This document shows, piece by piece, positions 1 through 64,000 of a stretch of 64,000 bases of DNA; position 1 is the first letter of the stretch; every line of letters starts with the position of its first letter. The stretch is taken from the NCBI RefSeq assembly GCF_000504305.1, contig NZ_KI632512.1:776388-840387 (forward strand), read 5' to 3'. Position numbers and translations under genes: made by a program. Under the pieces are notes generated by a model. It made no database searches. It saw only the letters and a program-made list of their open reading frames with translations, and was not told where the DNA came from. This DNA comes from Nitratidesulfovibrio termitidis HI1 (lineage in GTDB: Bacteria; Desulfobacterota; Desulfovibrionia; Desulfovibrionales; Desulfovibrionaceae).

Positions 1-465
1 GATGAAACCCTGTGCAGCGGCCAGATACCCTTCATCATCAGTCTGGTGGCCGCCGGGCTTGGCGTGGCGCTGGTGCCGCGCCTGATGCTGACGGAACCGC
101 TGCCCCGGGGCGTCCACCGTGCCCTGCTGGACGACGACGACCTGCGCTGGCGCGCGGTGCTGGCCTGGAGGCAGGGGTACAGCCTGTCCCCGGCGGCGGC
201 GGCATGGCTGGAACTGATGCACGAGATGCCGCCGCACATTGCCTGCGGCATGGACGGCGGCCAGGCGTGGCCAGACAGGCCAGACGGGCCAGACGGGCCA
301 GACGGGCCGGATACGCCAGACAAGCCGTGTGCAGGGCCCGCCACGGCAGCAAGGGGAAAGATTACAAATGAAAACGCCCCGCCGGTCGGGGCGGAGCGGT
401 GTCATGCTGCGGGCGGGATTGGCAGGACTGGCGGGAAGGGCGGGAAGGGCGGGCGCAGACGCTGA
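1..465 (+). CDS. LysR-family transcriptional regulator, C-terminal part
   Basis: The frame is open from the first base and the visible part reads as the end of a LysR effector-binding domain. FIISLVAAGLGVALVPRLM is the usual last helix-strand unit, followed by a WRAVLAWR strand and a closing helix. LysR proteins bind DNA through an N-terminal winged helix that lies outside the window. The tail after the domain (about residue 85 on) is unusual: it has DGP repeats encoded by a 9-bp tandem repeat (about 278-311) and then a Gly/Arg-rich end, so the true domain probably stops near base 260. The TGA stop (463-465) directly abuts the stop of cheA on the other strand. The family call is fairly safe; target genes are unknown. 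Confidence 0.75.
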   Translation, partial: DETLCSGQIPFIISLVAAGLGVALVPRLMLTEPLPRGVHRALLDDDDLRWRAVLAWRQGYSLSPAAAAWLELMHEMPPHIACGMDGGQAWPDRPDGPDGPDGPDTPDKPCAGPATAARGKITNENAPPVGAERCHAAGGIGRTGGKGGKGGRRR

Positions 466-2871
466 TCAGCGTTCCTGCATGCCCTGCGCCACGCGCACCA
501 GTTGGGCGGCGTCGAGAATCAGCGATATGCCGCCCTCCGCGTCCACGCTGGACCCGGCAATCCAGGCGGCACGGCGGCAGGGGCCGCCCAGACGCTTGAT
601 GACCGCCTGCTCCAGCCCGGCCACGCCATCAACGGCAAAGCCCACCGGCAGGCCATCCACGTTGGCGATGATCACCCGTTCGTAGGCGGGCTGTTCGCCC
701 GGCACGTCCAGGAAGCGGCGCAGGCTGAGGCACGGCACCAGTCGTTCGCGGTACTCGATGAGGCCCAGCGTGGCGGCCTCGCCGTCCACGAAGCGCTCCA
801 GGCACGCCTGCACCTGGGTAAGGGGCAGGATGAACGTCTCGTCGCCCACGCGCACGCGCAGGCCGTCGATGATGGCCAGGGTAAGGGGGATGCGCAGCCG
901 CCAGGCCGTGCCCTCGCCCCGCCGGGTGACCACGTCCACGCTGCCGCGCAGGGAACCCAGGGCCGTGCTGACCACGTCCAGCCCCACCCCGCGCCCGGAC
1001 AGGTCGGATACGCCGCTGGCCGTGCTGAAGCCGGGCAGAAACAGCAGTTGCAACAGTTCCGCCTCGCCGGGGTCCGCGTCCGGGGCCAGCAGGCCCCGTG
1101 CCACGCCCACGGCGCGCAGTTTGTCCAGGTCGATGCCCGCGCCGTCGTCGGACACGGTGATCAGCACCTCGCCCCCGGCATGGGCGGCGGACAGGCGCAG
1201 CACGGCCTCGGCGGGCTTGCCCGCCGCCAGCCGAGCCTCTGCCGATTCCACGCCATGATCCATGGCGTTGCGCACCAGATGCAGCAAGGGGTCGCGCAGG
1301 TGGTCGATGACGGTCTTGTCCAGTTCCGTCTCGCCGCCCTCGGCCACGAAGCGCACGTCCTTGCCCAGCCGCGCCGCCAGATCGCGCACCAGCCGCCGGA
1401 AGGCATGGAAGGTGGCGTCCAGAGGCACCATGCGCACCGACATGGTGCTGTCGCGCAGGGATTCGGTAAGCCGCTCCAGCCCTTCGGCCAGTTCGCGCAG
1501 GCGCGGGTCGTCGTGGTCGGTGGCGATGCGCGAAAGGCGCGCCTGCAGGATGACCAGTTCGCCCACGTTGTCCAGCAGGCGATCCACCTTGGCGCTGTCC
1601 ACGCGCAGGCTGGTGGTGGCGCCTTCGTCGCCGCCGGGGCGCAGGGGGCCCGCCGGGGCGGCATCGTCACCCGCCGGGGGGGAACATTCCGGCACGGACC
1701 ATGGCGTGGGGGCAACGGCAGACACGGACGATGCGGCCTGCGGCATTGCGGCGGCAGGCATGCCCTCGGGTACCCCCGGAACATCGCCATCGGCCCCACT
1801 GATTCCATCGCCCCCGCCCTGCACGCGCACCGCCCGCAGGGCCTCGTCACCCGCACCGGCTGCGGCCAGCAGGCCGACCGCATCGGCAACGCCTCCCTGC
1901 GCCGCGATGCGGCACAAAAGTTCCGGCGAAGGCAGCAGCCGCTCCTCGCCCAGGGCCACCACGTCCAGCCCGGCCTCGTCCATCAGCGTGGCGAACGGCT
2001 CGCGCACCATGGCCAGCGGGTGTTCCGTGACCAGCACGGCGTCCCAGCGCAGGTGCACCGCTTCCGCGTCCAGCCCGTCCAATGCGGGCACGGTTTCGCA
2101 GTGGGGCCAGACATGCAGGGGGCCAAGCCCGTGCAGCCCGTCCAGCAGCCGCGAAGGGTCCAGCCCACGGCGCAGCGCGTCGGGCGACGGAGCATAGTGC
2201 AGCCAGTACACCCTGGGTTCGCGGGGGGAGCCGCCGGGAACGGTGGGCGATTCCGGGGCCATGTGCCCGGCTGTGCGTCCGGACGATGCGGGGATGCCAC
2301 CCGACGAGGTCATGGGGAAATCCCGCAGTGGCGCGGCGGGGGGAGTGTCCGCCAGAAAGGGCACAACCGGGACATCATCGCCCATGGCGCGAGGGAGGGC
2401 AGGAAATGCGGGGGGAGAGACGGCGAGCCCGACCCAGCGTGCCGCCAGCGCCCCGATACGGTCCAGCAGGTCGCGTTCGCGCGCGGCAACGCCGTCCGTA
2501 TCTGCGCCCTGCCTCGCGCTGGCTGACGTAGAGGCTTCTGCTGCAACCGGGGCCTCTGCCCCCTGTTCCAACAGTTCCTGCAAGTGGTCCTTGGCGTCCA
2601 GACCAAGGGTCAGCAATTCGGAGGTGGCCGGAACCCCGGCCTTGCGCACGTTGTCGAACAGGTCCTCCACCGCGTGGGTGAAGCGGGCCACGGCGTCAAA
2701 GCCGAACATGGCCCCGGTGCCCTTCAGGGTGTGCAGGGCGCGGAACACCCGCGCCATGAGCGCGGCGTCGCCCGGGTGCGATTCCAGTTCCAGTAGCGCT
2801 TCCTCGAGGTCGATGAGCAGATCGCGGGCTTCCTCGGTGAACACGCGCCGCGCGGTGCCGCCGGGGTTCAT
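466..2871 (-). CDS. cheA: Chemotaxis histidine kinase CheA
   Basis: CheA autophosphorylates in response to receptor/CheW complexes and passes the phosphate to CheY and CheB. At 801 residues the domains are visible in order. The Hpt domain has the phospho-acceptor His47 in ALHTLKGTG. A P2-like region (about 215-330) is flanked by low-complexity linkers. Dimerisation begins near LLDNVGELVILQ (about 430). The ATPase has an N box LVRNAMDHGVE (about 531), a G1 box DDGAGID (about 574) and a G2 box GRGVGLDVV. A CheW-like P5 domain runs from about 655. The start overlaps the end of cheW by four bases (ATGA), so translation is probably coupled. No cheY, cheB or cheR lies nearby. Confidence 0.95.
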   Translation of the reverse strand: MNPGGTARRVFTEEARDLLIDLEEALLELESHPGDAALMARVFRALHTLKGTGAMFGFDAVARFTHAVEDLFDNVRKAGVPATSELLTLGLDAKDHLQELLEQGAEAPVAAEASTSASARQGADTDGVAARERDLLDRIGALAARWVGLAVSPPAFPALPRAMGDDVPVVPFLADTPPAAPLRDFPMTSSGGIPASSGRTAGHMAPESPTVPGGSPREPRVYWLHYAPSPDALRRGLDPSRLLDGLHGLGPLHVWPHCETVPALDGLDAEAVHLRWDAVLVTEHPLAMVREPFATLMDEAGLDVVALGEERLLPSPELLCRIAAQGGVADAVGLLAAAGAGDEALRAVRVQGGGDGISGADGDVPGVPEGMPAAAMPQAASSVSAVAPTPWSVPECSPPAGDDAAPAGPLRPGGDEGATTSLRVDSAKVDRLLDNVGELVILQARLSRIATDHDDPRLRELAEGLERLTESLRDSTMSVRMVPLDATFHAFRRLVRDLAARLGKDVRFVAEGGETELDKTVIDHLRDPLLHLVRNAMDHGVESAEARLAAGKPAEAVLRLSAAHAGGEVLITVSDDGAGIDLDKLRAVGVARGLLAPDADPGEAELLQLLFLPGFSTASGVSDLSGRGVGLDVVSTALGSLRGSVDVVTRRGEGTAWRLRIPLTLAIIDGLRVRVGDETFILPLTQVQACLERFVDGEAATLGLIEYRERLVPCLSLRRFLDVPGEQPAYERVIIANVDGLPVGFAVDGVAGLEQAVIKRLGGPCRRAAWIAGSSVDAEGGISLILDAAQLVRVAQGMQER

Positions 2872-3773
2872 GCGCCACCTCCGCCGAAACGGACGGGGGT
2901 GCCCGGCGCGTCATCGGTACGGGCCGCGCGCGAGCGCGACTGCCCGTCGGCGGGCTGGCCATCGGCAAGGGAGCGGGACGGATTCGAGGACTGGGGCAAC
3001 GCAGAGGCTTGCGGCGGAACCGGCAGCGGCGAGCCCGAAGGCTCCTCGTCGTCGAACAGCCGGTCGGCGTCCAGCAGCAGCACATGCCGCCCCTCGTGGC
3101 GGAATATCCCGGCCAGCACGTCGGCGGGCACGGGGGTTCCCATGCGCGGCGGAGGCTCCACGGCTACGGCGTCGATTTCGATGACCTCGCGCACGGCGTC
3201 GGCCAGCGCGCCCACCAGGGTGATGCCGCCGCCCGCATCCGGGGGGGCAGGCACCTCGACGATGACGATGCGCGAATGCACGGTGCGCGCAACGTTGCCC
3301 ATGCCCAGCCGGGTGCGCAGGTCCACCACCGGCACGGCCGCGCCGCGCAGGTTCACCACCCCGCGCACATGCCGCGGCATGCGGGGAATGCGGGTCAGTT
3401 CGCCGAAGTCCAGCACTTCGCGCACCACGCCGATATCGAGGGCAAAGCGCTCGTCCCCCAGGGTCAGGGCCAGCAGCCTGCGGGTGGGCACCATGGGGCC
3501 AGGCCCCGAAAGCGCAGGGTTTGCCTGACGCACAGGGCTTGCCTGACGGGCCGGACTTGCCTGACGGGCCGAATCTGCCGACCGCGCACCATCACGCAGC
3601 ACGGCGCCGACAGGCGGCATGTCCGCCGCTTCCCTGCCGCCCGCGTGGTCCTGCGAGGCCTGTCTGTCGTTATCCTGCTGCACGTCGTGGTTCCAGTGCG
3701 GGACGCTCGCGCCGAGTCCCGGTCCGAATGTGCGGAGATGGCGCCGCTTCCGGAGCCATTCCGCCAGGTGCAT
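2868..3773 (-). CDS. cheW: Chemotaxis adaptor CheW
   Basis: CheW bridges receptors and CheA at the cell pole. The conserved domain starts near residue 94 (RRLLALTLGDERFALDIGVVREVL) and includes HVRGVVNLRGAAVPVVDLR, the usual beta-barrel signature, ending near 235. It is longer than a normal CheW (about 150-170 residues). A 90-residue N-terminal extension contains RQASP/RQANP repeats encoded by an imperfect 15-18-bp tandem repeat (about 3517-3582), and there is a 65-residue Ser/Pro/Asp tail. The start at 3773 lies 17 nt after the receptor stop; a shorter start at the domain edge (Met near 94) is possible. It sits between the receptor and cheA in one operon. Confidence 0.88.
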   Translation of the reverse strand: MHLAEWLRKRRHLRTFGPGLGASVPHWNHDVQQDNDRQASQDHAGGREAADMPPVGAVLRDGARSADSARQASPARQASPVRQANPALSGPGPMVPTRRLLALTLGDERFALDIGVVREVLDFGELTRIPRMPRHVRGVVNLRGAAVPVVDLRTRLGMGNVARTVHSRIVIVEVPAPPDAGGGITLVGALADAVREVIEIDAVAVEPPPRMGTPVPADVLAGIFRHEGRHVLLLDADRLFDDEEPSGSPLPVPPQASALPQSSNPSRSLADGQPADGQSRSRAARTDDAPGTPVRFGGGGA

Positions 3774-3790
3774 ACGTTGCGCCGGACGCG

Positions 3791-5974
3791 CTAGAAGCGT
3801 TCGAAATCCTGGTCGTCCGTGTCGTCCGCATCGTCCGTGAGGTTGATGCGCACCTTGCGCGGGTCGCCGTCCTTCAGCGTGGGCATGGCCGAAGGCTGCG
3901 GCCCCGGCACCCGCTGCACCTTGGGAGACATGTCCGTCCCCAGGCGGAAGAAGGCCACGGTACGTTGCAGGTGAGCCGCCTGGGCAGACAGTTCCTCGGA
4001 CGTGGAGGCCACCTCTTCGGAAGCCGCCGCGTTCTGCTGGATGACCTGGTCGAGCATGTGCAAGGCCTCGTTGACCTGGCTTGCGCCTTCGCGCTGCTCG
4101 ATGCTGGCGGCGGCGATCTCCTGCACCAGTTCAGAGGTGCGCTCGATGTCCGGCACCAGCTTGCCCAGCAGTTCTCCCGCACGTTCCGAAACTTCCAGGC
4201 TGGCCCCGGACAGCCTGTTGATTTCCGCCGCTGCCGCCTGGCTGCGCTCGGCCAGCTTGCGCACTTCCGACGCAACCACGGCAAAGCCACGCCCCTGTTC
4301 GCCCGCGCGGGCCGCCTCGATGGCGGCGTTCAGGGCCAGCAGGTCGGTCTGCCGGGCGATTTCCTCGATGATGGAAATCTTGCTGGCGATCTCGCGCATG
4401 GCCTTCAGCGTGGCGGCCACAGCCGTGCCCGAATCGCGGGCGTCGTCCGCCGCGCGCACCGCTATGGATTCGGTGGTGCGGGCGTTTTCGGCGTTCTGGG
4501 CGATGCGCGCCACCATTTCTTCCATGGAGGCGGAGCACTGCTCCACCGAGGCCGCCTGCTCCGTGGCGCCCTGCGAAAGGGCTTCTGCCGTGGCGCTCAG
4601 TTCTTCGCTGCCCGCAGCCACGTTCTCGGCGCCCACCTGCACATCGCGCACGACATCGGACAGCCGCTGCACCATGTTGCCCAGCGAGGCCAGCAGCCGG
4701 TCGTTGTCGCCGCGCGGCTCCAGCGACACGCGCAGGTCGCCGGTGGCCAGGGTGGAGGCATTGCGCGAGATGGAACGCTCGACGGAAACCATCTCTCCCA
4801 GTGCGCGCATCAGTTCGTCGCGCGGGCCGCGCATGGCCACCTCGATGTCCACGTTGCCCCGGGCCAGTTCGCGGGCCGTTTCCACCACGCGGCGTTCGGC
4901 CACAAGCATCTCGCGCATGGCTTGCAGCAGTCTGCCCACTTCGTCGGTACCCTCGGCCTCAACTTCCAGCGAGGTCTCGCCCAGGGCCACGGCCTCGGCC
5001 ACCGCCGCCGCGCGGGCAATCCCCCCGCGCACCGACTTGCCGATAAGGACGGCGAACAGCAACCCCAAAACCAGCGCACCGCCGGCAACCCCCAGCGATA
5101 TCACGGACGAGCGGCGCACCGCGTCGCCCATGCGGTCCTGCTGGGCGTCCTTCACCGCAACCACGGTGTTGCGCACGCCCTCGGCCACGTTGGCCATGCC
5201 CGACATGCGGCTGTCGCGTTCGTTCTCGTCCTTGACCAGTTGTTCCACCTGTTCGCGGTATGCCCGGGCGCTGGCCAGTACCGTAGAGGCCAACTTCCAG
5301 TTCTCTCCGGAGCCCTCGCTGGCGGAAAGTCCGGATGCCGCGGATATGGCCTTGTCCAGCCGCATGCGCGCGCGCGACAGGGAATCCGTATCGCCCCGCC
5401 ACAGGTAATAGAGCACGTCCACCCGCGACTGGAGGAATTCCGTCTCCAGCGAGACCAGGGTTTGCAGTTCGTCACGCCGGGGCGCCAGCGACGGGTTGGT
5501 TTGCACGATGGCGTTCAGGCGGGCGGCATGCAGCCGCTCCACCCCTTCCTGAAGGGCATTGGCGGCCTGCACGGCGTTCTTGATGGTCTGTTCGCGGTGG
5601 GTCAGCACTCCGTCCAGTTCCAGGAACTTGCGCCGATAGTCGGCATGCATGGGGCCCAGCACGTCCAGGCCGCCTCCGCGCACCCCGTCTGCCGCAAGGC
5701 GCTCGCGCAGCGCGGCGATGCCCTCGGCATCCTTGCCGTGCTGCGCCTCAAAGGCGCGCACGTGCTCACGGCCCCTGCTGAGCAGATAATACAGGATTTC
5801 CACCCGTGAATGTTCCATGCCCGCCACCAGGGCCTGCGTGTTGCCCGTCACCTCCGACTGGCGCAGCAGGTGTTGCTGTTGCTGCCAAGAAAAGGCAACC
5901 ACCCCCGCCACGATGAGCAGCAGCGAGCCAAACCCCAGGCTGAGCTTCATGAACAGACTGCAATTCTTGAGCAT
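3791..5974 (-). CDS. Methyl-accepting chemotaxis protein
   Basis: A transmembrane receptor that senses a ligand outside the membrane and controls CheA. Residues about 9-30 form the first membrane segment. A helical periplasmic sensor of about 255 residues follows, then the second membrane segment (about 288-314), one or two HAMP units (about 315-470) and the cytoplasmic signalling hairpin. The hairpin tip with its highly conserved [21 protein letters not shown] lies near residue 550. The C-terminus is acidic and ends DFERF, loosely like a CheR-docking pentapeptide but lacking the usual Trp; this is only a resemblance. First gene of a receptor-cheW-cheA operon; its ligand cannot be read from the sequence. 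Confidence 0.93.
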
Positions 5975-5990
5975 CCGGAACCCCCTGGCC

Positions 5991-6020
5991 CTGTCGAAAC
6001 CTGTCGAAACCCTGTCGAAA
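5991..6020. repeat. Three tandem copies of a CTGTCGAAA motif
   Basis: CTGTCGAAAC occurs at 5991-6000 and 6001-6010, and CCTGTCGAAA at 6011-6020, just upstream of the receptor start on the minus strand. Regular 10-bp spacing puts the copies on one face of the helix, which suits a regulator site, but it could be plain slippage. Confidence 0.5.
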
Positions 6021-6126
6021 AATTGAACCGGCGTGCGGCATGGCGCACCGGGCCTCTCCCGTACCGTATTTCATCAGGGGCGGCAAACCGCATGAATCGA
6101 ACCGGGCCACGTATTCAATATACTGT

Positions 6127-6157
6127 ATTATAAGAATATCACCAAGGCGCATGACAA
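6127..6157 (-). promoter_or_regulatory. Possible promoter of the chemotaxis operon
   Basis: On the minus strand TTGTCA (6152-6157) and a perfect TATAAT (6127-6132) are separated by 19 bp, one or two more than ideal. This lies in the only AT-rich patch between the receptor gene and the Rrf2 gene and would give a leader of about 145 nt. No flagellar sigma-28 promoter was recognised. The rest of 5975-6570 shows nothing beyond the tandem motif and a terminator. Confidence 0.35.
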
Positions 6158-6302
6158 GCGTGAGCAGGCCAACCCCGGCAGATTGTGCCTGCGCACAGTG
6201 TTGGCGTCCCGAATTCTTGCAAGAAGCACGCCGAGATAGGCTTTCGACAAGGCATCCGTTCCATGTACGGCACGGACGTGAGGGGAACGGGGATGCATCA
6301 CC

Positions 6303-6336
6303 CCAGAAAAAAGGAAGCCGCCGGGGAACCGGCGGC
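6303..6336 (-). terminator. Rho-independent terminator downstream of the Rrf2 gene
   Basis: An 8-bp perfect stem GCCGCCGG/CCGGCGGC with a 4-nt loop (6317-6336) is followed on the minus strand by TTCCTTTTTTCTGG. It ends minus-strand transcription about 235 nt beyond the rrf2-type stop, leaving a long 3' tail with no convincing gene in it. Confidence 0.75.
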
Positions 6337-6570
6337 CTAACGCGGGGTGTTCAGCTGGTGAACGGCAATGGCAGGCATGCGTGCAAAAAGAGGCAAATCT
6401 GGCGGAGACGCGGGCCGAAACACACCCGCCACCTGACGTGCAGAAACGTAACGATCCGGCAACCCCCTCGGCAGCAATGCCGGACGGCATGCGCACCGGC
6501 ACATAGAGCGTACCGGCACATCGAGCTTACCGGCATCGCCCCCTTTACTCGGAAGGGAGGGGCGCCGGAA

Positions 6571-7095
6571 TCAGTACAGTTCGGCGGGGCTCGCCGGACG
6601 GGCCGCTCGGCGGACGGTGGCACGCTTGGCGGTGGAAGCATCATCGTCCGTCGTGCGACAGACCGCCTCGTCGTGGGGGGAAAGCGGCTGATCGCCCTCC
6701 ATGAGGGTGGCCAGGGTGGTCTCTTCCAGCGAACGTTCCAGCGCCTGCGACGCGCGCACCCAGGCCGACCTGGTCAGGCAGGAGGCCCGGCGCGCGCAGG
6801 CATTGGCATCGCCGGAACAACAGACGGTAAGCTGGATGCCCCCCTCCATCAGACGCACGATCTCGCCCAGGGTGATCTCCTCGGGGGTGCGGGCCAGCAT
6901 GTGCCCGCCCGAGGCCCCACGGGAACTGCGCGTCAACCCGCCACGCTTCAGGGTCTTGAGGATCTGCTCGATGAACTGGACCGTCACGCCGGTGTGCTGG
7001 GACAGCGCCGTGGTGGTCATGGGAGACTCTTCGCCGTGCATGGCCAAAGCAAGAAGGATGCGCGCCGCGTATCGTGTCTTTGCTGCAAGCTTCAT
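6571..7095 (-). CDS. Rrf2-family transcriptional regulator (first of two)
   Basis: Rrf2 proteins are winged-helix regulators, many of which sense iron-sulfur status, redox or NO through three cysteines. The start at 7095 (MKLAAKTRYAARIL) matches the normal family start; a TTG 54 nt upstream would add an unconserved leader. The recognition region is TGVTVQFIEQILKTLKRGGL and SSRGASGGHML is the wing. Cysteines in VCCSGDANACARRASC are well placed for a cluster or metal. The C-terminal 40 residues are Arg/Ala-rich. It is transcribed away from the second Rrf2 gene (7849) across a 750-bp gap. The regulator family is clear; the signal and targets are not. Confidence 0.9.
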   Translation of the reverse strand: MKLAAKTRYAARILLALAMHGEESPMTTTALSQHTGVTVQFIEQILKTLKRGGLTRSSRGASGGHMLARTPEEITLGEIVRLMEGGIQLTVCCSGDANACARRASCLTRSAWVRASQALERSLEETTLATLMEGDQPLSPHDEAVCRTTDDDASTAKRATVRRAARPASPAELY

Positions 7096-7180
7096 GGTGT
7101 TGGGTCCCGCGCCCGTCACTCGACGCCGCACCACACGGCACGGCGTCAAAAGAGTGAGCTATTACATAAGTATGGGAAAC

Positions 7181-7209
7181 TTCTTACAGAAAATATCCTC
7201 CTTTGTCAA
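7181..7209 (-). promoter_or_regulatory. Promoter for the leftward Rrf2 gene
   Basis: On the minus strand a perfect TTGACA (7204-7209) is followed after 17 bp by TAAGAA (7181-7186), which would start a transcript near 7174, about 80 nt before the start codon. The -10 is weak, which suits a regulated promoter. Confidence 0.5.
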
Positions 7210-7266
7210 TAGGAATTAAAAAAATTCGCTTTCACTGCACATGCCGAAAATCGGCAGAAACGGCAG

Positions 7267-7288
7267 GATGTTAGTGCCCATTAACATC
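7267..7288. promoter_or_regulatory. 22-bp palindromic operator candidate
   Basis: GATGTTA and TAACATC form a perfect 7-bp inverted repeat with an 8-bp spacer, in the gap between the two divergent Rrf2 genes. It lies about 60 bp upstream of the leftward promoter's -35. The A-run after it is too weak for a terminator, so a dimeric regulator site is more likely. Apart from this site and the two promoters, 7213-7660 shows nothing recognisable. Confidence 0.45.
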
Positions 7289-7666
7289 GCAAAAAACGGA
7301 AATGGGTAAATAAAAACAATCAGTTTCACCACAATGACGCAGCGCTCTCATCCGCAGATCAACAATCCACTCCCAAAAACAGAAGCATCCCCTCATTACC
7401 AGGCGAAACAATACCAACTTCCGTAGCCCCTGCCCTGCGCGGCATCCACCGCGGACGCCACGCGTCCGCCCTGCCCTCCGCCATCATCCCGCACCGCCGT
7501 GCAACGTTCGCGTGCACTTCATGGCCCCACACGGACATGCCTGCCACAGCGTCCGGTGTGGATTGCGCGCATCCAAACGCAGGCAAAACAAGAAATATTT
7601 TTCACAACCCAAAAATAGCACTGTTTATTCAACATGTTGAGGAAAACCCCTTTTTTGGAGGGGTGC

Positions 7667-7750
7667 TTGACACCCAAATTCGGATGGGTTTAATTCATAC
7701 GAAATTAATCTGATTCGAAAGGATTCGGATTAATGAAAACGAAATCGTAT
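7667..7750 (+). promoter_or_regulatory. Promoter with overlapping nested inverted repeats for the Rrf2-flavoprotein operon
   Basis: TTGACA (7667-7672), 17 bp, then TTAATT (7690-7695) predicts a start near 7702. Across and just after that start lie nested inverted repeats: ATACGA (7697-7702) with TCGTAT (7745-7750), and ATTAATC (7704-7710) with GATTAAT (7728-7734), plus two copies of ATTCGGAT. Position over the start suggests repression, probably by the adjacent Rrf2 protein; that is inference. The leader to the ATG is about 147 nt. Confidence 0.55.
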
Positions 7751-7848
7751 CAATATACATACGAGCAACCCCGGAATCTCCCGGTCAACAGCCCCACCGC
7801 GCCACGGCGCGCCGCCCTCGCCCCACCGCACAGGCACTGGAGAACGGC

Positions 7849-8415
7849 ATGAGAATTTCCTCCACGGTGCATTACGCATCCCGGCTGCTGGTCAACCTTG
7901 CCCTGCACTGCCCGCAGGACGGCCCCCTTTCCGCGTCCGAACTGGCCGAGCACACGGGCATTTCCGTCAAGTTCATCGAAAAGATCATCCGGCAACTGCG
8001 TACGGCGGGCATGGTCCGCAGCGTACGCGGCGCCGCCGGTGGCCACGTGCTGACCATGAACCCCGACGACGTGACCCTGGGTGACGTGCTGCGGGTGGTG
8101 GAAGGCGGCGTGCAGCCGCCCAACTGCTGCGTGGGCGCCGACTGCGACGACACCCCCTGCCGCTGCAAGGCCGCCTGGACCAGCGCCGCCAAGGCCCTGG
8201 AAGAAACCCTGGACCAGTTCACCCTTACCGACATCATGCACGGCGCCGAGCGCCCCGACGACTGCGCCCACATGGCCAGCGGGGCCGACACGGACGCGCG
8301 CCCCGCCCAGCCCAAGCTGAACGGCAACAAGCCGCTGAACACGCCGCGATACGGCAGAACGCCCCGTGCCCTGCGGGGCTGCAATACCCGAATCTGCTCT
8401 CACCAAAGCCAATAA
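7849..8415 (+). CDS. Rrf2-family transcriptional regulator (second)
   Basis: This is a paralogue of the protein at 6571-7095, with the same helix-turn-helix (TGISVKFIEKIIRQLRTAGM) and wing (SVRGAAGGHVL). The cysteine region is richer: CCVGADCDDTPCRC, against three to four in its neighbour, so the two may sense different things or bind different clusters. About 50 C-terminal residues are unconserved. The start MRISSTVHYASRLL is the family's normal start. It is the first gene of an operon with the flavoprotein 18 nt downstream, and probably regulates itself and that operon. Rrf2 was first named from D. vulgaris, where it accompanies a response regulator; here too a receiver protein ends the cluster. 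Confidence 0.92.
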   Translation: MRISSTVHYASRLLVNLALHCPQDGPLSASELAEHTGISVKFIEKIIRQLRTAGMVRSVRGAAGGHVLTMNPDDVTLGDVLRVVEGGVQPPNCCVGADCDDTPCRCKAAWTSAAKALEETLDQFTLTDIMHGAERPDDCAHMASGADTDARPAQPKLNGNKPLNTPRYGRTPRALRGCNTRICSHQSQ

Positions 8416-8433
8416 GTGAAGGAGTAACCTGGC

Positions 8434-9675
8434 ATGAAGAAACTGCTCATTCTTGGGGCAGGTGCCGGCGGCACCATGCTCGCCACCAAAATGAGGAAAA
8501 AGCTCAGCGAGCGTGAATGGGAGATCACGGTCATCGACCGCGACCTCACCCACCATTATCAGCCCGGCTGGCTGTTCATACCCTTCGGCATCGACACCCC
8601 CAAGGGTTGCGAGAAGCCCAAGAAGGATTTCATCCCCCGCGGCGTCAACTTCGTGCAGGATACCATCACCAACGTGGATCCGGAAGCGAAGGTGGTTACC
8701 TGTGAAGGCGGCAAGTACAGCTACGACTGGGTTGTCATCGCCACCGGCTGCCGCATCGCCCCCGACGAAGTGGAAGGCCTGCTGGACGACTGGCGCGGCA
8801 ACATCCACGACTTCTACACCCCCGACGGCGCCGCCGCCCTGCTGCCCAAGCTGAAGAACTTCAAGAAGGGCCGCCTCGTCCACCACATCTGCGAAACCCC
8901 CATCAAGTGCCCCGTCGCGCCGCTGGAGTTCATCTACCTGGCCGACTGGTACTTCACCAAGATGGGCGTGCGCGACAACATCGAAATCGAACTGGTCACC
9001 CCGCTGACCGGCGCGTTCACCAAGCCGGTGGCCGCCAAGATCCTGGGCGAACTGTGCGACAAGAAGAACATCAAGGTCACGCCCAACTTCGTGGTGGACA
9101 GCGTTGACGCGGGCAACAAGACCATCGCCTCCGTCACCGGCGACGAGATCAACTACGACCTGCTGGTCACCATTCCCCCGAACATGGGCCAGCAGTTCCT
9201 GATCGATTCGGACATCGCCGACCCCATGGGCTTCATGGACACCGACAAAGGCACCCTGAAGTCCAAGAAGTACCCCAACATGTACGTCATCGGCGACACC
9301 ACCAACGTGCCGACCTCCAAGGCCGGTTCCGTGGCCCACTACGAGGCCGACATCATCGCCGAAAACCTGATGTCCGACATCGACGGCAGCGAGCACTACC
9401 ACCACTTCGACGGTCACTCCACCTGCTTCATCGTGACCGGTTACGAAAAGGCCTCGCTCATCGACTTCAGCTACGACGTGGAACCGCTGCCCGGCATGTT
9501 CCCCTTCCCCGGTGTGGGGCCCTGCGCGCTGCTGGGCGAAAGCCACATCAACTACTGGGGCAAGCTGATGTTCAAGTGGGTCTACTACAGCCTGATGCTG
9601 AAGGGTCACGAGTTGCCGTTCGAGCCGAACATGTACCTGCACGGCAAGGACACTTCCCTGATGCGGAAGAAGTAA
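8434..9675 (+). CDS. FAD-dependent oxidoreductase, sulfide:quinone reductase-like
   Basis: A 413-residue two-dinucleotide-fold flavoprotein. It has an N-terminal FAD-binding GxGxxG (LILGAGAGGTMLATKM), an ATG motif (WVVIATGCRI, about 100) and a C-terminal GD motif (MYVIGDTTNVPTSKAG, about 285), with a hydrophobic/aromatic tail that could sit on a membrane. This layout matches sulfide:quinone reductase and flavocytochrome-c flavoproteins, which oxidise sulfide using cysteines near FAD. Several cysteines (in HHICETPIKCP and GPCALLG) are candidates but I cannot assign the catalytic pair. A good ribosome site (GAAGGAG) precedes the ATG. The DUF1641 gene follows 13 nt later. Sulfide or polysulfide as substrate is an inference from family. 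Confidence 0.8.
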   Translation: MKKLLILGAGAGGTMLATKMRKKLSEREWEITVIDRDLTHHYQPGWLFIPFGIDTPKGCEKPKKDFIPRGVNFVQDTITNVDPEAKVVTCEGGKYSYDWVVIATGCRIAPDEVEGLLDDWRGNIHDFYTPDGAAALLPKLKNFKKGRLVHHICETPIKCPVAPLEFIYLADWYFTKMGVRDNIEIELVTPLTGAFTKPVAAKILGELCDKKNIKVTPNFVVDSVDAGNKTIASVTGDEINYDLLVTIPPNMGQQFLIDSDIADPMGFMDTDKGTLKSKKYPNMYVIGDTTNVPTSKAGSVAHYEADIIAENLMSDIDGSEHYHHFDGHSTCFIVTGYEKASLIDFSYDVEPLPGMFPFPGVGPCALLGESHINYWGKLMFKWVYYSLMLKGHELPFEPNMYLHGKDTSLMRKK

Positions 9676-9688
9676 GCCGGAGGCACCA

Positions 9689-10390
9689 ATGACCAACGAA
9701 GAACTCATTCTCCAGCGCCTCGAGGCCATGGAAGAGCGGATCGCCTTCCTGCACGAGCGCGCGATGGGCACCAAGTACTTCATCGAGGAAGTGACGCCCA
9801 TCGGCAACCACGCCTTCCGCCTGATGGTGGAAGAGCTGCAGGACGTGCATGGCCGCGTGCATCTCGACGACATCTTCGAGCTGCTGCGCCGTGGGCTGCG
9901 CAGCGTCCCCAACCTCAACTACTGCCTCGACCAGCTGGAAAACCTCATCGACCTGTGGCGCACCATGCACCCGGCGGTGGCCCCCACCTGGCCCCACATC
10001 ATCGAGGGGCTGGGCAAGTGGGAGCAGGACGGCGTGTTCGCCAAGCTGTCGGCCCTGAAGGGCGCGGGCGGCAAGGTGCTGGACGCCAACACCCCCGAAG
10101 GCATCGAGAAGATGGGCGACGCGCTCGCCTTCATGACCGTGCTGCTGCAAAAGCTGGCCGATCCCAACGTGCAGGTCTTCCTGGCCCGCGCGGTGGACAT
10201 GCTGGCCAAGCTGGACCTGTCGCAGGCCAAGCCTGTGGGCATGTTCGGCATGGTCGGCGCCCTCGGCTCCAAGGAAGCCAAGGAAGGCCTTGGCGTTGCC
10301 ATGGAAGTGCTGAAGGCGCTCGGCGCGCTGAAGGGCGACGGCTGCTGCGCCTGCGGCTGCACCGCGAACGCCCCGGCCAAGAACGGCTAA
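9689..10390 (+). CDS. DUF1641 protein with a cysteine-rich C-terminus
   Basis: 233 residues, largely helical and soluble. The central part (IEGLGKWEQDGVFAKLSALKG, then LAFMTVLLQKLADPNVQVFLARAVDML) matches DUF1641, a family commonly found next to sulfide:quinone reductase-like or formate dehydrogenase genes and thought to be an accessory subunit. The last 18 residues carry GCCACGC, four cysteines in six residues, which is a plausible metal or Fe-S site and is unusual for a DUF1641 tail. It lies in the operon after the flavoprotein, and a strong terminator follows. Its role as partner of the flavoprotein is inferred from adjacency. Confidence 0.8.
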   Translation: MTNEELILQRLEAMEERIAFLHERAMGTKYFIEEVTPIGNHAFRLMVEELQDVHGRVHLDDIFELLRRGLRSVPNLNYCLDQLENLIDLWRTMHPAVAPTWPHIIEGLGKWEQDGVFAKLSALKGAGGKVLDANTPEGIEKMGDALAFMTVLLQKLADPNVQVFLARAVDMLAKLDLSQAKPVGMFGMVGALGSKEAKEGLGVAMEVLKALGALKGDGCCACGCTANAPAKNG

Positions 10391-10401
10391 CGACATCGAA
10401 C

Positions 10402-10441
10402 GGACCCGCCGTTGCCCCCCTCGGCACGGCGGGTCCTTTTT
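10402..10441 (+). terminator. Rho-independent terminator after the DUF1641 gene
   Basis: A perfect 10-bp stem GGACCCGCCG/CGGCGGGTCC (10402-10411 and 10427-10436) with a 15-nt loop, followed by five T. It separates the flavoprotein genes from the receiver gene, which starts only 29 nt later with its own ribosome site, so some read-through is likely. Confidence 0.85.
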
Positions 10442-10469
10442 ACCCCCCCATCTTGTGAAGGAGTTATCA

Positions 10470-10856
10470 ATGTCCGCGACCAATATGAGTGCCGCCCGCC
10501 GCCGCGTGCTCGTCGTCGACAACGACCCGGCCGAGCGCGAACGCCTTGCCGGGCTGCTGACGGCGGAAGGACATGCCGTGCGCACCGCCGCCTCCACGCC
10601 CGAGGCGCTTGAGGCCGCCGCCAGCTTCCGCCCCGACGTGATCACCCTTGAAATGGACCTGCCAAGCCCCGGCGGCACGGTGTTCTACGCCCGGCTGCGC
10701 CGCAGCCCCGCCCTGCGCGAAACCCCCGTGGTGGTGGTGAGCGGCGTGGGCCCGCGCCCGGCCCGCCTTGCCCGCCGCGTGCCCACCCACCAGAAGCCCG
10801 TGGCGACCGCTACCCTGCTGGACACCATCCGCCGGAGCGTTCCGGCGCAAGCGTAG
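10470..10856 (+). CDS. Single-domain receiver protein with Glu at the phospho-acceptor site
   Basis: The ATG at 10470 follows AAGGAG by six bases and is preferred over an in-frame GTG at 10455. The roughly 128-residue protein is one response-regulator receiver domain. The acidic pocket (DNDP), switch Ser (VVVVSGVG) and Lys (HQKP) are present. The strand-3 acceptor position reads VITLEMDLP: Glu stands where Asp is expected, four residues before the conserved Pro. Glu there often mimics phosphorylation, so this may be a constitutively active or purely docking receiver. No output domain. It ends the Rrf2-flavoprotein cluster; a role with the Rrf2 regulator is possible but not shown. Confidence 0.85.
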   Translation: MSATNMSAARRRVLVVDNDPAERERLAGLLTAEGHAVRTAASTPEALEAAASFRPDVITLEMDLPSPGGTVFYARLRRSPALRETPVVVVSGVGPRPARLARRVPTHQKPVATATLLDTIRRSVPAQA

Positions 10857-11143
10857 CAACGCGGCAGACACGGCGCGACGGCGGACAATCATCAGCCGCC
10901 CACCTGCCGCGTCTTTGCCGCGCGCCACTCCCACGACAGCCCTCCCTGCCTTCCCAGCCTTGTTCTGCCCCTACCCGCGCAGGTGAGCCTTCCTCCTCCC
11001 GCTCGCCATCTCCACCGAATCGACCGTTCCGCCGCACTTCGATCCCGGTTCACCTGCGCAATTCGGACCAAATTGGTCAAATTCATACTGCAAACGTAGG
11101 ATTTGTGCGACCCGCGCATCGTCCCTGCGGAGCGCGGAAGCTC
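10857..11143. other. Intergenic stretch with nothing recognisable
   Basis: Gap between the receiver gene and the terminator of the oppositely oriented Sel1 gene. Long frames here have no start, ribosome site or family resemblance. No promoter or RNA gene was seen. Confidence 0.5.
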
Positions 11144-11185
11144 AAAAAGCTGCGGGGCCCCCTGTCTTTCGGCAGGGGGCCCCGC
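11144..11185 (-). terminator. Rho-independent terminator of the Sel1-repeat gene
   Basis: A perfect 13-bp stem GCGGGGCCCCCTG/CAGGGGGCCCCGC (11152-11164 and 11173-11185) with an 8-nt loop. On the minus strand it is followed by AGCTTTTTGAG. It ends minus-strand transcription about 120 nt past the Sel1 stop. Confidence 0.85.
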
Positions 11186-11306
11186 GTGTCGCGTGCTTCG
11201 GCCACTGGTGCGGCGCAAGGAGGAGGAAACCGCCGCGCGCGGCCTGAGCCTGGCGGCGCGGCAGCATGGGGGTTGCCGTCCCCGCCGCCGCGCCATCTGC
11301 CGCCGG

Positions 11307-12017
11307 TTACTGGGCCGCACCCTCCGGCAACGGGAAACAACGCAGCCAGCGCGCCGCAAGCTTTTCGGCCCGCGCCACGTCCTTGGCCGCCATCCTGTCG
11401 ATCAGATCGCGCCGGGCCTCTCCGGCCTTGGCAAAGCCCGCCGTAACGGCCAGGTCGAACCACATGTACGCGCGCACCTCGCTGGCGGGCACGCCCGCAC
11501 CGTCACGACACATGGTGCCGAGCAGGTGCATGGCCTTGCCGTTGCCCAGGGTGGCCGCGCTGAGGAACAGTTCGCGCGCGACCTTGCGCGAGGTGGCGTC
11601 GGTGGCTTCGCCGTGGTAGGCAAGCCCCACGTTGCAGCGGGCCTCTGCGGCCAGCAGGCGCGCCTTGCGCACAAAGTCGCGCTTGGCGGACACCAGTTCC
11701 ATACCGAACTGCTTGTCGCGGAAGTCCGTGGGCAGGTCGTCGTAGACCGGTTCGCAGTTGTAGCCGCACTTGTCGGCCTTGCGGAACAGTTCCAGCGCCT
11801 TGCCGAAATCCTGCGCCACGCCCTTGCCGGTGGCGTGCAGGACGCCGCAGAAGTTGAGGGCCTCGTGATGCTCCGCATTGGCGGCGCGGCCCAGCCACTG
11901 GGCGGCCTTGCCGAAGTCCTGCGCAACGCCGTTGCCTTCGTAATACAGCATGCCAAGATTGAACTGGGCGCTTGCGTCGCCCGCCTCAGCCATCGCGAAC
12001 ATCTCCTGAACTTGCAT
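11307..12017 (-). CDS. Sel1-repeat (TPR-like) protein
   Basis: The start is taken at 12017 (MQVQEMFAMAEAGDASAQ); the frame is open for 72 more codons but that part is Arg/Pro-rich and unconserved. The roughly 236-residue protein contains helical Sel1 units: AQFNLGMLYYEGNGVAQDFGKAA and ALNFCGVLHATGKGVAQDFGKAL, a degenerate middle, then AMHLLGTMCRDGAGVPASEV. Sel1 repeats build a superhelix for protein-protein contacts. There is no signal peptide, so it is cytoplasmic. It is a stand-alone gene with its own terminator and a promoter overlapped by a repeated operator-like sequence. Partner unknown. Confidence 0.85.
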   Translation of the reverse strand: MQVQEMFAMAEAGDASAQFNLGMLYYEGNGVAQDFGKAAQWLGRAANAEHHEALNFCGVLHATGKGVAQDFGKALELFRKADKCGYNCEPVYDDLPTDFRDKQFGMELVSAKRDFVRKARLLAAEARCNVGLAYHGEATDATSRKVARELFLSAATLGNGKAMHLLGTMCRDGAGVPASEVRAYMWFDLAVTAGFAKAGEARRDLIDRMAAKDVARAEKLAARWLRCFPLPEGAAQ

Positions 12018-12269
12018 TGGCTTGCCCCTGTGTACTGAAAGGTTGGGAAATCCTGCCCTGGTGCTTTCGTGGCGGCCACGCCCCCGGCGCCATCCGGTTG
12101 CGGGTGCCGCGGCGGCAGCACCGCCGGGCCAACTTGGGAAACCTCTTCGCCTTGTTCCGGTAACCGGGCGGCGCGGAGGCATGGTTCCGCGCAGGCCCGG
12201 CGTGATCCAGCTTCGACTTTCAGTCACCGGCACGGAGGTGCGGGTGGCAGTCCGCGTGTTCCGTTAATT

Positions 12270-12321
12270 CCTACCGTGCTGGTATGGGTTATTTCCTACC
12301 TAGCTGGTGTGATATTGTCAA
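12270..12321 (-). promoter_or_regulatory. Promoter of the Sel1 gene with a repeated operator
   Basis: On the minus strand TTGACA (12316-12321) and TAGGAA (12293-12298) are 17 bp apart. Read on the plus strand, CTACCnnGCTGGTnTG occurs twice (starting 12271 and 12296), 25 bp apart, and each copy is itself roughly palindromic (ACC...GGT). One copy lies between -35 and -10 and the other at the start site, as expected for a repressor operator. The leader to the ATG would be about 270 nt; 12018-12270 shows nothing else. Confidence 0.45.
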
Positions 12322-12371
12322 CGGGACTGCCGAAATTTTCTTCAAAAAATATAGTCTTTGATTACAGCGCA

Positions 12372-12410
12372 ATAAAAAACAGGAGCGCCGGAATCCTTGA
12401 TTCCGGCGCT
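12372..12410 (-). terminator. Terminator of the ABC exporter operon
   Basis: A 12-bp perfect stem AGCGCCGGAATC/GATTCCGGCGCT with a 3-nt loop (12384-12410) is followed on the minus strand by TCCTGTTTTTTATTG. It lies about 240 nt beyond the last permease stop. A short T-run on the other side might also let it work on the plus strand. Confidence 0.8.
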
Positions 12411-12567
12411 TTCGCACGCTTTGCCACCCGACACGGGCTTGCGTTTTCTCACAGCTTGCTGCGGGTCTTCCACCGCTATTGCAACACGTTGAAATCTCAA
12501 CATCCACATCAGGAATGAAGCATAAATCCTACCAGAATAGGGTGCGATTCCGCGCCACGTCCACATC

Positions 12568-12679
12568 ATGCCGCGCGCAGCGCGATTAACGGGTCAGGCC
12601 ACGCGCAACGCGATTACCAGATCATGCCGCGCGCAGCGCTACTAACAGATCAGGCCGCGCGCAGCGCGTCTACGATAAC
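12568..12679. repeat. Four 28-bp tandem repeats grown from the 3' end of the permease gene
   Basis: Units at 12568-12595, 12596-12623, 12624-12651 and 12652-12679 share the core GCCGCGCGCAGCGCG with a few changes. The unit nearest the gene encodes its last residues (VDALRAA and stop); the other three lie in the untranslated tail. Since 28 is not a multiple of three, they are not extra coding repeats. Confidence 0.8.
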
Positions 12680-13825
12680 CAGCCGCGAAGCCTTGATGGC
12701 AGGCAGGATGCCCCCCAGGCAGCCCATGCCCGTCCCGAACAGCAGCGACCACACGGCAATGCGCGGGCTGAGGGTAAAGCTGAACGCCAGTTCCGAGAAG
12801 GTCTGGAAGTTCATGGTGGATATGGTCACGAACTGCAGGGTGGAGGCCAGCAGCAGGCCAACGGCCCCGCCGCTGCCGCCCAGCAGCAGCGATTCCAGCA
12901 GAAAGGCCCGCAAGATGTCCCGCCGCTGAAACCCGATGGCCCGCAGGGTGCCTATCTCGCGCACCCGGCTGGCCACGGCGGCGTGCATGGTGATCATGGC
13001 GCCGATGATGGCCCCCAGCGAAAAGATGGCGGGCAGCATGGTGCCCAGCACGCCCAGGAACTTGGCCATCATTTCCGACTGTTCTTCGTAGAAGCGGGTC
13101 TCTCTCTTGCCTTCCAGTTGCAGGCGCGGGTCCGCCGTCAGGCCTGCGCGCAGGCCATCAAGCCCGGCCTGACCGTCCCGTTCATTCATGCGCGCCACCA
13201 CCACGGAATAGGACGAACGGCGGAAGGCGGCCATCAGCTGATCCACATCACCCCACACTTCCGAGCTGAAACCGGTGGCCCCGGCCTCGAAGATGCCCAC
13301 AACGGTCCAGTCGCGCAGGCCGAAGCGCAGACTTTCGCCAATGCCCGTGCCGCTGAAGCGCCGGGCAATGCTTTCCCCGGCGATGATTTCCGACGTGCCG
13401 AAGCGCGGCATGCGCCCTTCCTTCAGCCGGACCTGCGGGCGCAATTCCAGCGAATGGGGGCCGATGCCCCGGATGACCACGTTGGACGGCTTGGTGGTGC
13501 CGCGCTTGTTCAGGGTGATCAGCACCACCAGTTCGCGCGCGGCCAGCGGCCCGCCGTCGGCGGCGCGGGCCACCTGGGGCAGGCTTTCCACCAGCGGGGC
13601 CTGGTCGCGGTCCACCGCGCTTTCCATTTCGGACTTGGCCCCCTGCCGCAGCAGCACCACGTTGTCGGGCGATCCGGTAAGCACAAGCGTGGTGCGCAAC
13701 CCCTCGGACAACATGAGCATGGCCGCGAACACGAACACCACCAGCGCCATGCCCCCCACGGTAAGAACCGTGGTCAGACGGCGCGCCAGCATGTTGCGCA
13801 AGCTGTAGGAAAGAAGCGAGGCCAT
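12650..13825 (-). CDS. ABC transporter permease, MacB/FtsX type (distal)
   Basis: 391 residues with the MacB/LolC pattern. There is an N-terminal membrane helix (about 17-40), a long extracytoplasmic domain (about 45-260), then three helices near 262-285, 312-335 and 352-375. The family signature VREIGTLRAIGFQRRDILRAFLLESLLLGG is clear. Such permeases act with an ATPase and a periplasmic adaptor to extrude peptides, lipids or lipoproteins by a mechanotransmission cycle. It is the last gene of the operon, separated from the other permease by an odd 230-bp structured element. The pair probably forms a heterodimer. Substrate unknown. Confidence 0.9.
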   Translation of the reverse strand: MASLLSYSLRNMLARRLTTVLTVGGMALVVFVFAAMLMLSEGLRTTLVLTGSPDNVVLLRQGAKSEMESAVDRDQAPLVESLPQVARAADGGPLAARELVVLITLNKRGTTKPSNVVIRGIGPHSLELRPQVRLKEGRMPRFGTSEIIAGESIARRFSGTGIGESLRFGLRDWTVVGIFEAGATGFSSEVWGDVDQLMAAFRRSSYSVVVARMNERDGQAGLDGLRAGLTADPRLQLEGKRETRFYEEQSEMMAKFLGVLGTMLPAIFSLGAIIGAMITMHAAVASRVREIGTLRAIGFQRRDILRAFLLESLLLGGSGGAVGLLLASTLQFVTISTMNFQTFSELAFSFTLSPRIAVWSLLFGTGMGCLGGILPAIKASRLVIVDALRAA

Positions 13826-13860
13826 GCCGTTTCCTTTTACCTACCTACGCAGGGGGGGCT

Positions 13861-14088
13861 AAATGAGGATTTTCGTTCGTTGGCAAGGAAAACAAGCCTG
13901 CCATGAAGGAGTGCCTCAGCCGTTATGTGAGTCTTCGAGCATTACGGATGAGGACCGCAACGCGTACTCTTGCTGTATTCGACCGAGCCTTAGCCGTTAG
14001 GCGAGCGCGCAGCGCGAGTCTTATGGATAAGGACAGCAAAGCCATGGCAGGTGTAGTTTGACGTAGCCAACGAGCGAAAGGACCATTT
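13861..14088. repeat. Structured palindromic element between two permease genes (MITE-like or RNA element)
   Basis: The ends are imperfect inverted repeats: the left 13861-13910 and right 14040-14088 arms share AAATG, TTTCG-TCGTTGGC and CCTGCCATG in complementary orientation. Inside lie two related hairpins, 13914-13953 (CCTCA...TGAGG) and 13988-14032 (CCTTA...TAAGG), whose surrounding sequence is also similar, as if one unit had duplicated. It carries no open frame of note and fills almost the whole 272-bp gap. It could be a miniature inverted-repeat element or an intercistronic RNA structure; copies elsewhere in the genome would decide. Confidence 0.6.
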
Positions 14089-14097
14089 AGAAGCCCC

Positions 14098-15249
14098 CTA
14101 CCTGCCCAGCACGTCGGCGATGCGCACCCGCCTTGCCCGCCACGCGGGCGCCGCGCCCGCCACCAGCCCCACCACCGCCGCGGCGGCGCCTTGCAGGGCC
14201 AGCGTCTCGCCGGACAGCATGAACACCGGGAAATAGTCGCCCAGCACGTTGGAGATGACATGCGTGACCGGCACGGACAGCGCACACCCCGCCGCGCCGC
14301 CCAGCAGCGACAGGGCCAGCGCCTCGCCCGTCACCAGCAGGGCCACGTAGCCGCCGCCAAAGCCCAGCGCCTTCAGGGTGGCGAATTCGCCCATGCGCTC
14401 GCGGGCGGACATGGCCATGGTGTTGGCCGCCACCGCCATGATGATCACGATGACGATGCCCGACACCAGCCGGATGGCCATGATGATGGCTTCGCTCATG
14501 GAGATGAACCCCATCTGGAAGGCCTGCTCCGTTTCGGTCAGGGTTTCCGCCAGCGAATTGCGGAACCGCGCATCGATGTCGCCCGCCACGCGGGCCGCGT
14601 TCTCTGCCCGGTCCACCCCGATCATGTAGAAGCCCACCCGGTCGGCGCGGCCGGGCTGATCCACCTTCATCCGTTCGTTCAGGTATTCCCAGTGAAAGAA
14701 GGCCTGCGTCTCGTCGGTGTTGGGGAAGCGCCCGGTGTAGATGGCCCGCACCACCACGTTCCAGTCACCGGGGTAGATGGTGCCTTTCAGCGGCACGGTG
14801 TCGCCCAGCTTCCAGCCAAAGCGCCTGGCCAGCCGCTGTCCCACGGCCATGCCCTTGCGGTCGCGCAGCAGGGCAGCCTTCTGGTCGTCGGTGATGACGT
14901 ATTCCGGGTACAGGTCCAGGTAGCTGCGCATGTCCACGGTGAAGTTGGCGAAAAAGTTCTTCTCGTCCACATAGTACGCGCCAAACCAGTTGCCCCACGA
15001 AAGATGCGTCACCCCTTCCACCGCGCGGATCTTGCCCGCGTAGGCGATGGGCAGCGGAAACACCAGCGAGATGGCGTTGCGGGTTACCAGCCGGTTGGCC
15101 GCCGAGGCGGAAACCCCGACGTACCAGGCCTCCACCGTGGTGCGCAGCAGGCCGAAGGCCATGATGGAAATGGCGATGCCCAGCACCGTCAGCGCATTGC
15201 GCAGCGGGTGCCGGGCCAGGTTGCGCAGCACGAACCTAAGCGTGAGCAT
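14098..15249 (-). CDS. ABC transporter permease, MacB/FtsX type (proximal)
   Basis: 383 residues with an N-terminal helix (about 18-38), a periplasmic domain of about 215 residues, and three C-terminal helices from about 258. The signature MSARERMGEFATLKALGFGGGYVALLVTGEALALSLLGG is diagnostic of the FtsX-like family, here split by an unusual GGG. It overlaps the ATPase gene end by 14 nt, so the two are probably co-translated. It differs enough from the second permease (12650-13825) to suggest a heterodimeric exporter rather than a recent duplication. Substrate unknown. Confidence 0.9.
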   Translation of the reverse strand: MLTLRFVLRNLARHPLRNALTVLGIAISIMAFGLLRTTVEAWYVGVSASAANRLVTRNAISLVFPLPIAYAGKIRAVEGVTHLSWGNWFGAYYVDEKNFFANFTVDMRSYLDLYPEYVITDDQKAALLRDRKGMAVGQRLARRFGWKLGDTVPLKGTIYPGDWNVVVRAIYTGRFPNTDETQAFFHWEYLNERMKVDQPGRADRVGFYMIGVDRAENAARVAGDIDARFRNSLAETLTETEQAFQMGFISMSEAIIMAIRLVSGIVIVIIMAVAANTMAMSARERMGEFATLKALGFGGGYVALLVTGEALALSLLGGAAGCALSVPVTHVISNVLGDYFPVFMLSGETLALQGAAAAVVGLVAGAAPAWRARRVRIADVLGR

Positions 15250-16042
15250 CGGCCAGTTCGCCCTTTTCCAGCAGCAGCAGGCGGCCCGCCCGTTCCGCCG
15301 CGCGGGGGTCGTGGGTGACCATGATGATGGTCTTGCCCATGGTGCGGTTCAGCCCGTCCATGAGGTCCAGGATTTCTCCGGCGGACACGCGATCCAGGTC
15401 GCCGGTGGGTTCGTCGGCCACCAGGATGTCCGGGTCGGCCACCAGGGCGCGGGCGATGGCGGTGCGCTGCTGCTGCCCGCCGGAAAGCTGGCCGGGGTAG
15501 TGATCCATGCGGTCGGACAGGCCCACCATGGCCAGCGCTGTGCGTGCCCGCTCCCGGCGTTCGCGCCCGGACAGGGGCGTTAACAGAAGCGGCAGTTCCA
15601 CGTTTTCCAGCGCGTTCAGCACGGGAATGAGGTTGTAGAACTGAAAGATGAACCCTACGCTACGGCTGCGCCAGCGCGCCAGGTCCGCATCGTCCAGGGT
15701 GGTGATGTCCGTGTCGCCCACGAAGACGGCCCCCGCGTCCACCCGGTCGATGCCCGCGATGAGGTTGAGCAGCGTGGATTTTCCGGAACCGGACGGCCCC
15801 ATGAGCGCCAGGAACTCGCCGGGGGCCACGGCCATGTTCACGTTGGTCAGCACCGGCACCACCTGCGCGCCGCGCCGGTAGGCCTTGGACACGCCTTCGA
15901 GCAGGATGGGCGGGCTGGCAGTACGCGGGGGCGCAAGGGAGGACGCGGCGCCAGAAGCCGCGCCGGACGCGGCATCCCTGTCCGGCGCACCGCCTTGCGC
16001 GGCGGCATGTGGAGGAACGGCGGAATCCTGCGCGCGGCTCAT
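15236..16042 (-). CDS. ABC exporter ATPase, LolD/MacB type
   Basis: The nucleotide-binding subunit that drives the two FtsX-type permeases. Walker A GPSGSGKST lies near residue 80, then a Q-loop (FIFQFYNLIPVLNALENVELPL, typical of LolD/MacB), signature LSGGQQQR and Walker B ILVADEPTGDLD, followed by the switch His in TMGKTIIMVTHD. About 40 Ala/Pro-rich residues precede the core. The start overlaps the adaptor stop by four bases (ATGA). All catalytic residues are present. Confidence 0.93.
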   Translation of the reverse strand: MSRAQDSAVPPHAAAQGGAPDRDAASGAASGAASSLAPPRTASPPILLEGVSKAYRRGAQVVPVLTNVNMAVAPGEFLALMGPSGSGKSTLLNLIAGIDRVDAGAVFVGDTDITTLDDADLARWRSRSVGFIFQFYNLIPVLNALENVELPLLLTPLSGRERRERARTALAMVGLSDRMDHYPGQLSGGQQQRTAIARALVADPDILVADEPTGDLDRVSAGEILDLMDGLNRTMGKTIIMVTHDPRAAERAGRLLLLEKGELADAHA

Positions 16043-17409
16043 GGCTGCATCCGCACGCGGTCGCCATCGGCCAGATCGGCGGGCGGGTCCGCCACCACCC
16101 GGTCGCCAAGGGACAGCCCGGAACCAGCCCCGGCCCCGAAGCCAGCACCGGGTCCGGAATCAGCACCGGGTCCGGAACCAGCACCGGGTCCGGAACCAGC
16201 ACCGGCCAGCAGTTCCACCGCATCGCCAAGGGCCATGCCGGTGCGCACCGGGGTGCGTACCGCCCTGCCATCGCGCACCACGAACACCACGCGGGCGTCG
16301 CCTTCGCCGCGCACGGCGGTGGCGGGCACTGCCGGGCGGGGGCGGCGCTCTTCGTCGGAGGGCAGACGGTCCAGAAAGGCCACGCGGGCGCTCATTTCCG
16401 GCAGCACGCGCGGGTCCAGCACGTCGAAGGCCACCTTGACCATGACCGAGGCCTTGCTGCGGTCGGCCGTGGGCACGATGATGTGCACCCGCCCCACGAA
16501 GCGTTCGTCCGGCAGGGCATCCAGCGCGATTTCGCAGGGGGCGCCGGGTTTCACCCGGCCCACGCTGGATTCGCTGACGTCCGTTTCCACCAGCAGCGAG
16601 CCCATGTCGGCGATGGTCACCACGCTGGCCTTGGCGTTGGCCGCCGCGCCCAGCGGGGTGATGATGTCGCCCACGTCCGCGTTCTTGGTCAGCACCACCG
16701 CGTCGAACGGCGCGCGGATGTAGGCGTATTCCAGTTGCGTCTCGGCCTCGCGCCGGGCTGCGGAGGCGGCGGCCAGCCCGTCACGGGCGGCGCGGGCGGC
16801 GGCATCGGCCGTGAGGGCGCGGGTTTCGGCGGTGTCCAGGTCCGACCGGGAAATCACGTTTTCCGCCATCAGCTTGCGCATGCGGGCGTGGTTGCGCCTG
16901 GCGTCCGTCAGTTCGGCGGCGGCCCGGTCTATGTCGGCCCGCGCGCCGCGCTCGTTGGCCTGTGCGCGCTCCAGCGCGGCGCGGGCGTCATCGCTTTCCA
17001 GCCGGGCCAGCACCTGCCCTGCGGTCACCCGGCTGCCTTCCTCCACCCCCAGCCATTCCAGGCGCGAGGTGATCTTGGACGCCACCGACGCCTTGCGCTG
17101 CGCGGTGACGTAGCCGCTGGACACCAGCGTGGTCATGGACTGGGTGGGGTACACCCTGGCCACCACGGCAAGGCGCACCTCGCGCTCCGCCGGAAACAGC
17201 AGCCGCGCGCCAACGGCCGCGCCAGCCAGCACAACGGCGGCAAGCAGCCACAGCCAGCGCCGACGGGGCGTGCGCCGGGGCGACTGCCAGCCGGTCTTGT
17301 CGATGGCCAGTTTGCCAAGGCCGGACTGTGCGGTTCCACCCGATGCGGCGCCGCCGGGCACTGGCGACGCGGCGGAAGAGGACAAAGGCGCGGTAGAGGG
17401 AGATGACAT
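16039..17409 (-). CDS. Periplasmic adaptor (HlyD/RND-type membrane fusion protein) of the ABC exporter
   Basis: First gene of the exporter operon, 456 residues. A cytoplasmic Arg-rich N-terminus leads to one membrane helix (WLWLLAAVVLAGAAVGARLLF, about 52-72), then a biotinyl-lipoyl half (VEEGSRVTAGQVLARLES), a coiled-coil hairpin (about 125-210), the second lipoyl half (YIRAPFDAVVLTKNADVGDII) and beta-barrel domains. The adaptor links the inner-membrane permeases to an outer-membrane channel; none is encoded here. Near the C-terminus GAGSGP/GADSGP repeats come from an 18-bp tandem repeat (16119-16208), which probably varies in number between strains. Confidence 0.9.
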   Translation of the reverse strand: MSSPSTAPLSSSAASPVPGGAASGGTAQSGLGKLAIDKTGWQSPRRTPRRRWLWLLAAVVLAGAAVGARLLFPAEREVRLAVVARVYPTQSMTTLVSSGYVTAQRKASVASKITSRLEWLGVEEGSRVTAGQVLARLESDDARAALERAQANERGARADIDRAAAELTDARRNHARMRKLMAENVISRSDLDTAETRALTADAAARAARDGLAAASAARREAETQLEYAYIRAPFDAVVLTKNADVGDIITPLGAAANAKASVVTIADMGSLLVETDVSESSVGRVKPGAPCEIALDALPDERFVGRVHIIVPTADRSKASVMVKVAFDVLDPRVLPEMSARVAFLDRLPSDEERRPRPAVPATAVRGEGDARVVFVVRDGRAVRTPVRTGMALGDAVELLAGAGSGPGAGSGPGADSGPGAGFGAGAGSGLSLGDRVVADPPADLADGDRVRMQP

Positions 17410-17856
17410 GTGAACTCGCAGGCGTCACGGTTCATGAATGAAGGGGCACCCCCGGCGCAACGGCCATCCGGCGTGCTGCAGCGGGCATCGGCACCATACC
17501 AGAACGTGCCCCGCGCGCAAACGCATAGTCTGCGTCGCGTGGGTGTGCGTTTCACCGCTTGCCGTTTTCGCCCTTCCCCGCCGCATGTGACATTCATCCG
17601 TTACTGTTCCGCAGGATTTGCTACGCATTGTTGCATGGCACGCCGCAAAAAATACGGCACCACTACACGGCAAAGTTGCAGATGAAAATTTCTATGATAC
17701 TTGACCGGAAAATCGAAAAGGGATAGCAGACAGGACACTCCGGTTCAGCATGCCTGCGGCATGCCGAATCGTACGGCGTTGCCCTACCCCTCAAATACGG
17801 GCACTGGACCATGCGCCGACCGGACGACACGACCAACGAAGAGCACAGGTTTGCAC
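17410..17856. other. Divergent intergenic region
   Basis: Lies between the leftward exporter operon and the rightward zinc-ribbon gene and must hold both promoters. On the plus strand TTGACC (17701-17706) with TAGCAG 17 bp on is a weak candidate. AT content rises at 17640-17700. The open frame upstream of 17857 has no conserved content. Confidence 0.3.
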
Positions 17857-18090
17857 ATGCCCAGCTTTGAAGCAGACAATCTCACGCTGCACAAGATAAA
17901 CGTCGCTCCCATGTTTCGCTGCACACGCTGCCACTTCGGCCCGCCGGACACCTCGTGGGCCGGGCAGAAGAACGGCGAGCACCGCCGGGTGCTCATCTGC
18001 CGCGCGTGCGGCGCCCGTGCCGTGGCCACCTTCCGCGTGGCGGCGGACAATTCGCGTTGGGAAATCCTGTCCGTGGAGGACATGGACTAG
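17857..18090 (+). CDS. Small zinc-ribbon-like hypothetical protein
   Basis: 77 residues from ATG 17857 (MPSFEADNLTLHKI); the upstream in-frame extension is Pro/Arg/Thr-rich and unlikely to be coding. Two CxxC pairs (RCTRC near residue 22 and CRAC near 49), separated by about 26 residues, are spaced like a zinc ribbon. I do not recognise a named family. It is monocistronic, divergent from the exporter operon and convergent with the histidine phosphatase operon. A nucleic-acid or protein-contact role would be usual for such a ribbon but is a guess. Confidence 0.6.
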   Translation: MPSFEADNLTLHKINVAPMFRCTRCHFGPPDTSWAGQKNGEHRRVLICRACGARAVATFRVAADNSRWEILSVEDMD

Positions 18091-18243
18091 CGGGACGGCG
18101 GCCCCGGCGGACATGCCATGGACGCCCGGCGTTTCGCCATCCACCCTGCCTGTCGCACCATCCCGCAGGGCTCGCAAAGTCCGCAGACGGGTGAGGATGG
18201 CGCGGCGTGCACCATGCCGCGCCAATAGTGTGGTGCGGGCTGT

Positions 18244-19143
18244 CTACGGTTGCCAGTCCGGCGACACGACGCTCCATGCCGCTGAAGCCCCGGAACCCGC
18301 TGACGTCGGCGCCGTGGCCGCAGCCGTACCGCCCCCTTCGGGGGCGTGGCGGCGCAGACGCACGCAATGCAGATGGCGCACCGGCAGGGTGAGCAGTTCT
18401 TCGCGGCCCATGTGGCCCAGCGCGCACAGCACGGAACGGATCAGCCCGGCGTGGCTCACGGCCACGATGACCGGGACATGGCCATGGCTGGCGCCACAGT
18501 CCGGAAGGCATTGCTGCCCGGCGGTGGCGTTTTGCCCCTCGGCACCTGCCGTCCCCACGCCCCTGCCCCCATTCCCTGGCCAGCCCCCCGTTCCGGAGCA
18601 GTCCCACCACATGGCGGCCAATGCCCGCAACCCGCGTGCGGCCACGTCCGCGCAGCATTCCCCCCCCGGCGGACGAAAGGTCCAGGGTTCGCGCCCGCGG
18701 CGCGCGTAGGCGTCGGGCCGGGCTTCCCGCACCTGCATCTGCACCTGTCCTTCCCATTCCCCCAGGTCCATCTCCGCCAGATCGTCCAGAATGGTGAGCG
18801 GGATGGCGGCCAGGGACCGCATGCATGACGTGTCCGGAGCATCCGGCGTGTCCGGAACCTCACCCTGCCCCAGCATGAGCCGGGCCGTTTCTCGCGCCCG
18901 TTGCAGCGGCGAGGCGTAGGCCCCCACCACGTGCAATCCTGCCAGACGCGGCCGCCACGCTGCCGCCCGCGCGCGGCCTTCCGTGGACAAGGGCACTTCG
19001 GTGCGGCCAATGTACCGGCGCGGCCCGTCGCCCATGTCCGTGGCCGCATGGCGGAACAGCAGAATGTCCGGCCCGATGCCCGGCAGGATGTTCGGCAGGG
19101 CGGCGGGTGGGGCGCCTGGCACGGGTACTGCCGGAACGGTCAT
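18244..19143 (-). CDS. Histidine phosphatase (phosphoglycerate mutase-like), last gene of the aldehyde oxidoreductase operon
   Basis: The start at 19143 overlaps the previous stop (ATGA); 14 upstream codons are not needed. The catalytic motif is LLFRHAATD, a variant of the usual RHGET with the nucleophilic His kept; the second His is in VIVAVSHAGLIRSVL and the acid in LAEMDLGEWEGQ. This matches the CobC/phosphoglycerate mutase-like branch acting on small phosphoesters. A Gly-rich insert lies near 195-225. Position in a cofactor-maturation operon suggests it removes phosphate from a cofactor intermediate or by-product; that is inference. Confidence 0.85.
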   Translation of the reverse strand: MTVPAVPVPGAPPAALPNILPGIGPDILLFRHAATDMGDGPRRYIGRTEVPLSTEGRARAAAWRPRLAGLHVVGAYASPLQRARETARLMLGQGEVPDTPDAPDTSCMRSLAAIPLTILDDLAEMDLGEWEGQVQMQVREARPDAYARRGREPWTFRPPGGECCADVAARGLRALAAMWWDCSGTGGWPGNGGRGVGTAGAEGQNATAGQQCLPDCGASHGHVPVIVAVSHAGLIRSVLCALGHMGREELLTLPVRHLHCVRLRRHAPEGGGTAAATAPTSAGSGASAAWSVVSPDWQP

Positions 19144-20714
19144 GGGTGGTTCCCGTCGTCTGCGGATTCCCGCACGGGACCACACTCAGGACCGTGCTCA
19201 GGACCGTGCCCCGTGGACGCGGGCGACCTGTCCGGCGCGGTGGCGGAGCAGGAAATGGCCAGTCCCGCCCGGGCGGTTTCTCCGGCCTGACTGACACCGC
19301 CAGTATCCGGTTCCCACGCAGGCATGCCCACGGACAGGGGATGCAGGATGTCCGCCAGCGGTCGTCCGGCCTCGCGCTCGATGCGCGCGCGCAGGGCCAG
19401 CGCCCGGCGCATCCGCCCTTCAATGGCGGCAGCCGCTTCCGGGTCGTGCCGCCATTGGGCCAATTTCTCGCCAAAGCGGCTCTTCACGTCCACCACGGTA
19501 TGGCAGCGCACCAGTTTGTCCGCGAAATAAACCACTTCCCGCTCGCTCAGGGGCTGGTCGTCGGCAAGGGTGGTATCCCTGTGCGCGCTGACGATGCCCG
19601 CCACACCGGAAAAACCCAGTTCGCGCAGCAGCGCGCCCCCGGCGGCCTCGTGGCGGGGCTGGCCCTTGGCGATGTCGTGCAGCAGGGCGGCGGCCTCCGT
19701 CAGTGCACTGTCGAGTTCGCTGTCCAGTTCGCTGTCCAGTTCGCCGTCCAGCCGTGCACCCGTGCCGGATGGTCCACCCGGCACGCGGTCCTGCCCGGCC
19801 ATGGTGCGCGCAGCATTCAACCCATCGGCCAGGCGCACGGCCACGGCGGCCACCCCCTCGGCATGGGTGATGCCGCCGGGCGGAACGGCCCGCACCGCCA
19901 GCAGCGTGCGCGCCTCCTGCGGGGTGGGCACGTCGCGGGTGGGCCAGTCGGCGCAGGCCGCGTGGTAATCGTCCGGGGTGTCCATATCGCGCAGGATGAA
20001 CCTGTCGGGCACGCAGACCTCTTGCAGGGCGTGCGCCCCCAGCCGGTGCAGCGCGCCGCGCAGGCCGCCACCGCCGCCATCGGCCAGAATGATCGGCAAT
20101 ACCGATGCATGCAGCAGCGGCGGATGCCCCCACTGTCCGTCGAACACCGGCATCAACACCCGGTCCGGGTGTGCGGCGGCGTGTTCCAGCAGCAGGCGCA
20201 CGGTCAGGGGACGCACCAGCGCGGCGTCCACCGGCAGCAGCAAGACGCCTGCCCCACCCCTTCCAGCAGCCCCGCCAAACTCAGCAGTCTCGTCGCCGCG
20301 CCCAACCACGGCTCCCAGCCCCGCGCGCACCGAGGAAAACATGCCTCCCTCGCGCCATGCCGGGTTGTGCACCGTGGCCGCGCCCAGCCGCGTGGCCTCC
20401 GCCGCCACCTCGTCCGCCCGATGTCCGGTGACCACCAGCACGTCGGACACGCCCGCCTGCCGGAACGTCTCCACGCAACGAGCCAGCACCGAAGCGCCGT
20501 GCAGGTCGAGCAGCGGCTTGAAGCCGGGAGCCATCCGCGACGATGCGCCCGCTGCCAGCACCACGCCGACAACGGGGAATGGAGAAAGCGAGGGTACGGT
20601 CACGCCGGAAGCAGCGGCCTGAACAGCCTCCCCCCTCCTCGACTGTTCGCCACTTTCGATTACATAGTCAGCATCTATCGAAACCGCCGAATCATTCACC
20701 GCTTCAGATGGCAT
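19140..20714 (-). CDS. MocA/MobA-like nucleotidyltransferase fused to an HD domain
   Basis: The ATG at 20714 has GGAG seven bases upstream and is preferred over TTG at 20735. The N-terminal half is a nucleotidyltransferase: VVGVVLAAGASSRM with the distal Lys (FKPLLDL), the acidic metal site LLLPVDAALVRP, and RDMDTPDDY. This resembles MocA, which makes the molybdopterin-cytosine dinucleotide cofactor used by Mop-type hydroxylases. The C-terminal half is an HD hydrolase (ITHAEGV...AALLHDIAKG). The two are joined by a linker with ELDS repeats (12-bp tandem, about 19707-19752). I recall this fusion as an NCBI family named after DVU_1551. Probable cofactor cytidylylation; HD substrate unknown. Confidence 0.85.
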   Translation of the reverse strand: MPSEAVNDSAVSIDADYVIESGEQSRRGEAVQAAASGVTVPSLSPFPVVGVVLAAGASSRMAPGFKPLLDLHGASVLARCVETFRQAGVSDVLVVTGHRADEVAAEATRLGAATVHNPAWREGGMFSSVRAGLGAVVGRGDETAEFGGAAGRGGAGVLLLPVDAALVRPLTVRLLLEHAAAHPDRVLMPVFDGQWGHPPLLHASVLPIILADGGGGGLRGALHRLGAHALQEVCVPDRFILRDMDTPDDYHAACADWPTRDVPTPQEARTLLAVRAVPPGGITHAEGVAAVAVRLADGLNAARTMAGQDRVPGGPSGTGARLDGELDSELDSELDSALTEAAALLHDIAKGQPRHEAAGGALLRELGFSGVAGIVSAHRDTTLADDQPLSEREVVYFADKLVRCHTVVDVKSRFGEKLAQWRHDPEAAAAIEGRMRRALALRARIEREAGRPLADILHPLSVGMPAWEPDTGGVSQAGETARAGLAISCSATAPDRSPASTGHGPEHGPECGPVRESADDGNHP

Positions 20715-20775
20715 TCCTCGCTCCGTGTCCGTCAACGATCCGGCGCGCCTTACGGCGGCTCAAACCTGCATGGGA

Positions 20776-21864
20776 TCAGGCCTGCATGGGCGGAATAGCG
20801 TGGCGCACCCGGCTGGCAGCCCGTGCCTGCACCAGTTCCGCCACGATGCTCACGGCTATTTCCTCGGGCGTTTCCGCCCCGATGTCCAGCCCGATGGGCG
20901 AATGCACCCGCTCGATGGCCGCGCGCGGGGTTCCCGCTTCTTCCAGCCTGCGGTACACGGCATCGCGCTTGCGGCGGCTGCCGATCATGCCCACGTAACG
21001 GGCCGGGGTGCGCAACGCACTGGCCAGCACCTCGCCATCATTGCGGTGCCCGCGCGTGACGATGACCACGTAGCAGTCCTCGTGCATGCCGAGATCCGCC
21101 AGCCAGTCACCGCCGGGGGTGACGCAGCGCACCTCGTCCGCGCCGGGCAACCGATCGGCTTTGGCGAAATCGGGCCGGTCGTCCAGCACGGTGACCCGGA
21201 ACCCGGCCAGCGAGGCCATCAGGCCCACCTGCCGTCCCACGTGCCCGGCCCCGGCAATGACCACCCGCCCTGGCGAGGCCACCGGGTCGGCCAGCAGGGA
21301 CAGGCCCCCCGCCTCCACGCACAGCGGCCCGCTGGCCGTGGCCACGGCGTCGCGCAATCCGGCCAGCGCACCGGGGTCCAGCGCCAGGTCTCCGCTGGCG
21401 TCCGCCCCCTGCCCTTCGCCCACCAGCAGCAGGCGGCGGCAATCCGGCGCGGCATCGGGCCGCAGTACGTTGACCAGCACGCAGCGCCGCCCCTGCATGG
21501 TCAGGCGATCCGTTTCGTGCAGCAACGGCGCCAGTTGCGGACAGGACGCGGCGCGCAACGGTTCCACGTACAGCCGCACCCTGCCCCCGCAGATCATGTC
21601 CGACCCGGCGGCCTCGTCGGCGGACAGGTCGAAGGTGAGCAGGCGGGCCAGCCCGTCGCCCAGGGCCGTGCGGCAGGCATCCAGCACGCGGGCTTCCAGA
21701 ATGCCCCCGCCCACGGTGCCCTCGAAGGATTGGCCGTCGCCGCGCACGAACAGTCGCGCCCCGGCCATGCGCGGGGCGGACCCTTCCGCCGTGACGATGG
21801 TGGCCAGCACGGCAACGCCGTCGCGCTCCAGCGCATCGGCCAGTTGTCCAAAGAATTGCGTCAT
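20776..21864 (-). CDS. XdhC-family molybdenum hydroxylase maturation factor
   Basis: 362 residues from ATG 21864, which overlaps the ligase stop (ATGA). The N-terminal XdhC/CoxI domain shows VLATIVTAEGSAPRMAGARL and GTVGGGILEARV. The C-terminal Rossmann domain has VVIAGAGHVGRQVGLMASLAGF and VLDDRPDFA. XdhC proteins bind the molybdenum cofactor, promote its sulfuration and insert it into apo-hydroxylases. This agrees with the aldehyde oxidoreductase gene in the same operon, so the client is very probably that enzyme. Confidence 0.9.
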   Translation of the reverse strand: MTQFFGQLADALERDGVAVLATIVTAEGSAPRMAGARLFVRGDGQSFEGTVGGGILEARVLDACRTALGDGLARLLTFDLSADEAAGSDMICGGRVRLYVEPLRAASCPQLAPLLHETDRLTMQGRRCVLVNVLRPDAAPDCRRLLLVGEGQGADASGDLALDPGALAGLRDAVATASGPLCVEAGGLSLLADPVASPGRVVIAGAGHVGRQVGLMASLAGFRVTVLDDRPDFAKADRLPGADEVRCVTPGGDWLADLGMHEDCYVVIVTRGHRNDGEVLASALRTPARYVGMIGSRRKRDAVYRRLEEAGTPRAAIERVHSPIGLDIGAETPEEIAVSIVAELVQARAASRVRHAIPPMQA

Positions 21865-23108
21865 GGTCGTGCCCCCTTGGCAAGGGTAATGATATCCCAG
21901 TGGTTTCCGTAACGGCGAATGCGCCCCTGAACCGCCCCCAGTCGCCGCAGCGGGCTGCCGCAACGGCATGGCGGCGGCAGCATGGCCGCCGCATCACCCG
22001 TGCGGTAGCGCAGCAGCACCATGGCCTCTGCGGCAAGGGTGGTCACCACCACCTCGCCGGTCTGCCCGTCCGGCAGGGGAACTCCGGTAACCGGATCGAC
22101 GATCTCCACGAAAATGTCCGCCTCGCGCAGGTGAAAGCCGTGATGGGCGGCGCATTCCACGCCACCGCCGTATCCGGTTTCGGTCATGCCCCAGTGGTCG
22201 AATACCTCGCAGCCCAAAGCCGCACGCACCCTGTCCGCCGTTTCCGGCGGGGTGGCCTCCGCGCTCAGCAGGCAGGTGCGCGGGCGTGGTGCCAGTCCGG
22301 GGTCTGCCAGCACGGCGTCGGCAAGGGCACGGGCCTGGGTGGGCGTGGCCACGAACACCTGCGCCCCGGTTTGCGCCAGTCGAGCGGCATGTTCCGCCCC
22401 GCTGGCCGCCGGGGGCAGCAGCACCGGCTGCATACCCGCGCGGTGCAGGCCACGGTCCAGCAGATCGCCCACGCTGTCGGGCCGCTGGCCGGGCATGAAG
22501 ATGGCCACCACGTCACCGGGGCGGCACAGGGTGGTCATGCCCACCGCAAAGAAGTCCACGGTGCGTTCGATGTCCGCATCGCTGAAGCGCAGTCGCTTGG
22601 GTGCCCCCGTGCTGCCCGATGTCGGCAGAGTGACGATGCGGGCCACGGCGTCGTCGGCCACGCGCAGCAGGGCATCGCCCCCCTCGCGCAGGTCGTCGGG
22701 CGTGGTGAAGGGCAGCGCGGGCAGGTCATCCAGCGAAAGGGGGCGGGAATGAGGCCGGGAATGAGAAATACCCAGCCCCGCCAGCCGGGTGCGGTAGAAC
22801 GGCGCATCCAGGGCGCGGTGTACCGCCTCGCGCAGCAGGTCGCCCTGCCGGGCGCGCACCATGGCCGGTGAAAGCGCAGCAAGGGGGATGGACAGCCGCG
22901 CGGCCAGCCACGGGTCCAGCGGCGACCGGGGCGTCTCCTGCCCGGTGGGTGCGAGGCGTGAAGCGCCTACGTGCTCCCCGTGCTCCCCATGTTCCCCATG
23001 CTCCCCATGTTCACCATGTTCACCATGTTTCGTGGACACGGCACACGTGGGGCACGGCGCGGGCACGCCATCGTCCGGCAATGCAGGGGCCGCGAATTGC
23101 CGGTTCAT
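21861..23108 (-). CDS. AMP-forming ligase-like adenylating protein lacking the C-terminal lid
   Basis: 415 residues from ATG 23108, overlapping the radical SAM gene stop. Core motifs of the PaaK/acyl-CoA ligase family are present: phosphate loop TSGSTGAPKRL, a WGMTETGYGG motif and YRTGD. The chain stops soon after the hinge (LGAVQGRIRRYG), so the mobile C-terminal domain that normally carries the catalytic Lys and completes CoA transfer is absent. The N-terminus has a cysteine pair (PCPTC) and a run of HGE units from a 9-bp tandem repeat (22971-23032). It may activate a carboxylate or sulfur carrier by adenylation only. I recall this as the DVU_1553-like family; no function is known to me. 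Confidence 0.8.
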   Translation of the reverse strand: MNRQFAAPALPDDGVPAPCPTCAVSTKHGEHGEHGEHGEHGEHGEHVGASRLAPTGQETPRSPLDPWLAARLSIPLAALSPAMVRARQGDLLREAVHRALDAPFYRTRLAGLGISHSRPHSRPLSLDDLPALPFTTPDDLREGGDALLRVADDAVARIVTLPTSGSTGAPKRLRFSDADIERTVDFFAVGMTTLCRPGDVVAIFMPGQRPDSVGDLLDRGLHRAGMQPVLLPPAASGAEHAARLAQTGAQVFVATPTQARALADAVLADPGLAPRPRTCLLSAEATPPETADRVRAALGCEVFDHWGMTETGYGGGVECAAHHGFHLREADIFVEIVDPVTGVPLPDGQTGEVVVTTLAAEAMVLLRYRTGDAAAMLPPPCRCGSPLRRLGAVQGRIRRYGNHWDIITLAKGARP

Positions 23109-24808
23109 GCGCCCTCTCCTTCGGCTGAACCGACCGGCCCGCCGCCCGCCGCGCCAGCACCTTCCGGACCTTCGCCACCTCCCGCGCATCCCACGCCGGA
23201 CGGCGCACCATTGCGATGCAACGGCGTGCCGTCCGCCGATGTCAGGTTCCACGCGCAGAACGGCACCATGCGCCCGTCTGGCGCGGCCACATGGATGCAG
23301 CAGCCGCGCAGCCGTTCGGTGTCCAGGGTCCAGGCATCCTGAAAGGCCATGCCGGACACGGTGAAGCGTCGCCCGGCCCGCGCCAGAAAGCGCTCGAAAT
23401 CGTCACGCGGCGGCGTGGCGGATGTGTTCCCACTCGTGGCGCCCGCGCCAGCAGGCGGACCGGGCGCCTTCCACTGGCGGCGCACGAAGGCCCGCGCCCG
23501 CTCCGCTCCCAGTGCGGCGGGGATGGGAGCCGGGGAGATGCCCCCCGTTCTCGTGCCATTCCCGCCAGTCCCGCAGCAGGCCCCGCCCGCCGGTTCCAGC
23601 CTGCCGTCCTCGTGGGCCATGAACGTGCCGCTGAAGGAGCACTGGGCATGCTCGCACCCCGGCGGATGCAGGTGGGACAAGGGAATCAGTCCGCCGGTCT
23701 GGTCGCGCACCGCGCGCATGACCTCGGGCAGGGTGATGCGGGCTGCCTCGCGCGCGCTGTCCCCTGCACCACCGGGTGCGCCACCAAACGCAACGCCATC
23801 AGCACCGCCGGGCGCGCCGAAACCCTCGTACCGGCCAAAGAAGCTCACCGGCTGGAAATGCGCCCCGCGCACCACGGGCACCCGCGCAAGGCCAAAGCGC
23901 ACGATATCGCCCAGACAATGGTCGTTAACCCCGCGCGCCACGGTGCATACCAGCACCACGCCCAGCCCCGCCGCCGCGCAGGCGTCCACCGCGCGCACCT
24001 TGTCCGCGTGCAGGGGCAGGCCGCGCAGCCGCGCGGTGGCCGCGTCGTCCGGGCCGTCGAATTGCAGGAACACGGAATCCAGCCCGGCGGCGGCAAGGCG
24101 CGCGGCATAGCCCGCCTCGCGCGCCAGACGCAGGCCGTTGGTGTTCAGTTGCACGAAGGGATAGCCCAGGCCGCGCACGGCGGTGACTAGTTGCGGCAGG
24201 TCGTCGCGCAGGGTGGGTTCCCCGCCGGAAAGCTGGATGTTGGCATCGCCCGCTCGCGGGCGCAGCACGGCCAGCCGGGCAACCAGTTCACCGAGTGTGG
24301 AATCGTCCTCGCGGCGGGATTCCCGGGCATCACCCTTGTTCCACCCACTCTCCGCGTCCTCACCCTGCCTGCCCGATTGCCCCCCCACTCCTGCTGACGC
24401 GAAACACACCGGGCAGCGCAGGTTGCAGCGCTGCGTCACCTCGATCAGCAGGGTGCAGGTGTGCTGGCCATGGTCCGGGCACAGCCCGCAATCATTGGGA
24501 CAACCGAGTTCGCGCTCCGTGCCGGGACCGCGCCGGGCCGTGGGAATCTTGGGGCGCACCCAACCGGTGAAGGCAGGCTCGCCCCGCCACACCGGTGCGG
24601 AAAATTCGCCGTGCTCCGGGCAACGTTTGACCAGCAGCACCGTATCGCCCACGGCCACCCGCTCCGCCGGGGCCGGACCAAGGCACACCGGGCACACGCT
24701 GGCGGTGCGGGCCAGCACCCGGCCTTGCGCCGTTGTCATCGCTTCGCCCCCGGCCTGCCCCGCTACGGAGCAGCCGCAATTCACAAGGGAGTTGCCACGC
24801 CGGGCCAT
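23105..24808 (-). CDS. Radical SAM protein of the aldehyde oxidoreductase operon
   Basis: The start is set at ATG 24808, five bases after the preceding stop; ATG 24739 is an alternative. The longer form adds a CGCS motif near residue 11. Features in order: a zinc-ribbon-like N-terminus (CPVCLGPAP...KRCPEHG), CPNDCGLCPDHGQHTC, the radical SAM motif CNLRCPVC (about 127-134), a GGEPTLR motif and a Cys-containing C-terminal part (RLRGCCIHVA). It matches a family I remember from NCBI as TrsS, which in other species can be a selenoprotein. It probably makes or modifies a cofactor or peptide radical-chemically; substrate unknown. Confidence 0.82.
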   Translation of the reverse strand: MARRGNSLVNCGCSVAGQAGGEAMTTAQGRVLARTASVCPVCLGPAPAERVAVGDTVLLVKRCPEHGEFSAPVWRGEPAFTGWVRPKIPTARRGPGTERELGCPNDCGLCPDHGQHTCTLLIEVTQRCNLRCPVCFASAGVGGQSGRQGEDAESGWNKGDARESRREDDSTLGELVARLAVLRPRAGDANIQLSGGEPTLRDDLPQLVTAVRGLGYPFVQLNTNGLRLAREAGYAARLAAAGLDSVFLQFDGPDDAATARLRGLPLHADKVRAVDACAAAGLGVVLVCTVARGVNDHCLGDIVRFGLARVPVVRGAHFQPVSFFGRYEGFGAPGGADGVAFGGAPGGAGDSAREAARITLPEVMRAVRDQTGGLIPLSHLHPPGCEHAQCSFSGTFMAHEDGRLEPAGGACCGTGGNGTRTGGISPAPIPAALGAERARAFVRRQWKAPGPPAGAGATSGNTSATPPRDDFERFLARAGRRFTVSGMAFQDAWTLDTERLRGCCIHVAAPDGRMVPFCAWNLTSADGTPLHRNGAPSGVGCAGGGEGPEGAGAAGGGPVGSAEGEGA

Positions 24809-24813
24809 GCCGC

Positions 24814-25293
24814 CTAGCCCTCGCGCGGCAGCGTGGGGTCCACGCCGTAAGCCGCCAGCACTTCGAACATCTTGCCGTGCGCTTCCAGCAGCAAGCCGTG
24901 GCATTTGCCGAAATCGGGCCGACCGCCACCGCTGTCGCCCAAGATGGCCCCGCACGATATGCCCCCGCTGGCGGCGGTGCGTTCGCGGAACCATTCGGCG
25001 AATTCCGTGGTCATGGCCTCCAGCGCATCGTGGGGCTCTTCCCCGTCGTGGCCCTTGGCCAGGCACAGGCCCATGGCCATGCACCCGCCCAGCAGGATGC
25101 CGCAGGCGCCTTCTGCCAGACCGAAGCCCCGGCACAGCCCGCCAGCAGCGCGCACCGCGTCCCGTCCGTCGCCCAACCCGTCACCGGACGCATCGCGCCC
25201 CTGCACGTCCAGCATCAGCTGGACCATGATCTGGGTACAGCAGTACCCGGCGGCCCCAAGGGCCAGTACCCGTCCGAACGCATCGTCGCTCAT
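24814..25293 (-). CDS. C-GCAxxG-C-C family protein
   Basis: 159 residues with the cysteine pattern of the C_GCAxxG_C_C family: YCCTQIM near residue 18, GGLCRGFGLAEGACGILLGGCMAMG (about 52-76) and a late ISCGAI and GKCHG. These small proteins probably bind a metal or cluster and often travel with redox enzymes or radical SAM genes. The start overlaps the methyltransferase stop (ATGA) and the gene ends just before the radical SAM start, so it is tightly coupled to both. I recall the family name DVU_1555. Role unknown. Confidence 0.85.
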   Translation of the reverse strand: MSDDAFGRVLALGAAGYCCTQIMVQLMLDVQGRDASGDGLGDGRDAVRAAGGLCRGFGLAEGACGILLGGCMAMGLCLAKGHDGEEPHDALEAMTTEFAEWFRERTAASGGISCGAILGDSGGGRPDFGKCHGLLLEAHGKMFEVLAAYGVDPTLPREG

Positions 25294-26246
25294 GGCGTAT
25301 CCCCCCGTTGTGCATCATCGTCACGCCGCGCCAGCAGCAGCGCGTAGCCGGGCCGCCCGCCGCCACCGCCACCGCAGCCGAACAGATCCGACAGTTCCGC
25401 CCCGGCAAACAGCAGCCTGCCCGCCAGTTCCGCCAGCAGGCGGCTGTGATCCTCGAACGCCAGCACCGTGAACCCGGCTCTGCGCAGCATGCCTTCCATG
25501 TCCGCGCGCGGGATGGCCCCGGCGCGGCAGGAAAGGATGCGGGAGTGCGGACCGGAGCGCCGGGGTTCGCTGCCGTCCGTGCAACCGTGCTCACAGCCTT
25601 CCTCACAGCCGTCTGGGCCACCGTCTGGGCCACGCCACACGGCAGCCGCGCGGCCCGGACGCACGTACAGGTCGGTCCAGACCAGCACCCCGCCGGGACG
25701 CAGCACCCGCGCCAGTTCCGCCAGCACGGTCCCGCGCTGCGGGAACACCGAGAGCACGCATTCGCAAAACACGCCATCCAGGCTGGCGGTGCGCAGCGGC
25801 AGACCGGGGGCATGCTGTGCGGATGCCTGCGCGTCCGGCCCGGCATCCGCCTGAATCAGGGGCATCTGGCCATTGCGCATCCGCGCCTCGGCCAGCAGGC
25901 TGGCGGAAAGGTCCAGCCCCACCGCCGTCATGCCCCCCTGGCGCAGCAGGGCCACGGTTTCGCCGGGGCCGCAGCCCAGGTCCGCCACCCGCGCGTCATG
26001 AGGCAGATCCGCCAATTGCCGCGCCAGTTCCAGCGCGCGCATGGTCAGGGCCAGTCCGCCGGGACGCAGCGTGGCCCCGGCCACCGCGCGCAGGGCCGGG
26101 TGCTCCCACGGCCCGCGCAGCGCCTGAGGCTCCCACGGTTCGAGCGGACTGGTGACCGAGCCACCATCACCCGCAGGCGCGGCGACCGCCTTCGGCGCGG
26201 GAGGCCCCTCAGGCCCGGAAACATCGACGGCGGACGGCACGCTCAC
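25290..26246 (-). CDS. SAM-dependent methyltransferase of the aldehyde oxidoreductase operon
   Basis: 318 residues with a class I methyltransferase fold: motif I VADLGCGPGETVALL (about 88), motif II VGLDLSASLLAEAR, and VFCECVLSVFPQRGTVLAELARVLRPGG as the later motifs. An unusual cysteine-bearing loop (CEEGCEHGC) sits near 215. The last part contains a Gly-run (FGCGGGGGG). It overlaps both neighbours by ATGA. The family (DVU_1556-like, as I recall) occurs with the radical SAM and C-GCAxxG proteins, so it may act on the same intermediate. The methyl acceptor is unknown. Confidence 0.85.
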   Translation of the reverse strand: MSVPSAVDVSGPEGPPAPKAVAAPAGDGGSVTSPLEPWEPQALRGPWEHPALRAVAGATLRPGGLALTMRALELARQLADLPHDARVADLGCGPGETVALLRQGGMTAVGLDLSASLLAEARMRNGQMPLIQADAGPDAQASAQHAPGLPLRTASLDGVFCECVLSVFPQRGTVLAELARVLRPGGVLVWTDLYVRPGRAAAVWRGPDGGPDGCEEGCEHGCTDGSEPRRSGPHSRILSCRAGAIPRADMEGMLRRAGFTVLAFEDHSRLLAELAGRLLFAGAELSDLFGCGGGGGGRPGYALLLARRDDDAQRGDTP

Positions 26247-28981
26247 TTGTCCTCCAGCAACTGTTCCACTTCAAGCATCTTGCCCAGCGCCAGGGCCTCG
26301 TCCACCAGCACCTGCCCGCAATCCGGACAGGTCAGCAGGCGCACGTTGAAGGTGCTGCCAAGGTAGGTCAGCTCCACCGACAACGGACGCGGCGTGCCGC
26401 CGCAGGCGCAGGCCCAGTTGCCGGACGCGGGCAGATAGGCCGGTTCGTGGGGCGATTCCTTCCATCCCCCGGCGGGCGTCCCCTGCGGCAGCACCATGCG
26501 GTGGGCATAGGCCTGCCGGATGGCGTAGGCGGGCGCGGCATCGCCCCCTACTCCAGCCTCAGTTCCGTCCCCAGTTCCGCCCCCCGCTGCGCCGCCGGTT
26601 CCACTTTCCACGCCGCCGGTCACGGGTTCGTACCCCGCCCAATGCGTGACGCGTACCCGGCGCAGGCAGGCCAGACGCATCCCTGTATCGGTGTTGATAA
26701 AATAGCGGCCCGTATGTTCGGCCTCGGCGATTGCACCGCGCAGATCATCATCAAGGATGCGCCGCCGCTCCATCACCTGCCGCATATCCTGCGTGATGCG
26801 CAACGCCACGTCCCGCGCGATGTCGTCCGTGGCTCCGGGCGGGGTTTCTCCGTACACCTCACGCAGCAGGTGGTCGCGCAGCCGGGCCCGGTTCTCCTGC
26901 CGGGCGGTGATGTGCGGTCCGGGCGCTGCCGGGTCCGGATTGCCGCCGGGCAGCGGCGGCAGCAGCAGGTCCAGCAGGTGACTGGCAGGACTGCCCGCCT
27001 CGGCCAGCCGGTCGCGGCACATGGCGCAGTAGGTGACGAAGGGCAGGTCCGAAGCATCGGCCCTGCGCTGGATGACGGTACGGGCAAGATCGGGATCGGC
27101 CTCGGCCATCAGGCCGCCGTAGCCACAGCATTCGGTGAGTTGGCCGGTCAGGTCCGGCTCGTGCACCGCCACCCCGCGCGCGGCCAGCAGCCCGCGCACC
27201 GTGGCCCGCAAGGGTTCATCCCCGCGGGCGGCACAGGGGTCATGCAGCGTGAGCGCCGCCGGAACGGTCGCCAACTGTCCGCTGACGCCGTACTCCGCCA
27301 GCACGACCCACAGCGGGGTCTGGGGCAGGTCGGGCAACAGCGTGCGCAACGTGGTGGCACAGGACGGGCACCCCACCACCAGCGTGGGGCGTCCCATCGC
27401 GTTCCACCCGTCGCGCAGTTCCTCGGCGGCGGCAGCGGCCAGGTCGTCGCGCCCGGCCCACAGCGCGGGCGCGCCGCAACAGCGCAGGGCAATGCCCGTG
27501 CCGCCGGGCAACCGGTCGTCCAACAAGGACCACGCCTGCGCGACTCTGTCCGGGGCGGACGCCGCAAGCTGGCAGCCGGGCAGGAACAGCCAGGCGCAGG
27601 TCGTGGCCCCCGCCGGGGCGCGCAGCAGCGCGGCATGCGGCCCGTTGCTGAAGGCCATGTCGTCCAGCGCGAATTCGTGGGTGGACGGGGGCATCTTGCC
27701 GTCATGCACCAGGGTGCGCCGCGCCTCGTGGCACAGCGGAGCCATGTCGAACCCGGTGGGGCACACCGTGCCGCACAGCCCGCACAGGCTGCACGAATTG
27801 ATGAACCGGTTGGCCTGATGCACGCCCTTGACGATGGCCAGGTTGTTGTAGATGCGCCGGGCGTGCTTCTTGGGGTAGTCACCGTACTTTTCCAGATACG
27901 GGCACACCTTGACGCATTCCAGACACTGGCATTGCAGACAGCGGGCCGCTTCGGCCCTGTATGGGGTGTCAGCGGCGACGGCATCGGGCGCAAGATTGCC
28001 CCCGCCGTTGCCGTTACCTGTCGCCACCCCCTCTCCTGCGGACGGCAGCGCGGGCAATGCCACGGGCGGCATGGCCTCCACACCTTCAAGGCTGGTGAAC
28101 AAGCGCGTTTCGAACGGCCCCTGCCGTTCGCGGGCCGCCGCGAGCGACACGCCGGTCAGGTGACGGTCCATGGATGTGGCGGCATGACGGCCATCGGCGG
28201 CCTCGTCGATGCAGCGCGGTACACCTTCCACGGGCCAGCCGCCGCAGAACACGCCGGGCAGATCGGGGTGGGCCAGGGTCAGCGCATCGCACCGGTCGCG
28301 GTCCGGCAGGCCCAACGCGCTGGCAGCAGCCGGGCTCCACGCCAGAAACACCGCCCCGTGCGCGGCGCGCATCTCTTCCAGCACCGCCGCCGTGGGGGCC
28401 ACGGGCGCGGCAAAGCGCACCTTGAGCCCGGCCAGCCGGTCCAGTTCCCTGCGCAGGGCATCCGGCGGCAGCACGTCCTGGGGGATGGCTGCAAGACGGC
28501 CAGCAGCGGCCATCCTGGCGGCACCTTCCGCACCACCTTCGCCCCCACGCTCTCCTCCGTCATCCAGCCACCCGGCCAGGGTCACCGCGTGGCCCTTCTT
28601 CGCCAGATCCCAGGCCACGGTCAGCGCGGCCAGCCCGCCGCCCAGCACGGCGGCGCGCAGCCCCCGCCCCGGCAAGGGGCGTGGGTCTGCCGCCGGAACG
28701 GTCAGCGCGGCGCAGGCCCGCTCCAGCGCGCCCACGGCAATGGTTCCACCCGCTTCATCACGCAGGCAGGCCGCCTGACAGGGGGCCTCGCACAGCCGGG
28801 CCAGCACGCCGGGCAGGGGCATGGTGCGTTCCAGCACGCCGCGCGCCTCGCGCCAGCGGCCTTGCGCCACATGGTCCAGAAAGGCACGCGCATCTACATG
28901 CAGCGGGCACGCCGCCTGACAGCGGGGCGGTTCTTCCTGTATGCAGCGCGACTCCCAGTCGCGTAACGGAGTCTGGTCCAT
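26243..28981 (-). CDS. Multi-cluster redox protein: GltD-like N-terminus, ferredoxin and CCG domains, extra C-terminal redox domain
   Basis: ATG 28981 has GGGGAGG upstream; the extra 33 upstream codons look non-coding. About 912 residues. The N-terminus has two cysteine sets (CIQEEPPRCQAACP and CEAPCQAACLRD) as in GltD-type Fe-S subunits, then a dinucleotide fold (AVLGGGLAALTVAWDL). A dicluster ferredoxin follows (CLQCQCLECVKVCP and CSLCGLCGTVCP), then a heterodisulfide-reductase-like CCG part (TECCGYGG, CAMC). The last 170 residues add a separate domain with CACGG and CPDCG, resembling what I recall as the DVU_1557 redox family, so two genes may be fused here. Probable electron donor for maturation or acceptor for the oxidoreductase. 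Confidence 0.8.
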   Translation of the reverse strand: MDQTPLRDWESRCIQEEPPRCQAACPLHVDARAFLDHVAQGRWREARGVLERTMPLPGVLARLCEAPCQAACLRDEAGGTIAVGALERACAALTVPAADPRPLPGRGLRAAVLGGGLAALTVAWDLAKKGHAVTLAGWLDDGGERGGEGGAEGAARMAAAGRLAAIPQDVLPPDALRRELDRLAGLKVRFAAPVAPTAAVLEEMRAAHGAVFLAWSPAAASALGLPDRDRCDALTLAHPDLPGVFCGGWPVEGVPRCIDEAADGRHAATSMDRHLTGVSLAAARERQGPFETRLFTSLEGVEAMPPVALPALPSAGEGVATGNGNGGGNLAPDAVAADTPYRAEAARCLQCQCLECVKVCPYLEKYGDYPKKHARRIYNNLAIVKGVHQANRFINSCSLCGLCGTVCPTGFDMAPLCHEARRTLVHDGKMPPSTHEFALDDMAFSNGPHAALLRAPAGATTCAWLFLPGCQLAASAPDRVAQAWSLLDDRLPGGTGIALRCCGAPALWAGRDDLAAAAAEELRDGWNAMGRPTLVVGCPSCATTLRTLLPDLPQTPLWVVLAEYGVSGQLATVPAALTLHDPCAARGDEPLRATVRGLLAARGVAVHEPDLTGQLTECCGYGGLMAEADPDLARTVIQRRADASDLPFVTYCAMCRDRLAEAGSPASHLLDLLLPPLPGGNPDPAAPGPHITARQENRARLRDHLLREVYGETPPGATDDIARDVALRITQDMRQVMERRRILDDDLRGAIAEAEHTGRYFINTDTGMRLACLRRVRVTHWAGYEPVTGGVESGTGGAAGGGTGDGTEAGVGGDAAPAYAIRQAYAHRMVLPQGTPAGGWKESPHEPAYLPASGNWACACGGTPRPLSVELTYLGSTFNVRLLTCPDCGQVLVDEALALGKMLEVEQLLEDK

Positions 28982-29048
28982 GCCATACCTCCCCTTTCCG
29001 GCCCTGTCGGCAAACCGGACGGAGCGTACGGCACAACCCCACGCCCCG

Positions 29049-29088
29049 AAAAATGATGCCCCGGGGCGGAGCGCGTCCACCCCGGGGC
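29049..29088 (-). terminator. Attenuating terminator after mop
   Basis: A 9-bp stem GCCCCGGGG/CCCCGGGGC with a 13-nt loop (29058-29088), followed on the minus strand by ATCATTTTTCGG. It sits between mop and the redox-protein gene of the same operon, so it likely lowers expression of the maturation genes relative to the enzyme. Confidence 0.7.
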
Positions 29089-29101
29089 CGTGTTCATCGT
29101 C

Positions 29102-31819
29102 TTACGCGCCCTTCAGGCCCGCCAGCACCTTTTCAGGCAGGGCGGGCAGGTGGCGGATGCGCACGCCGCAGGCGTGATAGATGCCGTTGATGATGGACGC
29201 GTGCGGCGCGCTGAGCGGCAGCTCGCCCACGCCCGACGCGCCGAACGGACCGTCGCCGCGCGGCGTTTCCACGTAGATCAGTTCGATGTTGTCGGGAATG
29301 TCCTTGATGTACGGAACGCCCGCGCCCGCCATGGTGGCGTGCTTCTTGAGGTCCTCGTAATCTTCGGACAGGGCCAGGCCCACGCCCTGGGCCAGGCCGC
29401 CGTACAACTGGCCGTCGGTGACCAGCTTGTTGCAGACCTTGCCGATGTCGGCCACCAGGGTCAGCTTGTCCACCGTGGTCTTGCCGGTGGCCAGTTCCAC
29501 GGCCACTTCAGCCATGAACACGCCGTACATGTACGAGGTGAAGGGCTTGCCCTGCCCGTTCTCGTCGCAGTGGGTGCCCGCCGCCGTCCACGCGCCGCGA
29601 TGCTTGGTGGCGATCTTTTCGTCCACCATCTCCTGGTAGGTGCGGAAGCCGCCGGGCTTGCGCATGGCTTCCACCAGGTTCTCGCAGGCCACGCGCACGG
29701 CGTTGCCGGTGACGTACTGCGACCGGCTGCCGCCCGCCGGACCGCTGTTGGGGGCCTTGCTGGTGTCGTTGAGCACCAGGCGGATGTTCTGCGGGGCGAT
29801 GCCCAGCGGGCGCAGCGCCTCGTGGGCGGTGCCCAGCGAACCCATGTCTGCGCCCTGGCCGTGGTCTTCCCAGCAGTTGTAGATGGTCACGGTGCCGTCG
29901 GGATTCAGTTCGGCGTCGGCTTCCGAGGTGTCCGGCCCGTCAAGGCCGCAGCCGTACACGCCCACGGCAACGCCCACGCCCTTCTTGACCGCCGCCGTGG
30001 AACCGGCCTTGGCCGCATCCAGCGCCGCCTTGTACTTGGGCCGCAGGATATCGATCATTTCCGGCAGGCTGTACACTTCCGGGTCCTGCCCGGTGGGGTT
30101 GGTGTCGCCCTTGCGGTACACGTTGATGTAGCGCAGTTCCAGCGGGTCCATGCCCATCTTTTCGGCCAGTTCGTCCATCAGCACTTCGGTCGGGAACTCG
30201 ATTTCCGGCGCGCCGTAGCCCCGGAAGGCGGCCCCCCAGGCGTGGTTGGTGCACACCGTGCGGCCCTGGCCCCGGATGTTGGCGATGCCGTAGCCCGCGC
30301 CGCCGAACTGTGCGCCGCGCAGGGTCAGCAGGTCGCCGAACTCGGAATACGGGCCGTGGTCCACGGTCCAGTCGGTTTCCAAGGCCATGATCTTGCCGGT
30401 CTTGTCGGCGGCGTAGCGCGCGTTGACGAAGAACGGCGAACGCTTGCCGGTGTAGTTCTGCTGCTGGCGGTAGTTGTAGCGCAGGTGCACCGGACGGCCG
30501 GTGGCCATGGCCGCCACGCCCACCAGGGCTTCCATGGTGGGGCTGAACTTGTAGCCGAAGGTGCCGCCCGCGGGGTTCTGCACCATGACGATCTTTTCCG
30601 GCTCAAGGCCAAGGCCGGGGGCGATCATGTACAGGTGCAGGTGCAGGCCGATGGACTTGGAGTGGATGACCAGACGCCCTTCGCCGTCGGTGTAGGCGAA
30701 GCCCACGTCCGGCTCGATGGGCAGGTGCGGCTGGCGGCTCACGTAGTAGTCGCCTTCCACCACCACGTCGGCGCCGTCGAAGATGGGCTTGGTGTCCGCG
30801 CCCTTGGCGATGTTCTGGGTGAAGTACACATTGGGCGTGCCGGGATGGATCTCGATGGCGTCCTCGGCCATGGCCGCCGGGGCGCTCATGTAGGCGGGCA
30901 GTTCTTCCAGCTGCACCTTCACCTTTTCGGCGGCGGCGCGGGCGTTCTTTTCGCTGTCGGCGCAGACGATGGCGATGGCGTCACCGTACTGGAACACCTT
31001 CTCGTCGCACAGGATGGGCCGGTCCCAGCCGTCACCCTTGTTGGAGGGGAAGGTGATCAGGCCGGTGATGCGGTTCTTGCCCTTGACGTCCTTGTGGGTA
31101 AGCACGCTGTGCACGCCGGGCATCTTCAACGCTTCTGCGGTGTCGATGGACAGGATGTTCGCATGCGACACTTCCGCCTGCACCAACGCAAGGTGCAGCG
31201 CATTGGAGGGCATCTTCAGGCCCAGGTCCGCACCGTAGTCGCAGGTGCCCGTTACCTTGGCAATGGCGGAGGGGCGGGGGTACTTCGATCCCCAGATGCG
31301 GCCATCGGCGGGGATCTTGAAGCAGAGTTCGTCGGCGCTCATTTCGCCGCGCAGCACCTTGGCGGCATCCATCACGGCATCGACCAGAGGCTTGTAGCCG
31401 GTGCAGCGGCAGACGTTGCGGTGTTTCTGGAACCAGTCGCGCACATCGCTGCGGCTGGGGTTCTTGTTTTCTTCCAGCAACTGCCTGGCCGAGACGATGA
31501 ACCCGGGCGTGCAGAAGCCGCACTGCGCACCGCCGTGGGCCGTCCACGCCAGTTGCAGCGGGTGCAGGCAGTCGGGGCTGCCCACGCCCTCGATGGTGGT
31601 CACCGAAGCCCCGTCGGGCAGACGGCGCATCTTGTACGCGCACGAACGCACCACCTTGCCGTCAAGGATGACGCTGCACGCGCCGCACTGGCCTTCGCCG
31701 CAGCCCACCTTGACGCCGGTGAGCAGCAGTTGTTCGCGCAGCACGTCCGCCAGCGTCGCTTCCGGATCGACGACAAGGTTGCGGGGTATGCCGTTGACGA
31801 TGAAATGCTTGTTGATCAT
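29102..31819 (-). CDS. mop: Aldehyde oxidoreductase (molybdenum hydroxylase), Mop type
   Basis: 905 residues from ATG 31819 (GGAGG upstream). It oxidises aldehydes to acids with a molybdopterin-cytosine-dinucleotide centre and two [2Fe-2S] clusters in one chain. The plant-type cluster cysteines are 40, 45, 48 and 60 and the second set 100, 103, 137 and 139, identical in number to the D. gigas enzyme. The base-catalyst Glu lies in GVGELPLS (Glu866, D. gigas Glu869). Molybdopterin loops GTFGYKF and RGYGAPE are present. No signal peptide, so cytoplasmic. Second gene of the operon after the MoeA-like gene, with the maturation genes downstream. Confidence 0.95.
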   Translation of the reverse strand: MINKHFIVNGIPRNLVVDPEATLADVLREQLLLTGVKVGCGEGQCGACSVILDGKVVRSCAYKMRRLPDGASVTTIEGVGSPDCLHPLQLAWTAHGGAQCGFCTPGFIVSARQLLEENKNPSRSDVRDWFQKHRNVCRCTGYKPLVDAVMDAAKVLRGEMSADELCFKIPADGRIWGSKYPRPSAIAKVTGTCDYGADLGLKMPSNALHLALVQAEVSHANILSIDTAEALKMPGVHSVLTHKDVKGKNRITGLITFPSNKGDGWDRPILCDEKVFQYGDAIAIVCADSEKNARAAAEKVKVQLEELPAYMSAPAAMAEDAIEIHPGTPNVYFTQNIAKGADTKPIFDGADVVVEGDYYVSRQPHLPIEPDVGFAYTDGEGRLVIHSKSIGLHLHLYMIAPGLGLEPEKIVMVQNPAGGTFGYKFSPTMEALVGVAAMATGRPVHLRYNYRQQQNYTGKRSPFFVNARYAADKTGKIMALETDWTVDHGPYSEFGDLLTLRGAQFGGAGYGIANIRGQGRTVCTNHAWGAAFRGYGAPEIEFPTEVLMDELAEKMGMDPLELRYINVYRKGDTNPTGQDPEVYSLPEMIDILRPKYKAALDAAKAGSTAAVKKGVGVAVGVYGCGLDGPDTSEADAELNPDGTVTIYNCWEDHGQGADMGSLGTAHEALRPLGIAPQNIRLVLNDTSKAPNSGPAGGSRSQYVTGNAVRVACENLVEAMRKPGGFRTYQEMVDEKIATKHRGAWTAAGTHCDENGQGKPFTSYMYGVFMAEVAVELATGKTTVDKLTLVADIGKVCNKLVTDGQLYGGLAQGVGLALSEDYEDLKKHATMAGAGVPYIKDIPDNIELIYVETPRGDGPFGASGVGELPLSAPHASIINGIYHACGVRIRHLPALPEKVLAGLKGA

Positions 31820-31912
31820 GAGCCTGGCCTCCGTGGATCTGTCCGTTGCATGTTGCGCGGGCGGGCATGCCGCCCTTTCCGTCGCGGGCGGATGATTCGC
31901 CCTTTCCTGCAC

Positions 31913-31930
31913 GGGCGGCGTGCGCCGCCC
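31913..31930. other. Perfect GC palindrome between the MoeA-like gene and mop
   Basis: GGGCGGCG-TG-CGCCGCCC. It lies in the 136-nt intercistronic gap, which also has two imperfect copies of GCCCTTTCC...CGGGCGG. No T-run follows on the minus strand, so it is more likely an RNA-stability or processing hairpin than a terminator. Confidence 0.45.
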
Positions 31931-31955
31931 CTCCCGTTATGCCGGCCCGGCTGGG

Positions 31956-32999
31956 CTACGCGCCCTTGCCGAACGGGCAGGCGGGATACCGGCATTCCTG
32001 GCAGCCGAGGCACAGGCCGCCATGACCGAGCGCGGTGATGTCCTCCCGCGTGACGGCAAGCCCGGCCAGCAGCCGGGGCGCCACGAGGTCGAATATCGAC
32101 GCCCGGTGATACATGACACACCCGGGAAGCCCCATGACGGGCACTTCGCCGAGATACGCCAGCATGAACATGGAGCCCGGCAGCACCGGAGCCCCGTATG
32201 CGACGACGCGCGCCCCCGCGGCCCTGATGCCCGCCGGGGTCTGGTCGTCCGGGTCCACGGACATGCCGCCGGTGACGACGATCATGTCCGCCCCTTCGTC
32301 CACCAGTTCGCGGATGGCCCGTGCCGTGGCGTCACGGTCGTCGGCCACCAGCACCTGGCGCACCACCTCGCTGCCGAGGTCGGCGAACTTGCGGCGCACC
32401 ACCGGGCCGAACTTGTCCTGGATGCGGCCGTGGAACACCTCGCTGCCCGTGGTCACCATGCCAACACGGGCATGGCGGAAGGGCAGCACGGAGACCACCG
32501 GCGCGCCGTCAAGGGCGCGTTCGGCCTGGTGCAGCAGTTGTTCGTGAACGATGAGGGGGATGACGCGCATGCCCGCCACCATCTGGCCCGTGCGCACCGC
32601 GCTCAGGCCGTGCAGCGTGGACACGGCGAGTTCGCCCAGGCCGTTCAGGCGGCCAAGGGCGGGAACATCGACGTGCAACAGCCCGTCGTGTTCGGCGACA
32701 AGGTTGACCCGCCCCTCGCACCTGGCTTCCGGGGCCACGCCCGCACCGCCGACGGCGCGCGCCAGACGCATGGCGGCATCGTCTTCGTGCAGTTGGCCCG
32801 CGCCAAGGCGCAGGGCGTAGACATGCTCCTTCCCCATTTGCAGAAGGAGGGGGATGTCCGCGGGGGCGATGATGTGCCCCTTGCGAAACCCCGGCCCCTT
32901 TTCGACGCCGGGGATGATGCGCGTCATGTCGTGACACAGCATCATGCCCACGGCTTCGTGGACCGGGACGATCGAAAGACCGTGCTCGTGACCTTGCAT
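31956..32999 (-). CDS. MoeA-like molybdopterin-binding protein with a C-terminal cysteine motif
   Basis: 347 residues from ATG 32999; upstream in-frame codons look non-coding. The MoCF/MogA-type domain is clear: GMVTTGSEVFHGRIQDKFGP, MIVVTGGMSVDPDDQTP and PVLPGSMFMLAYLGEVPVMGLPG. The N-terminal part (SIVPVHEAVGMMLCHDMTRIIPG) is shorter than in true MoeA. The C-terminus CLGCQECRYPACPFGKG holds four cysteines (CxxCxxCx4C), suggesting a metal or cluster site not found in MoeA. First gene of the aldehyde oxidoreductase operon. It may load Mo into, or carry, the cofactor destined for Mop. Confidence 0.85.
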   Translation of the reverse strand: MQGHEHGLSIVPVHEAVGMMLCHDMTRIIPGVEKGPGFRKGHIIAPADIPLLLQMGKEHVYALRLGAGQLHEDDAAMRLARAVGGAGVAPEARCEGRVNLVAEHDGLLHVDVPALGRLNGLGELAVSTLHGLSAVRTGQMVAGMRVIPLIVHEQLLHQAERALDGAPVVSVLPFRHARVGMVTTGSEVFHGRIQDKFGPVVRRKFADLGSEVVRQVLVADDRDATARAIRELVDEGADMIVVTGGMSVDPDDQTPAGIRAAGARVVAYGAPVLPGSMFMLAYLGEVPVMGLPGCVMYHRASIFDLVAPRLLAGLAVTREDITALGHGGLCLGCQECRYPACPFGKGA

Positions 33000-33122
33000 G
33001 TGCTTCTGCTCCCGTGAAGGGACAGGCAGCATTCCGGCGTTGCCGCAGTCATGTGTGGTGCCCTCTCGGACGCAAAGAGAAGGGCATGGCCGGACTGGGT
33101 ATGCAGGCACTCCTAGTGTGCA

Positions 33123-33152
33123 TATGTATCAGCCCCGACAGGTCACGGTCAA
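33123..33152 (-). promoter_or_regulatory. Likely promoter of the aldehyde oxidoreductase operon
   Basis: Minus-strand TTGACC (33147-33152), 18 bp, then TACATA (33123-33128), giving a leader of about 115 nt. It is the best match in the divergent gap between this operon and the formate dehydrogenase genes. Confidence 0.4.
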
Positions 33153-33230
33153 CGTACAACGCGTGTTAATTCAAGCATGACGCCATGTTACAATGAGTGC
33201 TCGCTCAACCCGCCACCAACAGTACGAAGT

Positions 33231-33255
33231 GAATGCGTATTTTTACGGGGCATTC
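33231..33255. promoter_or_regulatory. Bulged palindrome in the divergent mop/fdh gap
   Basis: GAATG-CGTA-TTTTT-ACG-GGG-CATTC: outer arms GAATG/CATTC and inner arms CGTA/TACG sharing a T-rich centre. It lies about 100 bp upstream of the leftward promoter and 200 bp upstream of the rightward one, so it could be a shared operator. Apart from this and the two promoters, 33000-33753 shows no gene; a GC-rich 270-nt leader precedes fdhA. Confidence 0.35.
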
Positions 33256-33457
33256 GCTCATGGAAAGATATTTGCTGGTAATCATTGGGTCTGCCACACC
33301 CTGATTTGGGACAAGAACCAACCAGAACATGCCAAACATGATGATTTTCGACTTAAAAATTACCATAAGCGACCATAACAAACAGCCACATATTCCCCCC
33401 TGTGACAAAGCCCACCTATATGCTTCATTTAACCTACCGTTTTCTATTGATAAATTC

Positions 33458-33485
33458 TTGCATGCGCCACAAACTGTGCTACTAT
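33458..33485 (+). promoter_or_regulatory. Possible promoter of the first formate dehydrogenase operon
   Basis: TTGCAT (33458-33463), 16 bp, then TACTAT (33480-33485), in the AT-rich part of the divergent region. It predicts a leader of about 265 nt before fdhA, whose distal half is very GC-rich and could fold; no known riboswitch was recognised. Confidence 0.4.
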
Positions 33486-33753
33486 GCCATGAAAGACATG
33501 ATGGTTGCTGGCCCCTGCGCCAGTTCCCCGCAGCCCCAGGGTCGTACCGGGCGCGCGGCGCCAGCAGGCGCCCGTGTCCGCCCAACTGCCTGCGGAGCCG
33601 CGACGGCGCCCATTCCCGCGCACGCCCGGCGGCATCGTGTCGTTTCTCCTTCCCGCAGCGAAGGGGGCGCGCACCGCGCGCATGGTTTCGCGGGTACAGA
33701 ACAAGGTCCACAGGACTTCCGGTCCTGTGAAGGGCTTTAACAAGGAGTGGAAC

Positions 33754-36700
33754 ATGAAAACTACGCGGCGGAGTTTTCTCAAGCTCATGGGCGTGAGCGC
33801 TGTCGGCCTCTCGCTCTGTCAGCTTGGGTTCGATCTTGAAGAAGCGCAGGCGTATGCCAGCAAGCTCAAGATCGAGGGCGCGAAGGAAGTGGGCAGCGTC
33901 TGCCCCTTCTGTTCCGTCTGTTGTCAGGTCATCGCCTACGTGCGCAACGGCAAGCTCGTTTCGACCGAAGGCGACCCCGACTTTCCGGTCAACGAAGGCG
34001 CCCTGTGCGCCAAGGGCGCGGCCCTGTTCTCCATGTACACCAACCCGCACCGCCTGACGAAGCCGCTGTACCGCGCTCCGCACAGCGACAAGTGGGTGGA
34101 AAAGGACTGGGACTGGACCCTGAACCAGATCGCGCGCCGCGTTAAGGACGCCCGCGACAAGGACATGATCCTCAAGAACGCCAAGGGTCAGACCGTCAAC
34201 CGATTCGAATCCATTTTCATGATGGGCACCTCGCACGCCTCCAACGAGGAATGCGCCGTCATCCATCAAGCCATGCGCGGCCTGGGTGTTGTCCATATGG
34301 ACCACCAGGCCCGGGTCTGACACAGTCCCACTGTTGCGGCTCTGGCAGAGTCGTTCGGTCGAGGGGCTATGACGAACCACTGGATTGATATCAAGAATAC
34401 CAATGCAGTGCTCATTATCGGCAGCAATGCCGCAGAACACCATCCTGTCGCCTTCAAGTGGATCATGCGGGCCAAGGACAACGGCGCGGCCCTCATGCAT
34501 GTGGACCCCAAGTTCTCCCGCACGTCCGCCCGCTGCGACTTCCACGTGCCCCTGCGTTCGGGCACGGACATCGCCTTCCTGGGCGGCATGGTGAAGCACA
34601 TCCTTGATAACGAACTCTACTTCAAGGATTACGTCTTCAACTACACCAACGCCGCCTTTGTCGTCGGCAAGGATTACGCCTTCAACGACGGCATCTTCAG
34701 CGGGTACGACCCCAAGACCCGCAAGTACGACCAGTCCAAGTGGGCCTTCGAGAAGGGTCCCGACGGCGGCCCGGTCATCGACGAAACCCTCAAGAACGAG
34801 CGGTGCGTCTTCAACCTGATGAAGAAGCACTACGACCGCTACTCGCTGAAGAACGTCTCCGACGTCACCGGCGTGACCGAAGACAACCTGCGGCGCGTCT
34901 ACGACATCTTCTGCGCCACCGGCACCCCGGACAAGGCGGGCACCATCCTGTACGCACTGGGCTGGACCCAGCACACCGTGGGCGTGCAGAACATCCGCAC
35001 CTCCACGCTCATCCAGCTGCTGCTGGGCAACATCGGCGTGGCGGGCGGCGGCATCAACGCCCTGCGCGGCGAACCCAACGTGCAGGGTTCCACCGACCAC
35101 GCGCTGCTGTACCACATCCTGCCCGGCTACAACCCCATGCCGTCGGCGCCGCTGCAGACCCTGGCCGAGTACCAGAAGGCCAACACCCCGGTCACCACGC
35201 TGAAAAACAGCGCCAACTGGTGGAGCAACCGCCCCAAGTACGTGGTCAGCCAGCTGAAGGGCTGGTACGGCGATGCCGCCACGCCGGAAAACGACTTCTG
35301 CTACGAATACCTGCCGAAGCTCGAACCCGGCGAGGACTACTCGTACATGTACGCCATGGACCGCATGTACCAGGGCAAGCTCAAGGGCGGGTTCATCTTC
35401 GGGGTCAACCCGATGAACAGCTTCCCCAACACCAACAAGATGCGCGCGGCGCTGGACAACCTGGACTGGCTGGTCTGCTCCGAGTTGCACAACTCCGAGA
35501 CCACCGACAACTGGAAGCGCCCCGGCGTCGATCCCAAGACCAAGAAGACCGAGGTCTTCCTGCTGCCGTCCGCCCACCGTATCGAAAAGGCGGGCACCAT
35601 CAGCAACAGCGGTCGCTGGTTGCAGTGGTTCGACAAGGCGGTGGAGCCGGGCGGACAGGCCCGCAACTTCGCCGACATCTTCGTGCCGCTGGTCAACAAG
35701 ATCCGCGACCTGTACCGGAAGGAAGGCGGCACCCTGCCCGATCCCGTCCTGAAGCTGCACTGGACCGAGAAGTTCGATGCAGAAGAATGGACCCGCCGCA
35801 TCAACGGCTTCTTCTGGGCCGACACCAAGGTGGGCGACAAGGAATACAAGCGCGGCCAGATGGTGCCCGCGTTCGCCCAACTGAAGGACGACGGCTCCAC
35901 CTCGTCGCTGAACTGGCTGTACACCGGCAGCTTCACCGAAGAAGCCGGCAACAAGTCCAAGAAGCGCGACGCCAGCCAGACGCCCATGCAGGCCGCCATC
36001 GGCCTGTTCCCCAACTGGTCGTGGTGCTGGCCGGTGAACCGCCGCATCCTGTACAACCGCGCCTCGGTGGACCTGAACGGCAAGCCCTTCAATCCCAAGA
36101 AGGCCGTCATCGAATGGGACGGCTCCAAGTGGATAGGCGACGTGCCGGACGGTCCGTGGCCGCCCATGGCCGACAAGGAAAAGGGCAAGCTGCCCTTCAT
36201 CATGAACAAGGACGGCTACGCCCAGTTCTACGGAACGGGCAGGCTGGACGGTCCCTTCCCCGAGCACTACGAACCTGCGGAAACCCCGCTGGACAGCCAC
36301 CCGTTCTCCAAGCAGCTGTCCAGCCCGGTCTACAAGTTCCACACCTCGGACATGGACCAGATGGCCAAGGCGGCCGACCCCGACTACCCGTACGTGCTCA
36401 CCACCTACAGCCTGACGGAACACTGGTGCGGCGGCGGCGAAACGCGCAACGTGCCCAACCTGCTGGAAACCGAGCCTCAGCTCTACATAGAGATGAGTCC
36501 CGAACTGGCCAAGGAAAAGGGCATCAACAACGGCGACGGCGTGATCGTGGAAAGTGCGCGCGGGCGCGTGGAGGCCATTGCCATGGTCACCGTGCGCATC
36601 CGGCCCTTCACGGTCATGGGCAAGACGGTGCACCTCGTGGGCATGCCGTTTGCCTATGGCTGGACCACGCCCAAGTGCGGTGACTCCACCAACCGCCTTA

Positions 36701-36795
36701 CCGTTGGCGCGTACGACCCGAACACCACCATTCCCGAAAGCAAGGCCTGTCTCGTCAACTTGCGCAAGGCCGACAAGCTGACCGAAATAGCCTAA
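33754..36795 (+). CDS. fdhA: Selenocysteine-containing periplasmic formate dehydrogenase, catalytic subunit
   Basis: One gene read through an in-frame TGA at 34318-34320, which encodes selenocysteine 189 (HQARV-Sec-HSPTVAALAESFG). The second FdhA of this window aligns without gaps and has Cys189 there. Total 1013 residues. The Tat signal (TRRSFLKLMG) shows periplasmic export as a folded enzyme. A [4Fe-4S] site uses Cys50, 53, 57 and 85 (CPFCSVCC...LCAKGA). The rest is the bis-guanine-dinucleotide Mo/W fold (MGTSHASNEE, GSNAAEHHPV, GEPNVQGSTDHALL). AAGGAG lies seven bases before the ATG. It converts formate to CO2, passing electrons to FdhB and cytochrome c3. Gene finders will split it at 34320. 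Confidence 0.96.
34318..34357 (+). promoter_or_regulatory. Selenocysteine UGA codon and candidate bacterial SECIS hairpin
   Basis: TGA is followed by CACAGTCCCACTG and then CTGTTGC-GGCTCT-GGCAG, a short hairpin with a U near the 5' side of the stem and a G/U-rich tip, at the distance where bacterial SelB hairpins lie. The E. coli fdhF region has the same CAC-G-CCC-TTGC arrangement, from memory. The DNA here is more AT-rich than in the flanking gene, as if constrained by RNA structure. Confidence 0.75.
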
Positions 36796-36803
36796 CCGGA
36801 ACA

Positions 36804-36830
36804 GGGCGCGCCCCGCCGCGGGGCGCGCCC
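36804..36830 (+). other. Intercistronic hairpin between fdhA and fdhB
   Basis: A perfect 11-bp stem GGGCGCGCCCC/GGGGCGCGCCC with a 5-nt loop and no T-run, lying in the 53-nt gap just before the fdhB ribosome site. It probably stabilises or marks a processing site in the mRNA rather than ending it. Confidence 0.6.
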
Positions 36831-36848
36831 CCTCCAAGGAGCACTACG

Positions 36849-37508
36849 ATGCCCAAGGCATTTTTAGTCGATACAACCCGATGCACGGCATGTCGCGGCT
36901 GTCAGCTGGCCTGCAAGGAATGGCATGACCTGCCCGCCAATGAGACCAAGCAGCGCGGTTCGCACCAGAACCCGCCGGACCTCAACCCCAACAACCTCAA
37001 AATCGTCCGCTTCAACGAGCGGATGACCAAGGAAGGCGTTGTGGTCTGGAACTTCTTCCCCGACCAGTGCCGCCACTGCATGACCCCGGTGTGCGTGGAC
37101 GTGGCGGACATGGCCGTACCCGGCGCCATGATCAAGGACAAGAAGACCGGCGCAGTGCTGGCCACCGAAAAATCGGCCAAGCTCAGCCCGGCCGACGCCA
37201 AGGCGGTTGCCGAGGCCTGTCCGTACAACATCCCCCGCATCGATCCCAAGACCAGGCGCATCACCAAGTGCGACATGTGCTTCGACCGCGTGTCCGCAGG
37301 CATGCAGCCCATCTGCGTGAAGACCTGCCCCACCGGCACCATGGTCTTCGGCGAGCGCGAGGAGATACTGGCCGTGGCGCAGAAGCGCCTTGCGGTGGCC
37401 AAGGAACGCTTCCCCAAGGCCCATCTGGTGGACATGGAGGACGTGAGCGTCATCTACCTGCTGGCGGAAGAAAAAGAGCATTACTACGAGTACGCCGGTT
37501 TCATGTAG
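36849..37508 (+). CDS. fdhB: Formate dehydrogenase iron-sulfur subunit (first module)
   Basis: 219 residues carrying the four [4Fe-4S] cysteine groups of FdhB/HybA-type subunits: CTACRGCQLACK, CRHCMTPVC, the Cys of EACPYNIP, and CDMC with CVKTC. It moves electrons from the catalytic subunit to the cytochrome. No signal peptide, so it is co-exported with FdhA through the Tat signal of the large subunit. AAGGAG precedes the ATG. Length is typical for the soluble Desulfovibrio FdhB, which lacks a membrane anchor. It ends with an acidic/aromatic EYAGFM. Confidence 0.95.
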   Translation: MPKAFLVDTTRCTACRGCQLACKEWHDLPANETKQRGSHQNPPDLNPNNLKIVRFNERMTKEGVVVWNFFPDQCRHCMTPVCVDVADMAVPGAMIKDKKTGAVLATEKSAKLSPADAKAVAEACPYNIPRIDPKTRRITKCDMCFDRVSAGMQPICVKTCPTGTMVFGEREEILAVAQKRLAVAKERFPKAHLVDMEDVSVIYLLAEEKEHYYEYAGFM

Positions 37509-37583
37509 CAGGCCTGCGGGCGCCTTGCGCGCCGCGTTCACCCTCTGAAGGAGGCCCCGGCCTCCGGTTCTCGTGGAGCATTC

Positions 37584-38525
37584 ATGGCCGCCAAACGCCA
37601 AAGTGTCGCGGATACGCTGGCTGATGTCACCGCCCGTCGTCCTGTCCTTGAACCCGTGCTGCGGGTCTTCGAACCCCTGCTTTCCGCTGGCGACGCGCTG
37701 GCCGGAAAGCTGGCGGAGACCGTGCGCAAGGCGGGCCTGCGCCTGCCGGAACTCCAGTGGGATCGTGCCCAGCAGGGGGTATCCCTGCTGGCGGGCGTTT
37801 CCCTGACCGGAGCGGCTGCCCCCATGCGCCAGGCGGCAGAAGAACTGCTGCCGCTTCTGACCACCATAGAAGCGGTGGCGCCGCACGCGGACGCCCTGCG
37901 GGCGTTCTTCCTGCGTCCGACCGAAGCCGATGACCCTCGCGATGCCCTGGCCGAGGCCGTGGTGGCGGGTCGGTCCATCGAATCCATCGCCAGGGATGGC
38001 GGCGTGGAGCCGGACGTGCTTGCGTTCGTCACCGGCTTCGTGCTGTCCCCGGTACTGCATGCCATGGTCGCCAATGCCCTGCCCGAAGACGGGGAAGCCC
38101 CCTGGGACAAGGACGGGGCATGGCAACAGGGCTACTGCCCGGTATGCGGCGCCTTTCCCACCATCGCCTGGCTGGACAAGCCCATGCTGGACGAAAAGAA
38201 CGCCTATCTGGCCGGTGGCGGGGGCAAGAAGCACCTGCACTGTTCCCTGTGCGGCACCGGCTGGAAGTTCCTGCGGGGGGCCTGCCCCTCGTGCGGAAAG
38301 GAGGCCAGCGGCACCATGGAAATGCTGCGCGAAACCGAGGCCGCCCGAGGCGAACGGCTGGACTGGTGCACCAAGTGCAACAGCTATTGTCCCACCGTGG
38401 ACCTGCGGGAACGCGAGGCCGTCCCCAACCTGGACGCCCTGGCCCTTGGCATGATGCATCTGGACATGGTCGCGGCACGCAAGAAGTTGCGCCCGCTCAG
38501 ACCTTCCTTCTGGAATATGTATTGA
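37584..38525 (+). CDS. fdhE: Formate dehydrogenase accessory protein FdhE (first module)
   Basis: 313 residues. FdhE assists assembly of exported formate dehydrogenases and binds iron through four CxxC motifs. All four are here: CPVC (about 191), CSLC, CPSC and CTKC. The N-terminal half is helical and variable (domain start at TLADVTARRPVLEPVLRVFE). It lies between fdhB and the cytochrome gene, 75 nt after fdhB and 14 nt before the cytochrome, so cotranscription is near certain. Cytoplasmic. Confidence 0.93.
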   Translation: MAAKRQSVADTLADVTARRPVLEPVLRVFEPLLSAGDALAGKLAETVRKAGLRLPELQWDRAQQGVSLLAGVSLTGAAAPMRQAAEELLPLLTTIEAVAPHADALRAFFLRPTEADDPRDALAEAVVAGRSIESIARDGGVEPDVLAFVTGFVLSPVLHAMVANALPEDGEAPWDKDGAWQQGYCPVCGAFPTIAWLDKPMLDEKNAYLAGGGGKKHLHCSLCGTGWKFLRGACPSCGKEASGTMEMLRETEAARGERLDWCTKCNSYCPTVDLREREAVPNLDALALGMMHLDMVAARKKLRPLRPSFWNMY

Positions 38526-38539
38526 ACAGGAGCACCTTG

Positions 38540-38971
38540 ATGAAATACCTGGTCATCTCCCTGTTTGCACTGACCTTGCTCGTGGCCGGTACGGCCCTGG
38601 CGGCTGACGCCGGGGATGCCGCCAAGGCCCCGAAGAAGGCCATTGAAATGAAGCACGGCACCTCCAAGCGGATGCACGTGATGTTCAACCACGCCACCCA
38701 CAAGGACGTGGCGTGCGACCACTGTCACCACGACACGCCCGATCCCAAGAAACCCTACGCCACCTGCACCAACGACGACTGCCATGCCACGCCCGGCCCG
38801 CGCGAGCGTGACACCATGAGCATGTTCGTGGCGTACCATGCCAAGGACACCGACCGGTCCTGCTACGGCTGCCACAAGCAGATGGCCAAGGACCACCCCG
38901 AATTCTCGGGTTGCCGTCCCTGCCACATGAGCCCTCAGGCCAGGAAGGAAGCCGCCGCCAAGAAGAAGTAG
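38540..38971 (+). CDS. Tetraheme cytochrome c3-type subunit of formate dehydrogenase
   Basis: 143 residues with a Sec signal peptide (MKYLVISLFALTLLVAGTALA, cleaved near residue 21). Four heme sites: CDHCH (59-63), CTNDDCH (76-82, the four-residue-spaced type), CYGCH (108-112) and CRPCH (125-129). Additional His residues (FNHATHKD, AYHAKD) fit as distal ligands. In D. vulgaris the equivalent protein is the third subunit of the FdhABC3 complex and takes electrons from formate to the periplasmic cytochrome pool. It closes the operon, with a terminator about 60 nt on. Only this module, not the second, has a cytochrome. Confidence 0.93.
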   Translation: MKYLVISLFALTLLVAGTALAADAGDAAKAPKKAIEMKHGTSKRMHVMFNHATHKDVACDHCHHDTPDPKKPYATCTNDDCHATPGPRERDTMSMFVAYHAKDTDRSCYGCHKQMAKDHPEFSGCRPCHMSPQARKEAAAKKK

Positions 38972-39027
38972 CCTTCGCGGCGCACGCGCACCGTACGGCC
39001 CGCACCGTATGGTCACCACTGCCCACA

Positions 39028-39058
39028 AGCGCCGACCGGCCATCCGGTCGGCGCTTTC
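39028..39058 (+). terminator. Terminator of the first formate dehydrogenase operon
   Basis: A perfect 12-bp stem AGCGCCGACCGG/CCGGTCGGCGCT with a 4-nt loop (39028-39055), followed by TTT only. Good stem, short U-tract. Confidence 0.75.
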
Positions 39059-39445
39059 CGTGGTGGGCAGGGACTGCCGCCGGGCGGCGGACGAGCCTGC
39101 ACGACGCATCACCGGCGACCAGGACAACGGAGCTCTGGCGGGATTCTGGCGGAACACTGGCGAGACCTCGACTGGGGGGCGACGGAACATTGGTGGGATA
39201 TCGGCGAGCCATCGACTGCGCGGGCGAGCAGCGGAGCAAACGCCGGGGGCGGTCGTCAGGAACGCAAATCGGACCGGGGAAGCCGGTTTTCATTGCCCCT
39301 CGATTATGTCATTATGAACAGGTATGCTCGGATCAGCACATACCCTCGCCAGTCACGCGAACCACACAGACCGTGACCTGTCCGAAGGGCCCGCACCCTA
39401 TTGGCCGCACCGGCGGCGGTTTCACCACCTACACGGAACACGCGC
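39059..39445. other. Upstream region of the first ModE-like gene
   Basis: No gene seen. A direct repeat ATTATG-TC-ATTATG (39303-39316, approximate) sits in the only AT-rich part, about 130 bp before the ATG, and is a candidate promoter or operator for the regulator. Tandem-like GGCGA and GGGA motifs fill 39140-39240. Confidence 0.3.
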
Positions 39446-39856
39446 ATGAGCACCACTCCGCTTCGCCCTGCCCCAGCCGCCGCCCCACGATCCACCGTCC
39501 GCCTGCACCTGTGGCTGGAAGAGGATGGCGAAATGGTGTTCGGCATGGGCCGGGCCATGCTGCTGCTGGCCATCGACGAACATGGTTCGCTGAAAAAGGC
39601 GGCGGAGGCCCTGGGCATGTCGTACCGCGCCGCATGGGGCAAGCTGAAGCAGACCGAAACCGCCCTGGGCCTGCGCCTGGTGGAGAAGGCGGGCAGCAAC
39701 CGCGAAGGCTATAGGCTGACCGCCGCCGGGCGCGAGGCCATGGACCGCTTCCGCGCGTGGTTCGCCACCGTGGAACGATGTGCCGTGGAAAGCGCCGCCA
39801 CGGTGCTGCCGTGGCCGGTCCGCCAGTTCGAAGACAAGGTGCGGGACGACAAATAG
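39446..39856 (+). CDS. ModE-like single-domain DNA-binding regulator (first)
   Basis: 136 residues from ATG 39446. The domain RLHLWLEEDGEMVFGMGRAMLL...HGSLKKAAEALGMSYRAAWGKLKQTETALGLRLVE is the winged helix of ModE/LysR type, as in molybdate- and tungstate-responsive regulators. The metal-binding TOBE domains of full ModE are missing, so it cannot sense oxyanion in the standard way. It follows the FDH operon, and a close paralogue (57443-57862) precedes the other FDH operon. The likely targets are the FDH operons; the signal is unknown. Confidence 0.88.
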   Translation: MSTTPLRPAPAAAPRSTVRLHLWLEEDGEMVFGMGRAMLLLAIDEHGSLKKAAEALGMSYRAAWGKLKQTETALGLRLVEKAGSNREGYRLTAAGREAMDRFRAWFATVERCAVESAATVLPWPVRQFEDKVRDDK

Positions 39857-40072
39857 CCGTCCGAACGCCCTTCCGCTCCCGCCATTCGACCTTCCCTTTC
39901 CGGCACGCCGCTGCCCTGCGGTCCCGCTGCCGGGCTTGACGATGCCCCCTTGCTGTCGCACCTATGGGAAAGGGTCGCCGTGCCGGTCATGGTTGGCCCT
40001 GAATAGTCGTGCCCAACGGCGCCCGACGGTGTCCTCACGCCCTCTCCGGGCAGCCCCGCAGCAAGGAGCCCC

Positions 40073-41365
40073 ATGCAGCAGTTCGTCCCCCGTGCCCTGT
40101 TCCTGTTCGCGGCAGTTTTGTGCGTCAGCCTGTTCGTGTTCATCGGCGGGCAGGTGCTGACCCTGTCCGACATGGCCGCGCGCGTCCATCCGCTGCTGGG
40201 CCACGCGGTGTTCTGGGGCGGCATGGGCGCCTACCTTGCCGCGCTGGGCTGGCTGGGGGCCAGCTGGTTTCTGCGTCCCCGCCCCCTGCTCCTGCCGCAG
40301 GACGCCACGCCCGAAGAACTACGCGACTACCTGCGCCGTCTGACCGCACGGCTGCGGAGCAATCCGCACCTGCGCGAAGGCGGCGTTGCCCATGCCACGC
40401 CCCAGGCGGCTTCCGTGGCAGCGGGGAACAGTCGTGTTTCGGGCGCTTCACCAAAGATGGCGAACGTGGCGGAAGCGTCCGAGGCCGCCGCCCTGTTGCG
40501 CGCGCTGGACGCCGCCGCCCTGCGCGAAACCAAGCGCACCGCCTCGCGCATTTTCCTTTCCACGGCGGTGGCCCGCAACGGCAGGCTGGACACCCTCATC
40601 GTGCTGGCATTGCTGGCGCGGCTGGTGTGGCGCGTCTCGTCCATTTACGACCAGCGGCCCCACCCGCGCGACATGGTGCGCCTGTACATCAACGTGGCGG
40701 GCACGGCGCTGGCGGCGGGCGCGCTGGAAGAGGCGGGGCTGGAGGAACACGTCCACGCCCTGCTCGGCCCGCTGCTCACGGCATCGCCGCTGGCCTCGGT
40801 GCCGGGGGCCTCGCACGTGGGCACCCTGCTGGCCGCCGCGCTGGTGGACGGCTCCGCCAATGCCCTGCTGGCCCTGCGGGTGGGCATCGTCACCCGCAAC
40901 ATGCTCTCTCCGGTGCTGCCCGGCTGTCCGGCGCGCCAGAATCCCTACCGCGAATCGGCGGCCCTGCTGGGCCGCATGACCGCCGGACTGGTGCGCGCCG
41001 TGGTCAAGGCGGCCATGAGCGGCGTGGCCCTGGGCATCCGCTCCGGCCTGGAAGGCACCGCCCGGCGCACCGCCGACGCGGTACGCAAAGGCGCGCGGGC
41101 CACCGCGCACGGGGTGGGCGGCGTGGTCCACAAGGCCGGGGACATGGCCACCTCCATGGCCAGGGCCATGCCCTTCCGGGACGATGCCCATCCGGACGAC
41201 ACCGAACGCGGCGACGCGATCATCCCGCCGTGCACCGGCATTCCGTCGCGCGCCCATGCCCGCCGCCCGGACGAGTCATCCGGCACCCCGGACGGCACAG
41301 CCACGCCTTCCGCCCGCAGCCGCATCCCCAATCCCCTGCGCCTGTTTCGCAAGAAAGGGGCCTGA
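40073..41365 (+). CDS. DUF697/YcjF-like membrane protein
   Basis: 430 residues with a good ribosome site (AAGGAG). Two N-terminal membrane helices (about 7-30 and 44-66) precede a cytoplasmic segment. A hydrophobic region about 160-290 follows (LDTLIVLALLARLVWRVSSIYDQRPHPRDMVRLYINVAGTALAAG), typical of DUF697, a family of uncertain function often linked to GTPases or cell-envelope stress. The last 90 residues are hydrophilic and low complexity. It is monocistronic and convergent with the polyamine operon. The family call is moderate; no function can be proposed. Confidence 0.7.
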   Translation: MQQFVPRALFLFAAVLCVSLFVFIGGQVLTLSDMAARVHPLLGHAVFWGGMGAYLAALGWLGASWFLRPRPLLLPQDATPEELRDYLRRLTARLRSNPHLREGGVAHATPQAASVAAGNSRVSGASPKMANVAEASEAAALLRALDAAALRETKRTASRIFLSTAVARNGRLDTLIVLALLARLVWRVSSIYDQRPHPRDMVRLYINVAGTALAAGALEEAGLEEHVHALLGPLLTASPLASVPGASHVGTLLAAALVDGSANALLALRVGIVTRNMLSPVLPGCPARQNPYRESAALLGRMTAGLVRAVVKAAMSGVALGIRSGLEGTARRTADAVRKGARATAHGVGGVVHKAGDMATSMARAMPFRDDAHPDDTERGDAIIPPCTGIPSRAHARRPDESSGTPDGTATPSARSRIPNPLRLFRKKGA

Positions 41366-41453
41366 CGCCCCGCAGCAGCGCCCCCCCTTCCCCGCCCTTA
41401 CTGGCCGCCCGCATCGGTTTGGCCATCGGCATCCCGCCGCCCTTCCAACGCAC

Positions 41454-41483
41454 GGCGGCCCGCAGCGTGTGCCACGGGCCGCC
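41454..41483 (-). terminator. Possible end hairpin of the polyamine operon
   Basis: A perfect 9-bp stem GGCGGCCCG/CGGGCCGCC with a 12-nt loop lies about 40 nt beyond the aguA stop. There is no T-run on either strand, so termination may be Rho-dependent or the hairpin may only protect the 3' end. Confidence 0.4.
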
Positions 41484-41524
41484 CACTGTCGGAAGGGAAG
41501 ACAGCGCAATGTCGTCGACGGGAA

Positions 41525-42649
41525 TCAGAACGGAGGCAGCGGCCTGCCGGTGGGCTGCTGCTGGGTAATGCAGTGGATGCCGCCCCCGCCCCGGAAGATG
41601 TCCAGTGAGTGCACCTGCACCACCTCACGCCCGGGAAAGACCCGGCGCAGGGTTTCAAAGGCGGCCCTGTCCTGCGCATTCGGCTCGCCCGGCCCGCCGA
41701 AGGCGGACATGACGATGCCCCCGTTGGCCACGTAGAAGTTGATGTACGACAGGTCCATCCGCCTGCCGCCGTGGTCCACCCGGCTGGGCTGGTCGATGGG
41801 GATGATCTCGAACGGCCTGCCGCAGGCGTCGGTGGTCAGTTCCAGTCGGCGCAGGTTATCCTGGTACACCGAGTGGTTGTGGTCATCCGGATCGTCGCAG
41901 CGGTGCAGCAGCACCACGCCGGGCCGGGCAAAGCTGGCCACGATGTCCACGTGCCCGTGGGTGTCGTCGCCCTCCAGCCCTTCTCCCAGCCAGACCACCT
42001 TGCGCACGCCGAGGTACGCGGCAAACAGTTCCTCGAAGTCGGCCTTGGTCATGCCCGCGTTGCGGCGCGGGTCCAGCAGGCACTGCTCGGTGGTGATCAG
42101 GGTGCCCTGCCCGTCCACATGGATGGACCCGCCCTCCAGGATGAACGGCGCGGCATAGCGCCGCATGCCGAGACGTGACAGGATCAGTTGCGCCACCCCG
42201 TCGTCATGGGTGGGTTCGTCGTAGGTATGCCCCCAGGCGTTGAACAGCCAGTGCACCCCGGCAACTCCCCCCGCCCCGTCCACCAGAAAGGTGGGGCCGA
42301 AGTCGCGCATCCAGGCATCCTCGATGGGCGCGGGCAGGACGTTCACGGTGGGGCCGCACAGGGCGGCGGCAGCCTGGGCGTCTTCCGGACGGGCCAGCAT
42401 GGTCACCGGCTCGAACCGGGCAATGGCCCGCGCCACGTTGGCATACGAGGCCCGCGCCGGTTCCAGGGCGTCCAGCCACAGCGGGCCGGGGCACGGCCAG
42501 GCCATCCAGCAGCCCGCGTGCGGCTCCCATTCGGCGGGCATGTGCAGCCCGTCGCAGGCGGGGGCACGCACCGGCAGCCGCATCGGCGCGAATCTTGGCG
42601 GCGTGAGTGCGGTGCGCCTCACGTCGGTATCCTCCTGTGTCATGAACAT
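41525..42649 (-). CDS. aguA: Agmatine deiminase
   Basis: 374 residues. It hydrolyses agmatine to N-carbamoylputrescine and ammonia. Family signatures: MPAEWEPHAGCWMAWP, DAWMRDFGPTFLV (substrate Asp/Arg), EGGSIHVDGQGTL, GHVDIVASF and the nucleophile Cys360 in GGGGIHCITQQQP. The length is typical. It starts three bases after the aldehyde dehydrogenase stop and is the last gene of the polyamine operon; aguB, the next step, lies in the divergent unit at 53443. The start may be the Met at 42649 or 42643. Confidence 0.96.
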   Translation of the reverse strand: MFMTQEDTDVRRTALTPPRFAPMRLPVRAPACDGLHMPAEWEPHAGCWMAWPCPGPLWLDALEPARASYANVARAIARFEPVTMLARPEDAQAAAALCGPTVNVLPAPIEDAWMRDFGPTFLVDGAGGVAGVHWLFNAWGHTYDEPTHDDGVAQLILSRLGMRRYAAPFILEGGSIHVDGQGTLITTEQCLLDPRRNAGMTKADFEELFAAYLGVRKVVWLGEGLEGDDTHGHVDIVASFARPGVVLLHRCDDPDDHNHSVYQDNLRRLELTTDACGRPFEIIPIDQPSRVDHGGRRMDLSYINFYVANGGIVMSAFGGPGEPNAQDRAAFETLRRVFPGREVVQVHSLDIFRGGGGIHCITQQQPTGRPLPPF

Positions 42650-42652
42650 GGG

Positions 42653-44092
42653 CTACCCCTGATTGATCATGACGTGCTTGGTGATCTGGTAGTCGCCCAC
42701 CGCCTCGCTGGACAGGTCCTTGCCGAAGCCGGACTGCTTGAAGCCGCCGTGGGGCGTTTCCGAGGTCAGCGGCAGGTGGTCGTTGATCCACACGGTGCCG
42801 AATTCCAGCGCGGCGGACACGCGCATGGCGCGGCCCACGTCGCTGGTGAAAACCGACGAGGCAAGACCGTAGACCACGTCGTTGGCAAGGCGCACGGCGT
42901 CTTCCTCGGTATCGAAGGGCAGCACGGTCAGCACCGGGCCGAACACCTCTTCCTGCACGATCTCGGCCTTCTGGTCCGCATCCACGATCACCGTGGGCTC
43001 GTAGTAGTAGCCGGCCCCCGTGGCCACGCTGGCGGGCTTGCCGCCGCACAGCACCTTGGCCCCGGCGGCGCGGGCGCGGTCCACGAAGCCGCCGACCGAC
43101 GCTAGGTGCCCGGCGGACACCAGCGGGCCCATCTGGGTGGCCCCGTCAAACGGATCGCCCACCACCACGCCCTGCATGGCCGCCACCAACGCGTCGGTGA
43201 CCTGCGCCAGCTTGTCGCGCTGCACGTAGACGCGGGTGGCCGCCGTGCAGTCCTGGCCGGTGTTGCAGAACGAGGCCAGCGAGGCCTTGGCGGCCACCAG
43301 GTCCACGTCGGCATCGCCGAACACCACCAGCGGGGCCTTGCCGCCCAGTTCCAGATGCACGCGCTTCAGGGTGTCCGCCGCGGTGCGCATGACCGAGCGG
43401 CCCGTTTCCGTGGCCCCGGTCAGGCTGACCATGCGGATGTCGGGATGCCTGACCAGCAGTTCACCCACGTTGCCGGTGATCACGTTGACCACCCCGTCGG
43501 GAATGCCCGCCTGCGCGGTCAGTTCCGCCAGCATCAGCGCGGTGCGCGGTGTGATGGTTGCGGGTTTCAGCACTGCCGTGCATCCGGCGGCCAGGGCGGG
43601 CCCCAGCTTCCACACCGCCATGAGCAAGGGGTAGTTCCACGGGGCGATCTGGCCCACCACCCCCACCGGCTCGCGCCGGTAGATGGAAGTGTAGCCGGAC
43701 ATGTATTCACCGGCATGGTGGCCGTGCGTATCGCGCACGGCGGCGGCGAAGAAGCGCAGGTTGTCCACGCAGAACGGCAGGTCGCCCCCCAGGCTGAGGA
43801 ATTCGTACGGCTTGCCGGTGTCTTCCGATTCCACGCGGGCGAAGGCCTCCATGTTGGCCTCCAGCAGGTCCGCCAGCTTCCACAGCGCCTTGGAGCGCGC
43901 GCCGGGCGACAGGCGCGACCAGCGCCCGTCGTAAAAGGCGGCCTTGGCGGCGGCCACGGCCTTGTCCACGTCCGCCGCCGTGGCGGCGATGACGGTGCCC
44001 ACCGTTTCGCGGGTGGCGGGGTTTTCCACGGGCAGGGTGCGCCCTTCGGCGCCTTCGGTCCACGCGCCGTCGATCCAGAGCTTCATGTCCAT
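42653..44092 (-). CDS. Aldehyde dehydrogenase, aminobutyraldehyde/betaine aldehyde type
   Basis: 479 residues with all catalytic features: WNYPLLMAVWKL (Asn), ELGGKAPLVVF (general-base Glu), and NTGQDC with the nucleophile Cys near 282, then EEVFGPVLTVLPF. The closest pattern is the aminobutyraldehyde/betaine aldehyde dehydrogenases. In this operon it follows a putrescine aminotransferase, so the natural reaction is 4-aminobutyraldehyde to 4-aminobutyrate with NAD. It lies 30 nt after the aminotransferase. Betaine aldehyde is the alternative substrate. Confidence 0.9.
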   Translation of the reverse strand: MDMKLWIDGAWTEGAEGRTLPVENPATRETVGTVIAATAADVDKAVAAAKAAFYDGRWSRLSPGARSKALWKLADLLEANMEAFARVESEDTGKPYEFLSLGGDLPFCVDNLRFFAAAVRDTHGHHAGEYMSGYTSIYRREPVGVVGQIAPWNYPLLMAVWKLGPALAAGCTAVLKPATITPRTALMLAELTAQAGIPDGVVNVITGNVGELLVRHPDIRMVSLTGATETGRSVMRTAADTLKRVHLELGGKAPLVVFGDADVDLVAAKASLASFCNTGQDCTAATRVYVQRDKLAQVTDALVAAMQGVVVGDPFDGATQMGPLVSAGHLASVGGFVDRARAAGAKVLCGGKPASVATGAGYYYEPTVIVDADQKAEIVQEEVFGPVLTVLPFDTEEDAVRLANDVVYGLASSVFTSDVGRAMRVSAALEFGTVWINDHLPLTSETPHGGFKQSGFGKDLSSEAVGDYQITKHVMINQG

Positions 44093-44122
44093 TGCTGGCC
44101 TCCTTTGGCGGCGTGCGTGAAC

Positions 44123-45475
44123 CTACGCACGGATGTGGCGGAGAACGTCCTCCAGCCGGTTCAGTACCTCATCCAGAAGTTCCATGGGCGTGTTCAGGGC
44201 GGGCTCGATGCGGATGCATTCCGAGTTGGTCAGGGTGCCCGCCGTCAGCACGTTGCGGGCGAACAGCCCGGCAGCCACCTTGTAGCCCGTCTCGCCATCC
44301 AGGAAGTCCATGCCGATGAGCAGGCCCTTGCCGCGAATCTCGCGAAAGATGCCGGGGTAGCGTTCCTGCAGGTCGTGCAGCCGTTCCAGCATGTATTCGC
44401 CCTTGGCCTTGGACTGGCCGGGCAGGTCCTCGTCCAGCATCACCTCTATGCCTGCCAGGGCGGATGCGCAGGCCAGCGGGTTGCCGCCGGTGGTGGTGGT
44501 GTGCATGAACGGGTTGGGCTCCATGACCTTCCAGATTTCCGGCGTGGCCATGAACGCGGACAGGGGCACCACGCCGCCGCCAAGGGCCTTGCCGAAGCAC
44601 ATGATGTCCGGCTCCACGCCCCAGTGGTCCACGCCGAACACGGTGCCGGTACGCCCGAAGCCGGTCTGCACTTCGTCGGCGATCAGCAGCACGCCGTACC
44701 GGGTGCAGATCTCGCGCAGGCGGGGCCAGAAATCGTCGGGCGGCACCACGGCGCCCGCCTCGCCCTGGATGGGTTCGGCGATGACGGCGGCAATGCCCGT
44801 GCCCACGGCCTGGGCCGAGGCCAGGATGCGCTCCACCGCGTCGGCGTCGCCGAACGGCGCAAACTGCACGCCGCCCAGCAGGGGCAGCAGGGGTTCGCGG
44901 AACACCGACTTGCCCATCACCGAAAGCGCCCCCAGCGTCTTGCCGTGAAAGCCCTTGAGCATGGACACGAAGCCCGACTTGCCGGTGTAGAACTTGGCCA
45001 GCTTCAGCGCGCCCTCGATGGCCTCGGTGCCGCTGTTGGCGAAGAACCCGTACTGGATGTCGCCGGGGGTCAGCGCGGCCAGCACCTTGGCCAGTTGCGC
45101 CCGCAGGGGGTCCAGCATTTCCTGGCTGTACTGGGGCGACCGGTCGAGTTGGGCCTTCACCGCCTCGACGATGCGCGGATGGCGGATGCCGTGGCTGTAC
45201 AGGCCGAAGCCGCCCAGCATGTCGATGTATTCGCGGTCCAGCGCGTCACGCAGGATGGACCCGCTGCCAACCCATTCGGTAACCGCGAAGCCGCCCGATT
45301 CCGTGACGGACTTGCGGTACTGCAGGAAGCCCTTGTTGATGTGGTTGGCGAAATTTTCCGCGGTGTCGCGGGCTATGCGTTCGCGCTCCTCACGGGTGAT
45401 GGCGTCCGCCGGGCGGCGGACAATGTCCAGAATGCGGGTTGCTTCCTGCTTTGCGAGAGCGATGTCGCGGCTCAT
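44123..45475 (-). CDS. Putrescine aminotransferase-like class III aminotransferase
   Basis: 450 residues with a PLP class III fold: FFANSGTEAIEGALKLA, FHGKTLGALSVMGK, IAEPIQGEAGAVVPP, LLIADEVQTGFGRTG and the PLP Lys in CFGKALGGGVVPLS. The N-terminal extension (about 40 residues before the core) and the sequence around EGALKLAK resemble E. coli YgjG, which converts putrescine to 4-aminobutyraldehyde. Neighbouring dehydrogenase and transport genes agree. Ornithine or another diamine as amino donor cannot be ruled out. Confidence 0.88.
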   Translation of the reverse strand: MSRDIALAKQEATRILDIVRRPADAITREERERIARDTAENFANHINKGFLQYRKSVTESGGFAVTEWVGSGSILRDALDREYIDMLGGFGLYSHGIRHPRIVEAVKAQLDRSPQYSQEMLDPLRAQLAKVLAALTPGDIQYGFFANSGTEAIEGALKLAKFYTGKSGFVSMLKGFHGKTLGALSVMGKSVFREPLLPLLGGVQFAPFGDADAVERILASAQAVGTGIAAVIAEPIQGEAGAVVPPDDFWPRLREICTRYGVLLIADEVQTGFGRTGTVFGVDHWGVEPDIMCFGKALGGGVVPLSAFMATPEIWKVMEPNPFMHTTTTGGNPLACASALAGIEVMLDEDLPGQSKAKGEYMLERLHDLQERYPGIFREIRGKGLLIGMDFLDGETGYKVAAGLFARNVLTAGTLTNSECIRIEPALNTPMELLDEVLNRLEDVLRHIRA

Positions 45476-45537
45476 ACGGCCTTCCTGTGTTGGAGTGATG
45501 GGGGCGGGGTTGCCTGATGGTCTGACGCCTCCGGCGG

Positions 45538-45559
45538 GCAGGGGGCCGTAGCCCCCTGC
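45538..45559 (-). other. Hairpin between potD and the aminotransferase gene
   Basis: GCAGGGGGC/GCCCCCTGC (9 bp, 4-nt loop) in a 246-nt gap that also contains CCGAAAGG-type short palindromes. There is no U-tract on the minus strand; probably an mRNA-stability or partial-attenuation hairpin that uncouples transporter from enzyme expression. Confidence 0.4.
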
Positions 45560-45721
45560 TCCCCCCTTTCGGGGTCCGCTGCGGAGCCGGAGGGACGCGC
45601 CCCCGGAAAATCGAAGTCTGTGTTGATGCGGTCTGTCGCGCGCCTTGCCGTCGTGGCGAGGGGGCCGCGTGTTGCTCCTGCCCGCGCTTGCCGTGCGGCA
45701 CGCGGAGACGGAGCGTGCTGC

Positions 45722-46765
45722 CTACCGGGTCTTGATCATGGTCCACAACTCGTCATACAGACGGTTTTCCTTGCCCAGGTCGCGCAGCAGCTGCAGCTTG
45801 TTGATGTAGTCCTTGGGCGGATAGATGGCCGGGTTGGCGAGGTCGTCGGGGGTGATGAATTCCATGGCCGCCTTGTTGGGCGTGGGGTACTGCGTCCAGT
45901 TGGACAGGTGCGCGCCGTTCTTGGCGTCGAGCACGTAGTTGATGAACTTGTACGCCGCTTCCATGTTGGGGGCCTTGGCGGGAATGCACAGGTTGTCCAC
46001 CCACATCACCGCGCCTTCGGCGGGGTTGGCGAAGCCGGAGGTGGGGTCTTCGGCCACGGCGCGCAGACCGTCGCCGTTGTAGACGATGGCGGCCACGGCG
46101 GTGCCGGCAACGACCTTGCTGCGCGCGCCAGTGCCCACTTCAAATCCTTGGAAGTACTTGCTCTTCTTCACATCCAGCATCATGTCGGCCAGGGCCTTCA
46201 GGTCTGCCGGGTCGGTGGTGTTCACGTCCTTGCCCATGTAGACAAGGGCGCTGCCCAGCATTTCACGCACCGAATCGATGAGCACGAAGGGACCGGTCTG
46301 TTTCTTCTCGTCGAACATCACGGCCCACGAGGGCGGATTGCCCGGCACCTTGGCCTTCTTGTACATCATGCCCAGGGTGCCCCACTGGTAGGCCACGCTG
46401 TAGGTGTTGCCGGCGTCGTACTTGGGGTTCACGAACAACGGGTCAAGATTCTTGATGTTCGGCACCTTGGCGTGGTCGAGCTTGGCCAGCAGGCCCAGGT
46501 TGACCATGGTGGGCAGCAGGTAGTCCGAAGGCACCACGATGTCGTACTGCGAAACGCCGCCCGCCTGGAGCTTGGCGATCATCTCTTCCATGGACTCATA
46601 GTAGTCCACGCGCACGTCGATGCCGGTTTCCTTTTCGAAATTGGGGACGAAGTCCTCCGGCATGTACTCGGACCAGATGAAGATGCGGAGTTCCTTGTCC
46701 GCGGCCATAGCCATGTTTGCGGCGAGCAGGACCATCGCCAGCGCCATGAAGAGAATCTTGCGCAT
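45722..46765 (-). CDS. potD: Spermidine/putrescine-binding periplasmic protein
   Basis: 347 residues with a Sec signal peptide (MRKILFMALAMVLLAANMAMA, cleaved near 21-22). The PotD/PotF family is clear from LRIFIWSEYMPEDFVPNFEKETGI, YDIVVPSDYLLPTMV and an aromatic-lined pocket (AYQWGTLGMMY, WVDNLCIP). It captures polyamine in the periplasm for PotABC. It lies three bases after potC. Putrescine as main ligand is inferred from the catabolic genes that follow. Confidence 0.95.
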   Translation of the reverse strand: MRKILFMALAMVLLAANMAMAADKELRIFIWSEYMPEDFVPNFEKETGIDVRVDYYESMEEMIAKLQAGGVSQYDIVVPSDYLLPTMVNLGLLAKLDHAKVPNIKNLDPLFVNPKYDAGNTYSVAYQWGTLGMMYKKAKVPGNPPSWAVMFDEKKQTGPFVLIDSVREMLGSALVYMGKDVNTTDPADLKALADMMLDVKKSKYFQGFEVGTGARSKVVAGTAVAAIVYNGDGLRAVAEDPTSGFANPAEGAVMWVDNLCIPAKAPNMEAAYKFINYVLDAKNGAHLSNWTQYPTPNKAAMEFITPDDLANPAIYPPKDYINKLQLLRDLGKENRLYDELWTMIKTR

Positions 46766-46768
46766 GGA

Positions 46769-47569
46769 TCACTCCTTGTTGGTTTTGCGGGTTACCCGTT
46801 CCGAGATCATGACCAGGATGACGGTGACGCAGAGCGCCAGCGTCGAAAGCGCGTGGATGTCCGGGGTCACGCCGCGCCGCACGGTGGCGTAGATGTACAG
46901 CGGCAGGGTGACCGAGGTGGGACCGGCGGTGAAGAAGCTGATGACGAAGTCGTCCAGCGAAAGGGTGAAGGCCAGCATGGCCCCGCCCACGATGCCCGGC
47001 TTCAGCAGCGGCAGCATGACGTGGCGCATGATGTAGGCGTTGTCGGCGTACAGGTCGCGCGCGGCTTCCTCTATGTCGGTGGAAATGGAGGCCAGGCGCG
47101 CGCCCACCACCAGCGCCACGAAGGACACCTGGAAGGTCACGTGGCCGATGATCATGTTCAGCATGCCCGGCTCGAACACCGAAAAGACCATGCGCAACAG
47201 GCCGAAGGCTACGGCCAGCGCGGCGGCGAAGACGATTTCCGGCGTCACCACCGGCAGGTGCAGGTTGATGTCCAGCAGGGTGTACACCCGGCGCGACCAG
47301 GGGTAGCGCTTCAGCCCGATGGCCAGCACCGTGCCCAGCACCGTGGCGATGATGGTGGACACCCCGGCCAGGAACAGGGTGTTCCACGCGGCTTCCAGAA
47401 TCTGCTCGTTGGCGAACAGACGCTGGTACCACTTCAGGGTAAAGCCCTGCCAGGTCAGGCCAAAGCGCGAGGCGTTCACCGAAAACACGGCCACGGCCAG
47501 CAGCGGCACGTACAGGAACACCAGCGAGCCCACGGCGGTGAAGGGAACGATCCAGTGGAAGCGTCTCAT
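46769..47569 (-). CDS. potC: Polyamine ABC transporter permease PotC
   Basis: 266 residues from ATG 47569, overlapping the potB stop (ATGA). Six membrane segments can be traced (FLYVPLLAVAVFSV, AAWNTLFLAGVSTIIATVLG and so on). The EAA loop EEAARDLYADNAYIMRHVMLPLLKPGI contacts PotA. The longer open frame upstream of 47569 runs through potB and is not real. The short C-terminal tail is basic (RKTNKE). Confidence 0.94.
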   Translation of the reverse strand: MRRFHWIVPFTAVGSLVFLYVPLLAVAVFSVNASRFGLTWQGFTLKWYQRLFANEQILEAAWNTLFLAGVSTIIATVLGTVLAIGLKRYPWSRRVYTLLDINLHLPVVTPEIVFAAALAVAFGLLRMVFSVFEPGMLNMIIGHVTFQVSFVALVVGARLASISTDIEEAARDLYADNAYIMRHVMLPLLKPGIVGGAMLAFTLSLDDFVISFFTAGPTSVTLPLYIYATVRRGVTPDIHALSTLALCVTVILVMISERVTRKTNKE

Positions 47570-48477
47570 GCCGCGCCCCCTTCCCCGCTGTGCTTGCGCT
47601 GCACGTGCAGGCCCACTAGGGTCAGCACCATCAGCGCAAGGCTTACCGCCGCGCCGAAGGGCCAGTCGCGGCTGGTGCCGAACTGCTGCTGGATCAGGTT
47701 GCCCACCAGCATGTACTTGGCCCCGCCCAACAGGTCGGGCACCACGAACATGCCCATGGCCGGTATGAAGGTAAGCGTGATGCCCACGGAAAGGCCGGGC
47801 ACCGTCTGCGGCCAGATGGCATGCCAGAAGATGCGCGCGCGCCCGGCGTACAGATCTTTCGCGGCCTCCACCAGCGCCCAGTCCAGCTTTTCGACGTTGG
47901 CGTACAGCGGCATGGCCACGAAGGGCAGGAAGGTGGCCACCATGCCGAGGTACACGGCCAACGCGCTGGGATACAGGGGCGAACCGTCCGGAATGATGCC
48001 GAGCACGGCGGCGAATTTGGCGAAGGGCAGTTGCGGGGCCAGCACCAGCAGCCACGCGTAGGCCCGGATGACCAGGTTGGTCCAGAACGGAATGATGATC
48101 AGGGTCAGCCAGAAATAGCGTTTTTCCGGCGCGCGGTTGGCGATGTGAAAGCACAGCGGGTAGGCCAGCAGCACGCAGATCAGCGTGGTCCAGAAGGCCA
48201 CCCACACGCTGCGGAAGAGAATCCACAGATAGTCGGCCGACCAGCCGTAGCTGCTGAAGCCCAGAAGCCGGGTGAAGTTGTCCAGCGAGAACACCCACTC
48301 GATCTGCCCGTAGTCACCGCGCGTGGTCATGCTGACCACGATCAGCAACAGGCTGGGCAGCGCGAGAAAGAGCAGTATCCACAGCATGCCCGGCGCCGCC
48401 AGGTACATGCCGCGCCGGATCAGCCGCATGCGGGTGGTGAGCTCGCCGTTCCAGACGAGATGGCGTTGGCTACTCAT
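47566..48477 (-). CDS. potB: Polyamine ABC transporter permease PotB
   Basis: 303 residues from ATG 48477, which overlaps the potA stop by eight bases. Features: an N-terminal helix (YLAAPGMLWILLFLALPSLLLIVV), six membrane segments overall, and the EAA loop VEAAKDLYAGRARIFWHAIWPQTVPGL. The PotB/PotH type is further supported by TNLVIRAYAWLLVL. It partners PotC in the inner membrane. Confidence 0.94.
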   Translation of the reverse strand: MSSQRHLVWNGELTTRMRLIRRGMYLAAPGMLWILLFLALPSLLLIVVSMTTRGDYGQIEWVFSLDNFTRLLGFSSYGWSADYLWILFRSVWVAFWTTLICVLLAYPLCFHIANRAPEKRYFWLTLIIIPFWTNLVIRAYAWLLVLAPQLPFAKFAAVLGIIPDGSPLYPSALAVYLGMVATFLPFVAMPLYANVEKLDWALVEAAKDLYAGRARIFWHAIWPQTVPGLSVGITLTFIPAMGMFVVPDLLGGAKYMLVGNLIQQQFGTSRDWPFGAAVSLALMVLTLVGLHVQRKHSGEGGAA

Positions 48478-49492
48478 GCAGGGGCACCAGCGCGCCGGGC
48501 AGAAGTTCGATCCAGATCTCGTCGCCCTTGGCAATGCCCCTGCGCGGCGCGGCGCTCATGCGCAGGTTGCCGGGTTCGAGCCACACCTCCATCCTGTCAC
48601 CCCGGTAGAAGGCCTCGGTCACGCGGGCGCGCAGGCCGTTCACCGCCGGGCGTTCGGGGTGGAACACGATGTTCTCGGGCCGGATGGCCAGTTCGCCCTG
48701 TGTCCACTCCGGCGGGGTATCCAGCCGCAGCAGGCCCAGTTCCGTTTCCACGCCGCCCTCGGCGCGCCGCCCGGCAATGATGTTGGCCTTGCCCAGAAAG
48801 TCGGCCACGTAGCGGTTCACCGGGCGCTCGTACAGTTCGCGCGCGGGCGCGCACTGCACCACCCTGCCCTGGCGCATCACCGCGATGCGGTCGGACACGG
48901 TCAGCGCCTCTTCCTGGTCATGGGTGACGAGGATGAAGGTCTTGCCCAGCTTCTGCTGCAACTGGCGCAGCTCGGCCTGCACGGCGTGGCGCAGCTTGGC
49001 GTCCAGCGCGGACATGGGCTCGTCAAGCAACAGCACCTCCGGCTCGTTGACCAGGGCGCGGGCCAGTGCCACGCGCTGCTTCTGGCCGCCGGAAAGCTGG
49101 CTGGGCAGGCGATCCTTCTTGTCCTCCATGTGCACCATGGCCAAGGCGGCCATGACCTTTTCCGTCACCACCGCGCCGGTCATGCGGCGCGAACGCATGC
49201 CGAAGGCCACGTTCTCGAACAGGGTCAGGTGCGGGAACAGCGCATAGCTCTGGAACACCGTGTTCACGTTGCGCTCGTTGGCGGGCAGCGTGGTCACGTT
49301 GCTGCCGGTCAGCATCACCGTGCCGGAGTCGGGCAGTTCCAGTCCGGCGACGATCCGCAACAGGGTGGTCTTGCCGCAGCCGGACGGCCCCAGCAGGGTA
49401 AAGAATTCGCCGCGCCGGGTGACCAGGTCCACGTTGTGCAGAGCTTCCACCTCGCCGTAATTCTTGTAGATGGCGTATGCCTCAAGACTCAT
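48470..49492 (-). CDS. potA: Polyamine ABC transporter ATPase PotA
   Basis: ATG 49492 with AAGGAG upstream; 340 residues. Walker A GPSGCGKTTLLRIVAG, signature LSGGQKQRVALARALV, Walker B VLLLDEPMSALD and the switch His in ILVTHDQEEAL are intact. A C-terminal TOBE-type domain (ELAIRPENIVFHP) is characteristic of PotA/UgpC ATPases. It begins after a 167-nt gap downstream of gabT and starts the transporter block potABCD. Confidence 0.95.
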   Translation of the reverse strand: MSLEAYAIYKNYGEVEALHNVDLVTRRGEFFTLLGPSGCGKTTLLRIVAGLELPDSGTVMLTGSNVTTLPANERNVNTVFQSYALFPHLTLFENVAFGMRSRRMTGAVVTEKVMAALAMVHMEDKKDRLPSQLSGGQKQRVALARALVNEPEVLLLDEPMSALDAKLRHAVQAELRQLQQKLGKTFILVTHDQEEALTVSDRIAVMRQGRVVQCAPARELYERPVNRYVADFLGKANIIAGRRAEGGVETELGLLRLDTPPEWTQGELAIRPENIVFHPERPAVNGLRARVTEAFYRGDRMEVWLEPGNLRMSAAPRRGIAKGDEIWIELLPGALVPLHE

Positions 49493-49659
49493 GCGTGCTC
49501 CTTGGGTGCGGCCCATGCCGTGAGGCCATGGGAACCGTGGGAGGCCGTGGGGGGCCGTGGGGGGCCGTTCCGAACTGCGTCTTTCTCTCGTCTCCGGTCA
49601 GCCCGTGGCCGTGGCGCAAGCGGGCAGGGCCTGCCGACAGCAGAGCCCTGCCAGTTTTG
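49493..49659 (-). other. Gap between gabT and potA with a tandem repeat and a hairpin
   Basis: Contains three 10-bp GTGGGGGGCC-like units (about 49537-49566) and a hairpin GGCAGGGC/GCCCTGCC (49623-49652) directly after the gabT stop, with no U-tract on the minus strand. It probably tunes expression between gabT and the transporter genes. Confidence 0.4.
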
Positions 49660-50970
49660 CTAGCCCTTGCGGCCGAAGGCTTCGACCATGGCATCGTGCA
49701 GGATGGCCAGGCCGCGCGCCAGTTCGTCCTGCCCGATGACCAGGGGCATCAACATGCGCAGCACGTTGCCGTGGTGCCCGCAGGACAGGATGAGCAGGCC
49801 GCGTTCCGCGCAACGCGCCACGATGGCCTTGGCCTCCGCCCCGGCGGGTTCGCGGGTGGCGCGGTCGCGCACCAATTCCAGCGCCAGCATGGGGCCCATG
49901 CCGCGAATGTCGCCGATGCAGTCCATCTCGTCCGCCCACGCGGCGAAGGTGGCCCGCAAAGATTCGCCCAGGGCGCGGCCCGTTTCCAGCAGCCGCTCCT
50001 TTTCGAACACGTCCAGCACGGCCAGCCCCGCGGCGCAGGACACCGGGTTGCCGCCATAGGTGCCGCCAAGGCCGCCGGGGTCGGGTGCGTCCATCAGTTC
50101 GGCGCGACCCACCACGGCGGAAAGGGGCATGCCGCCGCCAAGGCTTTTGGCCACCAGGGTGATGTCCGCCGCCACGCCGTGCTGCTCCATGGCGAACATG
50201 GTGCCGGTGCGGCCCACCCCGGTCTGGATTTCGTCGGCGATGAACACGATGGAGTGCTTGTGGCAGATTTCCATGAGCCGCGCGAAATAGCCGGGCGGCG
50301 GCACGATGAAGCCGCCTTCGCCGGTCAGCGGTTCCACGATCAGGCAGGCCACCTGATCGGGGGAAACGTGGTCGATGAAGAAGTTTTCGAGATGGTCGGC
50401 GCAGGCCAGACCGCAATCGGGATGGGTGCGGCCCATGGGGCAGCGGTAGCAGTACGCGTACGGCATGCGGTACACTTCCGGAGCGAAGGGACCGAAGCCG
50501 CGCTTGTAGTTGTTGACCTTGCTGGTCAGGCTCATGGCCAGCAGGGTGCGGCCATGGAAACCCGTTTCGAAGGCGATGACGCCCTGCCGCCCGGTGGCGC
50601 GCCGGGCGATCTTGACGGCGTTTTCCACGGCCTCGGCGCCGCTGTTCAGGAACAGGGTCTTCTTGGGAAAGTCGCCGGGGGTCAGCGCGGCCAGCCGCTC
50701 GGCAAGGGCCACGTACGGCTCGTACATGGCGATGTGGAAGCAGGAATGCAGCAGCTTTCCGGCCTGGTCGCGCACGGCGGCCACCACGTCCGGATGGCAG
50801 TGCCCCACGTTGTTGACGCCGATGCCGCCAACGAAATCGATGTATTCACGGCCTTCAACGTCGCGGATGACCGCACCCGACGCGGATGCGGCGAAACAGT
50901 CGCAGAGGTTCCCGACCCCACGCGGGACAGCGGTGCGACGGCGTTCCAGAAGAGAAGAGGATGAGGACAT
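49660..50970 (-). CDS. gabT: 4-aminobutyrate aminotransferase-like class III aminotransferase
   Basis: 436 residues from ATG 50970; a longer frame exists but its added codons are unconserved. PLP class III motifs: FLNSGAEAVENAVKIARRATGR (the GabT signature), FHGRTLLAMSLTSK, IVEPLTGEGGFIVPP, IVFIADEIQTGVGRTG and the PLP Lys in LVAKSLGGGMPLSAVVG. It would convert 4-aminobutyrate and 2-oxoglutarate to succinate semialdehyde and glutamate, following the aldehyde dehydrogenase. First gene after the sigma-54 promoter at 51034-51050. It differs from the putrescine enzyme at 44123, so the operon holds two distinct transaminases. Confidence 0.92.
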   Translation of the reverse strand: MSSSSSLLERRRTAVPRGVGNLCDCFAASASGAVIRDVEGREYIDFVGGIGVNNVGHCHPDVVAAVRDQAGKLLHSCFHIAMYEPYVALAERLAALTPGDFPKKTLFLNSGAEAVENAVKIARRATGRQGVIAFETGFHGRTLLAMSLTSKVNNYKRGFGPFAPEVYRMPYAYCYRCPMGRTHPDCGLACADHLENFFIDHVSPDQVACLIVEPLTGEGGFIVPPPGYFARLMEICHKHSIVFIADEIQTGVGRTGTMFAMEQHGVAADITLVAKSLGGGMPLSAVVGRAELMDAPDPGGLGGTYGGNPVSCAAGLAVLDVFEKERLLETGRALGESLRATFAAWADEMDCIGDIRGMGPMLALELVRDRATREPAGAEAKAIVARCAERGLLILSCGHHGNVLRMLMPLVIGQDELARGLAILHDAMVEAFGRKG

Positions 50971-51033
50971 GGATGGTTGCCGCCTGTTTCGCAGGATTGC
51001 CCCCGGCCAGTGCAAGGGGAATGACGCTGGAAA

Positions 51034-51050
51034 AGCAAGCGGCGGACCAA
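51034..51050 (-). promoter_or_regulatory. Sigma-54 (-24/-12) promoter of the polyamine operon
   Basis: Read on the minus strand: TTGGTCCGCCGCTTGCT. GG and GC are exactly ten bases apart; the -24 TTGG, the C-G pair and the -12 TTGCT fit the sigma-54 consensus. It would start transcription near 51023, about 53 nt before the gabT ATG. The gene for a sigma-54 activator lies directly upstream. Confidence 0.75.
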
Positions 51051-51111
51051 CAAAAGAATTTCATTACACCACAGGGAGTTAGGAGAAACTAAAAATGGCG
51101 CGCAGAAGATG

Positions 51112-51188
51112 TTGATTCAATATTGAATTATCAAACACGCTAACAATATGTAATTAAACAATTTTTGTATGATTTAATTATGAATCAA
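51112..51188. promoter_or_regulatory. Two near-identical upstream activator sites
   Basis: TTGATTCAATATTGAATTAT begins at 51112, and the reverse complement of 51168-51188 reads TTGATTCATAATTAAATCATA. Both are AT-rich imperfect palindromes sharing TTGATTCA-ATT-AAT. They lie 65-140 bp upstream of the -24 element, the usual place for enhancer-binding proteins. A weaker half-similar site is TATGATTTCATGATA (51294-51308). The surrounding 51100-51460 is strikingly AT-rich for this genome and holds no gene. Confidence 0.6.
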
Positions 51189-51467
51189 AAAATCGCGAAT
51201 ACAAAAACGTAATTCCCTAGCTGCTCCATGAAATTCTGGCGTATGCTCACACGAAAAGGAGCAGAGGCCGCAACAGACTGCGATCGGATATGGTATGATT
51301 TCATGATATTAAGCGCTAAATACGAAAAATGACAAAATTGATACTTGTAGCCGGGCGATGATCTGGAAATCCAAAACAAATCGTCATCAACCCGTATCAA
51401 AAACTCGAACCATAAATAAAACTAGAAAATCCGAGCTATTATGTATGACACATTTTAAACAAAAACG

Positions 51468-52973
51468 TTATTTTCGCAACACGCGCACGCCAGGCCTTGC
51501 CTTGTCATGCTCTGGCAGGTGCACCCCGTGCCGGGCCATCTTGCGCACTACCGTGGGCTGGCTGACCCCCAGATAGTCCGCCATCTGGCGCGTGGTACGA
51601 CAGCGCGCCGCAGCCCGCAGCAGGATTTCCCGTTCCACCGCCGCCAGTTCCTCTTCCAGCCCGGTTTCTCCGCCGATGAATGCAGGGCGAGTGCCCAGGG
51701 ATTCGGCCAGCGCCGCATCCAGATGGTCCCCTTCCGCGATGATCACCGCCTTCTTGAGCAGATTGGACAGTTCGCGCACGTTGCCGGGAAAGGGATGCGA
51801 TTGCAGCAGGCTCATGGACACGGGCGTCAGCCGCTTGGTGACGCGGAACTCGCCATTCAGACGATCCAACTCGCGCTGGGCGAGGGCAAGCATGTCTTCC
51901 GGCCGTTCGCGCAGCGGGGGAATGCGCACCATATAGGTCGACAGCCGGTAGTACAGGTCCTGCCGAAAGCGCCGCCCGGCGGCGTCGCGTTCCAGGTCGC
52001 GGTTGGTGGCGGTGACGATGGCGCAGTCCACGGCGCGCGGCTCGCGTCCGCCAAGGGGATAGTATTCACGCGCATCCAGGCATTGCAGCAGCTTGGCCTG
52101 AACCTCCTGAGGCATGTCGCCCACTTCGTCCAGAAAGAAGGTGCCGCCGCGCGCCAGTTCCAGCAGCCCAGCCCGCGCCTCTTGCGCACCGCTGAACGCA
52201 CCGCGCTCGTAGCCGAACAGTTCCGCCTCGAACAACGCGGGCGGCAGCGCGGCGCAGTTTACCTGGATGAACGGCCCCTCGGCGCGGGGGCCATGACGGT
52301 GCAGGAACTTGGCCAGCAATCCCTTGCCGGTGCCCGACTCACCCAGAATGAGCACCTCGGGCGCGTCAAGCCGGGCCAGCTTCAGGCAGGTGGCCAGCAA
52401 TTGGCGCATCTGCTTGCTTTCGGCCACGATGTCCCGGTCGGCCAGTTCCAGCAGCTTGAGTTCGGTCAGTTCCTCCTCGGCCTTGCGGAAGGCGCGGCGG
52501 GTTTCTTCCATGGTGTCGCGCATGTTGCGCAGATCGGTCACGTCGCGCTCGTGCACCACCACCAGTTCGATTTCGCCGCTATCGCCGAACACGGGCACCC
52601 CGGTGACGAACAGGTGCCGCCCGGTGCGGCCCGCCTGCTGCACGAACCCCACCTGCCGCCGGTGCTGTAACACTTCCATGCTGGCCGAGCGGTCCACGAT
52701 GCCCAATCCCACGATGGCCCGCACGTCCAGCCCCAGCACTTCTTCCGCGCGGATGCGGTTCAGCGCCAGCGAGGTCTTGTTCACGTCCAGCACGGTGCCG
52801 TCGCCCGCCGTGATCCAGATGCCGTCGCTGGCGGAATCGAAGGCCGCGCGCAGGCGGCGCAGTTCTTCGCGGCAGGCGGCCAGGGCCGGGGAATCCTGCG
52901 GGCCGGAAGGGGCGGCAAGGTCAGGCTTGTGGCCGGGGGCCACGCCTGCGGGTGTGCGGGACGATCTGGTCAT
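51468..52973 (-). CDS. Sigma-54 enhancer-binding regulator with PAS domain
   Basis: 501 residues. A PAS domain (about 35-150, ASDGIWITAGDGTVLDVNKTSL) probably senses a small ligand; it is followed by a short coiled coil and an AAA+ domain with Walker A GESGTGKG, Walker B GGTFFLDEVGDMP, and GNVRELSNLL. The sigma-contacting loop reads ERGAFSGA rather than GAFTGA. The C-terminal helix-turn-helix is RTTRQMADYLGVSQPTVVRKM. No receiver domain, so control is through PAS. Its gene stops about 420 bp upstream of the sigma-54 promoter of the polyamine operon, the obvious target. Confidence 0.92.
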   Translation of the reverse strand: MTRSSRTPAGVAPGHKPDLAAPSGPQDSPALAACREELRRLRAAFDSASDGIWITAGDGTVLDVNKTSLALNRIRAEEVLGLDVRAIVGLGIVDRSASMEVLQHRRQVGFVQQAGRTGRHLFVTGVPVFGDSGEIELVVVHERDVTDLRNMRDTMEETRRAFRKAEEELTELKLLELADRDIVAESKQMRQLLATCLKLARLDAPEVLILGESGTGKGLLAKFLHRHGPRAEGPFIQVNCAALPPALFEAELFGYERGAFSGAQEARAGLLELARGGTFFLDEVGDMPQEVQAKLLQCLDAREYYPLGGREPRAVDCAIVTATNRDLERDAAGRRFRQDLYYRLSTYMVRIPPLRERPEDMLALAQRELDRLNGEFRVTKRLTPVSMSLLQSHPFPGNVRELSNLLKKAVIIAEGDHLDAALAESLGTRPAFIGGETGLEEELAAVEREILLRAAARCRTTRQMADYLGVSQPTVVRKMARHGVHLPEHDKARPGVRVLRK

Positions 52974-53442
52974 GACGGCTCCGGGGATGGCTGCTCCGGG
53001 AATGGAATGACTGTCACGAAGGTGCTGCGAACTGCGGGCATCAGGGTGATTCCTTGCACGGACGCCCTTGAGGCGACCTCAGTCGGTAACGAGCGTGCAT
53101 GCCGCCCGACTCCCGCTTCTAGCGCACCCGCCGCCGTGCGGGCAACGCCGGTTGATGTCGCACAACACCGCGCTGCGCATTCCGGACTCCGATCCACGCT
53201 CCGGATTACGAAAATTGTAAACAGCGATACCCCCTTTTATTCCAGCGGGATGTGGCCACGTTTCACCCCACCTCCCGCCAGTTTCCCGTCCTTTCCCCCA
53301 AAATTTTCATTTGAAGGCTTGGGGGCACGGGTCTAGGTTCGGGCCTTCGACCCCACGGCGCGCCATGGACACACAACGAACCACCCCATAGCCGCGCCAC
53401 AGCTTGCGCCACAGTTTGCGCCAGACACCGCCGGAGGATCGC
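52974..53442. other. Divergent intergenic region between regulator and aguB
   Basis: Must hold promoters in both directions. No convincing -24/-12 or -35/-10 was found for aguB. A 12-bp tandem repeat GCGCCACAGCTT/GCGCCACAGTTT (about 53395-53420) sits just before the aguB ribosome site GGAGG. AT content is highest at 53200-53320. Confidence 0.3.
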
Positions 53443-54393
53443 ATGGCCGAAGTCATCGTCGCCGCCACCCAGATGGCCTGCACCGACAACGAATCCCGCA
53501 ACATCGACCGGGTCTGCGAACTGGTGCGCGAGGCCGCCGCCATGGGCGCGCACATCGTGCTGCCGCAGGAGCTGTTTTCCGGCCCGTACTTCTGCAAGGA
53601 CGAACTGCCGGAGCACTTCGCGCTGGCCCGCACGCTGGACGAAAGCCCGGCCGTGCGCCGCATGTCGGCCCTGGCCGCCGAACTGGGCGTGGTCATTCCC
53701 GTGAGCTTCTTCGAGCGTTCCAACCAGGCCTACTACAACTCGCTGGCCATGATCGACGCCGACGGCAGGGTGATGGGGCTGTACCGCAAGTCGCACATTC
53801 CGCAGGGGCCCGGCTACGAGGAGAAGTTCTACTTCAGCCAGGGCGACACCGGCTTTCGCGTGTGGCGCACCCGGTACGGCGCCGTGGGCGTGGGGGTGTG
53901 CTGGGACCAGTGGTTTCCGGAATGCGCGCGTTCCATGGCCCTGCTGGGCGCGGACGTGCTGCTCTACCCCACGGCCATCGGCTCCGAACCCGCCGACCCG
54001 GCCTGCGATTCGTCCGGCCACTGGACCCGCACCATGCAGGGCCACGCCGCCGCCAACATGATGCCGCTCGTGGCGTCCAACCGGGTAGGCGAGGAGTTCG
54101 GCAAGGGCTTTTCCATGACCTTCTACGGTTCGTCGTTCATCGCCGGGCCGCAGGGCGAGATCGTGCAGCAGGCGGACCGCACCGGGGAATGCGTGCTGAC
54201 GGCGGCCTTCGACTTCGAGGCCATCCGCGTGCAGCGCGCCGGGTGGGGACTGTTCCGCGACCGCAGGCCCGACCTGTACCACCCCCTGCTGACCTTTGAC
54301 GGGCTGGACGGCCTGCCCGGCGAAGGTGACGATGACAGTTGCGGGGACGGCTGCGGGTGCGGTGAGGGATGCGGCTGCGGAGGGGAGGCCTAG
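53443..54393 (+). CDS. aguB: N-carbamoylputrescine amidase with a cysteine-rich tail
   Basis: 316 residues from ATG 53443 (GGAGG upstream). A nitrilase-family amidohydrolase that splits N-carbamoylputrescine into putrescine, CO2 and ammonia, the step after AguA. The catalytic triad is Glu43 (LPQELF), Lys116 (LYRKSHIP) and Cys153 (GVCWDQWFPE). The match to AguB runs to about residue 285. The tail is unusual: SCGDGCGCGEGCGCGG, six cysteines alternating with Gly, which looks like a metal- or cluster-binding appendix and is absent from the AguB proteins I know. The amidohydrolase gene follows after two bases. Confidence 0.93.
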   Translation: MAEVIVAATQMACTDNESRNIDRVCELVREAAAMGAHIVLPQELFSGPYFCKDELPEHFALARTLDESPAVRRMSALAAELGVVIPVSFFERSNQAYYNSLAMIDADGRVMGLYRKSHIPQGPGYEEKFYFSQGDTGFRVWRTRYGAVGVGVCWDQWFPECARSMALLGADVLLYPTAIGSEPADPACDSSGHWTRTMQGHAAANMMPLVASNRVGEEFGKGFSMTFYGSSFIAGPQGEIVQQADRTGECVLTAAFDFEAIRVQRAGWGLFRDRRPDLYHPLLTFDGLDGLPGEGDDDSCGDGCGCGEGCGCGGEA

Positions 54394-54395
54394 CC

Positions 54396-56090
54396 ATGGC
54401 CGATGCACGCCCGTTCGGCAACGGCGCCGCGCACGCCGGTGCGCGCCTGCTGGTCAATGCCCGTTTCCGCGACCCGCTGGCCCCCGCCGCCCACCATGGC
54501 GCGGCCCTGCCGGACGCCATGGCCGTGGAGGCTGGCCGCATCGTGGCCGTGGGCCGCGCGGCGGAACTGGCCCCCTTCGCCGACCGGGGGTTCGTCCGCA
54601 CCGACATGGGCGGGGCCACGGTGCTGCCCGGCTTCATCGACTGCCATTCGCACCTGCTGCTGACCGGCATCATGGACCTGGGCATGGACCTTTCCGTGGC
54701 CGAAACCCTGGGTGACGTGCTGGACATGGTGGCCGACGCGGCGCGCACCGAGCCTGCCGGAGGCTTCATACGCGGCTTCCGGCTGGAAGAACTGGACCTG
54801 GCCGAACGGCGCATGCCGACACGACAGGAATTGGACCACGCCGCGCCGGGCCGGGCCGTGCTGCTGATGCACGCCACCTGCCACCGCTGCGTCATGAATT
54901 CGCTGGCGCTGCAACAGCTGGCCGTGCCGCGCGGGCTGCCCGGCGCGGATACCGAGGGCGGGCGCGGCGCCGCGCCCTTCACCGGCGTGGTGCGCGACCC
55001 CGGCATTCTCACCTGGGTCTTTCCGGCCATGCTGCGCTCCATGGACCGCGCCCATCTGGACGCCGCCGCCCTGGTGGCCGCCCGGTCGGCCCTGCGGGTA
55101 GGCATCACCACCGTGCATTCCATGGAAGGGGGAGAGCTGACCCCCGGCGGATCGCCCGTACTGCTGGACAACGCGGCGCGCCTGCCGTTGCGCGTGGTGT
55201 GCTGGAACCAGAGCATGGACCTTGCCGAGGTGGAGCAACTGGCATTGCCGCGCGTGGGCGGGTGCATCTGCGCCGACGGAGAGCTCGACGCCCGCACCGC
55301 CGCGCTGTTCGAACCTTACAGCGACGAGCCAGACAACGACGGCACCCTGCTGTACACCCAGCAGGAAATGGACGACTTCGTGCTGTCCGCCCATGCGCGC
55401 GGGTTGCAGGTTGCGGTGCACTGCGAGTCGGAGCGGGCCATCGACCAGGTGCTGCGGGCCATCGAGCGCGCCCAGCGGCTGGAACCGCGCGACGACTGCC
55501 GCCATCGCATCGAACACTTCGAACTGCCCACGTGGGACCAGATCGACCGCATGGCCGCCGCCGGGGTGGTGGCCTCCATGCAGCCCGCCTTCGTGGAATC
55601 GTTCATCGCCGGGCACCGCCTGGACCACTGCACCCGGCTGTTCGGGCCGCACCGGGTGCGCCGCCTGCACCCCTACCGGGCCATACTGGATGCGGGCATC
55701 CGGGTGTGCGGCGGTTCCGACAGCCCGGTCACCAACTATGCCCCGCTGCGCGGCATGGCCGCCGCCGTGAACCACCCCTTTGCCGAGCAGTCGGCCACCC
55801 TGGCCGAGGCCCTGCGCATGTTCACCACCGAGGCGGCGTTTTCGGCCTTTGAAGAAGCGGACAAGGGCCGCCTGCTGCCCGGCATGCTGGCCGACCTGGT
55901 GGTGCTGGGGCGCGACCCGCTGGGCCCGCCTGACCCGCAGGATGCGCCTGATCCGCAGGATGCGCCTGATCCACAGGATGCGCCTGACCCGTCAGACGCG
56001 CGGAATGCCCCGGCGAACGCATCCTCCGTTGCGGACATCCCCGTGCTGGGCACCTGGGTGGACGGACAGCCGACGACCACGGAAGACTGA
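54396..56090 (+). CDS. YtcJ-like metal-dependent amidohydrolase
   Basis: 564 residues from ATG 54396, GAGGGGAGG upstream. The amidohydrolase-3 fold is clear: metal site TVLPGFIDCHSHLLLTG, LQVAVHCESERAIDQV, RHRIEHFELP, the Asp in VCGGSDSPVTN, and PGMLADLVVLGRDP at the C-terminal beta-sandwich. A PDPQDA repeat from an 18-bp tandem repeat (about 55927-55997) interrupts that sandwich near the end. Cotranscribed with aguB; the substrate may be an N-acyl or carbamoyl amine from polyamine breakdown, but the family is too broad to say. Confidence 0.85.
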   Translation: MADARPFGNGAAHAGARLLVNARFRDPLAPAAHHGAALPDAMAVEAGRIVAVGRAAELAPFADRGFVRTDMGGATVLPGFIDCHSHLLLTGIMDLGMDLSVAETLGDVLDMVADAARTEPAGGFIRGFRLEELDLAERRMPTRQELDHAAPGRAVLLMHATCHRCVMNSLALQQLAVPRGLPGADTEGGRGAAPFTGVVRDPGILTWVFPAMLRSMDRAHLDAAALVAARSALRVGITTVHSMEGGELTPGGSPVLLDNAARLPLRVVCWNQSMDLAEVEQLALPRVGGCICADGELDARTAALFEPYSDEPDNDGTLLYTQQEMDDFVLSAHARGLQVAVHCESERAIDQVLRAIERAQRLEPRDDCRHRIEHFELPTWDQIDRMAAAGVVASMQPAFVESFIAGHRLDHCTRLFGPHRVRRLHPYRAILDAGIRVCGGSDSPVTNYAPLRGMAAAVNHPFAEQSATLAEALRMFTTEAAFSAFEEADKGRLLPGMLADLVVLGRDPLGPPDPQDAPDPQDAPDPQDAPDPSDARNAPANASSVADIPVLGTWVDGQPTTTED

Positions 56091-56158
56091 CGCGGGCTGC
56101 CCACGACAGCGAAACGGAGCGACGGCCCATCACCGATGGGCGCATGCGCTGCCGGGCG

Positions 56159-56995
56159 TCAGCCATCGGGCACGAAGCCGCACACGGCCCGCACCACCGG
56201 TTCGAACAGATCCCCCTCGCGCCGGTTGTAGCGCAGTTCCTGTTCCTTGAGGTGCAGCGGGAACTGGGCCGGGGTCACGCCGCGCAGCCGGGCCAGTCGC
56301 TGCCGGGCAAAGCCCCAAAATCCAGCGGCCTCGGCGGCAAGTTTCTTGTCGTCGTGCCGCACCAGGCGGCTGGGCCACAACGAATCCCCACAGCAGACCA
56401 GCGTGCGATACTGCCGGTACGGCGCGGTGTACACCACGCGCCCCAGCGCCGCCGTGCGCAGGCCAAAATTGAACTTGAACGACAGCAGGGTATTGGGCGT
56501 CACCTCCGGCAGCACGTCGCACACAGCCATGCCGTTCAGGTCGATGATGCCGAACACCGGGGAATCCGGCGCATTTCCTTGCGGTCGGGCCACGCCGGGG
56601 CCGGGCCATATCCCGGCGCGGTACAGTGCCGGGGCGTCCAGCGCCTGCGCCAGCACCGCCCTGCGGGCAATGTCCTGCGCCTTCAGCACCGTGGCGTAGG
56701 TTATGCCAAGCTGCGCAGCCATGTCCGCCGGGGCAACGCCCAATTCGAACAGCTTCAGGAACCACAGCCACCGGCGGGCGTCGAACGCGCAGCCGTTCAG
56801 GAAACGACGGCTGAAATCGTGAAAGGTGTACCCGCACCGGGCGCACCGCCGCCTGTCGCCCCCGTCCACGGGGTATAACTTGCGCTCGCGGCATTTGGGA
56901 CAAAACCGCTGATGGTTTTTCCAGCAGAATCCCAAAATGTAGCGCCGGGCTCTGGTTTCGGAAGAAACCAATTCATTGAAGGCAAGTAGGTCCAT
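56159..56995 (-). CDS. IS1595-like transposase-derived protein
   Basis: 278 residues. A zinc ribbon (CPKC...CARCGYTFHDFS, about 32-62) is followed by a helix-turn-helix (APADMAAQLGITYATVLKAQ) and an RNase H-like part with Asp in FGIIDLNGM, Asp in VCCGDSLW and the family ending LKEQELRYNRREGDLF. This is the IS1595 arrangement. The catalytic spacing looks altered and no terminal inverted repeats or target duplication were seen around it, so it may be a domesticated or decayed copy. Composition is like that of its neighbours, suggesting long residence. Confidence 0.75.
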   Translation of the reverse strand: MDLLAFNELVSSETRARRYILGFCWKNHQRFCPKCRERKLYPVDGGDRRRCARCGYTFHDFSRRFLNGCAFDARRWLWFLKLFELGVAPADMAAQLGITYATVLKAQDIARRAVLAQALDAPALYRAGIWPGPGVARPQGNAPDSPVFGIIDLNGMAVCDVLPEVTPNTLLSFKFNFGLRTAALGRVVYTAPYRQYRTLVCCGDSLWPSRLVRHDDKKLAAEAAGFWGFARQRLARLRGVTPAQFPLHLKEQELRYNRREGDLFEPVVRAVCGFVPDG

Positions 56996-57442
56996 GTTCG
57001 GCGTGCCTGCCCCGTTTCTGCGTGTCCACGGCGTGAAATGGCCACGCCCATCGTATCGGCCTCTTCTATGCCCTGAATGTCACGCGCCTGTCACTATTCG
57101 TGGCAAAATACCATATGCAGTCAACGTAGCCCGCATGCGCTCCAGCCTGCCCGCCCAGCCTGCCCCCAGAAACCCGTTGTCCCGCAAGCCATCCCGCCCC
57201 CGGCGCGCAGCACGTCCGGCTCATGCATGTCCCCGCATGCCATATGGCGGACCCGTTGCGGCGCATTGCCAGACCGCCGCATTGAAGCCCCCGTGCCGTT
57301 TGCGGCCCCTGCCTTGCCACCTTAGGCTTGTGGTATAACAACACGCCCGGTCTCCCTCGGCCTCACGCCGCCTGACGGCAAGGCCCGGGCACTGCCGCCC
57401 GCCCGTGCGCGCCCTGCCAGGCCGGGCAAAGGAGGTTGGCCC
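56996..57442. other. Divergent gap before the second ModE-like gene
   Basis: Contains a likely -10 TATAAC (about 57334) and the ribosome site AAAGGAGG before 57443. No gene was recognised. Confidence 0.3.
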
Positions 57443-57862
57443 ATGTCCCGACATGCCACGGTCCGGTTGCACCTGTGGCTGGAAAACGGCGAATCCATGG
57501 TCTTCGGCCTTGGCCGGGTGCACCTGCTGGACATGATCGAACGGCACGGCTCGCTCCGCAAGGCGGCGCAGGCCCTGGGCATGTCGTACCGGGCCGCGTG
57601 GTGCAAGCTGCGCGCGACGGAACGCGCACTCGGCGTCCCACTGGTTGAAGCCGCAAGGCACAAGCGCGACGGATGTCGCCTGACCCCCCACGGCGAGGCC
57701 CTGCGCGCCTCGTTCCGCCAGTGGTTCGAAGAGGTGGAGCGCTACGCCCTGGAACGGGCCGACGGCCTGTTCCCCTGGCCGGTCACGCCCTTTGCCGGGC
57801 TTGGCGAAGGATTCGCGCCCTGTCTGGCCTGTACCCTGCCACCACCCAAACTTGCATCCTGA
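57443..57862 (+). CDS. ModE-like single-domain DNA-binding regulator (second)
   Basis: 139 residues with AAAGGAGG upstream. It is a clear paralogue of the protein at 39446: RLHLWLENGESMVFGLGRVHLL...HGSLRKAAQALGMSYRAAWCKLRATERALGVPLVE. It too lacks the TOBE metal-binding domains. The tail contains Cys-x-x-Cys (FAPCLACTLP), not present in the first. It lies immediately upstream of the second FDH operon, with an inverted repeat of ModE-like geometry (58003-58026) between them. Probable regulator of that operon. Confidence 0.88.
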   Translation: MSRHATVRLHLWLENGESMVFGLGRVHLLDMIERHGSLRKAAQALGMSYRAAWCKLRATERALGVPLVEAARHKRDGCRLTPHGEALRASFRQWFEEVERYALERADGLFPWPVTPFAGLGEGFAPCLACTLPPPKLAS

Positions 57863-57919
57863 ACCGTTCCCCGGTTCCTGGTACGGGAACCCCAAGCCAC
57901 GACGCCAATGTCGGCGCTG

Positions 57920-57954
57920 CACGACCCGGATCATTCCGGGTCGTGTCATTTTTT
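57920..57954 (+). terminator. Terminator of the second ModE-like gene
   Basis: An 11-bp stem CACGACCCGGA/TCCGGGTCGTG with a 4-nt loop (57920-57945), then TCATTTTTT. A clean Rho-independent terminator, so the following FDH operon needs its own promoter. Confidence 0.9.
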
Positions 57955-58002
57955 GCATCAATAGGCTTTGACACGTGCCATTCCAAAAGACCATCCCTGC
58001 GG

Positions 58003-58026
58003 ATATGTATTGCAAAAAATACATAT
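58003..58026. promoter_or_regulatory. ModE-like operator candidate upstream of the second fdhA
   Basis: ATATGTATT-N6-AATACATAT is a perfect 9-bp inverted repeat with a 6-bp spacer, the half-site layout of the E. coli ModE operator. It lies about 65-85 bp upstream of the predicted start of the fdh transcript, in an AT-rich island (57990-58080). The adjacent ModE-like protein is the natural candidate to bind. Confidence 0.65.
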
Positions 58027-58054
58027 AACTATTTGAAAATTTTGAATTTAAATA

Positions 58055-58082
58055 TTGACGCCAGCACATTGTGCGGCATACC
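58055..58082 (+). promoter_or_regulatory. Possible promoter of the second formate dehydrogenase operon
   Basis: TTGACG (58055-58060), 16 bp, CATACC (58077-58082). The -10 is poor, as expected for a promoter needing an activator. GCACATTGTGC, an exact palindrome, lies between the two boxes. The leader to fdhA is about 225 nt. Confidence 0.35.
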
Positions 58083-58234
58083 AATGGCTCCACCACCCCC
58101 ACACGGGATTGCCCGGAACGCACGGGACGACATGCCGCACAGGTTGCGGACAACACGCTCCGCGCGCCGGCATACGGCTGTCGGCTTCACGCAATGTCTT
58201 GCTGGACGGCATGTCCCACGGGGGCACATCGCGC

Positions 58235-58288
58235 GCATTGATCGCACAGGTCGCATTGATCGCATCGGGCGCATCGGGCGCATCGGGC
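58235..58288 (+). repeat. 9-bp tandem repeats in the fdhA leader
   Basis: GCATTGATC twice (58235 and 58253), then GCATCGGGC three times in a row (58262-58288), ending 25 bp before the fdhA start. Close to the ribosome site, so copy number could alter translation. Confidence 0.7.
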
Positions 58289-58313
58289 GCGCATCCACAA
58301 CAAGGAGGCTGCC

Positions 58314-61300
58314 ATGGGACTGTCACGCAGAGGATTCCTGAAACTGACCAGCGCCGGGGCCGCGGGGCTCGCACTGGGGCGGTTCGGGATCGACCTTGGG
58401 CCTATCTCGGCCCACGCCGCCGGGCTCAAGATCGAGGGGGCCAAGGAGTTCATCTCCATCTGTCCCTTCTGTTCCTGCGGGTGCAACACGCTGGTGCACG
58501 TCAAGGACGGCAAGATCGTCAACATCGAGGGTGACCCCGACTACCCGGTCAGCGGCGGCGGGCTGTGCGCCAAGGGCGCTGCCCTGCGTTCGCTGCACGT
58601 GAACGAGAACCGCCTGTCCAAGCCCCTGTACCGCGCCCCCGGCGGCGACAAGTGGGAAGAAAAGGACTGGGACTGGATGCTCGACCGCATCGCCCGCAAG
58701 GTGAAGGAACAGCGCGACAGGGACTTCCGGGCCAAGAACGACGCCGGGCAGGTGATCAACCGGGTTGATTCGCTCTTCCATCTCGGCACCTCGCAGGTTT
58801 CCAACGAGGAAGCCGCCGTGCTGCACCAGATGGTCCGCGGCCTCGGCATCGTCCACTTCGACCACCAGGCCCGCATCTGCCACAGCTCCACGGTGCCCGC
58901 ACTGGCCGAATCGTTCGGGCGCGGCGCCATGACCAACCATTACAACGACATCCAGAACGCCGACGCCGTGCTGATCATGGGCAGCAACGCCGCCGAGCAC
59001 CACCCCATGACCTTCAAGTGGGTGATCAAGGCCAAGGAAAAGGGCGCCGTGGTCATGCACGTGGACCCCAAGTTCTCGCGCACCTCGGCCCGCAGCGATT
59101 TTCACGTGCCGATCCGTTCGGGCACGGACATCGCCTTCCTGGGCGGCATGGTGAAGTACATCCTCGACAACAAGAAGTACTTCGAGGAATACGTCATGGA
59201 GTACACCAACGCCGCGTTCATCGTGGGCGAAAAGTTCTCCTTCAATGACGGCGTGTTCTCCGGCTACGACGCCAACACGCGCAAGTACGACAAGGGCGCC
59301 TGGGCCTTCGAAAAGGACGAGGCGGGCCTGCCCAGGCGCGACCCCAGCCTGGCCAACCCCCGTTGCGTGCTGAACCTGTTGAAGAAGCACTACGATCGCT
59401 ACACCATGGAGCGCGTCTCTTCGGTGACCGGCGTTTCGCAGGCGGACATCAAGCGGGTGTACGAGGCCTTCACCGCCACCGGCCGCCCGGACAAGGCGGG
59501 CACGGTCATCTACGCGCTGGGCTGGACGCAACACACCGTGGGCGTGCAGAACATCCGCCTGTCGGCCATGGTGCAGCTGCTGCTGGGCAACATCGGCATC
59601 GCCGGGGGCGGCATCAACGCCCTGCGCGGCGAACCCAACGTGCAGGGCACCACGGACCACGCCCTGCTCTACGGGTACCTGCCGGGCTACCATTCCATGT
59701 TCACGGCCAACTACACCACGCTCGCCGACTACCTGAAGGCGTACACCCCCGTCAGCAAGGACCCCAAGAGCGTCAACTGGTGGAGCAACCGGCCCAAGTA
59801 CATGGTCAGCCTGCTGAAGGCCTGGTACGGCGACAACGCCACGCCTGAAAACGAGTTCGGCTACCAGCTGCTGCCCAAGATGGACCCGGGCATGGACTGC
59901 TCGCACCTGTTCATCTTCGACCGCATGTACAAGGGCGCCATCAAGGGCGGGTTCATCTTCGGGCACAACCCTGCCCAGAGCATCCCGAACATCCACAAGG
60001 TGCGCAAGGCGCTGGACAACCTGGACTGGCTGGTCATGGCAGAGGTGTTCCACAACGAGACCACCGAAAACTGGCATCGGCCCGGCATAGACCCCAAGAA
60101 GGTCAAGACCGAGATGTTCCTGCTGCCCTCGGCCTACCGGGCCGAGAAGGAAGGCACCATCTCCAACAGCGGCCGCTGGCACATGTGGCACTACAAGGCC
60201 GTGGAACCCCACGGACAAAGCCGCAACATGGGCGAGATGTGCACGGCCATCATGAGCCGGGTGCGCGCCCTGTACGCCAAGGAAGGCGGCGCGCTGCCCG
60301 AGGCCCTGCTGCAGATGGACTACCCGGAAACCTTCGACGCCGACGCCGTGGCCCGCAAGTGCAACGGCTGGTTCACCCGCGACGTGAAGATCGGCGACAA
60401 GGAATACAAGAAGGGGCAGCAGGTGCCCGGCTTCGCCAACCTGCGCGACGACGGCTCCACCGTCAGCCTGAACTGGCTGTACTGCGGCGGCTACACCGAC
60501 TCGGGCAACCTGGCCAAGCGGCGCGACCTGACCCAGACGCCCATGCAGGCCAGGATCGGCATGTTCCCCGGTTTCGCGTGGGCCTGGCCCATGAACCGGC
60601 GGGTGCTGTACAACCGCGCCTCGGTGAACCCGCAGGGCAAGCCGTACAACCCCGATCGCGTGGTCATAGAATGGCAGGACGGCAAGTGGGTGGGCGATGT
60701 GCCCGACGGCGGTGCGCCGCCCATGGCCATGGAAAAGGGCACCTACCCCTTCATCATGACCACCGAGGGCCGTTCGCAGATCTACGGCCCCGGCCGCGAG
60801 GATGGTCCCTTCCCCGAACACTACGAGCCTGCCGAAACGCCGCTGAAGACCAACCCCTTCTCCAGGCAGATGAACAACCCCTGCATGAAGATGACCATCA
60901 GCGACATCGACAAGCTGGCCGCCCACGGCGACCCCAAATACCCCATCGTGCTGACCACCTACAGCCTGACCGAGCACTGGTGCTCCGGCTCCGAGACGCG
61001 CAACGCGCCGCCCCTGCTGGAGGCGGAACCGCAGCAGTACATCGAGATGAGCCACGAACTGGCCAAGGAAAAGGGCATCAAGAACGGCGACGTGGTCGAG
61101 GTGGAAAGCATCCGCGGCGTGGTGCAGGCGGTGGCCATGGTCACCATCCGCATCCGGCCCTTCAAGGTGGAAGGCAAGACGCTGCACCTCGTGGGCATGC
61201 CCTTCTGCTTCGGCTGGACCAAGCCCAAGTGCGGGGACTCGGTGAACCGCCTCACCCCTTCGGTGGGCGACCCCAACACCACCATCCCCGAATACAAGGC

Positions 61301-61346
61301 CAGCCTCGTCAACCTGCGCAAGGCCGCCAAGGTGACCGAACTGTAG
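58314..61346 (+). CDS. fdhA: Cysteine-type periplasmic formate dehydrogenase, catalytic subunit
   Basis: 1010 residues, aligned with the first FdhA along its whole length. The Tat signal is SRRGFLKLTSAG. The [4Fe-4S] site is Cys50, 53, 57, 85 (CPFCSCGC...LCAKGA). The metal ligand is Cys189 (HQARICHSSTV) where the first copy has selenocysteine. His190, which follows the ligand, is kept, as are GSNAAEHHPM and GEPNVQGTTDHALL. AAGGAGG lies six bases before the ATG. It would oxidise formate in the periplasm with Mo or W. Cysteine forms are usually slower but do not need selenium. First gene of a three-gene module without a cytochrome. Confidence 0.96.
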   Translation: MGLSRRGFLKLTSAGAAGLALGRFGIDLGPISAHAAGLKIEGAKEFISICPFCSCGCNTLVHVKDGKIVNIEGDPDYPVSGGGLCAKGAALRSLHVNENRLSKPLYRAPGGDKWEEKDWDWMLDRIARKVKEQRDRDFRAKNDAGQVINRVDSLFHLGTSQVSNEEAAVLHQMVRGLGIVHFDHQARICHSSTVPALAESFGRGAMTNHYNDIQNADAVLIMGSNAAEHHPMTFKWVIKAKEKGAVVMHVDPKFSRTSARSDFHVPIRSGTDIAFLGGMVKYILDNKKYFEEYVMEYTNAAFIVGEKFSFNDGVFSGYDANTRKYDKGAWAFEKDEAGLPRRDPSLANPRCVLNLLKKHYDRYTMERVSSVTGVSQADIKRVYEAFTATGRPDKAGTVIYALGWTQHTVGVQNIRLSAMVQLLLGNIGIAGGGINALRGEPNVQGTTDHALLYGYLPGYHSMFTANYTTLADYLKAYTPVSKDPKSVNWWSNRPKYMVSLLKAWYGDNATPENEFGYQLLPKMDPGMDCSHLFIFDRMYKGAIKGGFIFGHNPAQSIPNIHKVRKALDNLDWLVMAEVFHNETTENWHRPGIDPKKVKTEMFLLPSAYRAEKEGTISNSGRWHMWHYKAVEPHGQSRNMGEMCTAIMSRVRALYAKEGGALPEALLQMDYPETFDADAVARKCNGWFTRDVKIGDKEYKKGQQVPGFANLRDDGSTVSLNWLYCGGYTDSGNLAKRRDLTQTPMQARIGMFPGFAWAWPMNRRVLYNRASVNPQGKPYNPDRVVIEWQDGKWVGDVPDGGAPPMAMEKGTYPFIMTTEGRSQIYGPGREDGPFPEHYEPAETPLKTNPFSRQMNNPCMKMTISDIDKLAAHGDPKYPIVLTTYSLTEHWCSGSETRNAPPLLEAEPQQYIEMSHELAKEKGIKNGDVVEVESIRGVVQAVAMVTIRIRPFKVEGKTLHLVGMPFCFGWTKPKCGDSVNRLTPSVGDPNTTIPEYKASLVNLRKAAKVTEL

Positions 61347-61425
61347 CCGTCCCCGCCGGGGTGCGGAGCGCACGACGCCCCGTACCCTGGCCGGACGCCA
61401 TGGCGCGAAGCCAAGGAGAACCGAA

Positions 61426-62151
61426 ATGCCCAAGGCGTTTCTGATAGATACCACGCGGTGCACGGCCTGCCGGGGTTGCCAGGTGGCCTGCAAGGAATGG
61501 AAGAACCTGCCCCCGGTGCCCACCAAGCAGACCGGCACCCACCAGAACCCGCCGGACCTGAACCCGTACAACTTCAAGCTGGTACGCTTCAGCGAGCACA
61601 TGGTGAACGGCGCCGTGCAATGGTACTTCTTCCCGGACCAGTGCAGGCATTGCGTGGATGCGCCGTGCATGCTGGTGGCCTCTAACCCAGAAGCCATCAT
61701 CCAGGACGCGGATACCGGCGCTGTCATCTACACCGAGCTGACGGCCAAGGAAAACATCGACGACATCCGGGGGGCCTGCCCGTACGACATCCCCCGCAAG
61801 GACCCGGCCACCGGGCGCATCGTCAAGTGCGACATGTGCATCGACCGCGTGCGCGCCAACATGCTGCCCATGTGCGTGAAAAGCTGCGCCATGGGGGCCA
61901 TGAACTTCGGCGACCGCGCGGCCATGCTGCAACTGGCCGAAGAACGGCTGGCCGCGGTGAAGAAGACCTTCCCGGCGGCGCAACTGCTGAACGTGAAGGA
62001 CGTTTCCGTGATCTTCCTGGTGGCCGATGACCCCAAGAAGTACCACACCCACGCCGTGGCCGATGCGGCCCCCCGCCAGATGACCCGCAAGCAGTTCGTG
62101 GCCCGTCTGGCCGCCCCGCTGCGGGGGCTGGCCGACACCACCAACAGCTGA
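61426..62151 (+). CDS. fdhB: Formate dehydrogenase iron-sulfur subunit (second module)
   Basis: 241 residues, AAGGAG upstream. Cluster motifs match the first FdhB: CTACRGCQVACK, CRHCVDAPC, GACPYDIP, CDMCIDRV and CVKSC. It has a longer basic/alanine-rich C-terminus (RKQFVARLAAPLRGLADTTNS) that may contact the large subunit. Separated from fdhA by 79 nt with a small GC hairpin and from fdhE by 78 nt. Electron acceptor not encoded here. Confidence 0.94.
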   Translation: MPKAFLIDTTRCTACRGCQVACKEWKNLPPVPTKQTGTHQNPPDLNPYNFKLVRFSEHMVNGAVQWYFFPDQCRHCVDAPCMLVASNPEAIIQDADTGAVIYTELTAKENIDDIRGACPYDIPRKDPATGRIVKCDMCIDRVRANMLPMCVKSCAMGAMNFGDRAAMLQLAEERLAAVKKTFPAAQLLNVKDVSVIFLVADDPKKYHTHAVADAAPRQMTRKQFVARLAAPLRGLADTTNS

Positions 62152-62229
62152 TCATGACATCCCCCGTGCGGCGCCCACTGCGGGCTGCCGCACGGGGTCA
62201 TTCGCACCGCATCCGCAAGGGAGCCACGC

Positions 62230-63204
62230 ATGCATGCCGCCACGCCCGACACACCCGTAGCACCGATAACCGCCACGCCCGTGCCCGATGGGGAAACGCC
62301 TGACGCGACCCACGGCCCCCTGCCGGATGCCCCCACCCGCCTGCTTCAGGACGCCGCACGCCTTGTGCACGAGGTGCCCCCCCTGCGCCCGCTGCTGGAT
62401 GCCTTCGTCCCCCTGCTGGAAGCCCGCGCCACGTTGCGCGATGCCGCCCCCGGCTGGATCGGCCCCCTGCCTGCCCCGGCGCAGGACGCATCCGTAAAGG
62501 GCATCCCCCTGCTGTCGGGCATCGGCTTTCAGGACGTGACGGAGCACCTGCCCGCCGCCCTCGAACAACTGTTGCCGGTAATGGAAGAGGCGTTCCCCGC
62601 CCTTGCGCCGGAGCTGGCAGCCCTGCGGCAAGCTCTGGCCAGCGGCGATATCGACGCCTCGGCGCTGTCCGCCGTGGCTGGCGGGCGCACCATCACCCTG
62701 CCCTCCGGCATCTCCGCCGAGGTGCTGTCCTTCGTGGCGAGTGAAGCAGTGCGACCGTTCATCGAACGTCAGGCCCGTGACCTGGTGCCCGTCCTGCGAG
62801 CCATGCCCTGGGCACGACCGGTGTGCCCGACATGCGGCGGGGCACCCGGCTTTTCGCGCCTGCAACGCGAACGGGACGACAACGAATTCATCACCGGTCA
62901 CGGTGGCGTGCGGTTTCTGCATTGCGCCACCTGCGCCACCGAATGGCGGTACAAGCGGGTTTCCTGCCCCGGTTGCGGCAACGAGGAGCCGGAGCAACTG
63001 GGCCTGCTGGCGACGCGGGAACGACCCTTCGAACGGGCCGACACCTGCGATGCCTGCAAGCGCTACATCCTGTGCCAGGATGCCACGGAATTCATCAACC
63101 TGCCCGATGCGACCATTTCGGTGCTGGCCATGCTGCCACTGGAACTGCAAGCCCGGCAGGCCGGATACCTGCCGCTGGTGCCCCAGCCGTGGAGTGCCGG
63201 GTAA
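62230..63204 (+). CDS. fdhE: Formate dehydrogenase accessory protein FdhE (second module)
   Basis: 324 residues, paralogous to 37584-38525. The four CxxC motifs are CPTC (about 199), CATC, CPGC and CDAC, in the same order and spacing. The N-terminal half is variable and Pro-rich. AAGGGAG precedes the ATG. Having a separate FdhE in each module suggests each is matched to its own FdhA. Last gene of the operon, with a terminator 80 nt on. Confidence 0.92.
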   Translation: MHAATPDTPVAPITATPVPDGETPDATHGPLPDAPTRLLQDAARLVHEVPPLRPLLDAFVPLLEARATLRDAAPGWIGPLPAPAQDASVKGIPLLSGIGFQDVTEHLPAALEQLLPVMEEAFPALAPELAALRQALASGDIDASALSAVAGGRTITLPSGISAEVLSFVASEAVRPFIERQARDLVPVLRAMPWARPVCPTCGGAPGFSRLQRERDDNEFITGHGGVRFLHCATCATEWRYKRVSCPGCGNEEPEQLGLLATRERPFERADTCDACKRYILCQDATEFINLPDATISVLAMLPLELQARQAGYLPLVPQPWSAG

Positions 63205-63283
63205 ACGCCCCACGGCGCACGGCGCGTCTTCACATCCATAGCGGGCAGTCCCGCGCCCGCCCTCTTGCCCGCCCTCCCTCTCG

Positions 63284-63317
63284 CGCAGCCCCCGCCACCA
63301 GCGGGGGCTGCGGTTTT
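63284..63317 (+). terminator. Terminator of the second formate dehydrogenase operon
   Basis: A 12-bp stem CGCAGCCCCCGC/GCGGGGGCTGCG with a 5-nt loop (63284-63312), followed by GTTTTG. Confidence 0.8.
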
Positions 63318-63579
63318 GAAGCAGTAACGCTGGTCACACCATCACTGCCAACGTCACCAATACGCCACCCCGCCGTCACCATAACGAGCCGCATGGCTGT
63401 TTAACCATACAATTTCAGGATGTTGACGCAAAACCGTAAATGTGTGCAACATATCCTGCCCATAATCGTGCCGCTTTTCCGGCTGTTCACGCGGTTGCAT
63501 GTAACGCCCGGCATATTTGCCGCAATCGCCAGATCGGCCCACGCCATACGTACCCAACCCCAAGCGACAGGGGGTCGCA
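63318..63579. other. Upstream region of the last ABC ATPase gene
   Basis: AT-rich with an inverted repeat: AGGATGTTG (63417-63425) and CAACATATCCT (63447-63457) enclose a TTGACG. This resembles an operator over a promoter, though no good -10 was found. AGGGGG lies five bases before the TTG start. Confidence 0.4.
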
Positions 63580-64000
63580 TTGTCCGCCATTCAACTTCTG
63601 AACGTCAGCAGGCACTGGGGCGACGTCCGCGCCGTGGACGACGTCTCCTTCGAGGTGGAACAGGGCGCCATGCTGGTGCTGCTGGGGCCTTCGGGCTGCG
63701 GCAAGTCCACAACCCTGCGGCTCATCGCGGGTCTGGAATCCGTCACCTCTGGCCGGATCATGATCGGCGAGCGCGACGTCACCAACCTGCCCCCGGCCCA
63801 GCGCCAGCTGGCCATGGTCTTCCAGTCGTACGCGCTGTTCCCGCACCTGACGGTGCGCGAGAACATCCTGTTCGGGCTTACCGTACGCAAGGTGCCCGAG
63901 CCCGAGCGCGAAAAACGCCTGACCCGCGCCGTGGACATCCTGGGGCTGGGCGCCCTGCTGCAACGCAAGCCGGGCGAACTTTCCGGCGGGCAGCAGCAGC
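63580..64000 (+). CDS. ABC transporter ATPase, UgpC/MalK/PotA type (start only)
   Basis: Read from TTG 63580, with AGGGGG correctly spaced, to the window end. SAIQLLNVSRHWGDVRAVDDVSFEVEQG leads to Walker A GPSGCGKSTTLRLIAG, a Q-loop (MVFQSYALFPHLTVRENILFGL) and the start of the signature LSGGQQQ. This is the class of ATPases that drives uptake of sugars, glycerol phosphate or polyamines. The TTG start is chosen because the encoded sequence matches the family from its second residue; no ATG exists nearby. It is probably the first gene of an uptake operon that continues outside the window. Confidence 0.88.
   Translation, partial: MSAIQLLNVSRHWGDVRAVDDVSFEVEQGAMLVLLGPSGCGKSTTLRLIAGLESVTSGRIMIGERDVTNLPPAQRQLAMVFQSYALFPHLTVRENILFGLTVRKVPEPEREKRLTRAVDILGLGALLQRKPGELSGGQQQ

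Follow-up and report, generated by a model that had tools for sequence, protein, structure and literature searches.

Gene content and near-obligate radical SAM partners of the molybdenum aldehyde oxidoreductase operon in Nitratidesulfovibrio termitidis HI1

The window, a 64,000-nucleotide stretch of DNA from Nitratidesulfovibrio termitidis HI1, contains a ten-gene operon on the minus strand (32,999 to 18,244) that includes the gene for the molybdopterin-dependent aldehyde oxidoreductase Mop. With a probability of about 0.5, this is the usual Mop operon found in sulfate reducers, in which a module that loads the molybdenum cofactor is combined with a separate Trs pathway module working with Mop. 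The original prediction, that the cofactor or the enzyme receives a further modification, is not supported, and for the cofactor it is contradicted by what is reported for the Mop of Desulfovibrio gigas, which is encoded within the same cassette. That contradiction, together with a sister clade of the module in genomes that lack Mop, makes two submodules likely. Mop is almost never encoded without the module of radical SAM protein, ligase and methyltransferase, which bears on the cellular partner and the substrate of the enzyme.

The ten minus-strand genes and their families, as first assigned, were borne out by matches to Pfam and NCBIfam models. The first gene in the order of transcription (31,956 to 32,999, start ATG at 32,999) encodes a MoeA-like molybdopterin-binding (MoCF) protein that matched PF00994 at 87 bits, above the cut-off, and no NCBIfam model at its cut-off. 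It is followed by Mop (29,102 to 31,819; NF045668, 1697 bits against a cut-off of 1100), a redox protein (26,243 to 28,981; NF045663 at 853 bits and NF045645 at 77 bits, both above cut-off), a SAM-dependent methyltransferase of the DVU_1556 family (25,290 to 26,246, with a GTG start at 26,246 or 26,240; NF045667, 206 bits against 155) and a C-GCAxxG-C-C protein of the DVU_1555 family (24,814 to 25,293; NF045669, 128 bits against 103). The remaining genes encode the radical SAM protein TrsS (23,105 to 24,739; NF045646, 563 bits against 490), a PaaK-like AMP ligase of the DVU_1553 family (21,861 to 23,108; NF045666, 394 bits against 300), an XdhC-family aldehyde oxidoreductase maturation factor (20,776 to 21,864; NF045664, 353 bits against 350), a MocA-like NTP transferase with a fused HD domain, of the DVU_1551 family (19,140 to 20,714; NF045665, 387 bits against 315; PF12804 and PF01966), and a CobC-like histidine phosphatase (18,244 to 19,143; PF00300, 120 bits; TIGR03162, 88 bits, below its cut-off). 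The genes are tightly packed as had been described, but exact ATGA overlaps, said to be present at most junctions, occur at about half, four of the nine: methyltransferase/C-GCAxxG-C-C protein, TrsS/ligase, ligase/XdhC and MocA/phosphatase. The junction between the redox protein and the methyltransferase is either a GTGA overlap or a 2-nt gap, and at the remaining four the genes are separated by about 136, 120, 74 and 40–61 nt.

The NCBIfam families of the DVU_1551–1557 cassette and TrsS cover eight of the ten genes, the redox protein with two models, while neither the MoeA-like protein nor the phosphatase scores above an NCBIfam cut-off. Because curated models exist, several of them named after the D. 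vulgaris genes DVU_1551–1557, the cassette is already catalogued at the family level. A search of the available literature found no description of the function of the five partner proteins (redox protein, methyltransferase, C-GCAxxG-C-C protein, TrsS and ligase), and a search with the D. vulgaris locus tags found no functional study. The citation given for TrsS is Haft and Tolstoy 2025, mSystems, which PMC13188914 lists among its references. An Rfam search of positions 18,000–37,000 of the window gave no match. A formate dehydrogenase alpha subunit gene on the plus strand (33,754–36,795) adjoins the operon and is transcribed divergently from it; its in-frame TGA is taken to encode selenocysteine (motif HQARV-U-HSPTV). 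Past the other end of the operon lies an apparent ABC-type export operon, identified by eye, on the minus strand (14,098–17,409; permease, ATPase and membrane-fusion-like protein).

Mop contains the Pfam domains Fer2, Fer2_2, Ald_Xan_dh_C, MoCoBD_1 and MoCoBD_2 in one chain, giving two 2Fe-2S domains and the molybdenum domains, with no FAD family among the Pfam matches. Assignment as a selenium-dependent xanthine dehydrogenase was rejected, the score with TIGR03311 being 451 bits against a cut-off of 830. The enzyme shares 73–74% identity with the crystallised proteins 1SIJ from D. gigas and 1DGJ from D. desulfuricans, the former being the first enzyme of the xanthine oxidase (XO) family with a crystal structure. 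A chimeric query located the genomes from which the crystallised enzymes come. Mop from genome G015 was identical to 1SIJ at 906 of 906 residues and Mop from genome G412 to 1DGJ at 900 of 902, and both genes lie within this cassette. The D. gigas enzyme is reported to contain an ordinary molybdopterin cytosine dinucleotide (MCD); its structure is known at 1.28 Å, the equatorial ligand is described as oxo and not sulfido, and catalysis is said not to require a sulfido (PMC10223205). The cofactor state is taken from the literature for D. gigas only. Since the plain cofactor comes from a species with the same genes, the five partners are probably not cofactor modifiers.

Hidden Markov models were built from the window proteins and mapped over fetched loci of relatives. 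Loci from Desulfobacterota, from Desulfosporosinus (Bacillota), from Chloroflexota and from a MAG of the Actinomycetota contained the core of Mop, redox protein, methyltransferase, C-GCAxxG-C-C protein, TrsS and ligase, and a Synergistaceae MAG had most of this core; this recurrence of gene order and content across phyla is far beyond chance. The XdhC, MocA, phosphatase and MoeA-like genes varied in position or were absent among the loci of relatives. Genomes with and without Mop were compared, as the original prediction had proposed, and Mop was almost always accompanied by TrsS. Among 119 genomes of the family, 70 contained both Mop and TrsS, 3 Mop only (G027, G052 and G112), 2 TrsS only as counted (G001 and G115, the latter with Mop in fragments) and 44 neither (Fisher p 2e-26, inflated by shared ancestry). 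The corresponding counts for 296 genomes of the phylum were 28, 1, 8 and 259 (Fisher p 6e-31, inflated in the same way). TrsS rows just below the cut-off in the family (G086 and G095) and partial matches below it in the phylum (G154 and G403) were counted as present. The single phylum genome with Mop and no TrsS (G320) has a redox-protein match of 826 bits and a ligase match just below the family cut-off. Because shared ancestry inflates the Fisher p-values, a comparison was made within genera, where 12 of the 14 with both Mop-positive and Mop-negative members were fully concordant for TrsS and the two discordant genera rest on poor assemblies (G112, 820 contigs; G052, 54% complete). The strict coupling that had been proposed therefore stands as near-obligate co-occurrence, stronger than could be seen from the window. 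TrsS was found in 0 of 13 family genomes with XO-like matches but no Mop, so the module is not a general MCD maturation system. Several second Mop copies have no adjoining module and in three genomes (G044, G071 and G096) the module lies apart from Mop, indicating that it can act in trans.

This coupling is one-way, because a sister clade of the module occurs in genomes without Mop. In the TrsS tree eight such genomes formed a group of their own apart from the Mop-linked rows (SH-aLRT 92); two rows labelled MOP (L239 and L243) come from two of these eight, and the grouping was unaffected by L073 (the second copy for G212) and by redundant rows. The ligase tree gave the same split, as did the methyltransferase tree at low support. 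In a ninth Mop-less genome, G312, TrsS is carried by a 4.9-kb contig and groups with the Mop-linked rows. When all nine were searched for a MoCoBD_1 gene none was found in G001, G154, G187, G212 and G230; these five of the eight sister-clade genomes contain no XO-family gene. The neighbourhood of the Mop-less modules looks catabolic, with B12-binding and RACo proteins and TRAP-transporter-like genes, or HGD-D/BcrAD proteins. Recurrent neighbours include families that by eye resemble sigma-54 regulators, ABC transporters and formate dehydrogenases. The neighbour families are broad single-linkage clusters that do not name a pathway, and the neighbours beyond the cassette are too poorly conserved to name one. 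By eye, a tungsten aldehyde oxidoreductase-like family was identified from sequence near Mop in 11 of 97 loci (for example L130:6324-8300), and in one locus (L258, G155) several molybdopterin oxidoreductase-like genes were seen to surround a dicluster redox protein and a protein distantly resembling TrsS. Another locus, in G001 (L078), contains two tandem TrsS-like genes, a DUF5714 protein and a ligase, with no Mop.

TrsS has the metal-ligand motifs described for the lipid synthase Tes (rubredoxin-like, N-auxiliary and radical SAM), and these are kept in 99–100% of the Mop-linked rows. Some members of the TrsS family NF045646 contain selenocysteine; a search of the module for it revealed only in-frame TGA codons at the C-terminal end of TrsS, apparently ordinary stops. 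The redox protein comprises a Fer4_20/Rossmann part, a 4Fe-4S dicluster, a CCG domain, a domain of about 90 residues and a zinc ribbon (DUF7479). It is a fusion in which the 60-residue ribbon (DUF7479/DVU_1557) is joined to the redox protein, while in most relatives the redox frame ends before the ribbon. The domain of about 90 residues gave a confident structure model (pLDDT 90.7); a RelE-like fold was considered for it and not used, as the matches were weak (E 0.04 or worse). The AlphaFold2 model of the C-GCAxxG-C-C protein had a pLDDT of 89.6, and a PDB search with its sequence returned nothing convincing. The ligase has no PaaK-type acyl-CoA ligase C-terminal domain and extends 17 residues past the end of the model, compared to a median of 104 in Mop-linked relatives. 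The truncation described in the original prediction is thus real but derived, being common to a few loci, mainly of Desulfovibrionaceae, while in most relatives the protein continues for about 100 more residues at the C-terminus.

We infer the division into two roles, and likewise the electron route and the pathway described here. The MoeA-like protein, the MocA-HD protein, XdhC and perhaps the phosphatase would load ordinary MCD into Mop. The redox protein, methyltransferase, C-GCAxxG-C-C protein, TrsS and ligase would not build the cofactor, and would instead provide a small aldehyde/carboxylate pathway or an electron route served by Mop. TrsS and the methyltransferase may convert some carboxylate or related metabolite, Mop would oxidise an aldehyde to the acid, the ligase may adenylate and so activate a carboxylate, and the electrons would pass to the iron-sulfur redox protein. 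The plain D. gigas cofactor, the 12 concordant genera, the indications of action in trans, the sister clade with its catabolic-looking neighbours and the tungsten aldehyde oxidoreductase-like family argue for two modules. The C-terminal domain kept by most ligases favours a pathway, and its loss in this lineage argues against one. In D. vulgaris, Mop has been placed with ethanol metabolism (PMC10920352), a role that alone would not explain the module.

A tentative alternative is that Mop depends for its function on the Trs module, through a small molecule that the module makes or an activation step that it carries out, and that unrelated enzymes depend on the sister module in the same way; if so, the first crystallised enzyme of the XO family had an overlooked obligate partner system. 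Another reading, which we consider doubtful, is that Mop is activated, protected or repaired by the module, for instance through dithiolene reduction or help with metal insertion, with no lasting modification left behind. Such a role is consistent with the near-obligate one-way dependence of Mop on a module able to act in trans and with the metal- or redox-protein appearance of the C-GCAxxG-C-C and redox proteins, and inactive forms of D. gigas Mop and a dithiolene-based activation chemistry have been described (PMC10223205). However, the sister module is present in genomes without any XO-family enzyme, and the ligase and methyltransferase have no obvious place in repair.

Cofactor synthesis typically involves radical SAM proteins, methyltransferases, ligases and NTP transferases, all of which are encoded here, and the module could make a diffusible small redox cofactor that accepts electrons from Mop and is used by other enzymes in the sister clade. 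Unlike xanthine oxidase, Mop has no FAD domain, and flavodoxin is described as no more than a putative partner in the cell, although it does accept electrons in vitro (PMC10223205). No product of the module is known, and XdhC and MocA are the usual companions of molybdenum hydroxylases and need no such carrier; this explanation is unlikely. The original proposal, in which the molybdenum cofactor or its ligand is covalently modified, is highly improbable: the strict coupling to Mop and the presence of a radical SAM protein and a methyltransferase would suit it, but the D. gigas reports are at odds with a stable methylated, thiolated or selenated cofactor. They do not contradict a labile one, and a modification lost on purification, or carried by an intermediate only, would escape crystal structures. 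The closest solved relative of TrsS, MJ0619, also speaks against it, as this protein is a lipid synthase whose earlier role as a pterin methylase could not be corroborated (PMC9433317). For that reason pterin chemistry cannot be deduced from the name 'HMPTM' carried by the zinc-ribbon model.

When the module was compared with known systems, the best PDB match of TrsS was this lipid synthase, Tes (MJ0619, 7TOL; E 5e-66), with which it shares the motifs CX2C/CX2H, CX3CX2CX2H and CX3CX2C. The alignment lies mainly over the first half of the protein and the gene neighbours differ; TrsS scored 292 bits with the Tes model NF045702, below its cut-off of 450, and was not assigned as Tes. The model of the C-GCAxxG-C-C protein superposed on split-Soret cytochrome c (1H21) with a Z score of 10.4 over 140 residues, the next match being 3.8, at 14% identity, and the common fold shows no common function. 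The loci of the crystallised Mop enzymes from D. gigas (1SIJ/1VLB) and D. desulfuricans (1DGJ) contain the same cassette in the same order as the window, with MocA undetected in L199 and XdhC undetected in L200, while both are present in the operon here. Compared to those two clusters, the operon of N. termitidis differs in having a ligase without the C-terminal domain and a redox protein fused to the DVU_1557 zinc ribbon.
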